From the NCBI RefSeq assembly GCF_002087335.1, contig NZ_MWVJ01000006.1, positions 1 to 64,000 of the forward strand: a DNA stretch of 64,000 bases. The letters run 5' to 3'. The notes below the pieces were generated by a model. The model made no database searches, was not told where the DNA came from, and saw only the letters and a program-made list of their open reading frames with translations. Below, piece by piece: positions 1-64,000 of the stretch; position 1 is the stretch's first letter; each line of letters opens with the position of its first letter. Both the position numbers and the translations under genes were made by a program. This DNA comes from Pseudophaeobacter leonis (GTDB lineage Bacteria; Pseudomonadota; Alphaproteobacteria; Rhodobacterales; Rhodobacteraceae).

Positions 1-312
1 TTAACTCCAAACCTCCGCAAGGCATAAATTACCTTTTCCAAAACTTTCCGCAAAAGATCCGTTATAACGTCATAATATCAATAACTTAGACACCAATTTT
101 TCCAAAGTTCAGGCCCAAAAACAAAGCCCAAAGCCTCACCTACGGGTGATAACACGGGCCACTTTTCGACATTTCAAACTTACCCACAGGGTTACCCACA
201 AAATCACATCCGAATCTGATGAATCGGATGTTGTTCTCACCAGGTCACACGGGTTTTGCACCGAAATCTTTACACCACGCCTCCCTGCAAACGGGGCGGC
301 TAGGTTGCGCGC
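1..312. other. Intergenic AT-rich stretch with small repeats
   Basis: No convincing gene is visible here. The stretch is AT-richer than the rest of the window. It holds a 10-bp palindrome (60-69), two direct copies of TTACCCACA (180-188 and 192-200) that resemble variant DnaA boxes, and an 8-bp inverted repeat ACATCCGA/TCGGATGT (206-213 and 224-231) without a T tract. It lies downstream of the minus-strand methylamine-type genes and may simply be their trailing region. Confidence 0.4.
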
Positions 313-503
313 TCAGCCCGCCAGAGCATTGAGCCCAGGTACAAGCTGATCCCCCATGCCCGCATTTTCCATATGCTTGCGCAAATTTTGGTTATAGCCG
401 CCGGGCGTGTTCAGGGCCTCGATCAGGTCTTGCGCCCCCGCCCCGCAAGACCCCGCATAACGGCCGCAGCAATCGTGCCTGTCCCGATGAAACCCTGTCG
501 CAT
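313..503 (-). pseudogene. Remnant of a pyrroline-5-carboxylate reductase-like gene
   Basis: The minus strand reads MRQGFIGTGTIAAAVMRGLA from an ATG at 503, the N-terminal Rossmann start of the ProC family. It then hits a stop at 423-425. In another frame the DNA continues into a ProC-like C-terminus (ALNTPGGYNQNL, then a stretch ending LNALAG) that stops at 313. About 200 central residues of the usual 270 or so are missing, so this is an internal deletion and not just a base error. A Shine-Dalgarno-like AAGGG precedes the ATG, and the remnant starts 27 bp after the upstream flavoprotein gene, as the last gene of that operon. ProC-type NAD(P)H reductases act on proline-like imines; the copy here cannot be functional. 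Confidence 0.75.
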
Positions 504-530
504 CTTAGCTACCCTTCATATAATGTGTCT

Positions 531-2576
531 TTATATGTCTTTCATCAGGCGCAACGCGTCATAGATCGCAGCGTGCGTGTTGCGGGCTGCAACCGCGTCC
601 CCGATACGAAACAGCTGAAAGCTGCCGTCCGGATAAGAGACCATTTGCTGAGGCCGCCCCTCAATGAGGGCCTGCTGATCTACTTCGCCACGGTTTGACG
701 CCAGCTCTTTCAGGTCAAAATACAGATCATCCAGCGGCAGGGTACCGTAGTTCACCACCACCTGATCATACTGTGCCTTTGAGGTATGCGCGCTGTAGTC
801 GGTGCCGATTGTGGCCTTCAGCTGATTGCCATCAGGTGTAACCGAAAGCAGGCGGCGGGCGACGGTAAACCTCACATCCTTGTCCTGCAGCGCCCGCATA
901 TAGGGCACCAGGTTCATCGCCATGATATCGGGCGCAAAGGTGCGGTCCGGGGTCATCACCTCGACGCGGGCTCCGGCAGCGGCTGCGATTTCTGCCGCCA
1001 TCACCCCGGGGTGATGGCCGCGTTCGTCATAGATCAGCACGTTTGAGCCGGGCTTTACGTCGCCGGAAATGATATCCCAGCTGGTGACGACATTGGCGGC
1101 CTCCTCTGAGGTTTCATGCAGCATTGTATTGGGCAGCCCGCCAGTGGCAACAATCACCACATCGGGATTGAGCGCGGTAACATCCGCCGCCTCGGCCCAG
1201 GTGTTAAAGCGGAACTCAACATCACGGGCGGCACACTGCGCCATGCGCCAGTCGATGATCGAGATCATTTCGGCCCGGCGCGGGTTTTGCACCGTCAGGC
1301 GGATCTGGCCGCCGGGATCTGCTGCCGCTTCAAACACCGTCACCGCATGGCCGCGCTCAGCCGCGACCCGGGCCGCCTCAAGGCCGCCGGGGCCCGCGCC
1401 AATCACCACGACCTTCTTTTTTACATCTGCAGGCGGGATGTCGTGAGGCATCGTCACCTCCCGACCCGTGGCCGCGTTGTGAATGCACAGGGCTTCGCCG
1501 GCCTGATAGATGCGGTCGAGACAATAGGTGGCCCCAACGCAGGGGCGAATATCATCTTCGCGCCCCTCGATGATTTTGCGCACCACATGCGGGTCCGCCA
1601 TATGGGCCCGCGTCATACCCACCATATCCAGCAGCCCAGCCGAAACCGCATGGCGTGCGGTGGCGACATCGGGGATTTTTGAGGCATGAAACACCGGCAT
1701 ACCGGTGGCCGCGCGCACCGAGCCCGCAAAATCCAGATGCGGCGCGCCCTTCATCCCCTGCACCGGAATCATATCCGTCATCGCCGGGTCGGTATGGATG
1801 CGGCCACGATTAACGTTGAGAAAATCAACCTGTCCGGTGTCTTTCAGGATCCGGGCAATCTCTACCCCCATCTCTGGGGTGATGCCGCCCGCATGCGCCT
1901 CATCCGGGGCAAAGCGCACGCCAAGCACAAAGTCATCCCCCACTCTCGCACGCACAGCGGCAATAATATCGGTGGTCAGCCGCATGCGGTTTTCCAGCAG
2001 GTCTTTGCCGTAGGCCCCCTCAAGGTCGTTGGTCAGCGGCGAGATGAACTGATCCAGCAGATGGCCATGGGTCATGATCTCAACCCCGTCCATGCCACCT
2101 GCCTGCATGCGTTCAGCGGCATCGGCAAAATCAGAGATGACCCGGGTGATGTCCCAGTCCTCGGCCAGTTTGGGAAAGGCATGATGGGCCGGCTCACGGT
2201 GGCGGGTTGAGGAAATCGCAGGCAGCCAGTCGCCTTTGTTCCAATGGGTACGCCGTCCCAGATGGGTGAGCTGGATCATCACCGCCGCGCCGTGCTCATG
2301 CACCTGATCGGTCATATTGCGGATCCAGGGCACCACCTCGTCCTTATAGGCGAGGATATTGTTGAAAACGGGCGGACTGTTGCGCGACACCGCCGCCGAG
2401 CCTGCGGTCATGGTCAGCGCCACGCCCGCCTTGGCCCGTTCAGCGTGATAGGCCGCATAGCGCTGTTTTGGCATGCCATCTTCGGGATAGGCCGGCTCGT
2501 GGCTGGTGGTCATGATCCGATTGCGCAGCGTGAGGTGTTTCAGCTGGTAGGGTTGCAGCAGTGGATCTTTGGACAT
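531..2576 (-). CDS. DgcA/TMADH-like NADH:flavin oxidoreductase
   Basis: Intact 681-residue protein of the 2,4-dienoyl-CoA reductase / trimethylamine dehydrogenase / dimethylglycine demethylase (DgcA) family. Residues 1 to about 340 form the FMN TIM barrel (MTHGHLLDQFISPLTND is the active-site loop). A cysteine cluster near 345-365 (PCVGATYC, then LCIHNAATGRE) would bind an iron-sulfur cluster. The rest is an FAD/NAD Rossmann pair starting VVVIGAGPGGLEAARVA. Relative to dienoyl-CoA reductase, the second cysteine of the C-x2-C-x3-C cluster is missing, which I believe is usual in the DgcA branch. It sits 144 bp after the MttB-like gene on the same strand, so oxidative demethylation of a methylated amine or betaine is the likely role. 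The exact substrate is not shown by the sequence. Confidence 0.85.
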   Translation of the reverse strand: MSKDPLLQPYQLKHLTLRNRIMTTSHEPAYPEDGMPKQRYAAYHAERAKAGVALTMTAGSAAVSRNSPPVFNNILAYKDEVVPWIRNMTDQVHEHGAAVMIQLTHLGRRTHWNKGDWLPAISSTRHREPAHHAFPKLAEDWDITRVISDFADAAERMQAGGMDGVEIMTHGHLLDQFISPLTNDLEGAYGKDLLENRMRLTTDIIAAVRARVGDDFVLGVRFAPDEAHAGGITPEMGVEIARILKDTGQVDFLNVNRGRIHTDPAMTDMIPVQGMKGAPHLDFAGSVRAATGMPVFHASKIPDVATARHAVSAGLLDMVGMTRAHMADPHVVRKIIEGREDDIRPCVGATYCLDRIYQAGEALCIHNAATGREVTMPHDIPPADVKKKVVVIGAGPGGLEAARVAAERGHAVTVFEAAADPGGQIRLTVQNPRRAEMISIIDWRMAQCAARDVEFRFNTWAEAADVTALNPDVVIVATGGLPNTMLHETSEEAANVVTSWDIISGDVKPGSNVLIYDERGHHPGVMAAEIAAAAGARVEVMTPDRTFAPDIMAMNLVPYMRALQDKDVRFTVARRLLSVTPDGNQLKATIGTDYSAHTSKAQYDQVVVNYGTLPLDDLYFDLKELASNRGEVDQQALIEGRPQQMVSYPDGSFQLFRIGDAVAARNTHAAIYDALRLMKDI

Positions 2577-2612
2577 GGGGTGCTCTTTCCTGGGAACGGG
2601 CCTTGGGGACTA

Positions 2613-2656
2613 GGAACGGGGAGATCAGGGACGGGGAGATCAGGGACGGGGAACGG
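2613..2656. repeat. 15-16 bp tandem repeat, about 2.8 copies
   Basis: GGAACGGGGAGATCAG is followed by GGACGGGGAGATCAG and a partial GGACGGGGAACGG. It lies between the stop of the mttB-like gene and the start of the DgcA-like gene, about 40 bp upstream of the latter ribosome-binding region. Confidence 0.9.
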
Positions 2657-2720
2657 TTGTTTGAGAGATTGAAGCCGGACTTTTCGCGCAAGTACAGCCC
2701 CGGCTAAAAAATATGAGTGG

Positions 2721-4284
2721 TCAATACCAGGCGTCCGGCGCTGCATCTTTGGCTTTTGTGATGAATTCCCGCAGCGCCTCGTCGGTGCCGGGGTCAATTG
2801 CGGGGGCTTCATAGGCAGCCAGTTGCGCCTTCCAGCGGGCATTGGCGCGGGTGGCGGCATCCAGGCCGCCCTTCTCGTCCCAGGTCTCCCAGGGCTGGTG
2901 GTCATCCACAGCGCTGTCCCAATAGGCGGTCTGGTAATGGCGCAGCGTGTGCTGGGTGGCGAACAAGTGCTGTCCCGGCCCGCCTTCGGCCAGGGCCTCA
3001 AATCCCAGCGTATCCTCATTGACCTCAAAGCCCTTGAGGTAGGCGTGCAGCGCGCCGCAGATATCCGTGTCGAGGATGAATTTCTCGTAGGACATCGACA
3101 GCAGACCATCCAAAAAACCCGCCGAGTGCAGGATATAGTTTGCCCCGGACTGCACCGCTGACATCATCGACATCATCGACTGCTGCATCGCCTGCCCGTC
3201 TGGCAGCTTTGAGGTGGAAAAATTGCCGGCACAGCGCAGCGGCAGCTTTAAGCGGCGCGCCAGCTGCCCCATGGCCAATGATCCCAATGCGGGCTCAGGA
3301 GTGCCAAAGGTGGGCGAGCCTGAGCGCAGCGACATCGAGCTGATAAAAGACGCCAGCACCGCGGGCGCACCGGGCCGCACCAATTGGGTAATCGCGCAAG
3401 ACACCATGCTTTCAGCCAGGCACTGCGCCAGCGATCCCGCCATGGTCAGCGGCGCCACCGCCCCACCCAACAGAAAGGGCAGGTGGATCGTGCCCTGCCC
3501 CGCCGCCGCATAGGTGCGGATGCCTCTGGAGGTCACACCGTCGATCACCAGCGGCGAGGTGGTGTTGAAATTGCCCATGATGACACAGTTTTGCTCGACA
3601 AAATCGGCGCCAAACAGAATGCGGCACATCGCGATACTGTCCTCGGCCCGCTCGGGGGCGGTGATGGATCCCAGAAAGGCCCGGTCCGAATAGCGCATAT
3701 GGGCGTAGACCATGTCGAGATGACGCTTGTTCACCGCCACATCCGTCGGCTCGCAGATGGTGCCGCCTGAGTGGTGCAGATTGGGGCTCATCTGAGCCAG
3801 TTTCACGAAATTCTCAAAATCCTCAATGGTGCCGTAGCGCCGCCCATGATCGAGATCCATCACAAAGGGCGAGCCATAAGAGGGCGCCAAAGACCATGGC
3901 ATCGCCGCCGATCTCGACAGAGTTGGCAGGGTTGCGTGCGACCTGTGTAAACCGCTCCGGTGCGGTTTTCAGGATCTCACGGATCATGCCCGGGGCAAAC
4001 TTAAGACTCCAGCTGTCTTTGGTCAGATCCGTCACCTGCGCGCCTGCGCCGCGAAACAAGTCAACCACCTCAGGATCGTCGCGAAATTCGACACCAATCT
4101 CAGCCATGATCCGTTCGGCCGTCGCCTCGATCTGGCTCAGGCTGTCCTCGGACAGGATGTCATAAGTCGGAATTTTGCGGGAAATGTAAGGCACGCGCAA
4201 ATACTCGTTCTGTCCCGGCTCTGCCGGGCGGCCCGCGCCGCGACGTACCCGGCGCCCCCGCGCCCTTAGCTGAACTTCACTCAT
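2721..4284 (-). CDS. mttB: MttB-like trimethylamine/betaine methyltransferase (frameshifted)
   Basis: A trimethylamine methyltransferase (MttB) family protein of about 520 residues. There is no in-frame amber codon, so it belongs to the non-pyrrolysine branch, whose studied members demethylate quaternary amines such as glycine betaine or proline betaine and pass the methyl group to a corrinoid protein. The N-terminal part (MSEVQLRARGRR to GGDAMVFG) is in one frame and the rest (YGSPFVMDLDHGRRYGT to the C-terminal PDAWY) in another. One extra C in the CCC run near 3887 would explain the shift, and the two parts join without a gap. The start at 4284 follows a strong GGGAGGT. No corrinoid protein gene is nearby. 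It is transcribed away from the TetR gene at 4409. Confidence 0.85.
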
Positions 4285-4305
4285 CCTGCGACCTCCCTGG
4301 GCAAA

Positions 4306-4325
4306 ACTGCACAACACTGCACAAC
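4306..4325. repeat. 10-bp tandem repeat, two copies
   Basis: ACTGCACAAC occurs twice head to tail, 22 bp upstream of the mttB-like start codon, in the mttB-tetR divergent intergenic region. Confidence 0.9.
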
Positions 4326-4341
4326 AGCATCTCGACCCATG

Positions 4342-4370
4342 TGTCGACAGAATCGCCTTACCTGTCAACA
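4342..4370. promoter_or_regulatory. Candidate TetR operator between tetR and mttB
   Basis: An imperfect inverted repeat, TGTCGACAG and CTGTCAACA (8 of 9 positions symmetric), is separated by 11 bp. It lies in the 124-bp gap between the divergent mttB-like and tetR genes, where an operator for the neighbouring TetR protein would be expected. Assignment rests on position and symmetry only. Confidence 0.4.
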
Positions 4371-4408
4371 GCATTGCGACTAGCCCATGTCGGTGCTAGG
4401 ACATCTGC

Positions 4409-5051
4409 ATGAATATGCAGGACAGATCCCGCCCGCCGACCTCAGAAGAGGCCTGGCTCACAGCTGCCTATGACGCGCTGACCGAAAGTGGCGTGGAAGC
4501 GGTTAAGATCATGCCTCTGGCCAAAAACCTTGGGGTGTCGCGCACCAGTTTCTACTGGCACTTCAAGGATCGCGAGGCGCTTTTAGAGGCCATAATCAGA
4601 CATTGGGAAGACAAGAACACCGGCAATCTGGTGGCCCGCACCCAGGCCTATGCTGGCAATGTCTTTGAGGCGATCTTTAACCTGTTCGACTGCTGGCTGG
4701 ATGAGGCGCTGTTTGATTCACGACTGGATCTGGCGATCCGCAATTGGGCCCGCAACGATGCCGACCTGCAAATCCGCCTGGATAAGGCTGACGCGCGCCG
4801 CGAGACCGCGATGGCGCAGATGCTGCACCGCTTTGGCTACGCGCCAGAGACAGCCTTTGGTGCGGGCGCGTACCATGATCTACACCCAGATCGGCTATAT
4901 CTCGATGCAGATCCATGAACAGGAAGACAGGCGCCTTGCCCTGATGCCAGACTACGTCGAGGTCTTTACCGGCCGCAAACCCGCGCAGGCCGATATTGAC
5001 CGCTTCATGTCACGCCACCCACGCGCGGTGACGGGTCAGGCAATTCCGTAA
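4409..5051 (+). CDS. TetR/AcrR-family regulator (frameshifted near the 3' end)
   Basis: TetR-type repressor of about 213 residues. The N-terminal helix-turn-helix is clear (KNLGVSRTSFYWHFKDREAL, about residues 37-56), followed by a helical ligand domain. Near 4868 the first frame fails, and the family-typical tail (MIYTQIGYISMQIHEQEDRR, later MPDYVEVFTG) continues in the next frame to a stop at 5051. One extra G in a GGG run would explain it. The gene is divergent from the mttB-like gene, which suggests it controls methylamine/betaine demethylation. Its 3' end overlaps the convergent LysR gene by 47 bp. Confidence 0.8.
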
Positions 5052-5913
5052 ACTGGCTGTGATGCTTGCGAAAATAGGCGCGTATCTCGTCCTTCAACAG
5101 GCGCGTCTTGTTGGATTGCATGAGGTCACGGTGGCTCAGCACCCAGATCGGCGCATAGTCCTGCGGCGAGATGCCAGCCAAGGGCACCAGATCGGGATGG
5201 CTGCGCGCCAGAAAGAGCGGCATTCTGACAGCCCCCATTCCCGCGCGCGCCGCCGCGACCATAGCAGTCATATCGTCAAAGCGACCGCGCACCCGGTAAT
5301 TCGGGTAGGACGCCAGGGCATGGTCTGGAGGCCTATCATAGCCGCTATAGATCACCCAGTTGAGGCGCGCATCAGGGTCGCGCGCTGCGGCTGCCGCATT
5401 CGCCTCTGTGGCGAAACAGGCGTTGCGCTGCCCACACAGGCGATGCCCGACCAGGCTATCCCCCGGAGAGGCGCTGATCCGAAGCGCCAGATCCGCCTCG
5501 CGCCGCGCAAGATCCAGAACCTCATTTGTGGCGCGTACCGTCAGCTCGATATCCGGGTATAGCCTGCTGAAATTGGCAATGAGAGGGGCCAAATGGTACT
5601 GGATCAACAGCTGTGGCGCGGTCAGGACCAATGGCCCGGCGAGGCTCTGGTCACGTCCCGCCAACTGGCGCATGACCTGATGCTCTTCCGCCTCCATACG
5701 GGTGGCTGCCGCTGCCAGATCCCGCGCCTCTTCTGTCGCGCGGTAGCCCTCGGGTCGGCGCTCAAAAAGCGGGCGGCCAAGCATATCCTCAACGCGCTGC
5801 ACCCGGCGAGCAACAGTGGTATAGGTCACCCCAAGATCCAGGGCAGCGGTGGCCAGCGAGCCACCCCGCACCAGCGCCAGGATCGTGCGCATGTCGTCCC
5901 AATTGATCTGCAT
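5005..5913 (-). CDS. LysR-family transcriptional regulator
   Basis: About 302 residues. The N-terminal winged HTH begins MQINWDDMRTILALVRGGSL with recognition helix region VTYTTVARRVQRVEDMLG, followed by the effector-binding domain (LVLTAPQLLIQYHLAPLIAN). I place the start at 5913 because the HTH begins there; the open frame extends 26 codons upstream without family similarity. It is divergent from the DUF1330 gene at 6007, which is the likely target. Two TGCATGT copies (5925-5931 and 5944-5950) lie in the shared intergenic region. Confidence 0.85.
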   Translation of the reverse strand: MQINWDDMRTILALVRGGSLATAALDLGVTYTTVARRVQRVEDMLGRPLFERRPEGYRATEEARDLAAAATRMEAEEHQVMRQLAGRDQSLAGPLVLTAPQLLIQYHLAPLIANFSRLYPDIELTVRATNEVLDLARREADLALRISASPGDSLVGHRLCGQRNACFATEANAAAAARDPDARLNWVIYSGYDRPPDHALASYPNYRVRGRFDDMTAMVAAARAGMGAVRMPLFLARSHPDLVPLAGISPQDYAPIWVLSHRDLMQSNKTRLLKDEIRAYFRKHHSQFTELPDPSPRVGGVT

Positions 5914-5924
5914 ACAAGCGTTTT

Positions 5925-5950
5925 TGCATGTCGGACACGAAAATGCATGT
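5925..5950. promoter_or_regulatory. Repeated TGCATGT motif, possible LysR site
   Basis: TGCATGT occurs at 5925-5931 and 5944-5950, 19 bp apart, between the divergent LysR and DUF1330 genes. The spacing of about two helical turns fits a regulator site. No experimental consensus is known to me for this protein. Confidence 0.3.
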
Positions 5951-6006
5951 GTTTTCTCGCGCAACGTTCTGCCGCATGTGTCTGCTCTCACCTAAAAGGA
6001 ACAACA

Positions 6007-6291
6007 ATGATGGTATATGCTTACGTAAACCTGATCGTGACCAATCCAGACTCTATGGCCGCCTATCGCAGCAAGGCGGGCGCCGCGCTTACAAAACATG
6101 GTGGTAAGGTCTTGGGCGCATCACCAAACCAAACGGTCATCGAAGGCACGCGAGATGAGACAGGTCTGGGAGTCATTCTGGAATTTGCGACAGAAGCAGC
6201 CGCACAGGCCTGGATCAACGACCCGGACCTGCAGGAAACCCATGCTCTGCGCCGGGGCGCCGGAACCAGCGCCATCACTTTGTTAGCTTAG
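6007..6291 (+). CDS. DUF1330-family small protein
   Basis: A 94-residue protein beginning MMVYAYVNLIVTNPDSMAAY, with the ferredoxin-like alpha+beta pattern of DUF1330/antibiotic-monooxygenase-fold proteins. AAAGGAAC precedes the ATG at a good distance. A LysR regulator is divergent from it. Family members are small dimeric proteins of mostly unknown function; a role in oxidising or binding a small molecule is possible but not shown by any motif here. Confidence 0.7.
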   Translation: MMVYAYVNLIVTNPDSMAAYRSKAGAALTKHGGKVLGASPNQTVIEGTRDETGLGVILEFATEAAAQAWINDPDLQETHALRRGAGTSAITLLA

Positions 6292-6350
6292 GCCGCAAGT
6301 GCTCCCGCCCGTCGATCGAGGGTCAAGCCCCTCGTCTCCCGTTGGGCCCA

Positions 6351-6401
6351 GCGCCGCGCTAAAGCGCGGCGCCAGCCGCTTTGGGAAAACCCAAAGCGGC
6401 T
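6351..6401. other. Two adjacent perfect inverted repeats
   Basis: GCGCCGCGCT/AGCGCGGCGC (6351-6360 and 6363-6372) is followed by a 12-bp-arm hairpin with an AAAA loop (6374-6401). They lie after the DUF1330 stop but lack a T tract on the plus strand, so they may be a non-canonical terminator or RNA-stabilising element. A third GC-rich hairpin lies at 6461-6481. Confidence 0.55.
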
Positions 6402-6485
6402 ATCTCAGCTCAAACCTCATATGAAAAAATTCCCCCACGCACTTTGCCACACGCGCAACCGCGCCGCGCAAAGCGCGGCGCCACG

Positions 6486-6522
6486 AGAAAAAGCGGTCGC
6501 GGACCCCTCGGGTCCGCGACCG
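6486..6522 (-). terminator. Rho-independent terminator of the fds operon
   Basis: A perfect 13-bp stem (6494-6506 with 6510-6522, loop of 3) is followed on the minus strand by CTTTTTC. It lies 22 bp after the fdsA stop codon. Confidence 0.85.
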
Positions 6523-6544
6523 TTCTGTTTGGTACACGCGTTCC

Positions 6545-9318
6545 TTATTGAGCCGCGATGTGCGCTGCCACGGCCTCGACGTTCACTGCCGCGAATTTAA
6601 ACTCAGGGATTTTCCCATAGGGATCCAAAGCCGGATTGGTCAAAATGTTCGCCGCAGCTTCGACATAGGCGAAGGGCACAAAAACCATATCCTCGGCGAT
6701 AGCACGATCAGCGCGGGCCATGATGATGATAGAGCCCCGTCGCGTTGACAGACGCACCATCTCGCCCGCCTCAATCCCAAGGGCGCGCAGCGTTTTGGGA
6801 TGTAGCGAACAATTCGCTTCCGGCTCTACCGCATCCAGAACCAGCGAACGCCGGGTCATTGATCCCGTATGCCAGTGCTCCAGCTGCCGCCCCGTCGTCA
6901 TGATCATCGGATAGTCCGCATCAGGCGCCTCATCCGGCGCAATCACCGACGCCGGTGTGAAGCGTGCCCGGCCGTCATCGCGCGGAAAGCCATCGCCAAA
7001 CACAATCGCCTGGCCGGGGTCCGTGGCATGCAGCGACGGATAGGTGATGGTCTCGGTTTCCAGCCGCTCCCAGGTGATATTGTCCAGCGACTTCATGTTG
7101 AGCTTCATCTCATCAAAGACTTCGCGCACGTCCTTATAGTCCCAGGGCAGGCCAATGCCCTGCGCCAGCTCGACCGTGATTTTCCAGTCCTCACGTGCCT
7201 CACCCGGAGGCGACACAGCAGGGCGCACCCGCTGCACCTGACGGTTGGTATTGGAAACGGTGCCATTCTTTTCATACAGCGCCGAGGCCGGCAGGATGAT
7301 ATCGGCATAATTCGCCGTTTCCGTCAGGAAGATATCCTGCACGATCATCAGATCAAGCTTGGCAAAAGCATCGCGGGCGTGTTCGACATCAGGGTCCGAC
7401 ATCGCCGGGTTTTCCCCCTGAATATACATACCTTTGATATTGCCCGCATAGGCCTGATCCACGATTTCAGTCACCGTCAGGCCCTGCTCGTTCGAGAAGT
7501 CGCCACCGCCCCAGATATCGGTAAAGGACCGGCGCACATCATCCGAGGTCACCGACTGATAGTCAGGCAGGAACATCGGCACCAGCCCGGCATCCGACGC
7601 ACCCTGCACGTTGTTCTGTCCCCGCAGCGGATGCAGGCCCGCGCCCGGCTTGCCGACATTGCCGGTCATTAGCGCCAGTGAGATCAGGCAGCGCGAATTA
7701 TCGGTGCCGTGGATATGTTGCGAAACCCCCATGCCCCAGAAAATCAAACCCGCATTGGCCTTGGCAAAGAGACGCGCCGTGCGGCGCAGCTGCTCGGGTG
7801 ACACACCACAGATCTCGGTCATCTTTTCAGGTGAGAAATCTTTCAGGTGCGCCTTCTCGGCTTCCCAGTTTTCGGTACGCTGCGCGATATAGTCAGCGTC
7901 ATAGAGCTCTTCTTCGACAATCACATGCATGATCGCGTTCAGCATCGACACATCAGCGCCGGGACGGAATTGCAGCATCTCGGTGGCATAGCGCCGCATA
8001 CCCACGCCGCGTGGGTCCATCACAATCAGCTTGCCACCGCGTTTGGTGAACTGCTTGAAATAGGTCGCCGCCACCGGATGGTTCTCGATCGGGTTCGCCC
8101 CGATTATAATCGCCACATCTGCGTTCACAATCTCGTTGAAGGTGGCCGTCACCGCCCCCGAGCCAACGTTTTCGATCAGCGCCGTCACCGACGAGGCATG
8201 ACACAGCCGGGTGCAGTGGTCGACGTTGTTGTGCTTGAAGCCCTGGCGGATGAATTTTTGAAAAAGATACGCCTCTTCATTGGTACATTTGGCCGAGCCA
8301 AAGCCCGCAACCGCGCGCGGATCCTCGTCGCGCAGCGCTTTCAGGCGACTGCCTGCCAGCTGCATCGCCTCGTCCCAGGAGGCTTCGCGGAAATGCGTCA
8401 GCAGGTGCCGGGATCCACGTTCAGCCCCTTGGCAGGTGCGTCACCGCGACGGATCAGCGGTTTGGTCAGGCGGTGCTCATGGTGGATATAGTCAAAGCCA
8501 AAGCGGCCCTTGACGCACAAACGCCCCTCGTTTGCCGGGCCATTGATGCCCTCAACATATTTGACCTTGCCCGCCTTGACCTTGAGCGAGACCTTGCAGC
8601 CCACGCCGCAAAACGGGCAGACGCTTTCGGTCTCACTGTCAAAATCAGAGCTGTCGCCGATCTGATTATCATCCACCACAGTCGCAGGCATCAGCGCCCC
8701 TGTGGGGCAGGCCTGCACGCATTCGCCACAGGCGACACAGGATGAGCCCCCCATGGGGTCTGCGATATCAAAGGTCGGAAAGGCATCATGGCCACGCCCG
8801 GCCATGCCGATCACATCATTGACCTGTACTTCGCGACAGGCGCGCACGCAGAGACCACAGGAAATGCAGGCGTCCAGATTGACCGACATCGCCACATGGC
8901 TGTCGTCCAGCAGCGGAATACGGCCCGCGTCCATCTTGGGAAGGCGCTCCTCTGAAACCCCTTCCAGATCCGCCATATCCCACAGGTGGCTGGACTTATC
9001 ATGTGCCACATCCGGTTTTGGCTGATCAGCAACCAGCAGCTCCATCACCATCTTACGGGCATTTTCAGCACGGGCGTTGTTGGTCGTCACCACCATGCCA
9101 GCTGAGGGTTCGCGAATGCAGGAGGCCGCCAGCGTGCGCTCGCCTTCGATCTCGACCATACAGGCGCGGCAGTTGCCGTCAGGGCGATAGCCCGGCTGCG
9201 GCTTGTGACACAGATGCGGGATTTTCAAACCGCGGCCATTGGCGACTTCCCAGATGGTGAGGCCCGCCTCGGCGATGACCGTTTCGCCATCAAGGGTAAA
9301 GGTGCTTTCAGTGCTCAT
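6545..9318 (-). CDS. fdsA: NAD-dependent formate dehydrogenase alpha subunit (frameshifted)
   Basis: Molybdopterin formate dehydrogenase of about 924 residues. Order: plant-type 2Fe-2S ferredoxin domain (C37, C50, C53, C67), two 4Fe-4S motifs (C151/154/157/161 and C194/197/200/204), the catalytic-domain 4Fe-4S motif (C234, C237, C241, C268), then the bis-MGD domain. The active-site region reads NNVDHCTRLCHASS, so the metal ligand is cysteine and not selenocysteine. The frame breaks near 8402 after VDPGT and resumes as LLTHFREASWDEAMQLAG; one missing base explains it. It oxidises formate to CO2 and passes electrons through the FdsB part to NAD+. It starts 3 bp after the fused fdsGB stop and ends the operon. 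No fdsC, fdsD or fdhD accessory gene is in the window. Confidence 0.93.
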
Positions 9319-9321
9319 GGC

Positions 9322-11034
9322 TTACACCTCGTCCGGGAAATGTTTCATGGTCAGGCGGATCGGGTTCGGCGCTGCCTGACCAAGGCCGCAGATCGAGGTG
9401 TCGACCATGGCAGCGCTCAGCTCTTCCAGCAGGCCCTGATCCCACTTTTCTTCGCTCATCAGTTTGACGGCCTTTTCACAGCCCACCCGGCAGGGCGTGC
9501 ACTGACCACAGCTCTCGTCTTCAAAGAAGCGCAGCATATTGAGCGCCGCATCGCGGGCGGAATCCTGATCAGACAGCACCACCACGGCAGCAGAGCCAAT
9601 AAAGGTGCCATGCGGTTGCAGCGTGTCAAAATCCAATGGCACATCATGCATCGTCGCAGGCAGCAGACCCGAGGACGGCCCCCCCGGCTGGTAGGCCTTG
9701 AAACTGTGGCCCTCAAGCATGCCACCGCAGGCCGCAATGATATCGGTGATGGTCGAGCCCGCAGGCAGCAGGTGCACACCGGGGTTTTGCACCTGCCCTG
9801 ACACGGAATAGCTGCGCAGCCCCTTGCGGCCATTCTTTTCAACCGTGTTCAGACACTCCGGCCCTTCGCGGTTGATCCTGCAGATCCACAGCAGGGTCTC
9901 AACATTATGCACCAGCGTGGGCCGGCCAAAGATGCCCACCTGCGCCACAAAGGGCGGACGGTGACGCGGCTCACCACGTTTGCCCTCAATACTCTCGATC
10001 ATGGCGCTTTCTTCACCGCATATATAGGCGCCAGCGCCGCGGCGCAGATCAATATAGCCCGGCTCAACGATGCCGGCCTCTTCCAGTGCCCTGATCTCGG
10101 TTGCGAGAATATGCAGCACCGCCGGGTATTCGTCGCGCATGTAGATAAAGGCCTTTTCGGCCTCGACCGCCCAGGCCGCCATCAGCATGCCTTCAAGGAA
10201 GAGATGTGGCGTGCGTTCCAGATAGTAGCGATCCTTGAAGGTGCCCGGCTCGCCCTCGTCGCCATTTACGGCGAGGTAACGCGGACCAGCATTGGCCCCC
10301 ACAAAGCCCCATTTGGTGCCCGAAGGAAAACCAGCGCCGCCAAGACCGCGCAGCCCGGCCTCTTTGATCCTGGCCTGAACCGCCTCCCAGTCGCCATTGG
10401 AGCGCAGTTCCCTGAGGCTCGCATAGCCACCTGCGGCCTCATAGGCGGCAAAGCCCTCATAATCCGGGATGTGAACATGGGTGTCATCCGCCGCAATCGC
10501 CGCCAGAACCTTTTCCGGAGTGGCGTGGTCGATGTGGTTGTGGCCGATTTCCAGCACAGGTGCGGTGTCACAGCGGCCCATGCAGGGCGCGCGCAGGATA
10601 CGGACCTGGGCGCTGTCCACACCTGCCTCAAGCGCGGATTTCAACTGCTGGGCCCCGGCCATCTCGCAGGACAGGGAATCGCAGACCCGGATGGTCAGGG
10701 CGGGTGGTGGCACCTCGCCTTCGCGCACAACATCAAAATGGGCGTAAAAACTGGCGACCTCATAATTCTCGGCCTGGCCAGTGTGCAGCTCTTCTGCCAG
10801 CGCGCGCAGATGCGCAGCACTCAGATGGCCATAGGCATCCTGAATAAGGTGCAAAAACTCGATCAGCATGTCCCGGCTGCGCGGCCGCTCGCCAAGAAGG
10901 TCAAGAACCTCGCTATGCGCCTGATAATCCAACTGACGGCCCTTGGGAGTTTTACGCCCCTTGCCTTTGCCGGATTTCCATACGCCTTTGCTATTGTCCA
11001 ATGGTGCCAAGATGACCTCCGAAGTGTCGCACAT
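9322..11034 (-). CDS. fdsB: Formate dehydrogenase FdsG-FdsB fusion (NuoE-NuoF like)
   Basis: Intact 570-residue fusion of the gamma and beta diaphorase subunits. Residues 1 to about 160 are NuoE/FdsG-like with 2Fe-2S ligands C118, C123, C151 and C155. The rest is NuoF/FdsB-like, with the FMN/NADH motif GLRGLGGAGFPSGTKW, the acidic GDEGEPGTFKDRYYLE stretch, and the 4Fe-4S motif SCGQCTPCRVGC near the C-terminus. It is the NADH-forming module for FdsA. In Rhodobacter capsulatus FdsG and FdsB are separate proteins, so the fusion is worth noting. It follows a LysR gene on the same strand after 73 bp. Confidence 0.92.
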   Translation of the reverse strand: MCDTSEVILAPLDNSKGVWKSGKGKGRKTPKGRQLDYQAHSEVLDLLGERPRSRDMLIEFLHLIQDAYGHLSAAHLRALAEELHTGQAENYEVASFYAHFDVVREGEVPPPALTIRVCDSLSCEMAGAQQLKSALEAGVDSAQVRILRAPCMGRCDTAPVLEIGHNHIDHATPEKVLAAIAADDTHVHIPDYEGFAAYEAAGGYASLRELRSNGDWEAVQARIKEAGLRGLGGAGFPSGTKWGFVGANAGPRYLAVNGDEGEPGTFKDRYYLERTPHLFLEGMLMAAWAVEAEKAFIYMRDEYPAVLHILATEIRALEEAGIVEPGYIDLRRGAGAYICGEESAMIESIEGKRGEPRHRPPFVAQVGIFGRPTLVHNVETLLWICRINREGPECLNTVEKNGRKGLRSYSVSGQVQNPGVHLLPAGSTITDIIAACGGMLEGHSFKAYQPGGPSSGLLPATMHDVPLDFDTLQPHGTFIGSAAVVVLSDQDSARDAALNMLRFFEDESCGQCTPCRVGCEKAVKLMSEEKWDQGLLEELSAAMVDTSICGLGQAAPNPIRLTMKHFPDEV

Positions 11035-11107
11035 GCCTGTCCAGTCGGCATGCCATCAGGAAATCATATCGTCAAAATCAATATACGAAATGCACAATAA
11101 CGAAAGC

Positions 11108-12010
11108 TTATCGCACAAACGCGGCAACAACGCGACGCAGAGAGGCAACCGTGGTCAGTTCAGGTGTGCGCTGCAGAGAGGCAAGGCAGATGGGGCGCGC
11201 CTGTGAGACGGCCTCGTCCAGATTACTGGGCAAAGCCAGAGCCCGTGTGCCACTGATCTCTCCCAGCGCATCCGCCAGCGCCCGCGGCAGGATCGTCGCC
11301 ACCGCCCCTTCGCGGGCCATGATCATTGCGGACATAAAGCCATTGGATTCCGACATGACATCTGGCCTCAGGTCCAGCTCGGCAAAAACCCGGTCAAGAA
11401 TGCGCCGGTTCTGCATGCCCGGCTCCAGCAGGCTCAGTGGCAGCATTGCCGCCTCCTGCCAGCTGATACTGTCACCCTGCTCCGCCACCATGGCTTCGGG
11501 GGCAAGCAACACATAGCTCTCTTCATAGAGGTCCATAATCGTGATCAGCCCGGGCGGCACGCTGTCCGCATAGGTCACACCCGCGTCAATCGTGCCATCA
11601 AGCAGGCGCTGCTGGATCGCCATTGAGGTGGTGACATCTATCTGGACCAGCACCCGTGGGTGCACCTCATGCAACCGATTGACCACCTGGGCCGCAAAGG
11701 CCGTGGCCGTGGGCACCACGCCCAGAACCAGGGTGCCCGTGACCTCGCCGCGCGAGGCGGCAATCTCCTGATCCAGCGCTTTGGCATCATCCAGAATACT
11801 GCGGGCCCGGCGCACAATCATCTCACCCTCGCCGGTGAGACCCTGATAGCGGTTGCCCCGGCGCACGATCGACAGCCCCAGTTTCTCCTCCAGATTACGA
11901 ATCCGCATGGAAAAGGCCGGCTGCGACATGCCGCAGTCTTTGGCGGCCTTGGCAAAATGCTGGTGCCGCGCCAGAGCGGTCAGCAGCTGAAGATCTCTGA
12001 GTTCAATCAT
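11108..12010 (-). CDS. LysR-family regulator upstream of fds
   Basis: About 300 residues starting MIELRDLQLLTALARHQHFA, with the HTH helix DCGMSQPAFSMRIRNLEEKL and an effector domain beginning TGTLVLGVVPTATAFAAQV. The open frame begins 12 codons upstream, but the ATG at 12010 marks the family's normal start. It lies directly upstream of and in the same direction as fdsGB and fdsA, so it probably activates formate dehydrogenase. An imperfect dyad (ATATCGT and ATACGAAAT) occurs in the 73-bp gap to fdsGB. Confidence 0.85.
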   Translation of the reverse strand: MIELRDLQLLTALARHQHFAKAAKDCGMSQPAFSMRIRNLEEKLGLSIVRRGNRYQGLTGEGEMIVRRARSILDDAKALDQEIAASRGEVTGTLVLGVVPTATAFAAQVVNRLHEVHPRVLVQIDVTTSMAIQQRLLDGTIDAGVTYADSVPPGLITIMDLYEESYVLLAPEAMVAEQGDSISWQEAAMLPLSLLEPGMQNRRILDRVFAELDLRPDVMSESNGFMSAMIMAREGAVATILPRALADALGEISGTRALALPSNLDEAVSQARPICLASLQRTPELTTVASLRRVVAAFVR

Positions 12011-12638
12011 GCGGCAACCATACGGGGGCCAGGCCACAAGACGCAATCAGAGCTGTGCAAAAAACCGGGGCCCTTTACGGGCGGTCTTTACGGGTGGCCT
12101 GTGCGGGTTGCCTGGGCGGGTTGCCTGTGCGTGCGCATTGGCTTTGCTGCCCCTGTATGCCAGTCAGCATGCCTGTCAGCATGCCAGTCAGCCGGTCCCG
12201 GATGCCGCAGGAGCCTGCCCGCACGCCGCCACCCCTGTACAAAGCGCCTGTGCGAATCAACCCCTTTGACTTTAGCCACACATTCCCTACTCAACCCTTG
12301 ACTGTCTCCAGCTTCCAAAGCGACCCCTCCATTCCGGCTCTGCTACACGCACACAAAAGGGGCGAAAAGTGGAATTCCGTCTAAAAAACAGGCGCATTCT
12401 TTAGCCTGTCCAAAAACCCTGAAGCCAGCTCCGCAAGTCACAAAAATGTTACATAACAAGATATTGCCACGATTTCGCCCCCAATACAGCAGGGGATCAG
12501 TGGGCAGAAGGCGACCCTTTTGACCCGGTTATGAAACACGGGCGGCGCGCCCTTTGTGACGGGTTAAGCCCTCGGTAAGCCTGAAAATGTACACTTGGTC
12601 CACCCTGTACACAGACGGATAATGCTGAGGAGCATCAG
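12011..12638. other. 628-bp intergenic region without a supported gene
   Basis: Short open frames here overlap each other on both strands and show no family features. A 12-bp unit, CCAGTCAGCATG, is repeated three times with variation at 12160-12195, and degenerate GGTTGCCTG copies lie at 12090-12130. TGTACAC occurs twice (12588-12594 and 12606-12612) just upstream of the sensory-protein gene and may be part of its promoter or an operator. Confidence 0.6.
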
Positions 12639-13208
12639 ATGCGCATCGTAACAATTGCTACACTTTTTTCTCTTGCCGCCCTGCCTGCAATGGCAACGGA
12701 CTACCAGGCTGCTATGCACAGCTACCTGGAAAACAATATTCGCAGCTGGGCGCAGTCGCCTGTCCTGGTCGAAGCCATCGCCACGCAAAACAGCGAAACC
12801 CAGGGGCTTGATCAAGCCGCCGTTGACGCGCTGGACACCAAATGGCGCGCAGAAGTTGGCAGCGGTGCAACTCCGACTATCGACGACGTCCTGCAAAATG
12901 CTGCAGCAGATTTTCTGCGGGCCCAAATCAATGAATCTGGCGGCCGGATCACCGAAGTCTTTATCATGGACGCCCAGGGTCTGAATGTCGCGTCGTCTGG
13001 TGTCACCTCAGATATGTGGCAGGGCGATGAGGCCAAATTTCAACAAACATACAGTGTTGGCGCCGATGCAAGCCATTTTGGCGATGTGGAACTGGATGAA
13101 TCCAGCCGCCGCTATCAGGCCCAGATTTCTTTGACCATTGTCGACGCCGCTTCTGGTGCCGCGATTGGCGCAATGACCGTTGGCATCGACGCCGAAGCCT
13201 TGATGTAA
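12639..13208 (+). CDS. Periplasmic stand-alone Cache/PDC-like sensor protein
   Basis: A 189-residue protein with a Sec signal peptide (MRIVTIATLFSLAALPAMA, cleavage after about 19) and no other membrane segment. The mature part fits a PAS-like PDC/Cache sensory fold: an N-terminal long helix, then VFIMDAQGLNVASSGVTSDM and QAQISLTIVDAASGAAIGAM strands typical of that fold. GAGGAG precedes the ATG. It lies 51 bp upstream of a chemoreceptor gene in the same direction. I infer that it binds a ligand in the periplasm and may signal through that receptor. Specificity is unknown. Confidence 0.65.
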   Translation: MRIVTIATLFSLAALPAMATDYQAAMHSYLENNIRSWAQSPVLVEAIATQNSETQGLDQAAVDALDTKWRAEVGSGATPTIDDVLQNAAADFLRAQINESGGRITEVFIMDAQGLNVASSGVTSDMWQGDEAKFQQTYSVGADASHFGDVELDESSRRYQAQISLTIVDAASGAAIGAMTVGIDAEALM

Positions 13209-13259
13209 GTTCCCCTCCACTGCAACACACCCGCATTCAACAACCAGATAGGTACTAAA

Positions 13260-15113
13260 ATGAAAGCTCGCATCCCCGCGATCCCCCTATTCAAAGGCTT
13301 GTCAGTCTTCATGAAGTGCTGCTTGCTGATTGCTGCAACCACGCTGGTTGTGTCCGCAGCGATGACTGTCAGAAATGACCTTACCTTTGAGGCCGCTGTC
13401 GAGAAAGGCGTGCGGACTCTGGGCAATGGCGTCACAATTACCGTGGCCGCAGGCAGCGGTGGCGCCATTCGCTTTGGCGATGCCGACCGTCTTTCTGCAG
13501 ATATAGCCAAGATTTTGGACCTGTCTGATGGGCGTGCCGTGTTTGGTATCGCTGTGAACAAAGATGGCAAACTCATTGCCTCGGCAGGCGAGGCCAGCGA
13601 GACCGATCTGGCTGCTCTTGTCGAGTTTGGGACCGCCGCTGCACAGTCCGGGAACATGGAAACCAGCGCAGATGGCTACTTCATTGCGGCCCCTGCAACC
13701 GCTGGTGCGGACGGCAGTGTTGTGGTCGGATCTGTCGCGATGATCTGGTCTCCGGAACGGGCCTTTGCCGAGGCCGCTCCAGAGCAAATGCTTACCCATG
13801 TGCTTGCTGCCGCGGCTTTTGTTATCATGTGCCTGCTCTCGGCCTTTGCCCTGCGCTCGATCCTGTCACGCCCCCTGAAAGCAGTCGGCGACTCGATCAA
13901 TGTCATCGCTGATGGCGACTACACCCAGGCTGTTCCGCTGTTGGACCGGCGTGACGAAATGGGCGCCATCGCCCGCAATGTCGACAACCTGAAAACACTG
14001 CTGACTGCGGCTCAGGCCGTCGAGGAAGAACGTCAGGCAGACCAGGAAACCCAGAAACAGGTTGTGGAACGGTTGAACCAGGCCCTGCGGCATTTGTCTG
14101 ACGGGGACCTGACGCAGTCGATCAAAACCCCCTTCAAGGGCGAATACGAAAGCCTGCGGACAAACTACAACGCCACCATCTCGACCTTGGTGAACATCAT
14201 GAATGCAGTGGTGGAAAGCACCACCCGCATTCGCGCCAGCGCCGAAGAGATCAGCCAGTCTTCCAGCGATCTGTCGCAGCGCACGGAAAGCCAGGCCGCT
14301 ACCCTGGAAGAGACCGCCGCCGCAATGGAACAGCTGACTGTCAGCGTGCAGTCTGCAGCGGACGGCGCCAAAGAAGACGAGGGCATCGTTGTCGAAGCCC
14401 AAAACGGTGCCAAGCAAAGTGGCCAGGTGGTCACCGATGCGGTGAACGCAATGTCCCAGATCGAAAGTTCCTCCAACCAGATCTCGCAGATCATCTCGGT
14501 GATCGATGACATCTCGTTCCAGACGAACCTTCTGGCGCTGAATGCAGGGGTAGAAGCGGCACGAGCAGGCGAGGCCGGACGCGGATTTGCCGTGGTTGCC
14601 TCCGAGGTTCGCGCCCTGGCGCAACGCTCCTCTGATGCGGCACAGGAAATCAAACTGCTGATCTCTGAAAGCTCGCAGCATGTATCCAAGGGCGTCGATC
14701 TGGTCGGCAAGGCCGGCCATGAGCTGGAGAGCATTATTGAGCGGGTTGGCACCATTTCAAACCATGTCGCAGAGATCGCGAAAGGGGCCAACGAGCAGTC
14801 GACCACATTGCTCGAAATCAACACCGGCGTATCCCAGCTGGATCATGTGACCCAGCACAATGCCGCAATGGTCGAAGAAAGCACGGCCGCCAGCCAAATC
14901 CTGCGCAATGATGCCAGCGAGTTGGCCAATCAGGTCTCGGTCTTCAAGACAAGCGAGGGCGGAACCGCCTCTGCCACAGCCTTTTCAAAGGCCTCCGGCC
15001 CGGCACCAGCTCCTTCAGCACATGCTGAATTCCACGAACCCGAGGATGACTTTTTCGCGGATGAGCCGAGCGAGTCCGCCCTGCCTAAAGCCGCAGGCTG
15101 GGACGACTTTTAG
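13260..15113 (+). CDS. Methyl-accepting chemotaxis protein
   Basis: Intact 617-residue chemoreceptor. There is a first membrane segment near residues 16-36 and a periplasmic domain of about 140 residues, followed by a second membrane segment near 178-203 ([20 protein letters not shown]) and a HAMP region ([19 protein letters not shown]). The long cytoplasmic coiled coil has the conserved hairpin tip [20 protein letters not shown]. The C-terminus is an acidic linker ending GWDDF, similar to the pentapeptide by which CheR and CheB dock to receptors. It is paired with the upstream periplasmic sensor protein. No che genes are in the window. Confidence 0.92.
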
Positions 15114-15139
15114 CACCACACATTCAATTCAATACTGCG

Positions 15140-15175
15140 CCGCGCTGCCCATATCGGGTGGCGCGGTTTGCTTTT
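15140..15175 (+). terminator. Rho-independent terminator of the chemoreceptor gene
   Basis: CCGCGC and GCGCGG arms (15140-15145 and 15161-15166), with further pairing inside, are followed by TTTGCTTTT. It lies 27 bp after the stop codon. Confidence 0.7.
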
Positions 15176-15376
15176 GGCCCTCTCGGTCACAACAAACAGC
15201 CACAGACAGAGGCTGACCACTGACGGCTTAGAAATTACCAGATTGCGCACAGGAGCTGCGCTGTGGCACAGGCTTTGCCGCGTGGCACGGGCGCACAAAG
15301 GTTGAGCCCAGCTGCAGGCATTGCTAAAAAAGGTCAACCAGACAAGCCTTTGGTTGCCTCGCGAAAGGACCTCCCC

Positions 15377-16057
15377 ATGCGCATTCAAGACAACTCCCCG
15401 CTGGACACAAACACCAAAAGCCCTCTTCGCATCGACATCGTCTCTGATGTCATGTGCCCCTGGTGCATCATCGGCTACCGCCAGCTCGCCACCGCCCTGG
15501 AGGCAACCGAGACGGACTATGAACTCCACTGGCATCCGTTTGAGCTCAACCCCGAGATGCCCGCCGAGGGGCAGAACATGCGCGAGCATATCGTTGAGAA
15601 ATACGGCGCCACGCCGGAGCAGTCGGAACAAAACCGCAATCAGATGACGGCATTGGGAGAGCAGCTGGGGTTTGAATTCCGCTTTGGCCCCGAGATGCGG
15701 ATGCACAATACCTTTGACACCCATCAGCTGCTGCAGTGGGCCGAAACTCTGGGGCGGATGGATGATCTGAAACAGGCACTCTTTACCGCCCATTTCACCC
15801 ATCAGCGTGACCTCTCGGACCGGGACGTTCTGGCTGAGATCGCTGGCGAAATCGGACTGGATAAAGACGACGCACAGGCTGTGTTGCAGGACCAGCGTTT
15901 TGCCGGTGCAGTGCGCGAGGCGCAGCAGTTCTGGCGCAGTCAAGGCATTCAGGGGGTTCCTGCGGTGATCTTTGACCAAAAGCATCTGGTGAGCGGCGCG
16001 CAGGGCGTTGAGAACTTCACCAGCATTCTGGGTCAGCTGGCGAAATTGCAGGACTGA
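15377..16057 (+). CDS. DsbA-family (FrnE-like) thiol oxidoreductase
   Basis: A 226-residue thioredoxin-fold protein of the 2-hydroxychromene-2-carboxylate isomerase/DsbA-like FrnE group. The strand DIVSDVMCPWCIIGYRQLA holds the CPWC redox motif near residues 27-30, a helical insertion follows, and GVPAVIFDQKHLVSGAQ contains the cis-proline. There is no signal peptide, so it is probably cytoplasmic. I chose the ATG at 15377, preceded by AAAGGAC; the frame is open further upstream but without family similarity. It is convergent with uvrB. Confidence 0.82.
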   Translation: MRIQDNSPLDTNTKSPLRIDIVSDVMCPWCIIGYRQLATALEATETDYELHWHPFELNPEMPAEGQNMREHIVEKYGATPEQSEQNRNQMTALGEQLGFEFRFGPEMRMHNTFDTHQLLQWAETLGRMDDLKQALFTAHFTHQRDLSDRDVLAEIAGEIGLDKDDAQAVLQDQRFAGAVREAQQFWRSQGIQGVPAVIFDQKHLVSGAQGVENFTSILGQLAKLQD

Positions 16058-16065
16058 CCTCTCCG

Positions 16066-16108
16066 ACGTTAAAAACAATACGCCGCACAGAAGACACCCC
16101 TGCGGCGT
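16066..16108 (-). terminator. Terminator after uvrB
   Basis: An 8-bp stem ACGCCGCA/TGCGGCGT (16080-16087 and 16101-16108) is followed on the minus strand by ATTGTTTTTAAC. A second GC-rich dyad GCGGGCCGGC/GCCGGCCCGC (16118-16127 and 16149-16158) lies between it and the uvrB stop. Confidence 0.7.
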
Positions 16109-16172
16109 GACCAAACTGCGGGCCGGCCCAGACCCGCTGTTTGGTCGCGCCGGCCCGCGCCAGGATTTGGCG

Positions 16173-18432
16173 CTATGAGAACTTCTTTTGCGACTTTCCC
16201 CGGTAGGCCCGCGTTCCGGCCTTGCCGGCACTTGAGCGGCCTCGGGATTTCACCGCCGCCTCCGAGGCCTTTTCCACCGCATATTGCCGTGCCATCGGGT
16301 CGTCTGACACTGCCAGATCCACCGCCTCCAGGCGTTTGACCTCGTCGCGCAGGCGGGCGGCTTCCTCAAATTCGAGGTTTTCCGCCGCCTTGCGCATCTC
16401 GTCGCGCAACCCGTTCAGATGCGCCTCAAGATTGGCCCCATGCATCGGCTTGTCGATGCTGGCAGTGACGCGGCTCATATCCACATCGCCCTGATAGAGC
16501 CCGGCCAAAACATCCTCGACGTTCTTTTTCACCGTCGACGGCGTGATGCCGTGTTCAAGATTATAGGCCTTTTGCTTTTCGCGGCGGCGATCGGTTTCAC
16601 CAATGGCGCGCTCCATCGAGCCGGTGATCCTGTCGGCATACATGATGACTCGGCCCTCGGCATTCCGGGCCGCCCGGCCAATGGTCTGCACCAGCGAGGT
16701 CTCGGAGCGCAAGAAACCCTCCTTGTCGGCGTCGAGAATGGCAACCAGACCACATTCGGGAATATCCAGCCCTTCGCGCAAGCAGGTTGATACCGATCAG
16801 CACATCAAAGGCGCCGAGCCGCAGATCGCGCAGGATCTCAATGCGCTCCAGCGTGTCGATGTCGGAATGCATATAGCGCACCTTGATGCCCTGTTCATGC
16901 AGGTATTCCGTGAGATCCTCGGCCATGCGTTTGGTCAGCGTGGTCACAAGCGTGCGCATATCCTGGGCGGTGACCTTGCGGATTTCATCCAGCAAATCAT
17001 CGACCTGCATCTGCACCGGGCGGATCTCGATCACTGGCTCCAACAACCCGGTGGGGCGGATCACCTGCTCGGTAAAGACACCGCCAGCCTGCTCCAGCTC
17101 CCAGGCCGAGGGCGTGGCGGAGACAAAGACCGACTGCGGCCGCATGGCGTCCCATTCCTCGAACTTCAGCGGCCGGTTGTCCATGCAGGACGGCAGGCGA
17201 AAGCCATGTTCGGCCAGGGTGGATTTGCGCCGAAAGTCACCTTTGTACATGCCACCGATCTGCGGCACCGAGACATGGCTTTCATCAGCAAAAACAATCG
17301 CATTGTCGGGGATAAATTCAAACAATGTCGGGGGCGGCTCACCGGGGGCGCGCCCGGTCAGATAGCGTGAGTAGTTCTCGATACCGTTGCAATAGCCGGT
17401 GGCTTCCAGCATCTCGATGTCGAAATTACAGCGCTGCTCCAGCCGCTGTGCCTCAAGCAGTTTTCCCTCGCTCACGAACTGATCCAGCCGCTTGCGCAGC
17501 TCTTCCTTGATCGAGATCACCGCCTGGGTCAACGTCGGCTTTGGCGTCACATAGTGGGAATTCGCATAGACGCGGATCTGGTCAAACGCGCCGGTGCGCT
17601 CACCGGTCAGGGGGTCAAATTCCGTAATACTCTCAAGCTCTTCGCCAAAGAATGACAGTTTCCAGGCGCGATCCTCAAGGTGGGCGGGAAAGATCTCGAG
17701 CGTGTCGCCCCGCACCCGGAACGAGCCGCGCTGAAAGGCCTGATCGTTACGTTTGTACTGCTGGCCCACAAGATCTGTCATGATCTGGCGCTGGTCGTAG
17801 TTTTCGCCAACCTTCAGATCCTGCTTCATCGCCGAATAGGTCTCAACCGAGCCGATACCGTAAATGCAGGACACCGAGGCGATGATGATCACATCGTCGC
17901 GCTCAAGCAGGGAGCGGGTGGCCGAGTGGCGCATCCGGTCGATCTGCTCGTTGATCTGGCTTTCTTTCTCGATAAATGTGTCAGAGCGCGCCACATAGGC
18001 TTCGGGCTGGTAGTAGTCATAAAACGAGACAAAATACTCGACCGAATTGTCCGGAAAGAAGCCCTTGAATTCGCCATAAAGCTGCGCCGCCAGGGTTTTG
18101 TTGGGGGCCAGAATGATGGCCGGGCGCTGGGTCTCTGCGATCACCTTGGCCATGGTAAAGGTCTTACCAGTGCCTGTGGCCCCAAGCAAAACCTGATTGC
18201 GTTCGCCCTCGTTCACCCCCTGGCTGAGTTCCGCAATCGCGGTGGGCTGATCCCCCGCCGGAGAGAACTCGGTCTGCATGACAAAGGCCTTGCCGCCCTC
18301 CAGTTTGGGCCGCTGCACAGGATCACGGTCAGCCATGCGCACAGGGCCCATGTCAGGCTGCGTCTCTGGTGCCGCTTCAGCCCCGGCCTGGGTAAGTTTG
18401 GCTTCGGATTTGTCTGAATGGGCGTAGGGCAT
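16173..18432 (-). CDS. uvrB: Excinuclease ABC subunit B (frameshifted)
   Basis: UvrB helicase of nucleotide excision repair, about 752 residues. Seen: Walker A GATGTGKT, the damage-binding hairpin region [20 protein letters not shown] as motif II, helicase motif [10 protein letters not shown], and a C-terminal UVR domain ([20 protein letters not shown]). It loads onto damage with UvrA and recruits UvrC. The frame breaks near 16785: [10 protein letters not shown] is followed by [20 protein letters not shown] in the next frame, and one extra T explains it. The start at 18432 has AGGAG upstream; an N-terminal extension of about 45 residues precedes the usual start of the fold. A gene of this kind is unlikely to be a true pseudogene. 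Confidence 0.95.
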
Positions 18433-18560
18433 TCGGCTCTCCTGTGAGTCGTGCTAATTTTGGTCTGTTTTTGTTCTTGTTCAAGGGGCATTCGTACGGT
18501 TTCAGGAGCTGGATCTGTTGCAGCCCTGCAAAACCTGTTGAATGCGCTGGATTTGTCACC

Positions 18561-18591
18561 TTGTGGCACAGGGGCAATCGGCGCATATATA
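18561..18591 (+). promoter_or_regulatory. Candidate sigma-70-type promoter for the NDUFS4-like gene
   Basis: TTGTGG at 18561-18566 and CATATA at 18584-18589 are spaced by 17 bp, about 30 bp upstream of the start codon in the divergent uvrB gap. Confidence 0.35.
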
Positions 18592-18619
18592 GGACACGTC
18601 GAGTCACGAGGAGAGCCCC

Positions 18620-18931
18620 ATGCGAGCGCGGATTTACCGGCCAGCCCGAAACGCCATGACTTCTGGAATGGGCAAGACCCGCAAATGGGTTTTGGACTAC
18701 GCTCAGGCCAGCGCGCGTGAAGTGGACCCTCTGATGGGCTGGACCTCGTCTTCTGATACCCAAAGCCAGGTCCGCCTGCGTTTTGAGAGCAAAGAAGCCG
18801 CATTGGAATATGCGCAGGATCACGGCATTGACGCCGAAGTGGTTGAGCCAAAGCCGCGCAAAGCCAATCTGCGCCACGGTGGCTATGGCGAGAATTTCGC
18901 CACCAACCGGCGCGTGCCCTGGACCCATTGA
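18620..18931 (+). CDS. NDUFS4-like complex I accessory subunit
   Basis: A 103-residue protein of the ETC complex I subunit family (Pfam name ETC_C1_NDUFS4), found in mitochondria and alphaproteobacteria. It starts [20 protein letters not shown] and has the core pattern [19 protein letters not shown] and [16 protein letters not shown], ending [12 protein letters not shown]. It stabilises the NADH module of respiratory complex I. CGAGGAGAG gives a good ribosome site. It is divergent from uvrB, and the next gene starts 6 bp after its stop. Confidence 0.9.
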
Positions 18932-18937
18932 GGCAAA

Positions 18938-19429
18938 TTGAGCCAAACTGCCGCAATAGAAATCCGCGCGGCGGACCCCGCCTGCCCTACGATTGCGCCT
19001 CTGATTGAGGCCAGTCAGGAGCACGGCGCAGATCAGAGCACCGCAGACAGCGATCACACCTTAGGTGTTGCGGAGCTATGCAAACCCGGCGTGCTGTTTT
19101 TTGCGGCCTATCAGGGTGAGCAGCCCCTGGGATGCGGCGCGATAAAAACCCTGCGAGACGGCAGCGCCGAAGTGAAATCCGTCTTTGTTAGCACGCAGGC
19201 GCGCGGACAGGGGCTGGCCCGCCAGATAATGGACCACCTGGCAGCGGTCGCTGGCGCAAAAGGGTTTGCGGCCCTGGTTCTGGAAACGGGATCGCCACTC
19301 TGCCCGGGCTATGACGCCGCACGCAGCCTCTATGAGAGACTGGGGTATCAGTACTGCCCGCCCTTTGAAGGCTACAAAACAGACCCGCTGAGCGTCTTCA
19401 TGCGCCTCCCCCTGACGCCCGCCACCTAA
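18938..19429 (+). CDS. GNAT-family N-acetyltransferase
   Basis: A 163-residue acetyltransferase with the GNAT acetyl-CoA motif VKSVFVSTQARGQGLARQIM (Q/R-x-x-G-x-G/A) and the C-terminal LYERLGYQYCPPFEGYK stretch. The start is TTG at 18938, with GAGG just upstream overlapping the stop of the NDUFS4-like gene, so the two are probably translationally coupled. The substrate is unknown. Confidence 0.8.
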   Translation: MSQTAAIEIRAADPACPTIAPLIEASQEHGADQSTADSDHTLGVAELCKPGVLFFAAYQGEQPLGCGAIKTLRDGSAEVKSVFVSTQARGQGLARQIMDHLAAVAGAKGFAALVLETGSPLCPGYDAARSLYERLGYQYCPPFEGYKTDPLSVFMRLPLTPAT

Positions 19430-19588
19430 ACCCGAGACGGCACCGGAACCGGGGCCAGGGGCCGCCGCGCCCAATAGGCCAGCCTGCACCGGGTCCTGCA
19501 TTTGGCCAATCTGCAAAGAGTTTCAAAACTGCGGCTTCACCCCGTTGACAAACCTTGAGCTGTATTGGAAACGTGAGGGTGAGAATGC

Positions 19589-19666
19589 GGGCCGTTAGCT
19601 CAGCTGGATTAGAGCAGGGAACTTCTAATTCTCAGGTCGGGGGTTCGAGTCCTCCACGGCTCGCCA
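19589..19666 (+). tRNA. tRNA-Arg (anticodon UCU)
   Basis: A full cloverleaf is visible: acceptor GGGCCGT pairs with ACGGCTC, the D stem is GCTC/GAGC, and the anticodon stem GGGAA/TTCTC encloses loop CTTCTAA (anticodon TCT). The T stem is GGGGG/CCTCC with TTCGAGT loop bases, then discriminator G and an encoded CCA. It decodes AGA. An integrase remnant points into its 3' side, so it is a plausible island attachment site. Confidence 0.95.
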
Positions 19667-19676
19667 TTCCTCCCCA

Positions 19677-19829
19677 TTATCCTTGTTCTTTCATGAGCTT
19701 ATAGATGGCATTGGCGAACTTCCCCGTTAGGTCCGTCACCTTTTTGCTGCCATTTGGGCGCGCGATCAGCGTTTCCCTTGCAGAATTTGCCAACGCTTCG
19801 CGACCTGCTGCTTCTGTGTAGGGGTGCAC
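19677..19829 (-). pseudogene. C-terminal remnant of a tyrosine integrase
   Basis: Starting 11 bp after the tRNA-Arg CCA, the minus strand encodes about 50 residues ending at a stop at 19677-19679. They include VHPYTEAAGREALANSARE and, further on, LIARPNGSKKVTDLTGKFAN. The YTEAAGREALANSA pattern matches the segment after the catalytic tyrosine in phage-type tyrosine recombinases of this group. Upstream the frame is closed, and no RHR catalytic part is found. Position and orientation at a tRNA 3' end are classic for an island integrase. I read it as the scar of an old integration. Confidence 0.55.
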
Positions 19830-19934
19830 CGCCCTTTGCCTGCTTCAACATGCCTGCGTCAACACAGCGATGACCTGTGCGTCGCTAAACTCTTCGCGCT
19901 TTATTCAATATCTTCTCAGCTCCCTTACCGGCTA

Positions 19935-20651
19935 TCAGGTTTTGAAAAAAGCAGACAACCGGGTCGTAAAGAAATGAGTCAACCAGACCTCACCAAAGGC
20001 ACCGTCCATATGTGTGTTGTCTGCAGAATTGCTTTTCTCGTCACTCCCCCCCAAAACCGAAGATAATTTCGTAACTCCCCACGAGTACTCCGGCGCGGTA
20101 TTGCGTCCATTTACAATCGTTACCAGTGGCTGCGCTACCATTTCGGCGTTGTATTTGCTGTAGTGCAACTGATTTAAGATTTGTATTCCATCCAGGTACT
20201 CTTTGGACACATTGCGGTCTCGTATTTTCTTGGCCGCGAGCAGAGGACTGTGAGCGATGAAAATAGGGACTTCGGAAACCTGCCTCAAACAAGACAGAAC
20301 ATGTTGTGCTGGCGTATCGCAGGTCAAATCATCGATCACTGTTTCAACACAACTTCTGGAGTAGAAAGTATCACCAGGCCAGTAGTTTCTACTTCTTGCG
20401 CCATAGATCAGAAAACTATCATAGCTCCCTATATCCATACGTTCTTTGCCATGAGTCAGACTAAATGAGTTTCGTGCTTTACTTTGTTTTGACGTTAGAT
20501 GATGGCCATCGACGCAGACGGATTGCAGGCCCTGGTTTCCTGCCTGAGCAAAGAAACTCACATCAATGCCCGGCCAGTCCCCGCTAATTTTGTCCCAGCC
20601 CTGCTTTACCGATGCGACATGACTGTTTCCAAGAATGCAGATCCTATGCAT
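19935..20651 (-). CDS. SGNH-like protein paired with a GSCFA protein
   Basis: A 238-residue protein starting MHRICILGNSHVASVKQGW. The GNSH block at residues 8-11 resembles block I of SGNH/GDSL-type hydrolases, but I cannot place all catalytic residues. There is no signal peptide or membrane segment. Its ATG overlaps the end of the upstream GSCFA gene by 8 bp (ATGCATAG), so the two are translated together. The base composition is AT-richer than its neighbours, which suggests acquisition by transfer next to tRNA-Arg. Similar pairs occur near polysaccharide genes in roseobacters, so a role in modifying surface sugars is possible. Confidence 0.6.
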   Translation of the reverse strand: MHRICILGNSHVASVKQGWDKISGDWPGIDVSFFAQAGNQGLQSVCVDGHHLTSKQSKARNSFSLTHGKERMDIGSYDSFLIYGARSRNYWPGDTFYSRSCVETVIDDLTCDTPAQHVLSCLRQVSEVPIFIAHSPLLAAKKIRDRNVSKEYLDGIQILNQLHYSKYNAEMVAQPLVTIVNGRNTAPEYSWGVTKLSSVLGGSDEKSNSADNTHMDGAFGEVWLTHFFTTRLSAFFKT

Positions 20652-21693
20652 TTTGAAACGCCCCCAAGATCTCTTCCTCGCAGACAATTTCCAGATTATC
20701 GCCATCAGGGGCCTTCTTTTCGGCAGAAGGACTGAGTGGGCCGAATTTATCTTCCTGACACCGGAAGAAATTATCCATCACGAAATTCACCCCAACCGGG
20801 TTTACCTGGCGTTGATTAGGCTCAAAGAAGGCCCCTTTAAAAATTGGGCTGCTGATAATTTCATAAGACGGGAAATAATCAACATTGGGTCGGTTAGCGC
20901 TGACCTGATCTGCGACAGCGCGCAGAACTGACTTGGAGGCCATAGTTGCAACCGCTACATGCCGGTCTGTCATCGTGGCGGCCAAGGGCACCGGAGAAAC
21001 AGTAAGTATGAATTTTATTTTTTGGTTTGCGCCGCGAATAAGGTCAATTGCCCGAATTAGGTTATTCAGGACCTTCTGAAATTGCTGATTTTGAAAAATA
21101 TGCTGGCTTTCATCAAAAACGCCCCCAACGGTTCCCGGGCACATTGGATATTCATAAGAGAGGTCTTTGTTTATCCAGCTTTCAGTCAGACCAAGGGTAA
21201 AGACAAAGAAATCAGCCTCCTTTATGCCCTCTGCAAACGAACGGATGGTTTGTGATCGCGACTGATAAAGCTCTTCAGGTGTTTCAAATCCGTCGGGTTC
21301 AATCCTAGGACGGAACGGATCAAGATACCGGTCCCCATGCGTCCAGACCTCGCCAGGTGCTTCGACCCCAGCCAACGCCCACTCTGTCCACTGCCGCAAC
21401 AGCGACGTTGTGTAGATATTGGCGGTTCGGGTGGAGAATATACCATAGTTGAACCGCGTGGCATTTGCTGCGCTCATACCCCTTGGCGCTTGTTCCGGAC
21501 GCAACCAGTTAAACCCCCGCGCGTCTAATGCCCGCCCTATGTGTTGCGCAAAACATGAGCCATACGTCAGGATCTTGTGCTTCTTCTGAATCCGAAACTT
21601 TGGGTTCCAAATCTCATCAACATCAAACATGCTGCGGTTGGCAACAGCCGTCTTCCAAAAGGCTGATTGTGGCAAGTCTTCATATGGATTCAT
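20644..21693 (-). CDS. GSCFA-domain protein
   Basis: A 349-residue protein with the diagnostic GSCFA motif at residues 45-49 (KILTYGSCFAQHIGRAL) and the conserved FTLGLTESWINKD segment of the family. The start at 21693 follows GAGGAGAGC; the frame is open further upstream but without similarity. The family has an SGNH-like fold and unproven biochemistry, probably an esterase or acyltransferase acting on glycans. It is the first gene of a two-gene unit in the AT-richer islet between tRNA-Arg and the sulfonate operon. Confidence 0.8.
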   Translation of the reverse strand: MNPYEDLPQSAFWKTAVANRSMFDVDEIWNPKFRIQKKHKILTYGSCFAQHIGRALDARGFNWLRPEQAPRGMSAANATRFNYGIFSTRTANIYTTSLLRQWTEWALAGVEAPGEVWTHGDRYLDPFRPRIEPDGFETPEELYQSRSQTIRSFAEGIKEADFFVFTLGLTESWINKDLSYEYPMCPGTVGGVFDESQHIFQNQQFQKVLNNLIRAIDLIRGANQKIKFILTVSPVPLAATMTDRHVAVATMASKSVLRAVADQVSANRPNVDYFPSYEIISSPIFKGAFFEPNQRQVNPVGVNFVMDNFFRCQEDKFGPLSPSAEKKAPDGDNLEIVCEEEILGAFQNA

Positions 21694-21988
21694 TGCAAGC
21701 TCTCCTCTGTTGGGATCTCGGGGGGGATCAATGTCGCACTCCCCCGTCACCCAGACCGTTCAGATGTAGAATTCATCCCTGTTTCTTTCTGGTTGTGATG
21801 TCGCGGTCAAGACACGCAAAGAAGAGTATTTACGGAGCTCATAAGCCTAAGGATGTCTGCGGACGCCTGTTTGAAAATGTCGCTAGGCAAATGCCACGAA
21901 TGCAAATTCTGCGATTTACAACATGGTCGCCCTTGGCGCAGCTCATCTGCCAGAACGGCTCCTTCGGGCTGGAACCGGTCACCAGCCC
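21694..21988. other. Intergenic region at the islet boundary
   Basis: I see no gene here. It separates the GSCFA gene start from the end of the sulfonate operon. I found no second copy of the tRNA 3' end that would mark the other edge of an island. Confidence 0.5.
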
Positions 21989-23113
21989 TCAGGAAGCATC
22001 GCTAGCCTTTGATACTTCGGGGCTGTCCAGGGTCGCCAGCCCCATTTGTGCCATGGCGTTGCTCATCTCTGTGCTCAGAACCTGCCACAGGCTCTCCAGC
22101 CCTTTTTCACCAGCCGCGGCTATGGCAAATTGCAGGATGCGGCCGAAGAAAACAAAATCCGCACCATTCAGGAGCGCTTTCAACGCGTCCTCCCCCGAGC
22201 GCAGCCCGCTGTCGTACAGCAGCGGATAGTCAGGCCCAACGGCTGCGCGGATCTGAGGCAACACGCAAAAAGGCGCCGGGGCGCTCTCGAATTGGCGCGC
22301 GCCATGGCTCGACACCTGAATGGCATCCACCCCGGCCTGTTTCAGCGCGACAGCATCCTCGGCGTCCAGCACACCCTTGACCACAAGACGCCCCGGCCAG
22401 ATCTGTCGCAGCTGCGCCAGCGTGTCCCAGGTGGCTTTTGCCCGGCTCTCGCTGCGATCAAACGCGTAGCCCTCTTTGTCAAAATTGGCCATCTGGGGCT
22501 TGCCATGCCACAGCGCCGCCAGCGACCAGCGCGGGTGCAGGGCAAAATCAATGAACTGCCGGGGACCGATCCTGAAGGGCATCTTGAAGCCGTGCCGCAG
22601 CTCGCGCGGGCGGCGCCCGACCTCGGGCACATCCACGGTCAGAACCAGTGTCTCATAGCCTGCGGCGCGGGCCCGTTCGACCAGCTTAAACGTCCCGCTG
22701 CCATCGCCGCTGAAATACAGCTGAAACCAGGCATGGCCCTCGGCTGTGTCGATAAGTTGCTCCATCGGTGACGAGGCCACGGTGGACACCCCAAGCGGCA
22801 CCCTGTAGCGGGCAGCCAGCCGGGCCAGCATCAGATCTGCGCCGGGGGCCGACAGATTGCACATGCCCATGGGGGCAATGCCAAAGGGGCGGTCCGCCAT
22901 CTGGCCAAACAGGGGTTTTGCCAGCGAGCGCGTGCTCACATCCCGCAGAATTCTGGGCCGCAACTCCATCGCATCAAGCGCGGCACGATTGCGCGCGACA
23001 CCGGTCTCCTCCCCCGCCGCCCCGTCGATATAGTCAAAGACCATCCACGGCAGCTGCCGCCGCGCCAGGCGACGGGCATCTGCGGCACTGTGGATGGTCT
23101 TTGCGTAGTTCAC
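21989..23113 (-). CDS. FMN-dependent alpha-hydroxy-acid dehydrogenase, probable sulfolactate oxidation
   Basis: An intact 374-residue member of the lactate dehydrogenase (LldD)/glycolate oxidase family. The FMN/active-site features are present: PFGIAPMG (77-84), Q131 and Y133, K246, and the catalytic SSHGARQ (H270, R273), where most relatives have SNHGGRQ. Its ATG overlaps the comE stop by 4 bp (ATGA), which ties it to the sulfopyruvate decarboxylase. I infer that it oxidises sulfolactate, made by HpsN, to sulfopyruvate, the ComDE substrate. Lactate or another hydroxy acid cannot be excluded from sequence. It is the last gene of the operon. Confidence 0.85.
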   Translation of the reverse strand: MNYAKTIHSAADARRLARRQLPWMVFDYIDGAAGEETGVARNRAALDAMELRPRILRDVSTRSLAKPLFGQMADRPFGIAPMGMCNLSAPGADLMLARLAARYRVPLGVSTVASSPMEQLIDTAEGHAWFQLYFSGDGSGTFKLVERARAAGYETLVLTVDVPEVGRRPRELRHGFKMPFRIGPRQFIDFALHPRWSLAALWHGKPQMANFDKEGYAFDRSESRAKATWDTLAQLRQIWPGRLVVKGVLDAEDAVALKQAGVDAIQVSSHGARQFESAPAPFCVLPQIRAAVGPDYPLLYDSGLRSGEDALKALLNGADFVFFGRILQFAIAAAGEKGLESLWQVLSTEMSNAMAQMGLATLDSPEVSKASDAS

Positions 23114-23664
23114 GCCTGCACGGCCTTCATAAAGCGATCCCGGATCACCACCGGATCCATGGTGATCACCGGCATCTTTGCATTGCCGCTGTCACATTTG
23201 ACCACGAGGATATGCATCTTGCCGCTGTCCAGCGCCTTTTGCAGCACCGGGCCCGTGTCGACATCCCTGCACTCAATCACATTCTCACAGCCGCAGGCCT
23301 CGGCGACCGCTGCAAGCGAGGTTTTGCGGCCCGCATAGGTGGGCTGATCCCCGGTTGAGCCGTAAGAGCCATTGTCAATGATCATCAGAATGTAGTTGTC
23401 GGTGACATTGTTGGCGATGGTTGGCAATGTGCCCATATTGGTCAGGATCGAGCCATCACCATCAATCACAATCACCGGTTTGGGCTGCACCAGCGCCAGA
23501 CCAAATCCGATGCTTGAGGCAAGCCCCATGGTGCCAAGCATGTAAAAGTTGCTGGGTTGGTCGTCGATGGCATGCAGCTCCTGGCTGGGAATACCGATAT
23601 TGCAGACCACCAGCTGATCCCGCAGGATCGGCGCTATCTCTTTCAGAATTTCAGAACGGATCAT
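23110..23664 (-). CDS. comE: Sulfopyruvate decarboxylase beta subunit
   Basis: A 184-residue thiamine-pyrophosphate-binding half enzyme starting MIRSEILKEIAPIL. It carries the TPP/Mg motif IDGDGSILTNMG and then MIIDNGSYGSTGD, as in ComE of coenzyme M synthesis and the sulfolactate pathway. With ComD it decarboxylates sulfopyruvate to sulfoacetaldehyde. It overlaps comD by 4 bp and the FMN dehydrogenase by 4 bp, so all three are coupled. Phosphonopyruvate decarboxylase is a related alternative, but the HpsN context favours sulfopyruvate. Confidence 0.85.
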   Translation of the reverse strand: MIRSEILKEIAPILRDQLVVCNIGIPSQELHAIDDQPSNFYMLGTMGLASSIGFGLALVQPKPVIVIDGDGSILTNMGTLPTIANNVTDNYILMIIDNGSYGSTGDQPTYAGRKTSLAAVAEACGCENVIECRDVDTGPVLQKALDSGKMHILVVKCDSGNAKMPVITMDPVVIRDRFMKAVQA

Positions 23665-24167
23665 TGGTCGCCATAGCCTCCCCAAAAATTGGCATCCGTC
23701 AGGATGGCCACCGGTTTGTTGCACATAAAGGTATATTTCAGGATCATATCCAGCTCTTCCACATCCGACTGTTTGTGGAAGTGATAGGTCGGGATATTCA
23801 TCTGCGCCAGCAAGGCCTTGGTGTGGATCGCCATCTCAACCTGACAGGCGACAGGTTCACGCAGCTCACCCCGATAAGAGATCAGCATGGGCAGCGGCAT
23901 CCGGTAGTATTGCGTCAGTGTGGCCAGCGTGTTGATCGTCACCCCGATTGCGGTGTTTTGCATGATGATGGCGGGGCGCTTGCCGCCCATCCAGGCCCCG
24001 GCACAGAGCCCCATGCCCTCGTCTTCCTTGTTCGAGGGGATATGGAATATTTCGTCGCGGATATCGACCTCCTCAATCACGCCAGCCAACTGCTTGCAGG
24101 GGACGGTGGTGACAAAGGAGATATCGTTGGCAACAAGATCATCTACGATCCTCTTGTCGATGCTCAT
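23661..24167 (-). CDS. comD: Sulfopyruvate decarboxylase alpha subunit
   Basis: A 168-residue TPP-enzyme PYR-domain half, starting MSIDKRIVDDLVANDISFV, with PSNKEDEGMGLCAGAWMGGK providing the conserved glutamate that activates the cofactor. It pairs with ComE. Two ATGs compete (24176 and 24167); AAAGG lies 1 bp before the first and 10 bp before the second, so I prefer 24167. It follows uspA after an 88-bp gap. Confidence 0.85.
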   Translation of the reverse strand: MSIDKRIVDDLVANDISFVTTVPCKQLAGVIEEVDIRDEIFHIPSNKEDEGMGLCAGAWMGGKRPAIIMQNTAIGVTINTLATLTQYYRMPLPMLISYRGELREPVACQVEMAIHTKALLAQMNIPTYHFHKQSDVEELDMILKYTFMCNKPVAILTDANFWGGYGDQ

Positions 24168-24255
24168 TTCAGACATGCCTTTCAATTGATGTGCAAAACT
24201 GCACGGGATTACAAAACCGGGATACAGAATAGTGTAACAGTACAGGTAAACGGGA

Positions 24256-24666
24256 TCACGCGCTGCGGTGCACATGCACAGCGCAGGCTGCATGGCGCAC
24301 AACACGCGAGGCGGTTGAGCCGAGGAAATAGTCGCTCAGCCCCGGCCGGTGCGAGCCAATAACAATACAGTCCGTCGCATTTGCCGCCGCAAAATCAATG
24401 ATGCTGCGCGCCGTGTGCCCCTTTATCAGCCGTGAGTGGACATCCGGCAAAGCTTCCAGCCTGGCAGCAAGCATCTTTCCAGCCCGCTCAAACCCTTCCT
24501 GCACAGCCTCCTTGTCGAGAAAGGCGCTGACAGAGCCCTGAGGCGCCTCATAGACATGCAGTGCTGTGATCTCTCCGCCGGGCGCACAGAGAGCGCGCGC
24601 CACCTTGAGGGTATGTTCCGAGATGCCATGATCGAGCGCCATGGGAACGAGGATTTTTTGATACAT
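24256..24666 (-). CDS. Universal stress protein (UspA family) in the sulfonate operon
   Basis: A 136-residue single UspA domain starting MYQKILVPMALDHGISEHTL. The ATP-binding pattern G-x2-G-x9-G-(S/T) appears as GSHRPGLSDYFLGSTAS. It is inserted between the MDR dehydrogenase and comD, with a 107-bp gap before it and an 88-bp gap after. A close paralogue lies at 33520-33927. TRAP-associated UspA proteins that bind ATP and affect uptake are known, so a transport-linked role is a reasonable inference. Confidence 0.85.
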   Translation of the reverse strand: MYQKILVPMALDHGISEHTLKVARALCAPGGEITALHVYEAPQGSVSAFLDKEAVQEGFERAGKMLAARLEALPDVHSRLIKGHTARSIIDFAAANATDCIVIGSHRPGLSDYFLGSTASRVVRHAACAVHVHRSA

Positions 24667-24773
24667 GGGCTGTCTCCAGTGCGGCTGTTTGAGGGCGCAT
24701 TTTTCGAGGGCAGGTCTATACGAGGGCGATTTCAAAGGTCTGTCAGGGTCAGGGCGAAAAACAACAGCCCGCT

Positions 24774-25753
24774 CTATCCGGGCCAGGGGGTCAGAATGAT
24801 CTTGGGCGCCGCCACACGGCCCGCCCGCAGGTCCTGAAAGGCCTGCGCCCCCTGCGACAGAGGCCGTGTCTCAAACCAGTCGAGAGGGCCTAGCTGCCCC
24901 GCAAAAATCGCTTCTGCGGTGTCGCGAAAATCCTGTGCTGTATAGGTATAGGTGCCGATAAAGGTGATTTCCTGCAGCGTCATGCGCCGGATATCCAGAC
25001 CGCCCATGTCTTCGCCCAGCCCCACATGCGCAATCACCCCGCCCGGCTGCGCACAGCGCGAGGCAATGGCCCGGGTGGCGGCATAGCCCACCGCATCAAT
25101 CACAATGGAATAGGCGCCAAAAGCGGCCGACACGACCTCCTGGTGGCAGTGATCCTGCAAATGTGCCCGCCGGATGTCATTTGGCTCGACAATGGTGACA
25201 GTCTCTACCGCCATCGCCTTAAGCGCCAGCGCCGCCGCAAGGCCGATTGCGCCGCCGCCAATGACCAAAGCCTCCCGCGGCATCATCGGATGCAGTGCCT
25301 CCAGCGCCAATCTCACCGCATGCCAGCTCACCGCCAGCGGCTCTGCCAGTGCTGCCTTGGTCAGCGGGATGTCTGCCGGAACCTCCACAAGATTGCTGTC
25401 CGGCATGGTGATATACTGCGCAAAGGCCCCGGCACGCGGCGGCATGGATATGATCTGGCGCGCGCCACAAAGATTTTCGCGCCGGGCCCGACAGGCCATG
25501 CATTTTCCACATGTCACCAAGGGGTTGACCGTGACACGCCTGCCATCCTTTGGCCCGCCGACAATGGTGCCTGCGGCCTCGTGCCCCAGGATCAGGGGCG
25601 CCGGTCGGCGCGCGTCATGGCCAAGATAGGCATGCATGTCAGAGCCACAGATCCCAACCGCGTCGACACGGATCAGCTGCGCGCCCGCGACCGTAGCCAC
25701 ATCGGCCACATCGCGATACTCCAGCTGTTCAACACCCTCATACACAAGCGCTT

Positions 25754-25757
<4 letters not shown>
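24774..25757 (-). CDS. Zinc alcohol dehydrogenase (MDR), HpsO/HpsP-type
   Basis: A 327-residue medium-chain dehydrogenase starting MKALVYEGVEQLEYRDVADV. Catalytic zinc ligands are seen in GICGSDMHAYLGHD and LGHEAAGTIV, structural-zinc cysteines in TCGKCMACRARRENLC, and the Rossmann GGGAIGL later. Its ATG overlaps the SDR gene by 4 bp. Cupriavidus pinatubonensis DHPS catabolism uses two 2-dehydrogenases (HpsO, HpsP) to interconvert DHPS enantiomers so that HpsN can act. This protein and the adjacent SDR fit that pair, but I cannot say which is which. Confidence 0.8.
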
Positions 25758-27815
<2,058 letters not shown>

Positions 27816-27827
27816 TTCTGCGTGTTC

Positions 27828-29171
27828 CTATTGGTATATTTCGGGAAGCAAGGTGGTCGAGACTGCGGGAACATAAGCAATCAGCAGCACAACAATCAGC
27901 ATCGTCAAAACAAAGGGCACAGCCCGCGCGGCAATCTTGAGAATAGATTCTCCGGTAATTCCGGACACCACAAACAGGTTGAGCCCAAGCGGCGGTGTAA
28001 TGAACCCCACGCCCAGTGCCGTGATCATCATGATACAGAACTGAATCTCATTCATGCCAATGTTATCCGCAAGCGGCTTTAGGATCGGGGCCAGGATGAC
28101 GATATTTGGCGTTGTTTCCATCACACAGCCCGCCGCGATCAGAATGCCGATCATCAATAGGATGAGCACATAGGGGTCGTCCGTCAGAGCGGTAATTGAG
28201 GTCACAAAACCCTGCGGCACCCCCATGATTGCCAGCGCTTCGGCCAGAGGCGCGGAAAAGGCGATGATCGGCAGGATGACGCCATTCACCTTGGCAGAGC
28301 TGACCAGCATCGCCGGAAAATCCGCCAGCGACAGCGTGCGCAGCAAAAAGCCCAGGAGGATGGTCACAACAACCGCCGTCGCGCCGGCCTCGGTTGGGGT
28401 CAGCCGCCCGGAGAAGATGCCGTAAAAGATGATGCCCGGCACGATAAAGGCATACCAGCCTGATTTCAGCGCCCGCCCCAGATTGGCGGACCACTCAGTC
28501 AGGCTCATCATGCCGCCGCCTTCATAGTTATAAAGTCGGTTCACGATAAGGTTGGTGACAAGGATCGAGATCAGAATTGCCAGACCGGGGATCAGGGCTG
28601 CCAAAAACAAGGTTGAGGCGGAAATTCCCAGCACCAGCCCGATGATGATATAGGCAATAGAAGGCGGGATCAGGATGCCGGTGCAGGCGCCGGCCGCGAC
28701 CAGCGCGCAGGCATAGGGGCGCGGATAGCCGCTCTCGACCAGCCGGGCGATGGTCATGCGGCCAACCGCCGCCGCCCCCGCCGCGTCCGAGCCCGAAATG
28801 GCGGCGAACATACCGCAGACAAGCACCGTGGCAGAGCCAAAGCCGCCCTTGGCAAAACAGGTCAGCGCCTCGGCCACATCGAGGAACTTGCGCGAAAGCC
28901 CGGTGCGCACCAGCACGTCACCCGTCAGAATGAACAGCGGCACAGCCGTCAGCGCAAAGGCAGCAATGCCAGAAAACAGGCTCTCGCCAACCAGGCTGAG
29001 CGGCAGATCTCCGGACATGACAAGCATGGTGATTGCCGCCGCGCCAATCGCGGCCCAGACCGGCACCGCCAGCGCAATGAGCGCCACAAACAGAATGACC
29101 GGCAGATAGAAATCCCATCCCAGCTCAACGGTTTGGTTTAAAGTGGTCCACAGCATTTCAAACCCCCTCAA
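27828..29171 (-). CDS. TRAP transporter large membrane subunit (DctM type)
   Basis: An intact 447-residue protein with about 12 membrane segments of the DctM family (IPPSIAYIIIGLVLGISA and GVGFITPPLGLNLFVVSG are typical). It forms the sodium-driven channel part of a tripartite ATP-independent periplasmic transporter with the adjacent DctQ and DctP proteins. It overlaps the DctQ gene by 4 bp, and hpsN starts 12 bp after it. It would be part of HpsKLM, the DHPS importer. Confidence 0.9.
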   Translation of the reverse strand: MRGFEMLWTTLNQTVELGWDFYLPVILFVALIALAVPVWAAIGAAAITMLVMSGDLPLSLVGESLFSGIAAFALTAVPLFILTGDVLVRTGLSRKFLDVAEALTCFAKGGFGSATVLVCGMFAAISGSDAAGAAAVGRMTIARLVESGYPRPYACALVAAGACTGILIPPSIAYIIIGLVLGISASTLFLAALIPGLAILISILVTNLIVNRLYNYEGGGMMSLTEWSANLGRALKSGWYAFIVPGIIFYGIFSGRLTPTEAGATAVVVTILLGFLLRTLSLADFPAMLVSSAKVNGVILPIIAFSAPLAEALAIMGVPQGFVTSITALTDDPYVLILLMIGILIAAGCVMETTPNIVILAPILKPLADNIGMNEIQFCIMMITALGVGFITPPLGLNLFVVSGITGESILKIAARAVPFVLTMLIVVLLIAYVPAVSTTLLPEIYQ

Positions 29172-29692
29172 TCAAACAATTTGTCGACCTCAAAGACGGG
29201 CGTGCCGTCCCGAAGGGATTTGAGGTCGCGTTGAAACGACTGGATCAGGCGCCAGATCATCAGGGAAAATCCCAGTGGCACGGCCATCAGGAACCAGACC
29301 TTGGAGATGCGCAGCCCATCGGTGACAGAGCCAAATTTTGCCGAGACCAGAACCGTCTCAAAGGACCAAAAGAGCGCAACAAGGGCGACCGCAAACATCA
29401 GCAGATCGCCAAAGATATAGAGCGCCGCCTTGGGCCGGGGGCCGATATAATGCATCAGCACATCAATGCGGATATGGGCGCGTTCCTTGACGGCCGCCGC
29501 AGCACCGATCCAGGCCAGATAGATAAACGCGTAGCGCACGATCTCTTCGCCCCAGATCGACGAATAAGAGAACAGCTCGCGCCGCAGCACTTCCACAGCC
29601 ATGGTGATCACCAGCAGCACATAGAAGGTCAGCAGCAGCCATCGCTCTGCGTTCTGGTCTATTTGTTTCAACACCCCCATCTCTCGCCCCAC
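29168..29692 (-). CDS. TRAP transporter small membrane subunit (DctQ type)
   Basis: A 174-residue protein with four predicted membrane segments (LLLTFYVLLVITMAVEVLRR; YAFIYLAWIGAAAAV; YIFGDLLMFAVALVALFW; VWFLMAVPLGFSLMIW). The RxHIRIDVL motif after the second segment is typical of DctQ. It partners the DctM subunit, with a 4-bp overlap. Confidence 0.88.
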   Translation of the reverse strand: MGREMGVLKQIDQNAERWLLLTFYVLLVITMAVEVLRRELFSYSSIWGEEIVRYAFIYLAWIGAAAAVKERAHIRIDVLMHYIGPRPKAALYIFGDLLMFAVALVALFWSFETVLVSAKFGSVTDGLRISKVWFLMAVPLGFSLMIWRLIQSFQRDLKSLRDGTPVFEVDKLFD

Positions 29693-29782
29693 CTTCTGGC
29701 CATAGCTATTGGTTCAGCTATTCGGCTGTTCAAATCGACTGCCTTCAAAGGACAGGCACCAATGCGGCGCCTGCCCTATGGT

Positions 29783-30931
29783 TCAGGCGTCGTGGACGTA
29801 GTATTTGCCTTGGGTGCCTGCGGCCTCTTCCAGCTTGGCAAAGGCCTGCATAGAGCCGGCCAGCTCGGTCTTGAAGGTCTCCCATTCCGGGCGCTGAAAG
29901 CCGCCTGCGGCCTGCCATTCCGCAAGCTGATCCGCGCTAAGGGAATGAAACTGCACCCCCGCCTTGGCCAGTTCCGCCATGGCATAGGCACGGGCCGAGG
30001 GCACCTTGGACAGGTTCTGGTGCGCCGTCATCTCGGCCCCCCACATGATGCCATCCTGCACATCCGCTGGCATCGTGTTGAACCACTCAAGATTGCAGGA
30101 ATAAACCTGCGCGTCCGGCACCGCCTGGGTAAAGGTCACATGGCTCAGGATGTCTTTAAAGCCAAAGACATAGAGCGCCCCAACGGAAGGATCCAATGCA
30201 TCGGCCACCCCCTGTTTGATCGCCGAGGGCGTCTCACCCCAGGGGACGGGGGTCGGGTTGGCCCCAACCATGCGGTAGTATTGCTGCAACATTTTCGAGC
30301 CGGGAACCCGGACCTTTACCCCAGACAGATCACCGGGGCTGAGCACGGCGCCAGCGCCGCCTTTGCGCACCGCAACAACACGGGGGTCAATATTGACATA
30401 AAACAGCGCCTTAAAACCTGCCGCCTCCACCTTTGGATGCACCTCAGCCTTCCAATGATCCGAATTCACCAGATTGGTGAACCGCTGATTAGAGCCACAG
30501 AGATAGGGCATGTTGATCAGATCTACCGTTGAGGCAAAGGGGGCGAAATTGGACAGCGAGTGCTGCGCCGCCTGAATGGTGCCGCCCTGCACCTTTTGCA
30601 CCAGCGCCCCACCGGCCCCAAGCTGGCCACCGGGCGCAAGCTTTACATAGACCTTGCCATTGGTGGCGTTCTGAATGTTTTCTTTCAGGTCCAGCTGCAT
30701 GATCGGATAGCTGCGCGACGCCCCCATCACATAGGCCGTGGCAATCGTCATCACATGATCTGCGGCTTTTTCCCGGGCGCGCTCTTCATTTGCCGTTTGC
30801 GCCACGGCCTCGCCAGACCACAGCATACCCCCGGCCCCCGCGACCATCGCCGCCGTAAAGGCACCGGCGGTGCTGAGCTTAAGGAAATTACGGCGCTCAG
30901 CCGAGGCGAGCTCATTGCGTGTATTTGTCAT
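29783..30931 (-). CDS. TRAP transporter substrate-binding protein (DctP type)
   Basis: A 382-residue periplasmic binding protein. The N-terminus SAERRNFLKLSTAGAFTAA is a twin-arginine signal with cleavage near AVAQ, about residue 44. Family features follow: LAPGGQLGAGGALVQKVQGG, GVKVRVPGSKMLQQYY with the conserved arginine that binds a carboxylate or sulfonate, and PTPVPWGETPSAIKQGVADA. It should capture DHPS or a related sulfonate. It lies 90 bp before the DctQ gene. Confidence 0.88.
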   Translation of the reverse strand: MTNTRNELASAERRNFLKLSTAGAFTAAMVAGAGGMLWSGEAVAQTANEERAREKAADHVMTIATAYVMGASRSYPIMQLDLKENIQNATNGKVYVKLAPGGQLGAGGALVQKVQGGTIQAAQHSLSNFAPFASTVDLINMPYLCGSNQRFTNLVNSDHWKAEVHPKVEAAGFKALFYVNIDPRVVAVRKGGAGAVLSPGDLSGVKVRVPGSKMLQQYYRMVGANPTPVPWGETPSAIKQGVADALDPSVGALYVFGFKDILSHVTFTQAVPDAQVYSCNLEWFNTMPADVQDGIMWGAEMTAHQNLSKVPSARAYAMAELAKAGVQFHSLSADQLAEWQAAGGFQRPEWETFKTELAGSMQAFAKLEEAAGTQGKYYVHDA

Positions 30932-30961
30932 GGTTGTCCTCCCAGTGGAGCTATTCGCTGC

Positions 30962-31147
30962 TTAGCTGCCGCTCTTTTTTTGGCGGTCAGCTTCCTTTTT
31001 CAGAATGGCAACGACAAAGAGGATCGTCGCCGCAAGCAGAACCAACATTTCACCTGTGTCTCCCAACACAGCACCGCCCGTGAACGCACCCAAAGCAACA
31101 TTTAAAAAATACAGAGCAAAAACGATGACAGCGGCAGCGAGGAACAT
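30962..31147 (-). CDS. Small two-segment membrane protein leading the sulfonate operon
   Basis: A 61-residue protein starting MFLAAAVIVFALYFLNVALG, with a second hydrophobic segment MLVLLAATILFVVAIL and a basic tail KKEADRQKKSGS. I use the ATG at 31147; a longer frame to 31183 would overlap the LacI operator. It is the first gene after the promoter, 30 bp upstream of the TRAP binding-protein gene. I do not recognise the family; an accessory role for the transporter is only a guess from position. Confidence 0.6.
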   Translation of the reverse strand: MFLAAAVIVFALYFLNVALGAFTGGAVLGDTGEMLVLLAATILFVVAILKKEADRQKKSGS

Positions 31148-31181
31148 GATCGGCTTTCCCAAATGATTCGGCTTACACATC

Positions 31182-31199
31182 AATGTAAGCGCTTACATT
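31182..31199. promoter_or_regulatory. LacI-family operator O1
   Basis: AATGTAAGCGCTTACATT is a perfect 18-bp palindrome with the AAGCGCTT core typical of LacI/GalR regulators. It lies between the sulfonate operon and the divergent lacI-type gene. Confidence 0.85.
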
Positions 31200-31202
31200 A
31201 TC

Positions 31203-31220
31203 AATGCAAGCGCTTACATT
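31203..31220. promoter_or_regulatory. LacI-family operator O2
   Basis: AATGCAAGCGCTTACATT differs from O1 by one base. The centres are 21 bp apart, two helical turns, so two dimers could bind the same DNA face and repress both divergent transcripts. Confidence 0.85.
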
Positions 31221-31282
31221 AGTGGCTTTCCCCCGGCTTTTCCTGTGATAGAATGAAGAAAAACTAAAGCAAGAGATTGAGA

Positions 31283-32380
31283 ATGCCAAATCCAGAGGCC
31301 ATTCCGACATTGGGCGATGTTGCCAAGATGGCTGGCGTATCAAGCGCCACGGTTTCGCGCTGTCTGAACGCGCCTGATCGCGTCGTCGAGGCAACACGGC
31401 AGCGGGTTCAGGAGGCGATAGAGGCGCTTGGCTACACGCCAAACTTTGCCGCACGCGTGATGGCGGCCAAGAGCACCATGACAATTGGCGCTATCATCCC
31501 AACGATGGAAAACGCGATCTTTGCGCGGGGGGTGCAGGCCTTTCAGGAAGAGTTGCACCGGCAGGGCTATACGCTGCTGGTTGCCAGTTCTGCCTACCGG
31601 CCCGATATTGAGAACGAACAGATCCGGGCGCTGGTTGCGCGCGGCGCGGACGGGCTTTTGTTGATCGGGCATGATCGTGAGGCAGAAATCTATGACTATC
31701 TGGCGCGGCAGAAAGTGCCCGCTTTGGCAGCATGGAGCCATAGTGAGGCGGGTCAAATTCCCTCAATCGGGTTTGACAACGCGCAGGCCATGTTCAGCCT
31801 GACGCAAGAGGTGATTAAGCTGGGGCACACAAAAATCGCGATGATTTCAGGCGTCACGCAGGGCAATGACCGGGCCCGCCTGCGCCTGCAGGGCTGCCGC
31901 GATGCGATGGAGGCCAATGGCCTGGATGCTGCAAAGCTCCCCGTCATAGAAGCCGCCTATGAAATCGAACATGGTGCTGCGGCCTTTGCAAAGCTGATGG
32001 CGCGCAGCCCGCGCCCCAGCGTGGTCATGTGCGGCAACGACGTTCTGGCCACCGGCGCGCTGCTCTGTGCGCAGCGGTTGGGACTGGCGGTGCCCGAGGA
32101 TGTCTCAATCACCGGTTTCGACGATATCGAGCTGGCCCGGGTCACCAATCCGGCCCTGACCACCGTACATGTGCCGCACCGCGAGATGGGAGGTAAAGCC
32201 GCCCTTGAGCTTGTTGATATGGTGAAGAACAAAAGCCCCGGGCGCTCAGCCAAATTGCCAACACATATCACATGGCGTCAGTCTCTTGGCCCAGTTGGTG
32301 ACCCTGTTGGAGGTCCTGTTGTTGGCCCAGTTGCTGGCCCAGTTGGCGACAGCGCCAGGCCAGCATCAGAAGCCTCGTGA
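31283..32380 (+). CDS. LacI-family regulator of the sulfonate operon
   Basis: A 365-residue LacI/GalR protein. The HTH is TLGDVAKMAGVSSATVSRCL, with hinge region NFAARVMAAKSTMTIGAIIP, then a periplasmic-binding-protein-like effector domain (ITGFDDIELARVTNPALTTV). The start is the ATG at 31283; a TTG 6 bp upstream is also possible. It is divergent from the sulfonate operon with two operators between them, so it most likely represses that operon until a sulfonate inducer binds. The C-terminus carries a repetitive tail GPVGDPVGGPVVGPVAGPVG not expected in the family, encoded by imperfect tandem repeats. Confidence 0.88.
   Translation: MPNPEAIPTLGDVAKMAGVSSATVSRCLNAPDRVVEATRQRVQEAIEALGYTPNFAARVMAAKSTMTIGAIIPTMENAIFARGVQAFQEELHRQGYTLLVASSAYRPDIENEQIRALVARGADGLLLIGHDREAEIYDYLARQKVPALAAWSHSEAGQIPSIGFDNAQAMFSLTQEVIKLGHTKIAMISGVTQGNDRARLRLQGCRDAMEANGLDAAKLPVIEAAYEIEHGAAAFAKLMARSPRPSVVMCGNDVLATGALLCAQRLGLAVPEDVSITGFDDIELARVTNPALTTVHVPHREMGGKAALELVDMVKNKSPGRSAKLPTHITWRQSLGPVGDPVGGPVVGPVAGPVGDSARPASEAS
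32286..32350. repeat. Imperfect tandem repeats encoding a GPV-rich tail
   Basis: Degenerate copies of GGCCCAGTTG and related units follow one another at the 3' end of the LacI-type gene and encode repeated Gly-Pro-Val triplets. Confidence 0.75.
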
Positions 32381-32678
32381 TCCCGCCCAGCGCTGGGTCG
32401 TCATGGCGGCGCTGCGGCTGAGGTTGATCAGACCGCCCTTTGGGGATTGGCCATTGTGCGCGCAGATGGGATGCGGAGAGGCAGGCAGCGCATCAATGGC
32501 TCTGGCCCAGCAGGGCGCGGGGGTAAAAACCCTGTCGCCAGGCCCCTGAACTGGGCCCATATACCAGGCCCCGTTTAATAGTCCTCTGGGAGACTCCTGT
32601 GACAATCCCGCGGCGCCCTGCTGCCTTTGCCAGAACAGCGTTTCATGGTAGGCTTGCGCCATAGTGAGGAGATATGTG
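32381..32678. other. Intergenic region without a supported gene
   Basis: A 98-residue minus-strand frame (32366-32662) is open but has no recognisable family and overlaps the end of the LacI-type gene, so I do not call it. No clear terminator or other site is seen. Confidence 0.45.
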
Positions 32679-33279
32679 ATGCGTGCGTTTCGGTTTGCCG
32701 TTTTGACTGCGGTGGTTTTTGCTGCCGGACAGGTTCCCACGGCTTCGCTGGGCGGCGGTGAAGGTGGGGACGGCGGCTACGGCGGTGCGGCGGCCTCACA
32801 CGGGCTTAGCTCTGCAACCACCCGCAGTGTCGTCAGAACGCTCACCCGCGGGGCCAGTCGGTGTGGGTCCCAGCCGTGGATATACCGGTATGACTGCTAT
32901 CGCTGGGTCTACAAACGCGCAGCGGACCAGCTCACCGGCAACCCGGCCTATTCCGAGGCGCACAAGGCCATGCTGCAGGTCGAACGCAGTCTGGAAGCCG
33001 CGGTAAACAAAAACCGTGACCCCAGCAAACCCGTCCGGCGGCGCGCCCTGGAAACCTACAAACCAATCAAATCCTCAGCCATTCCAGCGGTTAAGCGTGC
33101 AGCCGATAAAGCCCTGAACCAAGGCCGAGACCCGCCTGCTGCGCTCTGCGTCCAACAAACAAGAGCACTATGCCCGCATCGCGCAGGCTGTGAATTCCAA
33201 CAAGGTTCTGCTGCGATCAACCCTGACGCCCGGCGGAATGATACGCTTTGCCAGCGCCATTTTGGCGCGCTTAACCTGA
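32679..33279 (+). CDS. Secreted protein of unknown function (frameshifted)
   Basis: About 200 residues. There is a signal peptide (MRAFRFAVLTAVVFAAGQVP), then a glycine-rich stretch GGGEGGDGGYGG and a region with two cysteines (SRCGSQPWIYRYDCYRWVYK) that could form a disulfide. The frame breaks near 33118; the better continuation is KAETRLLRSASNKQEHYARI and then LTPGGMIRFASAILARLT, with a stop at 33277-33279. One extra C would explain it. GAGGAGA precedes the ATG. I do not recognise the family. It is probably periplasmic or exported. Confidence 0.6.
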
Positions 33280-33460
33280 CTGGGCCATTTGGGCCCGCTT
33301 GAGCTGACAGGGCGCACCGCGCTGTTTTTGCCCTGAGCCACGCCCGTGTTAGGCATCGGGCTGCCCCGGTGGTCGCAATGGGGAGGGCTCACTCTACAAA
33401 ACTGGACAAAAGGCCAGCCTATCAGGCAGAGCAGACCGGTTGAGCCGCCCTGATCTGCCT

Positions 33461-33513
33461 GACCAATCTGGCCTGACCAATCTGGCCTGACCAATCTGGC
33501 CTGACCAAGATTG
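33461..33513. repeat. 14-bp tandem repeat, three full copies
   Basis: GACCAATCTGGCCT occurs three times in a row (33461-33502) with a partial fourth copy. It lies directly after the stop codon of the minus-strand uspA gene. Confidence 0.95.
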
Positions 33514-33519
33514 ATTTGA

Positions 33520-33927
33520 TCAGCGGACCACGTGGACAGCGCAGGGGGCATGGCGCACCACCTGGCTCGCGGTAGAGCCCAGCAGCAAATCCTGCATTCC
33601 GGGGCGATGCGACGCGATGATCACCAGGTCCGGCTTGTTCTGCTCGGCCCAATCCAGGATCGACCGTCCAGAGTGCCCCTCAATAACAACCCCAGTGGCA
33701 TTTGGCAGCGTCCTTGCAAGGCCTTCCAACTCGCTCTCCAGCGCCTCACGAGCCTGCGCCATATATTCAACTGGCATATATGACATCGCATAGGCCGGGA
33801 CCTGTTCAACCACATGCAACAGAGTGATCTTGGCCTCCGGTGTTGCCAGCAATTGTGCAAGTTTCAACGGCGCGGATATATCACGGTCCGGGTCAAAGGA
33901 AATTGGCACGACAATATTATGGTACAT
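33520..33927 (-). CDS. Universal stress protein (UspA family)
   Basis: A 135-residue UspA domain starting MYHNIVVPISFDPDRDISAP, with ATP-binding motif ASHRPGMQDLLLGSTAS. It is of the same subfamily as the UspA in the sulfonate operon (24256-24666), with matching C-terminal ends VVRHA-CAVHV. The ATG at 33927 is preceded by AGGAGGC. It appears monocistronic. Confidence 0.88.
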   Translation of the reverse strand: MYHNIVVPISFDPDRDISAPLKLAQLLATPEAKITLLHVVEQVPAYAMSYMPVEYMAQAREALESELEGLARTLPNATGVVIEGHSGRSILDWAEQNKPDLVIIASHRPGMQDLLLGSTASQVVRHAPCAVHVVR

Positions 33928-34067
33928 TTGAAGCCTCCTAAGCTGTTCGCGTAGGCCCAGCATGTACCCTCACAGCTGCACCGACATTGATCCAGGTCAG
34001 GGTCTTTACCCTTTTGGCCACAGAAGTTTTGCGCAACAGATACGCGAAGGCTTTCACAATACTGGCG

Positions 34068-34112
34068 GCTAAAAAACTGGCTGCTAAAAAACTGGCCGCT
34101 AAAAAACTGGCC
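34068..34112. repeat. 15-bp tandem repeat, three copies
   Basis: GCTAAAAAACTGGCT, GCTAAAAAACTGGCC and GCTAAAAAACTGGCC lie head to tail, just after the end of the minus-strand monooxygenase-fold gene. Confidence 0.95.
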
Positions 34113-34132
34113 AGCCCAGCGGGTGGTGCGGC

Positions 34133-34459
34133 TCAGGAGGCCTGGAACGTCGCCGTGACCTCATACATGACCGGCTCAAAACTGCGGCACAGCTCGTTTA
34201 TCTTGCGATTGCGCGCCCGCATTTCCGGTGATCGCAGCATCTCCATAAAATCCTCGCGGCGACGCCATTGCGAGTAGTTGGCAATCCGGGTCTGCGCATC
34301 GTTCACATGCAGGCCCGCCGACACAAACCCCGGCTGCTTTGAGATAAAGGCGCCATAGGCCTCTTCCAGCGCCTCCATCAGATCCTGGCAGGTTCCCGGC
34401 GACATCTCAAAAGTGGTGATGACGGTCTGGATCTCCGCCGCATCTGTTATTTTTGGCAT
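34133..34459 (-). CDS. Antibiotic-biosynthesis-monooxygenase-fold protein
   Basis: A 108-residue protein starting MPKITDAAEIQTVITTFEMS, with the ABM-type ferredoxin-like fold pattern (PGFVSAGLHVNDAQTRIANY and SQWRRREDFMEMLRSPEM). Such proteins are small cofactor-free oxygenases or haem-binding homologues. The ATG at 34459 has GGGAGCAGAGG upstream. It is divergent from the outer-membrane protein gene. The substrate is unknown. Confidence 0.72.
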   Translation of the reverse strand: MPKITDAAEIQTVITTFEMSPGTCQDLMEALEEAYGAFISKQPGFVSAGLHVNDAQTRIANYSQWRRREDFMEMLRSPEMRARNRKINELCRSFEPVMYEVTATFQAS

Positions 34460-34605
34460 CCTCTGCTCCCTGGCTACTGCGCTAAGTGTGACCAGCCTAC
34501 GATGGTTACGGCCAAAAGCGGACTTGTTTTTGCCTAAGGTTCTTGCAAGCACGCACCACTCACCTAAAACGAGTACATGACAACAATATCTGTCCGCAAA
34601 TAGCC

Positions 34606-35307
34606 ATGTTTCGCGCGGGTTTTCTGGCTCTGACGCTCTGCGCAGCGCTGCTGCCCCAGAGCGCCCTGTCCGGAGCCTGGAAACGCGCGCCCGGAACCGG
34701 ATTTGCCGCGACCAGCTTTGCCCTGCGCAATACAGATCAGGGCCTCACAACCGAATTTGGCTATTATCGCGACTTTGGCCTCAACGGGCGGTTTGATTTG
34801 GGGGTCGACCTCAATCAGGTCGGGTCACAGTCCGGCCATGCCCTGCTTTTTGCCCGCCTGCCGTTGCGGCAAAGGCCAAATGCAACGCGAATTGCAACCG
34901 AGCTGGCCCTCGGCGGCAACCACAGCCAGGGGGACTGGCAGCCAATGTATCGCCTGACGGTGTCGGCGGGGCGCGGTTTTGCAACCCGCCGGGGCAACCT
35001 CTGGGGCATTCTCGATCTGATCTATGAGAAGCGCGGCGACGCAGAACAGGCCCTCTGGAAACTGGACGGCAGTTTCGGCCTGACCACCGGGCGGCAGCTG
35101 TCGCCTCTGCTGCAAATCGAAACCGCCTTTGGCAATGGCACCGATTTCAGCTACGCGATCACCCCCTCCATACGCCTCAGCCTCTCTGGCCTGTCGCTTC
35201 CGGCTCAGAAGGTGTTTGAAACCAGCGAATTGGTCATCGGGATTGAATATCGCCAGGCAAAAACCCAAAACCTCGGCCTGAAGATCGCCCTGTGGCAACG
35301 CTTTTAA
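34606..35307 (+). CDS. Probable outer-membrane beta-barrel protein
   Basis: A 233-residue protein with a signal peptide (MFRAGFLALTLCAALLPQSA) and alternating hydrophobic strands throughout (FGYYRDFGLNGRFDLGVDLN, TRIATELALGGNHSQGDWQP), ending in a C-terminal phenylalanine (LKIALWQRF) as in barrel proteins inserted by BamA. The start at 34606 is the ATG next to the signal. I do not recognise a specific family. Confidence 0.6.
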   Translation: MFRAGFLALTLCAALLPQSALSGAWKRAPGTGFAATSFALRNTDQGLTTEFGYYRDFGLNGRFDLGVDLNQVGSQSGHALLFARLPLRQRPNATRIATELALGGNHSQGDWQPMYRLTVSAGRGFATRRGNLWGILDLIYEKRGDAEQALWKLDGSFGLTTGRQLSPLLQIETAFGNGTDFSYAITPSIRLSLSGLSLPAQKVFETSELVIGIEYRQAKTQNLGLKIALWQRF

Positions 35308-35340
35308 CCCCAACACTCCGGGCCGGAATGCTGGGGTTAA
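35304..35340 (+). terminator. Dyad overlapping the stop codon of the barrel gene
   Basis: TTAACCCCA and TGGGGTTAA (35304-35312 and 35332-35340) form a perfect 9-bp stem with a central CCGGGCCGG. It is not followed by a long T run, but its place suggests a terminator shared by the converging genes. Confidence 0.5.
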
Positions 35341-35390
35341 ACAGTAGAGACAACAGCCAGATCAGAGCCGCCCATATATTTGCCAACGCG

Positions 35391-37675
35391 CTACTTGTCG
35401 ACGCGCACCACCACCTGCACCTCACCGCGCAGGCTCTCTCCCCAGTTCAGGCGGATCTGGTCATCATTGCTGCCCTGCTCAAGCTGCACATAGGGCATTA
35501 CATACCTGAAGGTGCCGGACGCATTTCGGATTGGGCCAATCGCCGTTACCGCATCCACTGCCCGTGCATTGCCCTCAAACGGCAGGTTGCCAGAGGTCTG
35601 CACCGTCCAGGTGTTTGAATTAGAGGATTGCACATGGCGCACCCGCAAAGGGCTTGCGACGATAGCCGTGATGCCGTGAAAGGTATTGCCCTCAAAGAAC
35701 ACCGATTTGCAGCGCCCGAAATCCAGATCCGAAAAGCTGGTGTCCACCCGGTCAGCCCGGTCAATACTGCCATTGATCGAGCGGAACTTGTTGCCCGAGA
35801 TGCTTACCCCATTGAGGAAATGACCCGTGCCATAGGGCTTTACCACGATATAGCTGAACCAGGGAGCGACGTGGCTCGACAAAAAGACATTGTCGGTGAT
35901 CGACAGCGAACTAAAGGAAAACCCGGTGTTGAAATCGGGACGTGGGTCCTGCTCGTTGGTCCACTCGATAAAACAATTGTCGACATAGTTGTCTGACACC
36001 GTGGTCGCGCAATAGGTCGAGGCCAGCACCAGGCCCGCCGTGCGCACACCGGCTGCGGTCTCATCTCCCTGAAAGAAATGATTGCCTGTAATGGTTTTAT
36101 TCGCCCCCGCCAGCAGCGCAAAATGCCGGAATTTGGTGACACGGTTGTTGCGCAGCTTGGCGTCATTGGCATTGACGTTGAGACCAACACTGGTGCGATC
36201 TTCCACATCAAGCGGCTCTTCCGCCGACAGGAACTGGCAATTGTCCACCAGGATGCCCTGACAGCCCGACCCGATAGAGGTAATGCCGCGATCCTTTGGC
36301 CGCGAAATAAAACAGTGATCGAGACTGAACACGGTCCCCGCTGCGGGCAGACGCAGCGCGCTGCAATGTGAGTTGCACTGAAGTTCAACCTCTGTCATGC
36401 CAAATTTGCTCAGCGCACTGAAGCCACTGAAATCCAAGATGTATTTGAAGTCTTTGAAGGTAAACTTCTGGGTGCCCGAGGCATCATATAGCGGCGCACT
36501 CAGGGTGATTTCGCCGGTGCCAATGTTTTTGCTGCGCACATAGATCTCACGCCCGACGCCACTGCCTTCGACGAGGGAGCCCACCGCAATATTGGCGATA
36601 TTGTTCACATTCGTCAGCGTGCGCGGATCACTTGGGTTATAGGTGGCCCGCTCGGTCCAGGTATCGGTATCCCAGGCCGCCCCCCCCGAGGCCGCCAGCT
36701 GGCCATTCCGGATCACCCGCCGGGTTGAATACGAGGTGCGGTTGGGGACTGCGGCCTGCATATCAATCGGCTCGGTCACGGTGATCATCCGCCCCGCCAG
36801 ATCAAGGGATTCATGATCCGACGAATTCAGCAGCGCCTGAAAGGCCTTCTTAAAGCCCAGCTCCTCGTTGTCAAAGGCGGCAGCATAGGAGGGAAAGTCG
36901 AAATTTTTGCGCAACAGCAACATCTTGTTTGTGGCCATGCGCAGGCTGCCCTCAAAGAAGACCGGGTTGTTCAAAGACACCGTGTCGCCCAGAAAGAACC
37001 GTCCTGCAGGTACCAGGATCTGCCGTCCATCCGCCGCCGCATCCGCCGCCTCAAAGGCGGCAGTGTTATCTGTGGCATTATCGCCTACGGCACCATAATC
37101 CAGCACATCCACAACGCTGAGCATATCGCGCAAAAAGGCGCTGGTGATATCGGTGATTTCAATGTCGTCAATCCGGACCACACCGCCGTTGGGGCCAATC
37201 AGGTCAAGCCCCATATGGCCATAGGTGGCGGCGCGGCCCCAGGGCATATCCACCCCGGTGCGCGCGCCCGTGCCAACGATGGCGGTCACTTCAACCACGG
37301 ATCCATAGGTGGTCAGGGTGGTGCTGCCGCCCACTTCGGTCACGCCACCCACATGTGACTCGCTGTCATCGCCGGCCCAACCGGCGATGCGTACCGTCGG
37401 CAGCGCGCCGCTCACGGCCTTGATGCGCGCCTTCACCTGCAGATAGCAGCCCGGCAACAGCGGCGTCTTGCCCATGTAGCGCAGCTTTTGGGTCGATTGC
37501 AGTTTCTGCAACTCCATACAGCCGGCAAAATCAGCATCCGCCACCACAATCGCCGCGTTCGGCACCCCATCATAGGTATCAGCCCCCGGCGTTCCATCCC
37601 ACTCGACCAGACACCCAGCCCCGCCTCAAACTCCGGCGGCATCAAATCAAGACCCGCAGTAATCCCCTTATTCAT
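35391..37675 (-). CDS. Large right-handed beta-helix (pectate-lyase-3-like) protein (frameshifted)
   Basis: About 761 residues. The N-terminal part (MNKGITAGLDLMPPEFEAGL, VWSSG) and the rest (DGTPGADTYDGVPNAAIVV onward) are in different frames; a missing G near 37588 explains it. After a carbohydrate-binding-like N-terminal region, DYGAVGDNATDNTAAFEAAD is the typical start of the pectate-lyase-3/GH28-type beta helix. Many N-rich coils follow (GLNVNANDAKLRNNRVTKF, KTITGNHFFQGDE). There is no classical signal peptide. The start at 37675 has GAAGGAG upstream. Roseobacters carry close relatives near polysaccharide genes; a role in binding or cutting an exopolysaccharide is inferred. Confidence 0.75.
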
Positions 37676-38080
37676 CCCAAAACTCCTTCGAGCAGCGCGC
37701 ACGCATATCGCCATCCAGAGCTAATGATCCCACCTTAAAACCAGCCAAGCACAGCGCGCGCCGCCTGCGCACCTCTCCCCATCCGCTTTGCTTTGGAGCC
37801 GCCCATCGCCTGAGGACCGCCCGGCAGGGAAAGGCGGCTGCCAAAGCCAAATCGCCGAGGGCCCCCGCCCCTTTGGGGTGGGGAGACGGCTATTTGGCTT
37901 GTCAGGCAGATGGCGCCCCTGCCAGGACCTCAAACAGGCGACGGGTGGCTGCAAAGCTTTGCTTGGGTGGGCCCCAGAGCCAAAGCGCCTCTTCAAACAA
38001 AAAGGAGCGCCCAAAGGGCGCCCCATGTTGTTGAACCTTTTGCCATCCGACCGGATCTAGCCTCAGGAGGCTTCAGCGCC
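37676..38080. other. Intergenic region between the beta-helix gene and lysK
   Basis: No gene is supported. It holds the lysK terminator (37999-38021) and an inverted pair AGCCAAAT/ATTTGGCT around 37845-37900. The short open frames are GC-driven and overlap on both strands. Confidence 0.55.
37999..38021 (-). terminator. Terminator after lysK
   Basis: GCGCCC-TTT-GGGCGC on the minus strand (38007-38021) is followed by TCC and TTTTT. It lies about 75 bp after the lysK stop codon. Confidence 0.75.
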
Positions 38081-39734
<1,654 letters not shown>

Positions 39735-39860
39735 CTTGTTCTCCATCAACGGCCCAGACAGCCGCACAATCATAGCCCACTGCCCTTTGCAGCAGGTCGG
39801 ACCGGTCTATGGCGCAGATGCAGCATGAGTCAATGAACAGAGCCGTCGCACAGCCGCGTT

Positions 39861-40760
39861 TCACGCCTTAAAACCGGCCTTTTCGACGATCCAATCCATA
39901 ATTCGCCCCACATCCGCATCTGCGGCGGCCCCATCCCGCAAGGACGCATAATAGCCCCGAGTCGAAACCGTGGCCGCAGCCTCAAGACGCACCAAGGCGC
40001 CGGCCTGCAAAAAACCGTCCAAAATTCCGCCCCAGGCGAGGAAAACCCCCTGCCCTGCCAGCCGCGCATTGACCAGCATCGCATAAGAGCTGAAATCCAG
40101 AACCCGCGCCGCATGCGGCATCTCCTGGCCCGTTGATTTGAACCAACTGGGCCAGTCATGCCACTGGCTGCGCGCCGCCTCCATGGTCAGAAAGGTCATC
40201 CGGGAAAAGTCATAGGCCCCGGCCCGCATCTGCAGCCGCGCCAGATACAGCGGACTGATGGCGGGAAAGACCTCATCGCCCAACAGGCGCTGCTCGTTTT
40301 GCCCGTCGGATCCCGCCAGACCAAAGCGAATGACCAGATCGCCGGGACGCACGGCCTCTCCATACTCCTGGCTTATGATACGAATCGTTACGTCGGGAAA
40401 GGCCTGCTCCAGTTCTCCAAGCTGTGGAATCAGCCAGAAGGCAACAAATCCAGACGGGGCTGTCACCGTCACAATGCGGGTTTCCACGTTCTTTTTGATC
40501 TGCGACACGGCACTTTCTATCTGGCCAAAGCCACTGTGCAGCGCCTGCAGCAAGTCCTTGCCAGGCTGCGTCATACGCGCGGGCTTGTGACTGCGATCAA
40601 ACAGAGCGCAGCCCAGCTCTGCCTCCAATGACGCAATCCGGCGCGAAATTGCCGGTTGCGAAACATTCAGCTCCTGTGCTGCACCCGTCAGCGTGCCATG
40701 ACGCGCTGCAGCATAAAACGCCGTGAGCCCGGAGAAGCCTGGCAAACGCTCCATTAACAT
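39861..40760 (-). CDS. LysR-family regulator divergent from dddW
   Basis: A 299-residue GcvA-type LysR protein with HTH ELNVSQPAISRRIASLEAEL and effector domain starting VETRIVTVTAPSGFVAFWLI. In Ruegeria pomeroyi the DMSP lyase gene dddW has a neighbouring LysR gene whose product is reported to mediate induction by DMSP. This pair has the same kind of layout, so regulation of dddW is the natural inference. Confidence 0.87.
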   Translation of the reverse strand: MLMERLPGFSGLTAFYAAARHGTLTGAAQELNVSQPAISRRIASLEAELGCALFDRSHKPARMTQPGKDLLQALHSGFGQIESAVSQIKKNVETRIVTVTAPSGFVAFWLIPQLGELEQAFPDVTIRIISQEYGEAVRPGDLVIRFGLAGSDGQNEQRLLGDEVFPAISPLYLARLQMRAGAYDFSRMTFLTMEAARSQWHDWPSWFKSTGQEMPHAARVLDFSSYAMLVNARLAGQGVFLAWGGILDGFLQAGALVRLEAAATVSTRGYYASLRDGAAADADVGRIMDWIVEKAGFKA

Positions 40761-40769
40761 AACCTCATC

Positions 40770-40780
40770 GTATATTATAC
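40770..40780. promoter_or_regulatory. Short dyad in the lysR-dddW gap
   Basis: GTATATTATAC is an 11-bp palindrome around a central T, 9 bp upstream of the LysR start codon. It may be a LysR half-site core or part of a promoter. Confidence 0.3.
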
Positions 40781-40860
40781 TGCAGCTTTACCCTATTGAG
40801 CGGCGTGGCAAAAGCCTCTTATCTGACCCGGAACAAAACGGCCCACTCACACCAAACCCA

Positions 40861-40888
40861 GCAGACAAAACGCAGCAGACAAAACGCA
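40861..40888. repeat. 14-bp tandem repeat upstream of dddW
   Basis: GCAGACAAAACGCA occurs twice head to tail, ending at the AAGGAGG ribosome-binding site of dddW. Confidence 0.95.
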
Positions 40889-40904
40889 AGGAGGCCCACA
40901 GCAC

Positions 40905-41387
40905 ATGCACCTAGATATCACCGCAGAAACCACCGCGGACATCACCACACTCGCGACAGATCTTGGCGATACCGAACTGCTCAATCAGGCCTCAAACCTG
41001 CCGCATGCCCCCCTGGCGGTTGATGCAGCAGAGGTGCCTCTGTCCAGCGGCGCCGAGGCGGGGGTTGGCGAGGTGCGCTGGCGTACCCTGATCAACAGCT
41101 GCCCGGAGCGGTCGCGGGAGCCGGTTCTGGGCATTGCAGAGTTCGAGCCCCACGGCCGCCTCTTGCCCCATCGCCACGACCCAGCCGAGTTCTATCTCGG
41201 GCTCGAAGGCCACGGGTTTGTCACCATTGATGGCATCTGCCATGAAATCCGCCCGGGCGTGGCGATCTATGTGCCTGCCAATGCCGAGCACGACACCCTG
41301 GCAGGCCCGGACGGGCTGCGCTTTGCCTATGGTTTTGCTGAGGCCAGTTTTGAACAAATCGCCTACCGGTTTACGGCCCAGAACTAG
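40905..41387 (+). CDS. dddW: DMSP lyase DddW (cupin)
   Basis: A 160-residue single-domain cupin. The metal-binding and catalytic residues of DddW are all present: H89 and H91 in PHRHDPAEFYLGL, E95, Y97 and H129 in PANAEHDT, spaced as in the R. pomeroyi enzyme (H81, H83, E87, Y89, H121). GEVRWRTLINS and FAYGFAEASFEQIAYRFTA also match that protein as I recall it. It cleaves dimethylsulfoniopropionate to dimethyl sulfide and acrylate in the cytoplasm. AAGGAGG precedes the ATG. It is divergent from a LysR gene and appears monocistronic. Confidence 0.85.
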   Translation: MHLDITAETTADITTLATDLGDTELLNQASNLPHAPLAVDAAEVPLSSGAEAGVGEVRWRTLINSCPERSREPVLGIAEFEPHGRLLPHRHDPAEFYLGLEGHGFVTIDGICHEIRPGVAIYVPANAEHDTLAGPDGLRFAYGFAEASFEQIAYRFTAQN

Positions 41388-41536
41388 GTCACCGGGGAAA
41401 TCCAGTCATCCCTTTGGCTGTTTCCCGCCAGTTTTGCAAAAATACGCCAGGGCCGGGAGTTGAACCTGTCTCTGGCCACGCCTATCCTGACCGCCGCACG
41501 CCCGCGTGATGAACCCGTGCTCAAAAAGGATAGCAA

Positions 41537-41959
41537 ATGACCGAGCAAAACGCCCAATCGATGTCTCCACAGGACTGTCTGGTGGCCCTGATGGTGGCGG
41601 TCTCTGCCTCGGACGAGAACATCCGCACCGCCGAGCTGATCAAGATCCAGTCCGCGGTCAACATGCTGCCGGTCTTTGCCGATTATGACATCGACCGCAT
41701 GACCCGTATTTCAAAAACCGTTCTGGACCTGTTTGAACAGGAAGACGGGCTTGAGGCCTTGTTTGGCCTGATCCGCGACGACCTGCCCGAGCGCCTGTAT
41801 GAGACCGCCTATGCGCTGGCCTGCGATGTTGCTGCCGCCGATGGTAAACTGGCCGAGCCCGAGCTCGAGTCCCTCGCCGAGGTGCGCTATGAGCTGAATA
41901 TCGACCGCCTGCACGCCGCCGCCATCCAACGAGGTGCGCGCGCCCGCCACATGGTCTGA
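41537..41959 (+). CDS. TerB-family protein
   Basis: A 140-residue helical TerB/DjlA-type domain: LVALMVAVSASDENIRTAEL near the N-terminus and AYALACDVAAADGKLAEPEL later, the paired acidic S-D-E and A-D-G-x-L/I motifs typical of the fold. AAAAGGA precedes the ATG. Members occur in tellurite resistance clusters and as stand-alone proteins of unknown role; no other ter gene is in the window. Confidence 0.8.
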   Translation: MTEQNAQSMSPQDCLVALMVAVSASDENIRTAELIKIQSAVNMLPVFADYDIDRMTRISKTVLDLFEQEDGLEALFGLIRDDLPERLYETAYALACDVAAADGKLAEPELESLAEVRYELNIDRLHAAAIQRGARARHMV

Positions 41960-42035
41960 AATCAAAACCGCAACCCGGGGGTCGGCACCAGCCATGGCTG
42001 GTCCCGGGCGCGTTTTGGCACGGCAATCCAATTTA

Positions 42036-42063
42036 AAACCGGGGCAATCAAACCGGGGCAAAT
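42036..42063. repeat. 14-bp tandem repeat, two copies
   Basis: AAACCGGGGCAATC and AAACCGGGGCAAAT lie head to tail between the TerB and molybdopterin oxidoreductase genes. A 16-bp palindrome ACCAGCCATGGCTGGT lies about 40 bp upstream. Confidence 0.9.
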
Positions 42064-42154
42064 TGGTCTGCTCAAATTGCTCGAATGTGGCCCTTAAAGG
42101 CGGGCCCCCTTCGGCGTTACACTGGGCTCCAGCCAATGCCTTTGGAGTCCAGCC

Positions 42155-44207
42155 ATGAACAAGCCGCTTGAAATTCGCACCCTGCCCTCGGTCTGCCCCC
42201 TGGACTGCCCTGACACCTGCAGCCTGACCGTCAAGGTACAGGGCGACAGCCTGATCGAGGTCAAAGGGTCAACGGCAAACACCCTATACTGCCAATGTGA
42301 TCTGCAACAAGGTGGCGCGGTATTATCCCGAATTTGTGCATGGCAAAGCCCGCCTGACGCATCCGCTGAAACGGGTGGGGCCACGCGGCGCGGGCCAGTT
42401 TGAGCGGATCAGCTGGGAGGCGGCGCTGGACATGGTGCATGCGGGCTTTTCACAGGCGATCGCAGCCCACGGCCCGCAATCGGGGCTGCCCTTCCACTAT
42501 GCCGGCCCCAATGGTGAGCTGGCTGGCGGCTCGATGGACCGGCGGTTTTTTTACAATATGGGCGCCAGCCTGCTCAATCGCGGGCCTCTGTGTGGCGGTG
42601 TCCGGGGTGGCGCCTATGCCAGCATCTTTGGCGCGGCCCCTGGCATGCCGCCGGTGCAGCTGGCGCACTCGGATCTGGTGCTGATCTGGGGCAACAATGT
42701 CACCGTCTCCAACCTGCATCTGGCACCTTTGCTGAAAAAGATGCGCGCCCGTGGCGGCGCGGTGGTGGTGATCGACCCCAAGCGGATCAAGATCGCGGAA
42801 CACTGCGACATGCACCTGCAGATCAAACCCGGCACCGATGTGGTGCTTGCCATGGCACTGGCCGCCGAGCTGGAGCGGCGCGCGGCGCTGGATCACGCCT
42901 TTATCAGCAAATGGGTCGCAGGATTTGACCCCTATATGGCGCAGGCACGGCAACACAGTGTGGCGCAGGTGGTCGAGATCTGCGGTATCAGTGCCGCCGA
43001 CTTCCACGCGCTGGTGGATCTGATGGTGGCGGCCAAAACCATGGCCTGCTGCTTTGGCAATGGAATAGAGCGTGGCCGCTCTGGCGGATCAGGCCTGCGC
43101 GCCGCCATGGTGCTGCCTGCCCTCATGGGACATCATGGGCGGCTTGGCGCCGGGGTGATGGCAAAATCAGGCGTTGCAACACCAAAGACGCAAGCACGCC
43201 TGCAGGGCGACCACCTGATCAAAGCAGGCACCCGCACCTTTAACATCGTCGATCTGGCCAATGTGCTACAGGACGACAGTCTGGACATCCCGATCAAGGC
43301 CACGATGATCTACAACCACAACCCGGTTGCAACCCACCCGGATCAGGCCAATCTGACCCGGGCGCTGATGCGCGAGGATCTGTTCATTGTCGGCTCTGAT
43401 GTGGTGATGACCGACAGCATGGCCTATTGCGATGTGATCCTGCCCGCCGCCTCACATTTTGAGTTTGACGACATCTATGGCGCCTACGGTCAGAACTACC
43501 TGCAACGCGCCGCCCCGGTGATCCCCTGCGTTGGGGAAAGCCTGCCCAATACCGAGATCTTCCGCCGTCTGGCGCAGCGCTTTGGCTATGACGCGCCCGC
43601 GTTTCAGGCCAGCGATGCCCAGCTGATGGATGAGGCCATTGATGAGACCCATCCGCAGCTCAACGGCCAACGCCCCAGCGAGATCCCGCTGGATCGCGCC
43701 ATCGAGATGAAGGCGGCGGATGGCGAAGACCTCGTCATGTGCAAAAACGTCACTCCCGCCACGCCCTCGGGCCGGATCGAGCTGTTCAGCCAAAAGTACG
43801 AAGATTTTTATGGCTATGGCGTGCCCCGCTATGAGACGGTCGCACAGGCGCTGCCCCTGACGCTGATCACCCCCAGTTCGTCAAAACGCACCAATGCCAG
43901 CTTTGGCAGTGATCCCGCCTCTACCGGCCCCGAGCAGCTGGAGATGCACCCAGAGGACGCCGCGGCGCGCGGATTGCGCGATGGTGAGATCGTCTCGTTC
44001 TGGAATGCGCGGGGCGCGGTCACGCTGCAGCTCAAAGTGAGCGATGCCACCCGTCCCGGCGTGCTCTATTCGCCAAAGGGCACCTGGCGCGGCACCTCAG
44101 AGACCGTGTTCACGGTGAACGTGCTGATCCCGGCAGATATCCGCACCGACATCGAGGATGGCGCCTGCTATCACGAGACCTTTGTTGAGGTGAAACGGGC
44201 GCATTAA
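42155..44207 (+). CDS. Molybdopterin oxidoreductase, DMSO reductase superfamily (frameshifted)
   Basis: About 683 residues with an N-terminal 4Fe-4S motif (VCPLDCPDTC, fourth cysteine in VICNKVARYY) and a bis-MGD catalytic domain (VQLAHSDLVLIWGNNVTVSN, ATMIYNHNPVATHPD, LFIVGSDVVMTDSMAYCDVI). The frame breaks near 42281; one extra A in AAACACCC separates GSTAN from PYTANVICNK. There is no twin-arginine signal and no partner subunit gene nearby, so it is probably a soluble cytoplasmic enzyme. The substrate cannot be read from sequence. Lying near dddW, a sulfur-compound role is possible but unsupported. Confidence 0.82.
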
Positions 44208-44274
44208 ACGGGCACATTAATAGGCTCGGCAAACCAAAAGAGCCAGGCTGGCCGCAGCTGGAACGGCCTGGCCA

Positions 44275-44307
44275 TAGCTGCCATAGGCCCTACCTAGCTG
44301 CCATAGG
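44275..44307. repeat. 13-bp direct repeat overlapping the dacB 3' end
   Basis: TAGCTGCCATAGG occurs at 44275-44287 and 44295-44307, a 20-bp period. The second copy contains the dacB stop codon and its last codons. Confidence 0.9.
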
Positions 44308-45796
44308 TCTGACCCCAACGTTCAATCAGTTGTTGCTGCAGGCGTTTGGCCTTTTTGTTCCAGGCCTTGGCGCCCTTTGGCCGTTCGCGTTCGGCGCGAC
44401 TTATGCGGGCGCGCGCCTTGCTGTCTGCCACAAAGATCGTAAAGGCCAGCTCGGTGCCGCTCGAGGTGGTGAGAAAGCCCCCCAACCCGGAGACAAAGTT
44501 CAGGGTGCCCGTTTTGGCCGCCACTTTGATGGGATGAGTCTTGATCACCCGCCCCCTGGCATCCCGCATCGGGAACCTTTTCAGCAGCGGCTTCAGCGCC
44601 CCCGCCTTATAGGCCGCCACCAGCACCATCAGCAGCGCACTGGGTGCCACCCGCGAGGCGTCGCCCAGGCCAGAGTGATCCACCATACGGACGGAAGACA
44701 CCCCGTATTTGGCCTTGGCCCAGCGCGACATCTGGGTCGCGGACTCCTTTAGCCCGCTGGGGCGTTTGCCGCGCTTCGCAGTGGCCGCCATGCCAATCAT
44801 CTCGGCCATCAGGTTGTTGGAATATTTCAGCATTCCCTTCAGCATCAGATCCAGCGGGGGGCTGTGGTGCTGCGCCAAAAGCCGCCCGGGTGGCAGCGTC
44901 GAGATCTGCTTCGCCGCCTTTAGCTTTATCCCGTGCGAGCGCGCCATGGTGCGAAACACATCCGCCGCATAGTCCGCAGGCCGCCGCACCGGCAACCAGC
45001 GCGCGCCGCCCTTGCCCAGCGCCTGACTTGCAACAGTCCAGTAGTCAGTCCCCCCGCGATCCGCATAGGTATAGACCGGCAGCGCGCGACTGGCGACTTT
45101 CATCCGGGCCATGCTGACCTCGGGGCGGTATTTATGGGTGCGCGCATCCATATTCACCGCCCAGCCCTTCCCGGCCCGCTTCCATTCAAAATGCACCCGG
45201 TTAAAGTTCAGCGCGATGCCCGAAACCGCCGGGCTATAACCCACATGATCGGGCTGGTCGCCATCAATAGAGTGCACCTGGGGCAGCGCCCCGTCATAGA
45301 CCTTGAAAGCGCCGCGCACTTCGCGAATGCCGGCGGTCTTCAGCGCCTGGGCCAGCTGCGCAAGATGATCGGTGTTCAGCATGGGGTCCCCCCCACCGGC
45401 CAGGATCAGATCCCCCTGCAGAGTACCGCCGCTCACTGTTCCCGTCGCTATGATCCGGGTGGTAAACCGATGGTTCGCTCCGAGACTATCCAAGGCATAA
45501 AGCGCTGTAAGCGCCTTGGCGACGCTGGCCGGCGGCAGTGCGACCTCTGCGTCATGCGCCTCAAGCTGCTTGCCGGTTTTCACTTCTGCGACAGCGCAGG
45601 CCACCTGCCCGGACAGACCCGCGCCTGCCAGCAGCGTTTTAAGGCTGGCCGCAGAGCCCGCGCCAGCGGCGCCAGACACCAGCCCCGCGCCTGCCCGGGC
45701 AACCGGGCGCAGAGATTTCAGGGGCGCATTGGCCAGAGCTGCCGGGGCGGTCAGAGCCGCAGCGGCGGCCGAAAGGAAAAAGCGTCTCGATAACAT
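44294..45796 (-). CDS. dacB: D-alanyl-D-alanine carboxypeptidase/endopeptidase (PBP4)
   Basis: About 500 residues with a twin-arginine-like signal (MLSRRFFLSAAAAALTAPAA) and the three penicillin-binding motifs: SVAK (S-x-x-K), YSNN (S-x-N) and KTGT. It trims peptide side chains of peptidoglycan in the periplasm. The ATG at 45796 is used; an upstream TTG adds three residues. An 18-bp palindrome lies 22 bp upstream of the start. Confidence 0.9.
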   Translation of the reverse strand: MLSRRFFLSAAAAALTAPAALANAPLKSLRPVARAGAGLVSGAAGAGSAASLKTLLAGAGLSGQVACAVAEVKTGKQLEAHDAEVALPPASVAKALTALYALDSLGANHRFTTRIIATGTVSGGTLQGDLILAGGGDPMLNTDHLAQLAQALKTAGIREVRGAFKVYDGALPQVHSIDGDQPDHVGYSPAVSGIALNFNRVHFEWKRAGKGWAVNMDARTHKYRPEVSMARMKVASRALPVYTYADRGGTDYWTVASQALGKGGARWLPVRRPADYAADVFRTMARSHGIKLKAAKQISTLPPGRLLAQHHSPPLDLMLKGMLKYSNNLMAEMIGMAATAKRGKRPSGLKESATQMSRWAKAKYGVSSVRMVDHSGLGDASRVAPSALLMVLVAAYKAGALKPLLKRFPMRDARGRVIKTHPIKVAAKTGTLNFVSGLGGFLTTSSGTELAFTIFVADSKARARISRAERERPKGAKAWNKKAKRLQQQLIERWGQTYGS

Positions 45797-45817
45797 GTCA
45801 GTCAATATCTAATAAAA

Positions 45818-45835
45818 TTGCCACTATAGTGGCAA
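45818..45835. promoter_or_regulatory. Perfect 18-bp palindrome upstream of dacB
   Basis: TTGCCACTATAGTGGCAA is perfectly symmetric and lies 22 bp before the dacB ATG. It could be an operator or a 5' UTR hairpin with a TATA loop. Confidence 0.5.
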
Positions 45836-46012
45836 ATAAAGCCCAAAGCTTGCTTCTGTACCATAGCTGATCCTCCATCCGCGACCAAATCACTTACACA
45901 AACACCTGCTCAGGCTCTCCTCTTTTTAGAAAAAAACCCCTGACTACAGACAGCATAACGCGGCAAAGGGTCGGCAAAATGGCAGATTTTGGCTCTTTTT
46001 CGGGAAAACAGG

Positions 46013-46623
46013 CTAAACTGCGGCGGCAGACCAGTCGCCGCTGGCCCGGATCGCGGTAGAGCTGGCGGCCACCATGGGCACATTGACAAAGCACCAGGCC
46101 GGCACAGGGGCCTGCGCCAGGTCTGACTTTGACCATCCTTGAGCATCTGGGCGCGATAGATCCGCGCCGCGGGCGACAGCCGCGCCGAAATGCGATCTCC
46201 CGGCCGCGCCAAGACGCCAACCGGCACGGTCTCAAGGATCTCTCGCCAGTCCTTCCAAAGGTGAAAATGAGCCAGATTGTCCGCCCCCATCAACCAGGTA
46301 AAGCGCACGCCCGGATAGAGACGGCGCATCTCGCGCAGGGTCTCGGCCGTGTAGCGCGTGCCAAGGCGTGCCTCGATATCGCTGATCCGCACCCTTGGGT
46401 GATCCATGAGGCCCTGCGCCGCGGCAATGCGGCGCGCCATGCTGGCAGGGGCACGGGGTTTGAGCGGATTGCCCGGGGAAACCAGCCACCAGAGCTGATC
46501 CAGATTGAACCGCTGCAGCGCCGCCCGACTGATCTGCACATGTCCCAGGTGGGCCGGATCAAACGACCCGCCCAGCAGCCCCACGGTCATGCCGGGGCGC
46601 AGATATGGTAAACCCTGTCTCAT
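46013..46623 (-). CDS. nadD: Nicotinate-nucleotide adenylyltransferase (frameshifted)
   Basis: About 203 residues. The nucleotidyltransferase motif [12 protein letters not shown] lies near the N-terminus, with [12 protein letters not shown] and [19 protein letters not shown] following. It converts nicotinate mononucleotide to deamido-NAD. The frame breaks near 46124: KDGQSQ should run on to [20 protein letters not shown] and the ISTxIR-like [10 protein letters not shown] motif, which is in the next frame and stops at 46013. One missing G explains it. The start at 46623 matches the usual N-terminal extension. Confidence 0.92.
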
Positions 46624-46757
46624 GTAACCTGTCTCATCAAACAGGTGATGCACATATTCAGAGGCAAGATCAATCTACTGGCGCCACCTGAGGTCTGAAA
46701 ACCAACAATCCCCGCCGCTTGCCCGCCTGAAAACTCACCGAGACAAGGCCTGGCTTT

Positions 46758-46834
46758 GCCCGTGCTGCGCACGGGCAGCGTCCGAACCGCCCCCACGGGG
46801 CGGGCGCTTCTCGCCCTTCCCTCGGTTCGGACGC
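46758..46834. other. GC-rich hairpin cluster upstream of ettA
   Basis: GCCCGTGC-TGC-GCACGGGC (46758-46776) is followed by an 11-bp inverted repeat GCGTCCGAACC/GGTTCGGACGC (46778-46788 and 46824-46834) enclosing further GC-rich pairing. It lies in the nadD-ettA divergent gap; its role is unknown. Confidence 0.6.
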
Positions 46835-46912
46835 ATCATCCCCGATTGCCCCCGCCGCGCCCATCGGCTATCACACCAGCCAGCTAGAATTCCCCCATCA
46901 CGGAGCCCCATC

Positions 46913-48567
46913 ATGGCCGCAATCAATACGTCTACCACATGCAGGGTGTCTCCAAGACCTACACCGGTGGCAAGAAATGCTTTGAAAACATCCACCTGTC
47001 CTTTTTGCCCGGCGTAAAAATCGGTGTTGTCGGCGTCAACGGCGCCGGGAAATCCACCCTGATGAAAATTATGGCCGGCCTCGACAAGGACTTCACCGGT
47101 GAGGCCTGGGCCGCCGAAGGCGTCCGCGTTGGCTATCTGCCGCAGGAGCCAAAAGTGGACGAGAGCCTCACCGTGCGTGAAAACGTCATGCTGGGCGTCG
47201 CGCCGAAAAAGGCGATCCTGGATCGCTACAATGAGCTGGCGATGAACTACTCGGACGAGACCGCCGCCGAGATGGCCGAGCTACAGGACGTCATCGACGC
47301 ACAGGATCTGTGGGATCTCGACAGCCAGATTGACGTCTCGATGGAAGCGCTGCGCTGCCCGCCCGATGATGCGGCGATCGCCAATCTCTCAGGCGGTGAA
47401 AAGCGCCGGGTGGCCCTGTGCAAACTGCTGCTCGAAGCGCCCGAGATGCTGCTGCTGGATGAGCCGACCAACCACCTTGATGCCGAAACCATCGCCTGGC
47501 TGCAACAGCACCTGATCGACTATAAAGGCACCATCCTGATCGTCACCCACGACCGCTACTTCCTCGACGATATCACCAGCTGGATCCTTGAGCTGGACCG
47601 CGGCAAGGGCATCCCCAACGAGGGCAACTACTCGGACTGGCTGGAGCAAAAGGCCAAACGTCTGGGCCAGGAAGCCCGCGAGGACAAATCCAAGCAAAAG
47701 ACGCTGGAGCGCGAGCTGGAGTGGATGCGTCAGGGCGCCAAGGCGCGTCAGGCCAAATCCAAGGCCCGGAGCAACGCCTATAACGACCTGGCCGAGCAGT
47801 CCGAGCGCGAAAAACTCACCCGGGCCCAGATCGTGATCCCCAACGGCCCGCGTCTTGGCAACAAGGTGATCGAAGACAAGGATCTCGCCAAACACTACGG
47901 CGACAAACAGCTGGTCGAAGGCCTGTCGTTTGACCTGCCCCCCGGCGGCATTGTCGGCGTCATCGGCCCCAACGGCGCCGGTAAATCCACCCTGTTCCGT
48001 ATGCTCACCGGCCAGGAGCAGCCCGACGAGGGCACTGTCAGCTATGGCGACACCGTAAAGCTGTCCTATGTCGACCAGTCGCGCGACGATCTGAAGGACA
48101 ATGAGACCGTCTGGGAAGCGATCTCTGGCGGCGCCGAGATTATTGAACTCGGTGATGCGCAGGTGAACTCCCGCGCCTATTGCTCGTCGTTCAACTTTAA
48201 AGGCGGCGATCAGCAAAAACCGCTGAACCTGCTGTCTGGCGGTGAACGTAACCGCGTCCACATGGCGCGTCTGCTGAAAGAGGGCGGTAACGTGCTGCTG
48301 CTCGATGAGCCGACCAACGACCTTGACGTAGAAACCCTGCGCGCTCTTGAGGACGCGCTGGTCGATTTCGCCGGCTGCGCCGTGGTGATCTCACACGACC
48401 GCTTCTTCCTTGACCGGATCTGCACCCACATGCTGGCCTTTGAAGGCGACGCGCATGTGGAGTGGTTCGAGGGCAACTTTGAAGACTACGAGGAAGACAA
48501 GAAACGCCGCCTCGGGGCCGACGCACTGGAGCCCAAGCGCCTGAAGCACAAGAAGTTTGTGCGGTAG
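46913..48567 (+). CDS. ettA: Energy-dependent translational throttle protein EttA (ABC-F; frameshift at start)
   Basis: ABC-F ATPase of about 551 residues with two nucleotide-binding domains: Walker A VNGAGKST and GPNGAGKST, signatures LSGGEKRR and LSGGERNR, Walker B LLLDEPTNHLD and LLLDEPTNDLD, and the inter-domain linker rich in K/R/Q. EttA binds the ribosomal E site and gates translation by ATP/ADP ratio. The family starts with an M-x-x-x-YVYHMQGVSK-type sequence; here ATGGCCGC at 46913 and NQYVYHMQGV are one base out of frame (missing base near 46921). The open frame alone begins at 46939. Confidence 0.93.
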
Positions 48568-48573
48568 AAACTC

Positions 48574-48605
48574 TAAGCCCTGCCTTTTGGCGGGGCTTTT
48601 TTGTT
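48574..48605 (+). terminator. Rho-independent terminator of ettA
   Basis: AAGCCCTGCC-TTTT-GGCGGGGCTT with an uninterrupted T run (TTTTTTG) directly after the stop codon. Confidence 0.9.
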
Positions 48606-48621
48606 TGGAAAGGTATTTTGC

Positions 48622-49513
48622 ATGCCAACAGGACGATCAGTACGACTTTTCTTGGCGGAAGGGACACCCACTGGAATTCTGACTGCAGAAATCGTCAATT
48701 GGACAGGTCATGTCCTCTCAGCTCCGCGTACACGCCTAGAAACAGCGCTAAAGCGTAGTGAACTGAAGAAGACTGGTATCTACATCCTGTATGGGTCGCC
48801 TTTAGACGCCGATCTTCCAATGGTATACATTTGGCGAAGGAGATGACATCTCCACACGCCTTTCAAGCCATTCCAGGGATGATGACAAAGCTTTTTGGGA
48901 ACGATTTATCGCTGTTACAAACAAGGATATGAACCTTACAAAAGCCCATGTGAAATACCTAGAAGGCCGCCTAATCACCTTGCTGAAAGACGCCAAAAAG
49001 TCGACAGTGACGAATAGGACTGACCCGAATTTTGATAGGCTTCCTGAGGCGGACATTTCAGATATGGAGTCCTTTCTTGATCAACTGCAACTGGTTTTAC
49101 CAGTGGTAGGCGTAGATTTTTTTAGAAAAGTCCCTTCTTCAGCCGGAAACTTCGTTTCAGATTCGGCCGAAACTCCGACCTTTACCATTCAGCATAAGCG
49201 GAAGGGCATTTCAGCCACTGCTAGGGAAATTGATGGCGAGTTCGTTGTACTTGCTGGCTCAACAGGGGATCTCAAGGAAGCCGCATCTTTTCATGAAAGA
49301 GTAAAAAACCTACGGGACCAGCATCTAGCCGTTGGGAAGATCTCAAAGGTCGGCGATCAAACATTTAAGCTACTTGAAGACATAGCATTTTCCAGCCCGA
49401 GCGGCGCCGCTGTTTTTCTGTTCGGGACGTCACGAAATGGACGAACTGATTGGCTAGTCCAAGGAAAGACTATGAACTACGGAGAATGGAAAGAGCTTCT
49501 CCTGAAAGAGTAA
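48622..49513 (+). CDS. GIY-YIG nuclease-domain protein with DUF4357-like tail (frameshifted)
   Basis: About 296 residues. The GIY-YIG signature is present as KTGIYILYG and, after the shift, VYIGEGDDISTRLSSH; the catalytic glutamate would be in HVKYLEGRLI. The C-terminal part (FSSPSGAAVFLFGTSRNGRT, DWLVQGKTMNYGEW) resembles DUF4357. The frame breaks near 48831, where one extra T separates VYI from GEGDD. Its codon and base use is plainer and AT-richer than the neighbours, suggesting transfer. The role is unknown; such proteins occur as solitary genes and near defence loci. Confidence 0.75.
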
Positions 49514-49860
49514 ATCGATACTCCGCACCAGCCCCTCAACTCTAGGTCCGCGCCTGACCTTGGGGAGGTGCAAAGCGCCTTCGTCGTGCTGGAAGCACGC
49601 CTCTGGCGTGACGGGAAGGTCTCTCGTGCATTGCTGTGCAATGCACTGACGACAGGTGGTTGCAAGCAACCACCCAGAGGCAGGCGCGGGCCGTGCGGCC
49701 CAAAGACCCCCTTTTCTAGTGTTGCGCTGTCAATAACTGTTGCAGCCTCAATTTCGCGTTTCGCTCTTTTTGCGCTATCATGGCCGTTAACGACTGCCCC
49801 ATACTGGCCTCAAACATGACCGCATCCGATTTTCATTTCACTTGTCCAAAGGTTCCCCCA
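49514..49860. other. Intergenic region with an array of small hairpins
   Basis: Four stem-loops follow one another: CGTGCT/AGCACG (49585-49599), GTGCATTGC/GCAATGCAC (49626-49646), GGTGGTTGC/GCAACCACC (49655-49674) and GGGCCG/CGGCCC (49688-49701), the last followed by CCCCCTTTTCT. No protein is supported. Confidence 0.6.
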
Positions 49861-50231
49861 ATGCCCATTTCCCCCGCAGACATCGCAGCCCAGGCCGAAG
49901 CTCTGAGTGGCAAAAAAGCCAAACGCAAAAAGCTTTTGTCCCGCCAGAAGACACCAAGAGCAAAAAGCTGCCCAGTGACGTGCGAAAAGGGCTGGAGGCG
50001 CATTTTGGCAGCAAACTCGCAAAGGTGCAGGTGCATTCTGGCGGCAATGCCAAAGAGCTCTGCAAAGAGCTGAAAGCCAAGGCCTTTAGCATCGGCAATG
50101 ACGTCTATTTTGGCAAAGCGGCCGACGCCAAGAACTCTGAGCTCCTGGTGCATGAGCTCACCCATGTGCTGCAACAAGGGGGCGGCAGAATGCCAAAACC
50201 AAAGGACGGCATCGCCTTTGTCTCAAAATGA
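49861..50231 (+). CDS. DUF4157 (eCIS core-like) metallopeptidase-type protein (frameshifted)
   Basis: About 124 residues: MPISPADIAAQAEALSGKKA, then after a missing A near 49923, KAFVPPEDTKSKKLPSDVRK, the DUF4157 block SKLAKVQVHSGGNAKELCKE and AFSIGNDVYFG, and LVHELTHVLQQGG with the HExxH zinc motif. DUF4157 proteins are associated with extracellular contractile injection systems and polymorphic toxins. Here the domain is nearly the whole protein, and no tail, sheath or baseplate gene is nearby. AAAGG precedes the ATG. The function is not known. Confidence 0.75.
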
Positions 50232-50435
50232 GCCCGCCACCTAGCCCCGACGCCTGCGGTAAAACGGGTAGAACCAGCGCGCCCGACGCGAAATTCTGGC
50301 TCATTGTGGCGCATTTAGCCCTGCTTCACCCCGGCCTCTGCACAGTTTGAACAAAATATTAACGATTTCAGCCTGTATTGAGAGGACAGCGCCGCGCTAG
50401 GATTTGGCAGTGGCCTCAGCTGAGGGAGAGACAAA

Positions 50436-50648
50436 GTGGCTTTTGTGGGTATCATGGTTGGATCGTTTTTTGGCCTTATCTCGGCCGCCACCGGCTTTGC
50501 GCTGTTTGATCTACACCTCTGGCAGAGCCTGCTGCTCTACTCGGCGTCAGGCGTTCTATTTTCGGTCCTGACAGTCCTTGCCCTGTTGTTGCGCCCTCGA
50601 ATTGAGGGACAAAAGGCAGAGCCGACAAAGGCGCAGGCCACAGCCTGA
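50436..50648 (+). CDS. Small membrane protein with two hydrophobic segments
   Basis: A 70-residue protein with a GTG start and a strong GAGGGAG upstream. Hydrophobic segments are FVGIMVGSFFGLISAATGFA and SLLLYSASGVLFSVLTVLAL, followed by a charged tail. I do not recognise a family. The stop codon lies in a 12-bp tandem repeat (50644-50667). Confidence 0.55.
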   Translation: MAFVGIMVGSFFGLISAATGFALFDLHLWQSLLLYSASGVLFSVLTVLALLLRPRIEGQKAEPTKAQATA

Positions 50649-50667
50649 GATCACACCTGAGATCACG
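50644..50667. repeat. 12-bp tandem repeat, two copies, containing a stop codon
   Basis: CCTGAGATCACA and CCTGAGATCACG; the TGA of the small membrane protein gene is in the first copy. Confidence 0.9.
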
Positions 50668-50677
50668 GCCTGAGGCG

Positions 50678-51104
50678 CTATAGCGCTTTTACCCAGGCGG
50701 TGATCTGACCTTCTCGCATCGCACCTGACTGGCGCTTTTGCTCTTTGCCGCGCGCAAAGCCCACCAGGGTTGGTATCCCCTTGATCCGGTAGCGCCCGCC
50801 GGTCGACTGATGTCGCTCGTGCCAGTTTGACCAGTCGCGCCTGACCCGCCAGTTTCCTGGCCGCTTTGGCATATTCCGGCCCCATCATTTTGCACGGCCC
50901 GCACCAGGGCGCCCAAAAGTCGACGATCAGGGGCAGATCATCGTTCTGCGCCGCCTTTTGCAGCACCGCCGGATCCACATCCATCGGCTGCGTCGGCATC
51001 AAGGCAGCACCGCAACTGCCGCATTTTGGCCCCGCGGCCAGCTTGTCCTCCGGCACCCTATTCAACTGGGCGCAGCTCAGACAGGTGAGCGTTTTGGTGG
51101 CCAT
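50678..51104 (-). CDS. trxC: Thioredoxin 2 (TrxC; frameshifted)
   Basis: About 142 residues: an N-terminal zinc ribbon (CLSCAQLNRV and KCGSCGAAL), then a thioredoxin domain with the active site DFWAPWCGPCKMMGPEY and the cis-proline strand RIKGIPTLVGFARGKEQ. It reduces protein disulfides in the cytoplasm, often under oxidative stress. The frame breaks near 50825 between ARLVKLA and ERHQSTGGRYR. The start MATKTLTCLSC at 51104 is the family start. Confidence 0.9.
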
Positions 51105-51478
51105 GGCAAATCTCCAATCCTGTGGCCCGTTAAGATATGAGGCCTCAAACACATCTGCAAGACACAGACAAAACGCGGTTCATTGCAGCCCCCGGCTGTG
51201 CGCCACAAACTGCCACTGCTGCCTGCCTCAATGCGCAAACGCCCCAAGGCGCCTGCCCAAACCTGTTGACCCTGCCCACAGGCCCACACCTTTTGGCGCA
51301 CGGGCCTGTGGCGTGAATTTTTCTTGCCTGATGACTTCTTCTGTCCAATGCTGTCACCGCCGAGTCATGAAAACTGTGCAAATTGCCCTGACCGGTAGGG
51401 CCATACGCATAAAATGAGCCGGCCATACTGCCGCATGTTGCGGGTAGATTACGTGAGAAGAAACTAGGAGAAGAGACG
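51105..51478. other. trxC-cspA divergent gap with a long cspA leader
   Basis: No protein gene is supported. A perfect 10-bp inverted repeat CCACAGGCCC/GGGCCTGTGG (51276-51285 and 51302-51311) is followed by CGTGAATTTTTCTTG, terminator-like on the plus strand although no gene ends there. The remaining sequence before cspA is probably its promoter and 5' UTR. Confidence 0.5.
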
Positions 51479-51685
51479 ATGGCAACTGGCACCGTCAAAT
51501 GGTTCAACACCACCAAAGGCTTTGGCTTTATTGCCCCCGATGGGGGTGGCAGCGACGTATTTGTTCACATTTCAGCGGTTGAGCGATCCGGCCTGACCGG
51601 CCTCGCTGACAATCAAAAAGTCAGCTACGAGATGCAACCCGGCCGCGATGGTCGTGAGTCTGCTGTGGATCTCGCGCTGCTTTAG
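51479..51685 (+). CDS. Cold-shock protein (CspA family)
   Basis: A 68-residue single cold-shock domain, MATGTVKWFNTTKGFGFIAP, with RNP1 KGFGFI and RNP2 DVFVHI. It binds single-stranded RNA/DNA as an RNA chaperone. AGGAGAAGAGACG precedes the ATG. The spacing to trxC leaves room for the long 5' UTR common in csp genes. Confidence 0.95.
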   Translation: MATGTVKWFNTTKGFGFIAPDGGGSDVFVHISAVERSGLTGLADNQKVSYEMQPGRDGRESAVDLALL

Positions 51686-51708
51686 GCCGCCACAATACAT
51701 CCAGTCTG

Positions 51709-51734
51709 GCGGCCCCTGTCACGGGGCCGCTTTT
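51709..51734 (+). terminator. Rho-independent terminator of the cold-shock gene
   Basis: GCGGCCCC-TGTCAC-GGGGCCGC followed by TTTT, 24 bp after the stop codon. Confidence 0.9.
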
Positions 51735-51759
51735 GCAGCGATGCTCACCCTCTGGTCCG

Positions 51760-52425
51760 CTAACCCTCTGGTTTTATGTGCGCAATTCTGGCGACTAGCT
51801 GCAGCGCCACGGGACCCAGGGCTGCCACATTCAGTGCCACACCAGCGGCATTTGGGTGAATATTGTCAGCCTGCATAAAGGGCTGTGCTGCAGCCGGGTC
51901 TGCCCCCGCCTTGGCGCGAATACCGGCAAAGGCATCCGGGTGCAGCAGCGCGCCGAATTCCTCGGCCAGATCGCCATAGATCGCATCAAAAGCCGCTTTA
52001 TACTCTGGGCCATAGTTGCCCGGGGCCGTCATACCAACCAGCAAAACCTGCGTATTCTTGTCCTGTGCGGCCTGCAGTATTTTTCGCAGGTTGGCCTCGG
52101 CCTGAACCGGTTGCAGCCCGCGCAGCATGTCATTGCCGCCCAAAAGCACGATCACCCCCTGCGGCTGATCCGCCAGCGTCCAGTCGATCCGGGCCGCGCC
52201 GCCTGCGGTTGTATCCCCCGAGACCCCGGCATTGCTCAGCGCAACATCGACCCCCTGTCCGCGCAGCCAGGCCTGCAGCTGCGGCACAAATCCGTCGCCC
52301 TGCGCCAGCCCGTAGCCCTGCACCAGACTGTCACCAAAAGCGCTCAGTCGCAGCTCTGCAGCCCGCCCCTGTGCGGCAAAGGTCGCAAAAATAACAATCC
52401 CCAACAGGGTCCAAACCTTGCGCAT
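51760..52425 (-). CDS. tesA: TesA-like GDSL arylesterase/lysophospholipase
   Basis: A 221-residue SGNH hydrolase with a signal peptide (MRKVWTLLGIVIFATFAAQG, cleavage near GRA-AEL). Block I is LSAFGDSLVQGYGL (catalytic Ser), then NAGVSGDTTAGG, VIVLLGGNDMLRG and DNIHPNAAG (Asp and His). It acts in the periplasm on acyl esters. It is divergent from the YbbA/YbbP-like exporter, the arrangement conserved from E. coli. Confidence 0.9.
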   Translation of the reverse strand: MRKVWTLLGIVIFATFAAQGRAAELRLSAFGDSLVQGYGLAQGDGFVPQLQAWLRGQGVDVALSNAGVSGDTTAGGAARIDWTLADQPQGVIVLLGGNDMLRGLQPVQAEANLRKILQAAQDKNTQVLLVGMTAPGNYGPEYKAAFDAIYGDLAEEFGALLHPDAFAGIRAKAGADPAAAQPFMQADNIHPNAAGVALNVAALGPVALQLVARIAHIKPEG

Positions 52426-52475
52426 CGCGGCAAATGCTCCATATCCGATAGAGTGTATTTAACAGGCGCGGCTTA

Positions 52476-53182
52476 ATGACAGATCCTCAACCACCCGTTC
52501 TTCACCTAAAAGATGCGTCTTTGACGCTGAATGGCAATACCGGACCCGTACAAATTTTGCAGGATATCTCGCTGGATGTTGCCAAGGGTGAGACACTGGG
52601 GCTGATTGGTCCCTCTGGCTCGGGCAAATCCTCGCGCTGATGTTGATGGGCGGGCTGGAGCTGGCCACCGGCGGCAAGATCGCAGCGCTGGGGCAAGACC
52701 TCACCGCGATGAACGAAGACGCTCTGGCGCGGTTTCGCCGTGACCACATGGGGGTGGTGTTCCAAAGCTTTCATCTGATCCCCACCATGACCGCGCTTGA
52801 AAACGTCGCAACCCCGCTCGAGTTGGCTGGTCGCCGCGACGCCTTTGAGGTCGCCATGGCCGAGCTTGACGCTGTTGGGCTTGGCCATCGAGCCGGGCAT
52901 TTCCCGGCGCAGCTGTCGGGTGGCGAACAGCAACGGGTAGCGCTGGCCCGTGCTCTGGCGCCGCGCCCGGCAATCCTGTTGGCGGATGAGCCCACCGGCA
53001 ATCTTGACGAGGCAAATGGCGCCGCGGTGATGGATCTGTTGTTTGGCCTGCGCGACCGCTCTGGCGCCACGCTGATCATGGTCACGCATGCACCGGAACT
53101 GGCGGCGCGCTGTGACCGGGTGATCCGGCTGCGCGATGGCCGCCTGGCTGAACCTCAGGCTACAACCGAGGCAGCAGAATGA
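52476..53182 (+). CDS. ABC transporter ATP-binding protein, YbbA/LolD type (frameshifted)
   Basis: About 235 residues: Walker A IGPSGSGKSS, signature LSGGEQQRVALARAL, Walker B ILLADEPTGNLD and the H-loop MVTHAPELA. The start MTDPQPPVLHLKDASLTLNG at 52476 has only weak ribosome-site signal. The frame breaks near 52637; one missing base separates GSGKSS from LLMLMGGLEL. It powers the adjacent FtsX-like permease, with a 4-bp overlap. Confidence 0.9.
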
Positions 53183-55721
53183 CAGAGGTGACCGTGGGGT
53201 TGGCCTCTTCTTTCCGTCTGGCCTGGCGCTTTGCCCTGCGTGAGCTGCGCGGCGGCATCAAAGGCTTTCGCATTTTTCTCGCCTGCCTTGCCCTGGGCGT
53301 TGCAGTCATCGCGGCCATCGGCTCTATCCGCGCCTCGATTGAGGCCGGGCTCACCCAGGAGGGCGCCAGCCTGTTGGGGGGAGATGCCGAGCTGACCTTT
53401 ACCTATCGCTTTGCCAATGATGAAGAACGCGCCTGGATGACCACACAGGCCGAGACCCTGTCGCAGGTGGTTGAGTTTCGCTCTATGGCCGCTGTCGGCG
53501 ATGAGCGCGGCCTGACGCAGGTCAAGGCCGTCGATACCGCCTATCCGCTGGTTGGCACGCTGGCCTTGCAGCCCGATATGCCGCTGGCGACAGCACTGGC
53601 AGGCAACGGAGCGCTTCCCGGTGTTGCCATGATGCCGGTGCTGGCGGATCGGCTGGGGCTGTCACCCGGCGACACTGTGCGCTTTGGCACCCAGGACTTT
53701 GTGCTGATGGCCACCATCAAAACGGAACCCGACGCGGCTGCCTCGGGTTTTGCGCTGGGGCCGCGCACGCTGGTCGCCCTGCCCGCGCTGGAAAATTCCG
53801 GCCTGTTGGCGCCCGGCTCGCTTTTCTCCACCAAATCCCGCCTCACTCTGCCCGCCGGGACCGATCTCGACGCGCTGCAGACCGAGGCCCGCGCCCAGTT
53901 CGAAGACAACGGCATGCGCTGGCGCGATGCCCGCAATGGCGCCCCCGGCATTGCGACCTTTGTCGAACGCCTGGGCGCGCTTCTGGTGTTGGTAGGGCTC
54001 TCCGGTCTTGCGGTTGGCGGTGTGGGTGTTTCTGCCGCTGTGCGCGCCTATCTGGCCACCAAGACAGAAACCATCGCCACCCTGCGCACATTGGGCGCTG
54101 AGCGGCAGGTGATCTTCCTGACATATTTCTTGCAAATTGGTGCGCTCACCCTGCTGGGCGTCAGTATTGGACTGTTGCTTGGCGGGCTGGGGCCGGTCCT
54201 GCTGGGGCCGCTGATTGCCGCACAACTGCCCTTTCCCGCCCTGTTTGCGCTCTACCCTGCCACGTTGATAGAAGCCGCGCTCTACGGCTTTCTCACCGCC
54301 TTTATCTTTGCTCTGTGGCCCTTGGCCCGTGCCGAGCGCATTCGTGCCGCCTCACTGTTTCGCGGCGCACTGGGCGAGGCAAGCCATCTGCCGGCGCTGC
54401 GCTATATCCTGGCCACAGCACTGGCGCTGGCGGTGCTGGTGGGCTCTGCCGCCTGGTTTTCGGGCTCGGCCCGCCTCACGCTCTGGACGGCCGGTGGCCT
54501 GATGGGGGCGCTGCTGGTGCTGCTGGTCGCCGCCCTCGGGCTGGGCTGGCTGGCGCGGCGTGGCACAAAGATCAGTCGCGGGCGCCCGGCCCTGCGATGG
54601 GCGTTTGCCGCCATTGGCACCTCCCGCGATGGTGCTGTGCCTGCGGTGCTGGCGCTGGGTCTTGGGCTGACTGTGCTGGCAGCCATCGGCCAGATTGATG
54701 GCAATATGCGCGTCGCCATTGCAGGCAACCTGGCCGATGTGGCGCCCTCGTATTTCTTTGTCGACATCCAGCGCGACCAGATGCCTGCCTTTCTGGCCCG
54801 TGCGAAACCGACCCTGCCGTCAGCAAGGTCGAAAGTGCGCCTATGCTGCGTGCGGTGATTACCAAGATCAACGGCGTGCCCGCACAGGAGGTCGCAGGCG
54901 ACCACTGGGTGGTGCGCGGTGATCGCGGCGTCACCTATGCCGCCGCCCAGCCCAAGGGCACCGAAGTCGTGGCCGGCAGCTGGTGGCCAGACGACTACAC
55001 CGGCCCGCCGCAGGTCAGCTTTGCCGCCGAAGAGGCCGAGGAGCTGGGGCTCTCGCTGGGGGACACCATTACACTGAATGTGCTGGGGCGCGATATTCAG
55101 GCGGCGATCACCAGCTTTCGCAATGTCGACTTTTCCACCGCCGGCATGGGGTTTGTGCTGACCCTGAACGAGGCCGCCCTGGCCGGGGCACCCCATAGTT
55201 TTATCGCCACCGTTTATGCCGAAGCCGAGGCCGAAGCACCGATCCTGCGCGATCTGGCGCGCCAGATGCCCAATATCACCGCCATTCGGGTGCGCGATGC
55301 CATCGACCGGGTCTCAGATATCCTGCGGCAACTGGCCGCCGCCACCAGCTATGGCGCTGCCGCCACCCTGCTCACCGGGTTTCTGGTTCTGCTGGGCACC
55401 GCCGCCGCAGGAGAGCCCGCCCGCCGCTAACGAGGCGGCCTGCTCAAAACCCTTGGGGCGTCGCGGCGCAAGATCCTGACAAGCTTTGCGCTGCGCTCGG
55501 TCATTCTGGGCGCGGGGGCCGGGCTAGTGGCCCTCAGCGCGGGCATCGCCGGCGCCTGGGCGGTCAATATCTACGTCTTTGAAACCAGCTATGTGGTGAT
55601 ATGGCCCAATGCACTGGCAGTGATTTCAGGCGGCATCCTGACCACCCTGCTGGCCGGGCTGATCTTTGCCTGGCGTCCACTGGCGGCGCGTCCGGCCCGC
55701 ATCCTGCGCGCCCGGGAGTAG
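53179..55721 (+). CDS. FtsX-like ABC permease, YbbP type (frameshift and stop)
   Basis: About 847 residues with two FtsX-type domains and around ten membrane segments. It starts MTEVTVGLASSFRLAWRFAL, the N-terminal segment being FRIFLACLALGVAVIAAIGS. Near 54804 one missing base separates FLARA from ETDPAVSKVESAPMLRAV. At 55428-55430 a TAA interrupts the protein, but the same frame goes on as LLKTLGASRRKILTSFALRS, so a compensating pair of indels nearby is likely (expected YEAALLKTLG). The C-terminus is LAARPARILRARE. With the ATPase it forms an exporter of unknown substrate beside tesA. Confidence 0.88.
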
Positions 55722-55752
55722 GCCCAGTCTGCATCTAAACCGCGCGCAACGG

Positions 55753-55775
55753 AAAAACCCCGGGTCGGACCGGGG
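55753..55775 (-). terminator. Terminator after the Rrf2-family gene
   Basis: CCCCGG-TCCGAC-CCGGGG on the minus strand followed by TTTTT; it may also serve the converging permease gene. Confidence 0.65.
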
Positions 55776-55850
55776 CAGATCAGGCCCGGTTAAATCAGGC
55801 CAGACCAAGTCACCCTGTTTTTTCGTTGTAGCGCAGGGTGCAGCTGTTGG

Positions 55851-56319
55851 TCAGCTGGCCACAGCCGTTTGCTGCGCGCCGCAGGCCACGGGCTGCAGGA
55901 TGCGCATCAGATCGTGATTGTCACAGACCAGCGACTCGAGCGTGATATCATCCAGAGAGGCATAAAAGGCCTGCGCCGCATCAGCCAGTGCGACCTTCAG
56001 GCGGCAGGCGCTTGAGAGGGGGCAGGTATTGTCAGCATCCGCAAAGCACTCCACCATCGGCAGCGCGCCTTCGACATGGCGAAAGACATCGCCAACCTTG
56101 GATCTCCGAGGTGCTTCGCCCAAGGGTCATGCCGCCATTGCGGCCCCTCTGGGTGTGCAGATAGCCAAGCTGGCTCAACTGATTGATCACCTGCGCCAAA
56201 TGGTTCTCGGAGATATTGCAACACTCTGCGATTTCGGCTTTTGTGACCAGACGCTCGGCGTTTGCCGCACAGTACATCAGCAAACGGACGGCAATGTTGG
56301 TCCTTTTTGTAATGCGCAT
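55851..56319 (-). CDS. Rrf2-family regulator, NsrR-like (frameshifted)
   Basis: About 156 residues. It starts MRITKRTNIAVRLLMYCAAN, with winged HTH KAEIAECCNISENHLAQVIN and wing LHTQRGRNGGMTL, then cysteines C-x7-C-x5-C (ECFADADNTCPLSSAC) for an iron-sulfur cluster. NsrR-type proteins sense nitric oxide. The frame breaks near 56105; one extra C separates STSEI from KVGDVFRHVEGALP. The intergenic region to the divergent gene has a GCAAT/ATTGC dyad and an FNR-type box. Confidence 0.82.
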
Positions 56320-56331
56320 GGCCTGGCTCCC

Positions 56332-56358
56332 GCAATTATTCTCTGCCGGTATTATTGC
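56332..56358. promoter_or_regulatory. Dyad upstream of the Rrf2-family gene
   Basis: GCAAT (56332-56336) and ATTGC (56354-56358) frame an AT-rich centre 13 bp upstream of the NsrR-like start codon, a plausible autoregulatory site. Confidence 0.35.
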
Positions 56359-56378
56359 ACAGGCCCACAAAAAGAAGT

Positions 56379-56392
56379 TTGACATACATCAA
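56379..56392. promoter_or_regulatory. FNR/Dnr-type box
   Basis: TTGACATACATCAA matches the TTGAC/T-N4-ATCAA pattern of FNR-family regulators. It lies in the 106-bp divergent gap. Confidence 0.6.
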
Positions 56393-56425
56393 TAAAAACA
56401 GGCGCAAAAACGGAATGACGATCAA

Positions 56426-57025
56426 ATGAAGCCTTCCCCTTACTTCTTTGGCTATGGCAGCCTGGTCAATACCGCGACCCATGACTACCTTGACCCCCAG
56501 CCTGCCCGCCTCAGCGGCTGGCAGCGCAGCTGGTGCCATACCGCCCTGCGCGATGTGGCCTTCCTCACGGTCGTCCCCGCGCCCCAGGCGCAGATTGACG
56601 GCTTGATCGCCGCTGTCCCAGGGGCCGACTGGCACGCATTGGATCAACGTGAATTCGCCTATGCCCGCCTGCCCGCCAACCAGTCGATCCGTCATCCCCT
56701 TGCCAGCCAGCCCGAGATGCAGCCTGAGACGCAGCCTGGGATGCAGCCTGAGATTTCGTTCTATGCGGTGCCGCAGGAGACCCAGAACCAAGGCAGTCCG
56801 CGCCACCCCATCTTGCTGAGCTATCTGGATGTGGTGGTGCAGGGCTACCTGCAGGTGTTTGGCGAAGCAGGTGTCAGCGATTTCTTTGCCACCACCACGG
56901 GCTGGGAGGCCCCTGTTCTCAATGATCGCAGCGCGCCTCGCTATCCACGCCATCAGGCCCTGGCCCCAGCTGAGAGCAAATTGGTGGATCACCACCTGGC
57001 CCGCCTCGGCGCCCGGCTCATCTGA
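56426..57025 (+). CDS. Gamma-glutamylcyclotransferase-like protein
   Basis: A 199-residue protein starting MKPSPYFFGYGSLVNTATHD; FGYGSLVN is the substrate-loop motif of the GGCT fold, and the expected glutamate region is LDQREFAYARL. An unusual insert EMQPETQPGMQPEI near residue 97 is encoded by a 12-bp tandem repeat and is probably a flexible loop. It is divergent from the NsrR-like gene. The reaction is uncertain. Confidence 0.75.
   Translation: MKPSPYFFGYGSLVNTATHDYLDPQPARLSGWQRSWCHTALRDVAFLTVVPAPQAQIDGLIAAVPGADWHALDQREFAYARLPANQSIRHPLASQPEMQPETQPGMQPEISFYAVPQETQNQGSPRHPILLSYLDVVVQGYLQVFGEAGVSDFFATTTGWEAPVLNDRSAPRYPRHQALAPAESKLVDHHLARLGARLI
56714..56749. repeat. 12-bp in-frame tandem repeat, three copies
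   Basis: GAGATGCAGCCT, GAGACGCAGCCT and GGGATGCAGCCT encode EMQP, ETQP and GMQP inside the cyclotransferase-like gene. Confidence 0.92.
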
Positions 57026-57344
57026 CGCGCCCAGATCAGCTGAGCCCACCACCGCATGACACCACAGGGTCAGGCGAGACTTCTGTAAACCCCCACGCCG
57101 GGCGGCAGCCCGGCGCCCGGCCCAACTGCGCAGGGCCCTTCACCTAAGGGCCCGGAACAGGCGGGAACATTTGGCAACAGAAGATTTGCGCGCCGCCCCG
57201 CATAGCACACAAACCTCAAAACCCTCCAAAACCCAAGGTCGCCAACAATAAAGGCGGCGCCTTGCAGCACCGCCTCACATCAACGTCTCACAAATTCTCA
57301 GCCTCGTCCAAAGCGCCCAGCGGGCGCTACAGCGTGCGAGGAAA
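57026..57344. other. Intergenic region with hairpins, including a weak gltX terminator
   Basis: GGGCCCTT-CACCT-AAGGGCCC (57133-57153) is a perfect hairpin. AGCGCCC/GGGCGCT (57312-57328) lies 16 bp after the gltX stop on the minus strand with only TTTGG behind it. No gene is seen. Confidence 0.5.
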
Positions 57345-58670
57345 TCAGCCGCGGGCTTGCACGACCGTCATCAGCGCCAAAAGCGCGCTCATGTCGGGGC
57401 CGCGTTCTTTGCCAGTCACCGCCTTGCGCAACGGCATGAACAAGCCCTTGCCCTTGCGTCCGGTGGCCTCTTTTACGGCCGAGGTCCAGCTCTTCCAGCT
57501 CTCACCGTCATAGGGGCCCTCGGGCAGGAGCGCCATGGCCTCGGCGATGAACTCTTTATCCTCATCGGCAATCAAGGGGGCAGCCCCATCACGGCAAAGA
57601 TCCCACCACTGCCCAAGGTCCTTCAGCGTGGTGATGTTTTCCTTCGCCATCGCCCAAAAGCCCTCCTGCTTTTCAGTCGGCACGCCCAGTGCGTCGACAT
57701 GCGGCTTCACATCCGCAAGCGACAGCGACTGCAAATAGCGCGCCGTCAGCGGGTACAAATCCTCGACGTCGAATTTGGTCGGGGCTGCGCCAAAGCGGTT
57801 GATGTCAAAGCCCTCAACCAGCTCAGCCATATCGCGACGCACTTCAACCGGATCAGAAGAGCGCAGCCGCGCCATCAGGCTCAGCAGCGCCATGGGTTGC
57901 ACGCCTGCGTCCCGCAGATCCCGCCGCGCCAGTGTGCCCAGCCGTTTCGACAGGGCTTCGCCCTGCGGGCCCGTTAGGAGCGAGTGATGCGCAAATGCGG
58001 GCACCGTGCCGCCCAGTGCCTTGATGATCTGGATCTGGGTGGCGGTATTGGTCACATGGTCAGAGCCACGCACCACATTGGTAACGCCCATCTCGGTGTC
58101 GTCCACCACAGAGGCCAGCGTGTAGAGAAACTGGCCATCGCCACGGATCAGAACGGGGTCGGAAACTGACGCGGCATCAATCGAGATATCGCCCAGCACA
58201 CCATCGTTCCATTCAATCCGTTCCTGGTCCAGCCTGAACCGCCAGACGCCGTTGCCGCGCTCAGCGCGCAGGGCGTCTTTCTCGGCCTCAGACAGCTCAA
58301 GAGCTGCGCGATCATAGACCGGTGGTTTGCCCATGTTGAGCTGTTTTTTGCGCTTGAGGTCCAGCTCGGTCGGGGTCTCAAAGGCCTCGTAGAAGCGGCC
58401 AATGCGGCGCAGCTCATCCGCGGCAGCGACATAGCGCTCCAGCCGCTCTGACTGACGCTCAACCCGGTCCCAGGTCAGGCCCAGCCATTCCAGATCCTGC
58501 TTGATCGCATCGACATATTCTTCTTTCGACCGCTCAGGATCGGTGTCGTCGATGCGCAAAATAAATTCGCCGCCCGCCTTCCGGGCAATCAAAAAGTTCA
58601 TCAGCGCGGTACGCAGATTGCCAACATGGATATACCCAGTGGGCGATGGGGCAAAACGGGTGGTGGTCAT
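57345..58670 (-). CDS. gltX: Glutamyl-tRNA synthetase
   Basis: An intact 441-residue class I synthetase starting MTTTRFAPSPTGYIHVGNLR, with HIGH-like HVGN and the KMSKS-like ALSKR. RIDDTDPERS is the typical acidic stretch. It charges tRNA-Glu (and, in organisms with GatCAB, possibly tRNA-Gln). The ATG at 58670 is the family start. It is one of the conserved genes here with no frameshift. Confidence 0.95.
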   Translation of the reverse strand: MTTTRFAPSPTGYIHVGNLRTALMNFLIARKAGGEFILRIDDTDPERSKEEYVDAIKQDLEWLGLTWDRVERQSERLERYVAAADELRRIGRFYEAFETPTELDLKRKKQLNMGKPPVYDRAALELSEAEKDALRAERGNGVWRFRLDQERIEWNDGVLGDISIDAASVSDPVLIRGDGQFLYTLASVVDDTEMGVTNVVRGSDHVTNTATQIQIIKALGGTVPAFAHHSLLTGPQGEALSKRLGTLARRDLRDAGVQPMALLSLMARLRSSDPVEVRRDMAELVEGFDINRFGAAPTKFDVEDLYPLTARYLQSLSLADVKPHVDALGVPTEKQEGFWAMAKENITTLKDLGQWWDLCRDGAAPLIADEDKEFIAEAMALLPEGPYDGESWKSWTSAVKEATGRKGKGLFMPLRKAVTGKERGPDMSALLALMTVVQARG

Positions 58671-58825
58671 GACATGTCTCCTGTTGCCTTGCCCCATGTC
58701 ACACGGGCGGCATTTTGTCCAGTTTTGCAGACCTGCCCGGCGCTAATTTTGACGCAGAACCACAGGCCCGAAACCACAGGCGGGAAACCAGAAACCTCAG
58801 CAGGCTCCGGAAGGCCCCGGCGCGT

Positions 58826-60133
58826 TTATTTGGAAAACCGCGACAGCCGGAAGTCATGCGGGTCCACCACGGGCGCATCGCCCGTGACCAGATCAGCCGT
58901 CAGACGCCCCGCAGCAGGACCAATGCCAAAGCCATGACCGCTATAGCCGGTCGACACGAACAACCCCGGCAAATCATCCACCTGCGAGATCACCGGCACC
59001 GCATCAGGGGTCACATCAATCAAGCCCCCCCAGCTTTGCACAACATCGGCGGACTGCAGCACGGGAAAGACACTCTGTGCCGCCTCCCAGGCCTGCTTGA
59101 TCGCCTTTTGCGAGGGCGCCGGGTCCAGCATGCGGGATTTCTCAAACGGAGTGGTCTGCTGCGACGACCAGTTGCGGTCCTGCGCTGCCTCCTCGCGCCA
59201 ACGTCCCGAGCCAAAGAAGCGGACCTGCAAGGAGCGCCATTCCTCCAGATAGCTGGGCAGGAATTTCCAGCCAAGCCGCAGGCTATCGGGGACGATATCA
59301 ACAATATTCTCGGTACCGTTCGCGATGGTATAGCCGCCATCCAGCCTTTTGCGCAGCGCAAAGCCACTGCTCCAGATCGAGGTTTGCGGCCCACCCTGCA
59401 CGGGTGAGGTGCGCAGGACAGAATTCAAGACCTTCAATTGCGGCAGGGAAATTCCGGCATTGCCCAAAAACAGCCGCGACCAGGCGCCGCCAGCCACAAC
59501 CACAGCCGAACAGGCCACCCGGCCACGCTCTGTCATCACGCCACTGATACGGCCCGCTTCGGTCTCGACCGAGCGCACCGCGCATTCGGTCATCACCTTA
59601 GCGCCCGCCGCCTGCGCTGCCAAAGCGATCGCATGGGTGGCCAACTGCGGCTCGGCCCGCCCATCCAGAGGTGTGTAATACCCGGAAATGATTTTGCTCT
59701 GATGCCCTGGCATCACCTGTTTCAACAGATCCCCCCGCAGCATCTGCCCTGGCAAATCCATCGCCGCCAGATGCGGTGCCCAGGCCTCGAGCCTGACCTC
59801 TTCACGCCCGCGCTCGGCTGTATAGACAATCCCTGAGCGCTGATAGCCGGTGGCATGTCCGGTGCGGGCATCCAGCCCCTCCCAGATCCGCATCGCCTCG
59901 GCCATCAGGGGCAATTCACGCGGATCGCGCTGTGAAATGCGCACCCAGCCCCAATTGCGCGAGCTTTGCTCTCCGGCAATTTGCCCCTTTTCACAGAGCA
60001 CTACTGAATGGCCGCGCTCGGCAAGCTCCAGCGCGGTCGTAGCACCAATTATGCCGCCACCAATAACAACCGCGTCAACGCGTTTGGGCAGAGCAAGATC
60101 GGCTTGGAAATGGGGCAGCTTAGGTCCAGGCAT
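58826..60133 (-). CDS. FAD-dependent amino-acid/amine oxidoreductase (DAO family)
   Basis: An intact 435-residue DAO-family flavoenzyme. The FAD motif is VDAVVIGGGIIGATTALELA near residues 19-38; EQSSRNWGWVRIS is typical of the D-amino-acid dehydrogenase/glycine oxidase-like branch with covalent or tight FAD, and the C-terminal GLFVSTGYSGHGFGIGPAAG closes the FAD site. It probably oxidises a secondary or primary amine or D-amino acid. The substrate is not determined. It is monocistronic. Confidence 0.82.
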   Translation of the reverse strand: MPGPKLPHFQADLALPKRVDAVVIGGGIIGATTALELAERGHSVVLCEKGQIAGEQSSRNWGWVRISQRDPRELPLMAEAMRIWEGLDARTGHATGYQRSGIVYTAERGREEVRLEAWAPHLAAMDLPGQMLRGDLLKQVMPGHQSKIISGYYTPLDGRAEPQLATHAIALAAQAAGAKVMTECAVRSVETEAGRISGVMTERGRVACSAVVVAGGAWSRLFLGNAGISLPQLKVLNSVLRTSPVQGGPQTSIWSSGFALRKRLDGGYTIANGTENIVDIVPDSLRLGWKFLPSYLEEWRSLQVRFFGSGRWREEAAQDRNWSSQQTTPFEKSRMLDPAPSQKAIKQAWEAAQSVFPVLQSADVVQSWGGLIDVTPDAVPVISQVDDLPGLFVSTGYSGHGFGIGPAAGRLTADLVTGDAPVVDPHDFRLSRFSK

Positions 60134-60328
60134 GAGGTGGTCTATGCCGCGCGTTTTGCTTTGGGTCTAGGGGACAAAACCGCCCTCGCCCTGCCCGTTA
60201 ACAAAATGTGATTTTTGGGTCGCATCATCGTCTCTCTTGCGCAGTTTTTTGCCACTTAATTCCCTGAAAATCATGAGAAAACAACTGGAAACCCCCTGTG
60301 ACACCGCGTCATCCTCTCAAGACAATTC

Positions 60329-61988
60329 CTAGGAGGGATCGCGAAAACGATTGACAATAGGGTAGCGGCGGTCAAGCCAAAAAGCCCGTGGCGAAAGCCG
60401 GGCTCCGGGGGCTGACTGAAAGCGTTTGTACTCGCTGATATAGAGCAGATGTTCGATGCGTTTGGCTGTTTCGCGCGCGAAACCTTGTGCCACGCAGTCC
60501 GCAATCGAGCCATCCTGATCAACCAAAATCTGCAAAATCGCATCCAGCTCCGGGTAGTCCGGCAGGCTGTCACTGTCTTTCTGGTCATCCCGCAGCTCAG
60601 CCGAAGGCGGCTTGTCGATCACATTGGGGCGGATGACCTCACCGGCAGGGCCCTTCATCCAGGGGCGGTGATTGGCATTGCGCCAGCGACAGGTTTCAAA
60701 AACCCGGGTCTTGTAGAGATCCTTGATCGGGTTGTAGCCGCCGTTCATATCACCATAGATTGTGGCGTAACCCACTGCGACCTCTGATTTATTCCCCGTG
60801 GTCAGCAGCATCTCGCCAAATTTGTTCGACATCGCCATCAGCAGCAGTCCCCGCAGGCGGGACTGGATGTTTTCCTCGGTGAGGTCCTCGTCACGCCCGG
60901 CAAACAGCGGTGCCAGCGTATTGGTGATGGCGGCGCGGCCTTCGGCAATGGGCACATAGTCATAGTGCACGCCCAGCGCCTCGGCCACCGCCTCGGCGTC
61001 CTCCAGGGACTCCCGGCTGGTGTATTCCGAGGGCAGCATGACGCAACGCACGTTCTCGGATCCGATCGCATCCACCGCGATGGCGGCAACAATGGCCGAG
61101 TCGACGCCGCCGGACAGTCCCAGCAGCACTTTCTTGAAGCCGGTTTTGCCCATGTAGTCACGCAGGGATTCGACCATGGTGCGATAGTCCTGCTCCCATT
61201 CATCAGGCAAATGCGCCTTTTCCCCCTCAATGGCACGCCAGCCAGCGTCGGTGCGTTCCAGATCCAGTTGGGTGATCACCTCGTCAAACACCGGGCATCT
61301 GCAACGCCAGCGCGCCGTTAGGCTGCACCACGAAACTACCGCCATCAAAGACCTGATCGTCCTGGCCACCTACCATATTGAGGTAGATCACCGGCAACCC
61401 GGTTTCGACCGCACGGGCCACCATGAAATTCTGCCGCACTTCCATCTTGTTACGGAAATAGGGAGAGCCATTGGGAATCAGCAGGAATTCAGCGCCGGTC
61501 TCCTGCAGCGTTTCGGCCACATCAGGGTGCCAGCCATCTTCGCAAATCGGCGAGCCAATGCGCGTATCCCCCACCGCATAGGGTCCGCCAAGCGGACCCG
61601 CATCAAAGATTCGCACCTCGTCAAACACAGTCTCGTTGGGCAGGTGATGCTTTAGACAGCGCGAGGCGATCTTGCCCCCCTTGAGGATCAGATAGGCATT
61701 ATAAAGCTTGCCATCTTCAGCCCAGGGGCAGCCAATCGCAAGCGCTGGCCCCTCGGCGCAGTCAATAGCCAGCTGGGCCGCGGCGGCCATCGCAGCCTGC
61801 TGAAACACCGGCTTCAGCACCAGGTCCTGCGTGTTATAACCGGTGAGGAACATCTCGGGCAGCGCCACCAGATCAGCACCGGCGGCACGCCCGGCCTGCC
61901 AGGCCTCAAGCGCCTTGGCTGCATTGCCCGCAAGATCCCCAACCGTGGGGTTCATCTGCGCCAGTGTCACACGAAACCGATCTGCCAT
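60329..61988 (-). CDS. nadE: Glutamine-dependent NAD+ synthetase (frameshifted)
   Basis: About 552 residues: an N-terminal nitrilase-type glutaminase (catalytic E in ALPEMFLTGY, K in LKHHLPNETVFDE, C in GSPICEDGWHP) and a C-terminal synthetase with the P-loop LGLSGGVDSAIVAAIA. It makes NAD+ from deamido-NAD using glutamine, the step after NadD. The frame breaks near 61296; one extra C separates LALQMP from VFDEVITQLDLERTD. The start MADRFRVTLAQMNPTVG at 61988 is the family start. Confidence 0.94.
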
Positions 61989-62174
61989 CCTGCACAAGCC
62001 CTTTGCAAAACATATTCCCAGTCGTTTATCAGATCAGCAGCCAAGGAAAAGGGGCGAGCCGCAAAAGACATTGCGGCAAGTGGTTTGCTCGCTTAGTTTC
62101 CTAGCAAGTAACCCATTGGCAGAAGCAATTCCCAAAGGTTGGTTTCGACCGGCTTGCGGCAAACAGAGGTTTTC

Positions 62175-63648
62175 ATGACCGGTTTCAGCAGAACGCTTGC
62201 AACGCTCTTCATTCTGGCCCTGGCCGCTCCCGCCGGCACCCCCGCCCGGGCCCAGGACGACAGGATCATCACCAGTCAGGATGAAATCGGGGGCGTCTAC
62301 GAGGGCACCTTCCGGGGCGGCCTGCAACATGGCACCGGCACCTACCGCCTGCCCAATGGCTATGAGTATTCCGGCGCCTGGGTTGACGGCGAAATTCTTG
62401 GGCTGGGCGTGGCGCGCTTTCCCAATGGATCGATCTACGAGGGCGAATTCGTCAAAGGTAAGCCCGAAGGACTGGGCAAAATCCCCCTGGCGGATGGCGG
62501 CACCTATGAAGGCGAGTGGATGGCTGGCGTCATCAATGGCCAGGGCGTTGCAGTCTATGCCAATGGCGTGCGCTACGAGGGCAGCTTTGTTCAGGGCCAG
62601 CATCAGGGCAAGGGTGTGATGCAAAACCCCGGCGGCTATGAATACAATGGCGACTGGGTTGAGGGGCGCAAAGAGGGCAAGGCCACCATCACCTATCCTG
62701 ATGGCGCCACCTATCAGGGCGATATTCGCGATGGTCAGCTGCACGGGGTTGGCACGCTGGAGATGCCGGACGGGCTGCGCTACGAGGGCGATTGGGCCGA
62801 CAATCAGATGAACGGGGTCGGCACCCTCACCCAGCCCAACGGCGATGTCTACAGCGGCCCGCTGGCCAACGGCCGCCGTCAGGGTATCGGCACCCAGACC
62901 CATGCCAATGGCGACACATTTGAGGGCATGTTCGAAGACGACCTGCGCCACGGCACCGGCACGTTCACCAAGACAGATGGCTATACCTATACCGGCGCCT
63001 GGCTGGCCGGGCAGATCGAAGGCCAGGGCCGCGTGACCTATCCCGACGGCTCGGTCTATGAGGGCGCCTTTCAGGACGACCTGTCCCATGGCGTCGGCAA
63101 GATCACCTATCCTGATGGCTCGACCTATGAAGGCGACTGGATTTCCGGCGTCATTGAGGGCAATGGCACTGCCACCTACCCCAATGACGCCGGTCTACAA
63201 AGGCGCCTTTGTGAATGCCCGCAACCACGGTCAGGGCATCATGACGGATGCCAGCGGCTATCTGTATGACGGCGGCTGGCAGGACGGGCAGCGCCACGGC
63301 GAAGCAAGGGTGACCTATGCAGATGGCTCGATCTATACTGGCAGTTTTGTCAACAGCCAACGCCACGGCAGCGGCAAGATCGAAATGCCCAGCGGCTTTA
63401 TCTATGAGGGCGACTGGACAGAGGGAAAGATTACCGGTGAGGGCAAGGCCACCTATGCCAATGGCGATATCTATGTGGGCGCCTTTGTGAACGGCAAGCG
63501 GCAGGGCCCCGGCACCATGACCTATACCGGCGGGCAGACGGGCAGCGGCAGCTGGAACAACGGCGCGCCCCCCAATGCCGATGCTGAAGCAGACGAAGCG
63601 GCTGAAACAGAGACTGAAGCACAGCCAGACGCCACCGCATCACAATAA
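62175..63648 (+). CDS. Exported MORN-repeat protein (frameshifted)
   Basis: About 490 residues with a signal peptide (MTGFSRTLATLFILALAAPA, cleavage near ARA-QDD), followed by about 18 MORN repeats of 23 residues (pattern YEGxWxxGxxxGxGxxxYPDGxx) and an acidic, Ala/Glu-rich tail. The frame breaks near 63193; one extra G separates YPNDA from VYKGAFVNARNHGQG. GAGG precedes the ATG. MORN repeats form beta-hairpin rods that bind lipids or proteins; here it would act in the periplasm or on the envelope. The partner is unknown. Confidence 0.85.
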
Positions 63649-63862
63649 GCCAGCAGGCGCCAGTGGGTTCCTGTGGGTTCCTGTGGGGGCCGGGTGCCGC
63701 AGGCCTGTGGTGAAACACAGGTCTGACATCACAACGCAGGTCTGCACGTCTCCAGCCCGCAGGTCTTTGCCCTGCACATCTTTGGCGCGCCCACAACAAA
63801 ACCGATATTGCGCTTTGTTTTCCCTCTTTCCATTCGCAACCGCCTCTGTATAAATTGCCGCT
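63649..63862. other. Intergenic region with a 10-bp tandem repeat
   Basis: GTGGGTTCCT occurs twice in a row (63663-63682). No gene is supported. The last part should hold the promoter of the leader-peptide transcript. Confidence 0.55.
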
Positions 63863-63886
63863 ATGACAGTTTGCGCAGATATCCCT

Positions 63887-63949
63887 ATGACCGACGCCGC
63901 CTTTCGCGGCGCGTCTCTGCGTGCCCTACTGCTCCTAGTCCGCCTCTGA
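63887..63949 (+). CDS. Leucine-rich leader peptide
   Basis: A 20-residue reading frame MTDAAFRGASLRALLLLVRL ending in a run of leucines written with four different codon contexts (CTA, CTG, CTC, CTA, then CTC). An in-frame upstream ATG at 63863 would give 28 residues. The stop codon lies in the left arm of a hairpin whose right arm abuts the ribosome site of the next gene. This is the classic layout of an amino-acid attenuator, expected before leucine/branched-chain biosynthesis genes. Confidence 0.7.
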   Translation: MTDAAFRGASLRALLLLVRL

Positions 63950-63980
63950 GCGTGCCTTTTGGCGCGTCCGCTCAGAGGAG
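63944..63980 (+). promoter_or_regulatory. Attenuator-type hairpin sequestering a ribosome site
   Basis: CTCTGAGCG (63944-63952) pairs perfectly with CGCTCAGAG (63969-63977). The right arm runs into AGAGGAG, the Shine-Dalgarno of the ATG at 63987. Ribosome stalling on the leucine codons would cover the left arm and free the site. Confidence 0.65.
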
Positions 63981-63986
63981 ATAGGC

Positions 63987-64000
63987 ATGCGCGCCAAAAT
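63987..64000 (+). CDS. Start of a gene cut by the window end
   Basis: ATG CGC GCC AAA with AGAGGAG 6 bp upstream, just after the leader hairpin. Only four full codons are in the window, so the product cannot be named. The leader predicts a branched-chain amino-acid gene. Confidence 0.5.

Follow-up and report, generated by a model that had tools for sequence, protein, structure and literature searches.

A predicted Roseobacter-type hps operon of the Xsc branch in Pseudophaeobacter leonis

A predicted operon for DHPS catabolism

DHPS is a major carbon and sulfur currency passing from algae to bacteria. The eleven genes on the minus strand at positions 21989-31147 of the window (the entire 64,000-nucleotide stretch analysed here) most probably (probability about 0.9) represent a Roseobacter-type hps operon of the Xsc branch, serving the import of DHPS and its catabolism via sulfolactate, sulfopyruvate and ComDE. 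Marine-bacterial operons of this type are already known from several relatives, and the one under-explored piece here is a small membrane protein encoded alongside the importer. The features of the locus are as follows.

31277-32380, plus strand: divergent hpsR-like gene for a LacI-family regulator (Pfam LacI and Peripla_BP_3)
31184-31218, no strand: two predicted HpsR operators, palindromes (genome-wide motif scan)
30962-31147, minus strand: 61-aa two-helix membrane protein, candidate fourth TRAP component
29783-30931, minus strand: hpsK, TRAP substrate-binding protein, DctP (PF03480, 146 bits)
29168-29692, minus strand: hpsL, TRAP small permease, DctQ (PF04290, 105 bits)
27828-29171, minus strand: hpsM, TRAP large permease, DctM (TIGR00786, 304.9 bits, over the cut-off)
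26508-27815, minus strand: hpsN, DHPS-3-dehydrogenase of the HisD superfamily, frame broken (TIGR00069 pieces in two frames)
25754-26515, minus strand: hpsO, SDR (SDR families; position and identity to relatives)
24774-25757, minus strand: hpsP, zinc MDR (PF08240 and PF00107)
24256-24666, minus strand: hpsQ, UspA-family protein (PF00582)
23661-24176, minus strand: comD, sulfopyruvate decarboxylase alpha (TIGR03845, 147.1 bits against a cut-off of 147.95)
23110-23664, minus strand: comE, sulfopyruvate decarboxylase beta (TIGR03846, 236 bits against a cut-off of 221.5)
21989-23113, minus strand: slcD-like gene for an FMN-dependent 2-hydroxyacid dehydrogenase (PF01070, 388.6 bits)

All eleven genes named in the original prediction were located on one strand and in the order given there, and the short overlaps reported at several junctions were measured as 8 nt (hpsN/hpsO) and 4 nt each (hpsO/hpsP, comD/comE and comE/slcD). 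The largest gaps had been placed on either side of the uspA-type gene; this is true of the 107-nt gap between hpsP and hpsQ (24667-24773), but the 79-nt gap between hpsQ and comD (24177-24255) is exceeded by the 90 nt between hpsK and hpsL, given an hpsL start at 29692. The genes are presumably read as one transcript. A promoter scan of the operon strand gave none. A terminator-like hairpin 3' of hpsP (24785-24765) was given no weight, because the scan returned 14 such sites against 9.3 ± 2.8 expected.

The P, Q and M subunits of a TRAP transporter are all present, hpsO and hpsP adjoin hpsN, and SlcD and ComDE occur together. SlcD was assigned from its position and family; in an alignment of 11 sequences including that of the window, Y28, Y133, D161, R168, K246, H270 and R273 are invariant. 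ComD falls 0.85 bits below its family cut-off, which counts against the pathway reading.

With substrates taken from published relatives, the pathway would begin with the uptake of DHPS by the HpsKLM importer, probably together with the 61-aa hairpin protein. HpsN would convert R-DHPS to R-sulfolactate, while HpsO and HpsP would oxidise R-DHPS and S-DHPS, respectively, to sulfolactaldehyde. Oxidation of sulfolactate to sulfopyruvate would then fall to SlcD, which belongs to the FMN-dependent enzymes of the L-2-hydroxyacid type; R-sulfolactate and L-lactate have the same spatial arrangement. ComDE would decarboxylate sulfopyruvate to sulfoacetaldehyde, and Xsc, encoded on another contig, would split the latter into acetyl phosphate and sulfite. 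The route through sulfopyruvate and ComDE put forward in the original prediction is the best reading of the family matches and of the xsc gene in the genome. Nevertheless, two of its elements need revision. Racemisation by the SDR/MDR pair is an older model, superseded by enantiospecific 3-dehydrogenases making sulfolactaldehyde, HpsO being described as R-specific and HpsP as S-specific (PMC11131964). Nor is the sulfopyruvate branch a departure from known hps clusters: a 2024 paper distinguishes three routes for DHPS, among them hpsNOP-slcD-comDE-xsc with named examples (PMC11382572), and we rejected the idea of an unusual branch.

Genes elsewhere in the assembly

The xsc gene sought elsewhere in the 4.82-Mb assembly was found on contig C95 (927 bits against a cut-off of 676), followed by genes for TauE, ackA, a YeiH-type exporter and a soeA-like gene. 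Three matches to PTA_PTB were obtained, one of them within a malic-enzyme-type ORF, and a stand-alone pta was not confirmed among them. The search for suyAB gave no SuyB-type gene in the assembly, whose sole PF04295 match is a galactarate/altronate-type dehydratase beside uxuA. CuyA was not found there either, the sole TIGR01275 match (24 bits) being TrpB. As the assembly is 92% complete, the absence of suyAB and cuyA is provisional.

The broken frame of hpsN

The hpsN frame is broken, whereas all other genes in the operon have open frames. The segments from 27815 to ~27504 and from 27212 to 26508 share one frame, and the middle lies in another. Comparison with 10 relatives, all of which have an open frame of at least 439 codons at this place, located one missing base after 27503 and one extra base at 27213; the two single-base indels compensate each other. 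The catalytic EH pair is present, with the D 34 residues further on within GDKATG, the same spacing as in CpHpsN (catalytic residues E318, H319 and D352; PMC11382572). Frame damage was also seen in other genes: uvrB in the same window is likewise divided over two frames, and on contig C95 roughly 110 residues at the start of the ackA model have no counterpart in the ORF, while the soeA-like gene is spread over two ORFs. Since these genes are also broken, sequencing or assembly indels are a likelier, if unproven, cause of the hpsN breaks than the death of the gene. The two indels, set against ten intact relatives, would fit a decaying operon in which hpsN is a true pseudogene and DHPS is used only via HpsO/HpsP and a sulfolactaldehyde dehydrogenase. 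We regard such decay as unlikely, as (i) the indels are mutually compensating, (ii) the broken genes elsewhere point to sequencing errors, and (iii) the remaining operon genes are open.

The operon might instead serve free sulfolactate, with hpsNOP as accessory genes. Sulfolactate and sulfopyruvate are indeed the substrates of SlcD and ComDE, and hpsN is missing nearby in 3 of the 33 comE loci that carry slcD. Nevertheless, the genes for the HpsKLM importer are among the first of the unit, its equivalent in R. pomeroyi is needed for DHPS use (growth and drawdown of DHPS were impaired in an hpsK mutant; PMC10130141), and hpsNOP are placed in the middle of the unit. Catabolism of DHPS itself is thus preferred, and an operon for sulfolactate alone is quite improbable. 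That the HisD-like gene makes histidine, within a general organic-acid operon, can be dismissed as extremely improbable: among named families, TIGR00069 (hisD) fits the C-terminal piece of hpsN best, but that part shares ~37% identity with a complete hisD on contig C52 (515 bits), the hps copy has GDKATG where the HisD from C52 has GDYVGG, and the ComE family is sulfopyruvate decarboxylase. The original prediction had held that the absence of a true hisD elsewhere would speak against it; with the gene on C52 this objection falls, and hpsN was rejected as a histidine gene.

Regulator and predicted operators

The original prediction did not cover the divergent hpsR, two operator-like palindromes, the interrupted frame of hpsN or how the small protein is distributed. 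The palindromes, TGTAAGCGCTTACA (31184-31197) and TGCAAGCGCTTACA (31205-31218), lie 21 bp apart between hpsR and the operon. A scan of the whole assembly allowing up to 2 mismatches returned only these two sites, against a mean of 0.09 expected in the window, and with no other such site in the genome an HpsR regulon beyond the operon was rejected. When up to 3 mismatches were allowed, at least one operator-like site was present in 48/48 named hpsR-hpsK loci; with up to 2 mismatches, such sites were present in 35/36 and 33/33 further loci with hpsR, the sets overlapping. Of 72 comE loci, 33 have an hpsR-like gene on the opposite strand. HpsR, a LacI-type protein, probably represses the operon from the two predicted operators, and the operator pair offers a ready marker of DHPS regulation.

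A small membrane protein beside the importer

The 61-aa two-helix protein matched no family in Pfam or NCBIfam. In 58 of the 60 family genomes with HpsK, its gene precedes hpsK by 25-115 bp, and the remaining two have a diverged two-helix ORF at the same place; it was not found at 10 hpsN loci without HpsK. The 58 family genomes and the 10 phylum-sample genomes with a match hold one copy apiece, and the protein is missing from hpsN locus L134, where the TRAP transporter has a fused QM permease. On the strength of one copy per matching genome and the absence at L134, a general TRAP partner was rejected. In a 12-row alignment (~60 aa), an N in helix 1 and an E in helix 2 are invariant. The AlphaFold model, a two-helix hairpin, is modest (mean pLDDT 75, pTM 0.40) and was therefore used for topology only.

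Judged by gene neighbourhoods only, the small protein appears to be a fourth, still unnamed component of the HpsKLM importer. It is attractive to speculate that HpsKLM-type DHPS importers are four-part TRAP transporters, in which HpsLM would have a conserved ~60-aa hairpin as its obligate partner in the membrane, and that in a haloarchaeal DHPS cluster a diverged relative follows the large permease; we put this forward tentatively, at slightly less than even odds. Among the matches listed for titles and abstracts of the open-licence literature, neither a fourth DHPS-TRAP component nor HpsR operators were found. If the small protein belongs to the importer, one component has been overlooked in a transporter class that textbooks describe as three-part.

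Comparison with known systems

The genome is one more clear candidate for the Xsc branch and by itself changes little. All 12 genes occur in identical order and orientation in 44 of the 80 named loci found with SlcD. Among 72 family comE loci, 30 carry both hpsN and slcD, and 16 carry every gene tested, the small gene being outside the test set.

Ruegeria sp. ANG-S4, Jannaschia sp. CCS1 and Granulosicoccus, assigned to the Xsc pathway, also have hpsNOP, slcD, comDE and a genomic xsc; their pathway logic is no different, and the small protein and the operators go unmentioned in the relevant portions of that account (PMC11382572). The order from hpsR to hpsQ is identical in hpsRKLMNOPQ-slcD of Ruegeria pomeroyi DSS-3 (SPO0590-0598), where slcD comes next; unlike in the window, no comDE is listed between hpsQ and slcD in the description of that cluster (PMC4334477). 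This strain has been credited with suyAB in one paper (PMC4334477) and with the CuyA route in another (PMC11382572). The hpsRNOUP-suyAB cluster of Cupriavidus pinatubonensis has hpsN, hpsO and hpsP in common with the window, whereas an MFS importer, HpsU, and the sulfolactate lyase SuyAB replace the TRAP transporter, SlcD and ComDE (PMC11382572). Plasmid unnamed4 of Leisingera caerulea S122 (NZ_CP081074.1) carries all 12 genes in identical order, the small gene being annotated as 'hypothetical protein'; unlike the operon in the window, this copy is plasmid-borne.

Structure of the operon

All eleven genes of the original prediction were found on the minus strand, at the coordinates it gave.

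31147 down to 21989 (-): eleven-gene operon, in the order small 61-aa gene, hpsK, hpsL, hpsM, hpsN, hpsO, hpsP, hpsQ, comD, comE and FMN-dependent hydroxyacid dehydrogenase gene (slcD-like, here slcD)
31184-31218, between hpsR and the small gene: tandem LacI-type palindromes TGTAAGCGCTTACA and TGCAAGCGCTTACA, 21 bp apart
From 31277, on the strand opposite to the operon: LacI-family gene (hpsR)

Another UspA-family gene lies near hpsR (33520-33963), and two ORFs directly follow slcD on the same strand (19935-21750), one of the GSCFA family and the other without a Pfam match.

A family search recovered hpsN as three pieces across two frames. Compared with ten aligned relatives, all of which are open for at least 439 codons in this region, the window hpsN lacks one base after 27503 and carries an additional base at 27213; the likelier explanation is indel errors in the assembly. 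Such errors probably also account for uvrB lying in two frames in the window (16597-18432 and 16173-16781, with the junction at model position 503) and, on another contig of the assembly (C95), for an ackA ORF that is missing roughly 110 N-terminal residues of its model, and for the spread of a soeA-like gene over two ORFs.

The small membrane protein follows the importer

The unexplained, testable part of this operon is its small membrane protein, which matched no family in Pfam or NCBIfam and is annotated as 'hypothetical protein' or, in one Rhodovulum record, 'MFS_1'. The gene is coding (mean pN 0.19 versus a near-saturated pS of 0.70 over 1,176 pairs), and the predicted fold is a two-helix hairpin. 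In a sample of 295 Rhodobacteraceae genomes, one per genus, a profile search detected the protein in 58, as a single copy in each (the match in genome G270 contains an in-frame TAG), and HpsK (E up to 1e-100) was found in 60 of the same genomes. The small gene lay 25-115 bp upstream of hpsK on the same strand in 58/58. The remaining two HpsK genomes, G179 and G087, have a diverged two-helix ORF at this place; with E-values of 0.0017 and 0.025, these are the weakest two of the 146 profile matches in the loci searched. The case of G087 is weak, because its HpsK match has just 58% identity and the 10 kb examined showed neither HpsL nor HpsM above 50 bits.

Beyond the family, the protein occurred in two genomes of a 398-genome phylum sample (which also contains family members), likewise ahead of hpsKLM. 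These genes came directly next in all 40 stretches examined around the small gene (38 from the family, two from elsewhere), including L281, where the protein was detected by profile alone. Among 59 named loci where hpsN is preceded by 4.5 kb or more of sequence, the small gene was present in 48/48 with HpsK and absent from 10 of the 11 without; at the exception, L160, HpsK is split in two matches and the small ORF has no start codon. Five of those ten loci were inspected: L134 (1673-5367) has a different TRAP transporter with a fused QM permease directly ahead of hpsN, HpsKLM and the small protein being absent; L161 and L180 have other transporter genes on the far side of hpsR; and L124 and L192 showed no transporters among the genes scanned. 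In genomes G123 and G183, an hpsR-small gene-hpsKLM unit is separate from hpsN and comDE. These separate units and the counts at HpsK loci indicate that the small protein tracks the importer, not the enzymes. The small gene also adjoins hpsK in 18 of 19 plasmid records with HpsK, a partly redundant set in which ten records come from two Leisingera species and three from Rhodovulum.

The simplest reading of this gene distribution is that the protein would be an accessory subunit of the HpsLM permease; it may instead be a regulator or an assembly factor.

The nineteenth plasmid record is Haloarcula pelagica NZ_CP126163.1 (134591-147544), an apparent archaeal DHPS cluster carrying a putative sulfate exporter, suyAB-like genes, an hpsN-like hisD and HpsK-like TRAP genes. 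Immediately 3' of its large permease, an ORF of 93 aa encodes two hydrophobic stretches and an N / E-x-FLILL / EA pattern resembling that of the small protein. A widened profile reached this ORF at E 0.021, the next noise being at 6.9 among 50,863 ORF fragments, and tblastn with the ORF detected no relative among the plasmids of the collection. A relationship to the small protein is suggestive only.

Predicted HpsR operators

The tandem palindromes are very probably HpsR operators. When up to two mismatches are allowed, the genome (4,821,592 bases) has no further site, and a reversed control pattern gave 17 in the same search. With up to three mismatches, at least one site was present in 48/48 named loci with hpsR plus hpsK or the small gene, paired at 21-24 bp spacing in 46, and 11 sites lay elsewhere in the 957 kb of these loci. 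In two overlapping sets of loci with hpsR, sites with up to two mismatches were found in 35/36 anchored on the small gene (all except L252; none elsewhere in the loci) and in 33/33 anchored on comE (three elsewhere), including 15/15 stretches without hpsK.

Pathway and genome context

ComD and ComE match sulfopyruvate decarboxylase families, ComD lying 0.85 bits below the cut-off. Seven residues of the SlcD-like protein (Y28, Y133, D161, R168, K246, H270 and R273), which correspond to those that bind FMN and substrate in glycolate oxidase, were invariant among 11 aligned sequences. FMN-dependent 2-hydroxyacid dehydrogenases usually act on substrates of L-lactate geometry. Since CH2SO3 ranks above COOH in the naming rules, R-sulfolactate shares this geometry, and we infer that it fits the usual substrate type of the family.

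The xsc gene was located on C95 (Xsc match, 927 bits), in the region 4000-23999. Downstream of it are a TauE-type exporter, ackA, a YeiH-type exporter and the soeA-like gene; acetyl phosphate and sulfite could therefore be processed there, and together with xsc these genes form a putative sulfoacetaldehyde-sulfite module. A complete hisD lies elsewhere in the genome, on contig C52, so that the alternative of hpsN serving histidine synthesis loses its ground. The assembly, which is 92% complete, yielded neither suyB nor cuyA; its sole PF04295 match is of the galactarate/altronate type and adjoins uxuA. The racemisation step proposed originally is superseded, because HpsO and HpsP are reported as enantiospecific 3-dehydrogenases in PMC11131964, which also reports such hps operons as co-expressed with DHPS.

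Comparison with known systems

In the family sample, comE (E up to 1e-50) was found in 68/295 genomes. At 72 comE places, our own genome excluded, hpsN lay within ~9.5 kb at 45, slcD at 33, both at 30 and every tested gene (hpsR included, the small gene outside the test) at 16; these counts are lower bounds because some contigs are short. At 27/72, some on short contigs, comDE had no hpsN within ~9.5 kb, from which we conclude that sulfopyruvate decarboxylase serves other settings too in the family. SlcD relatives were encoded in 331 stretches of the named collection; among the best 80, comE was present in 71, hpsN in 62 and all 12 genes, with order and orientation conserved, in 44, and L143, L163 and L187 carried the same operon without comDE.

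According to PMC4334477, slcD of R. pomeroyi (SPO0598) encodes a membrane-bound sulfolactate dehydrogenase and is located after hpsQ; the last gene of the window operon takes the corresponding place, and its assignment as slcD is by position and family. PMC11382572 distinguishes three DHPS routes; one of them runs through hpsNOP, SlcD, ComDE and Xsc and is exemplified by Ruegeria sp. ANG-S4, Jannaschia CCS1 and Granulosicoccus. The whole gene set is present and annotated on a Leisingera caerulea plasmid. The original observation was right and its pathway reading mostly right, and the window operon is one more case of a common, ordinary operon type that is already described.
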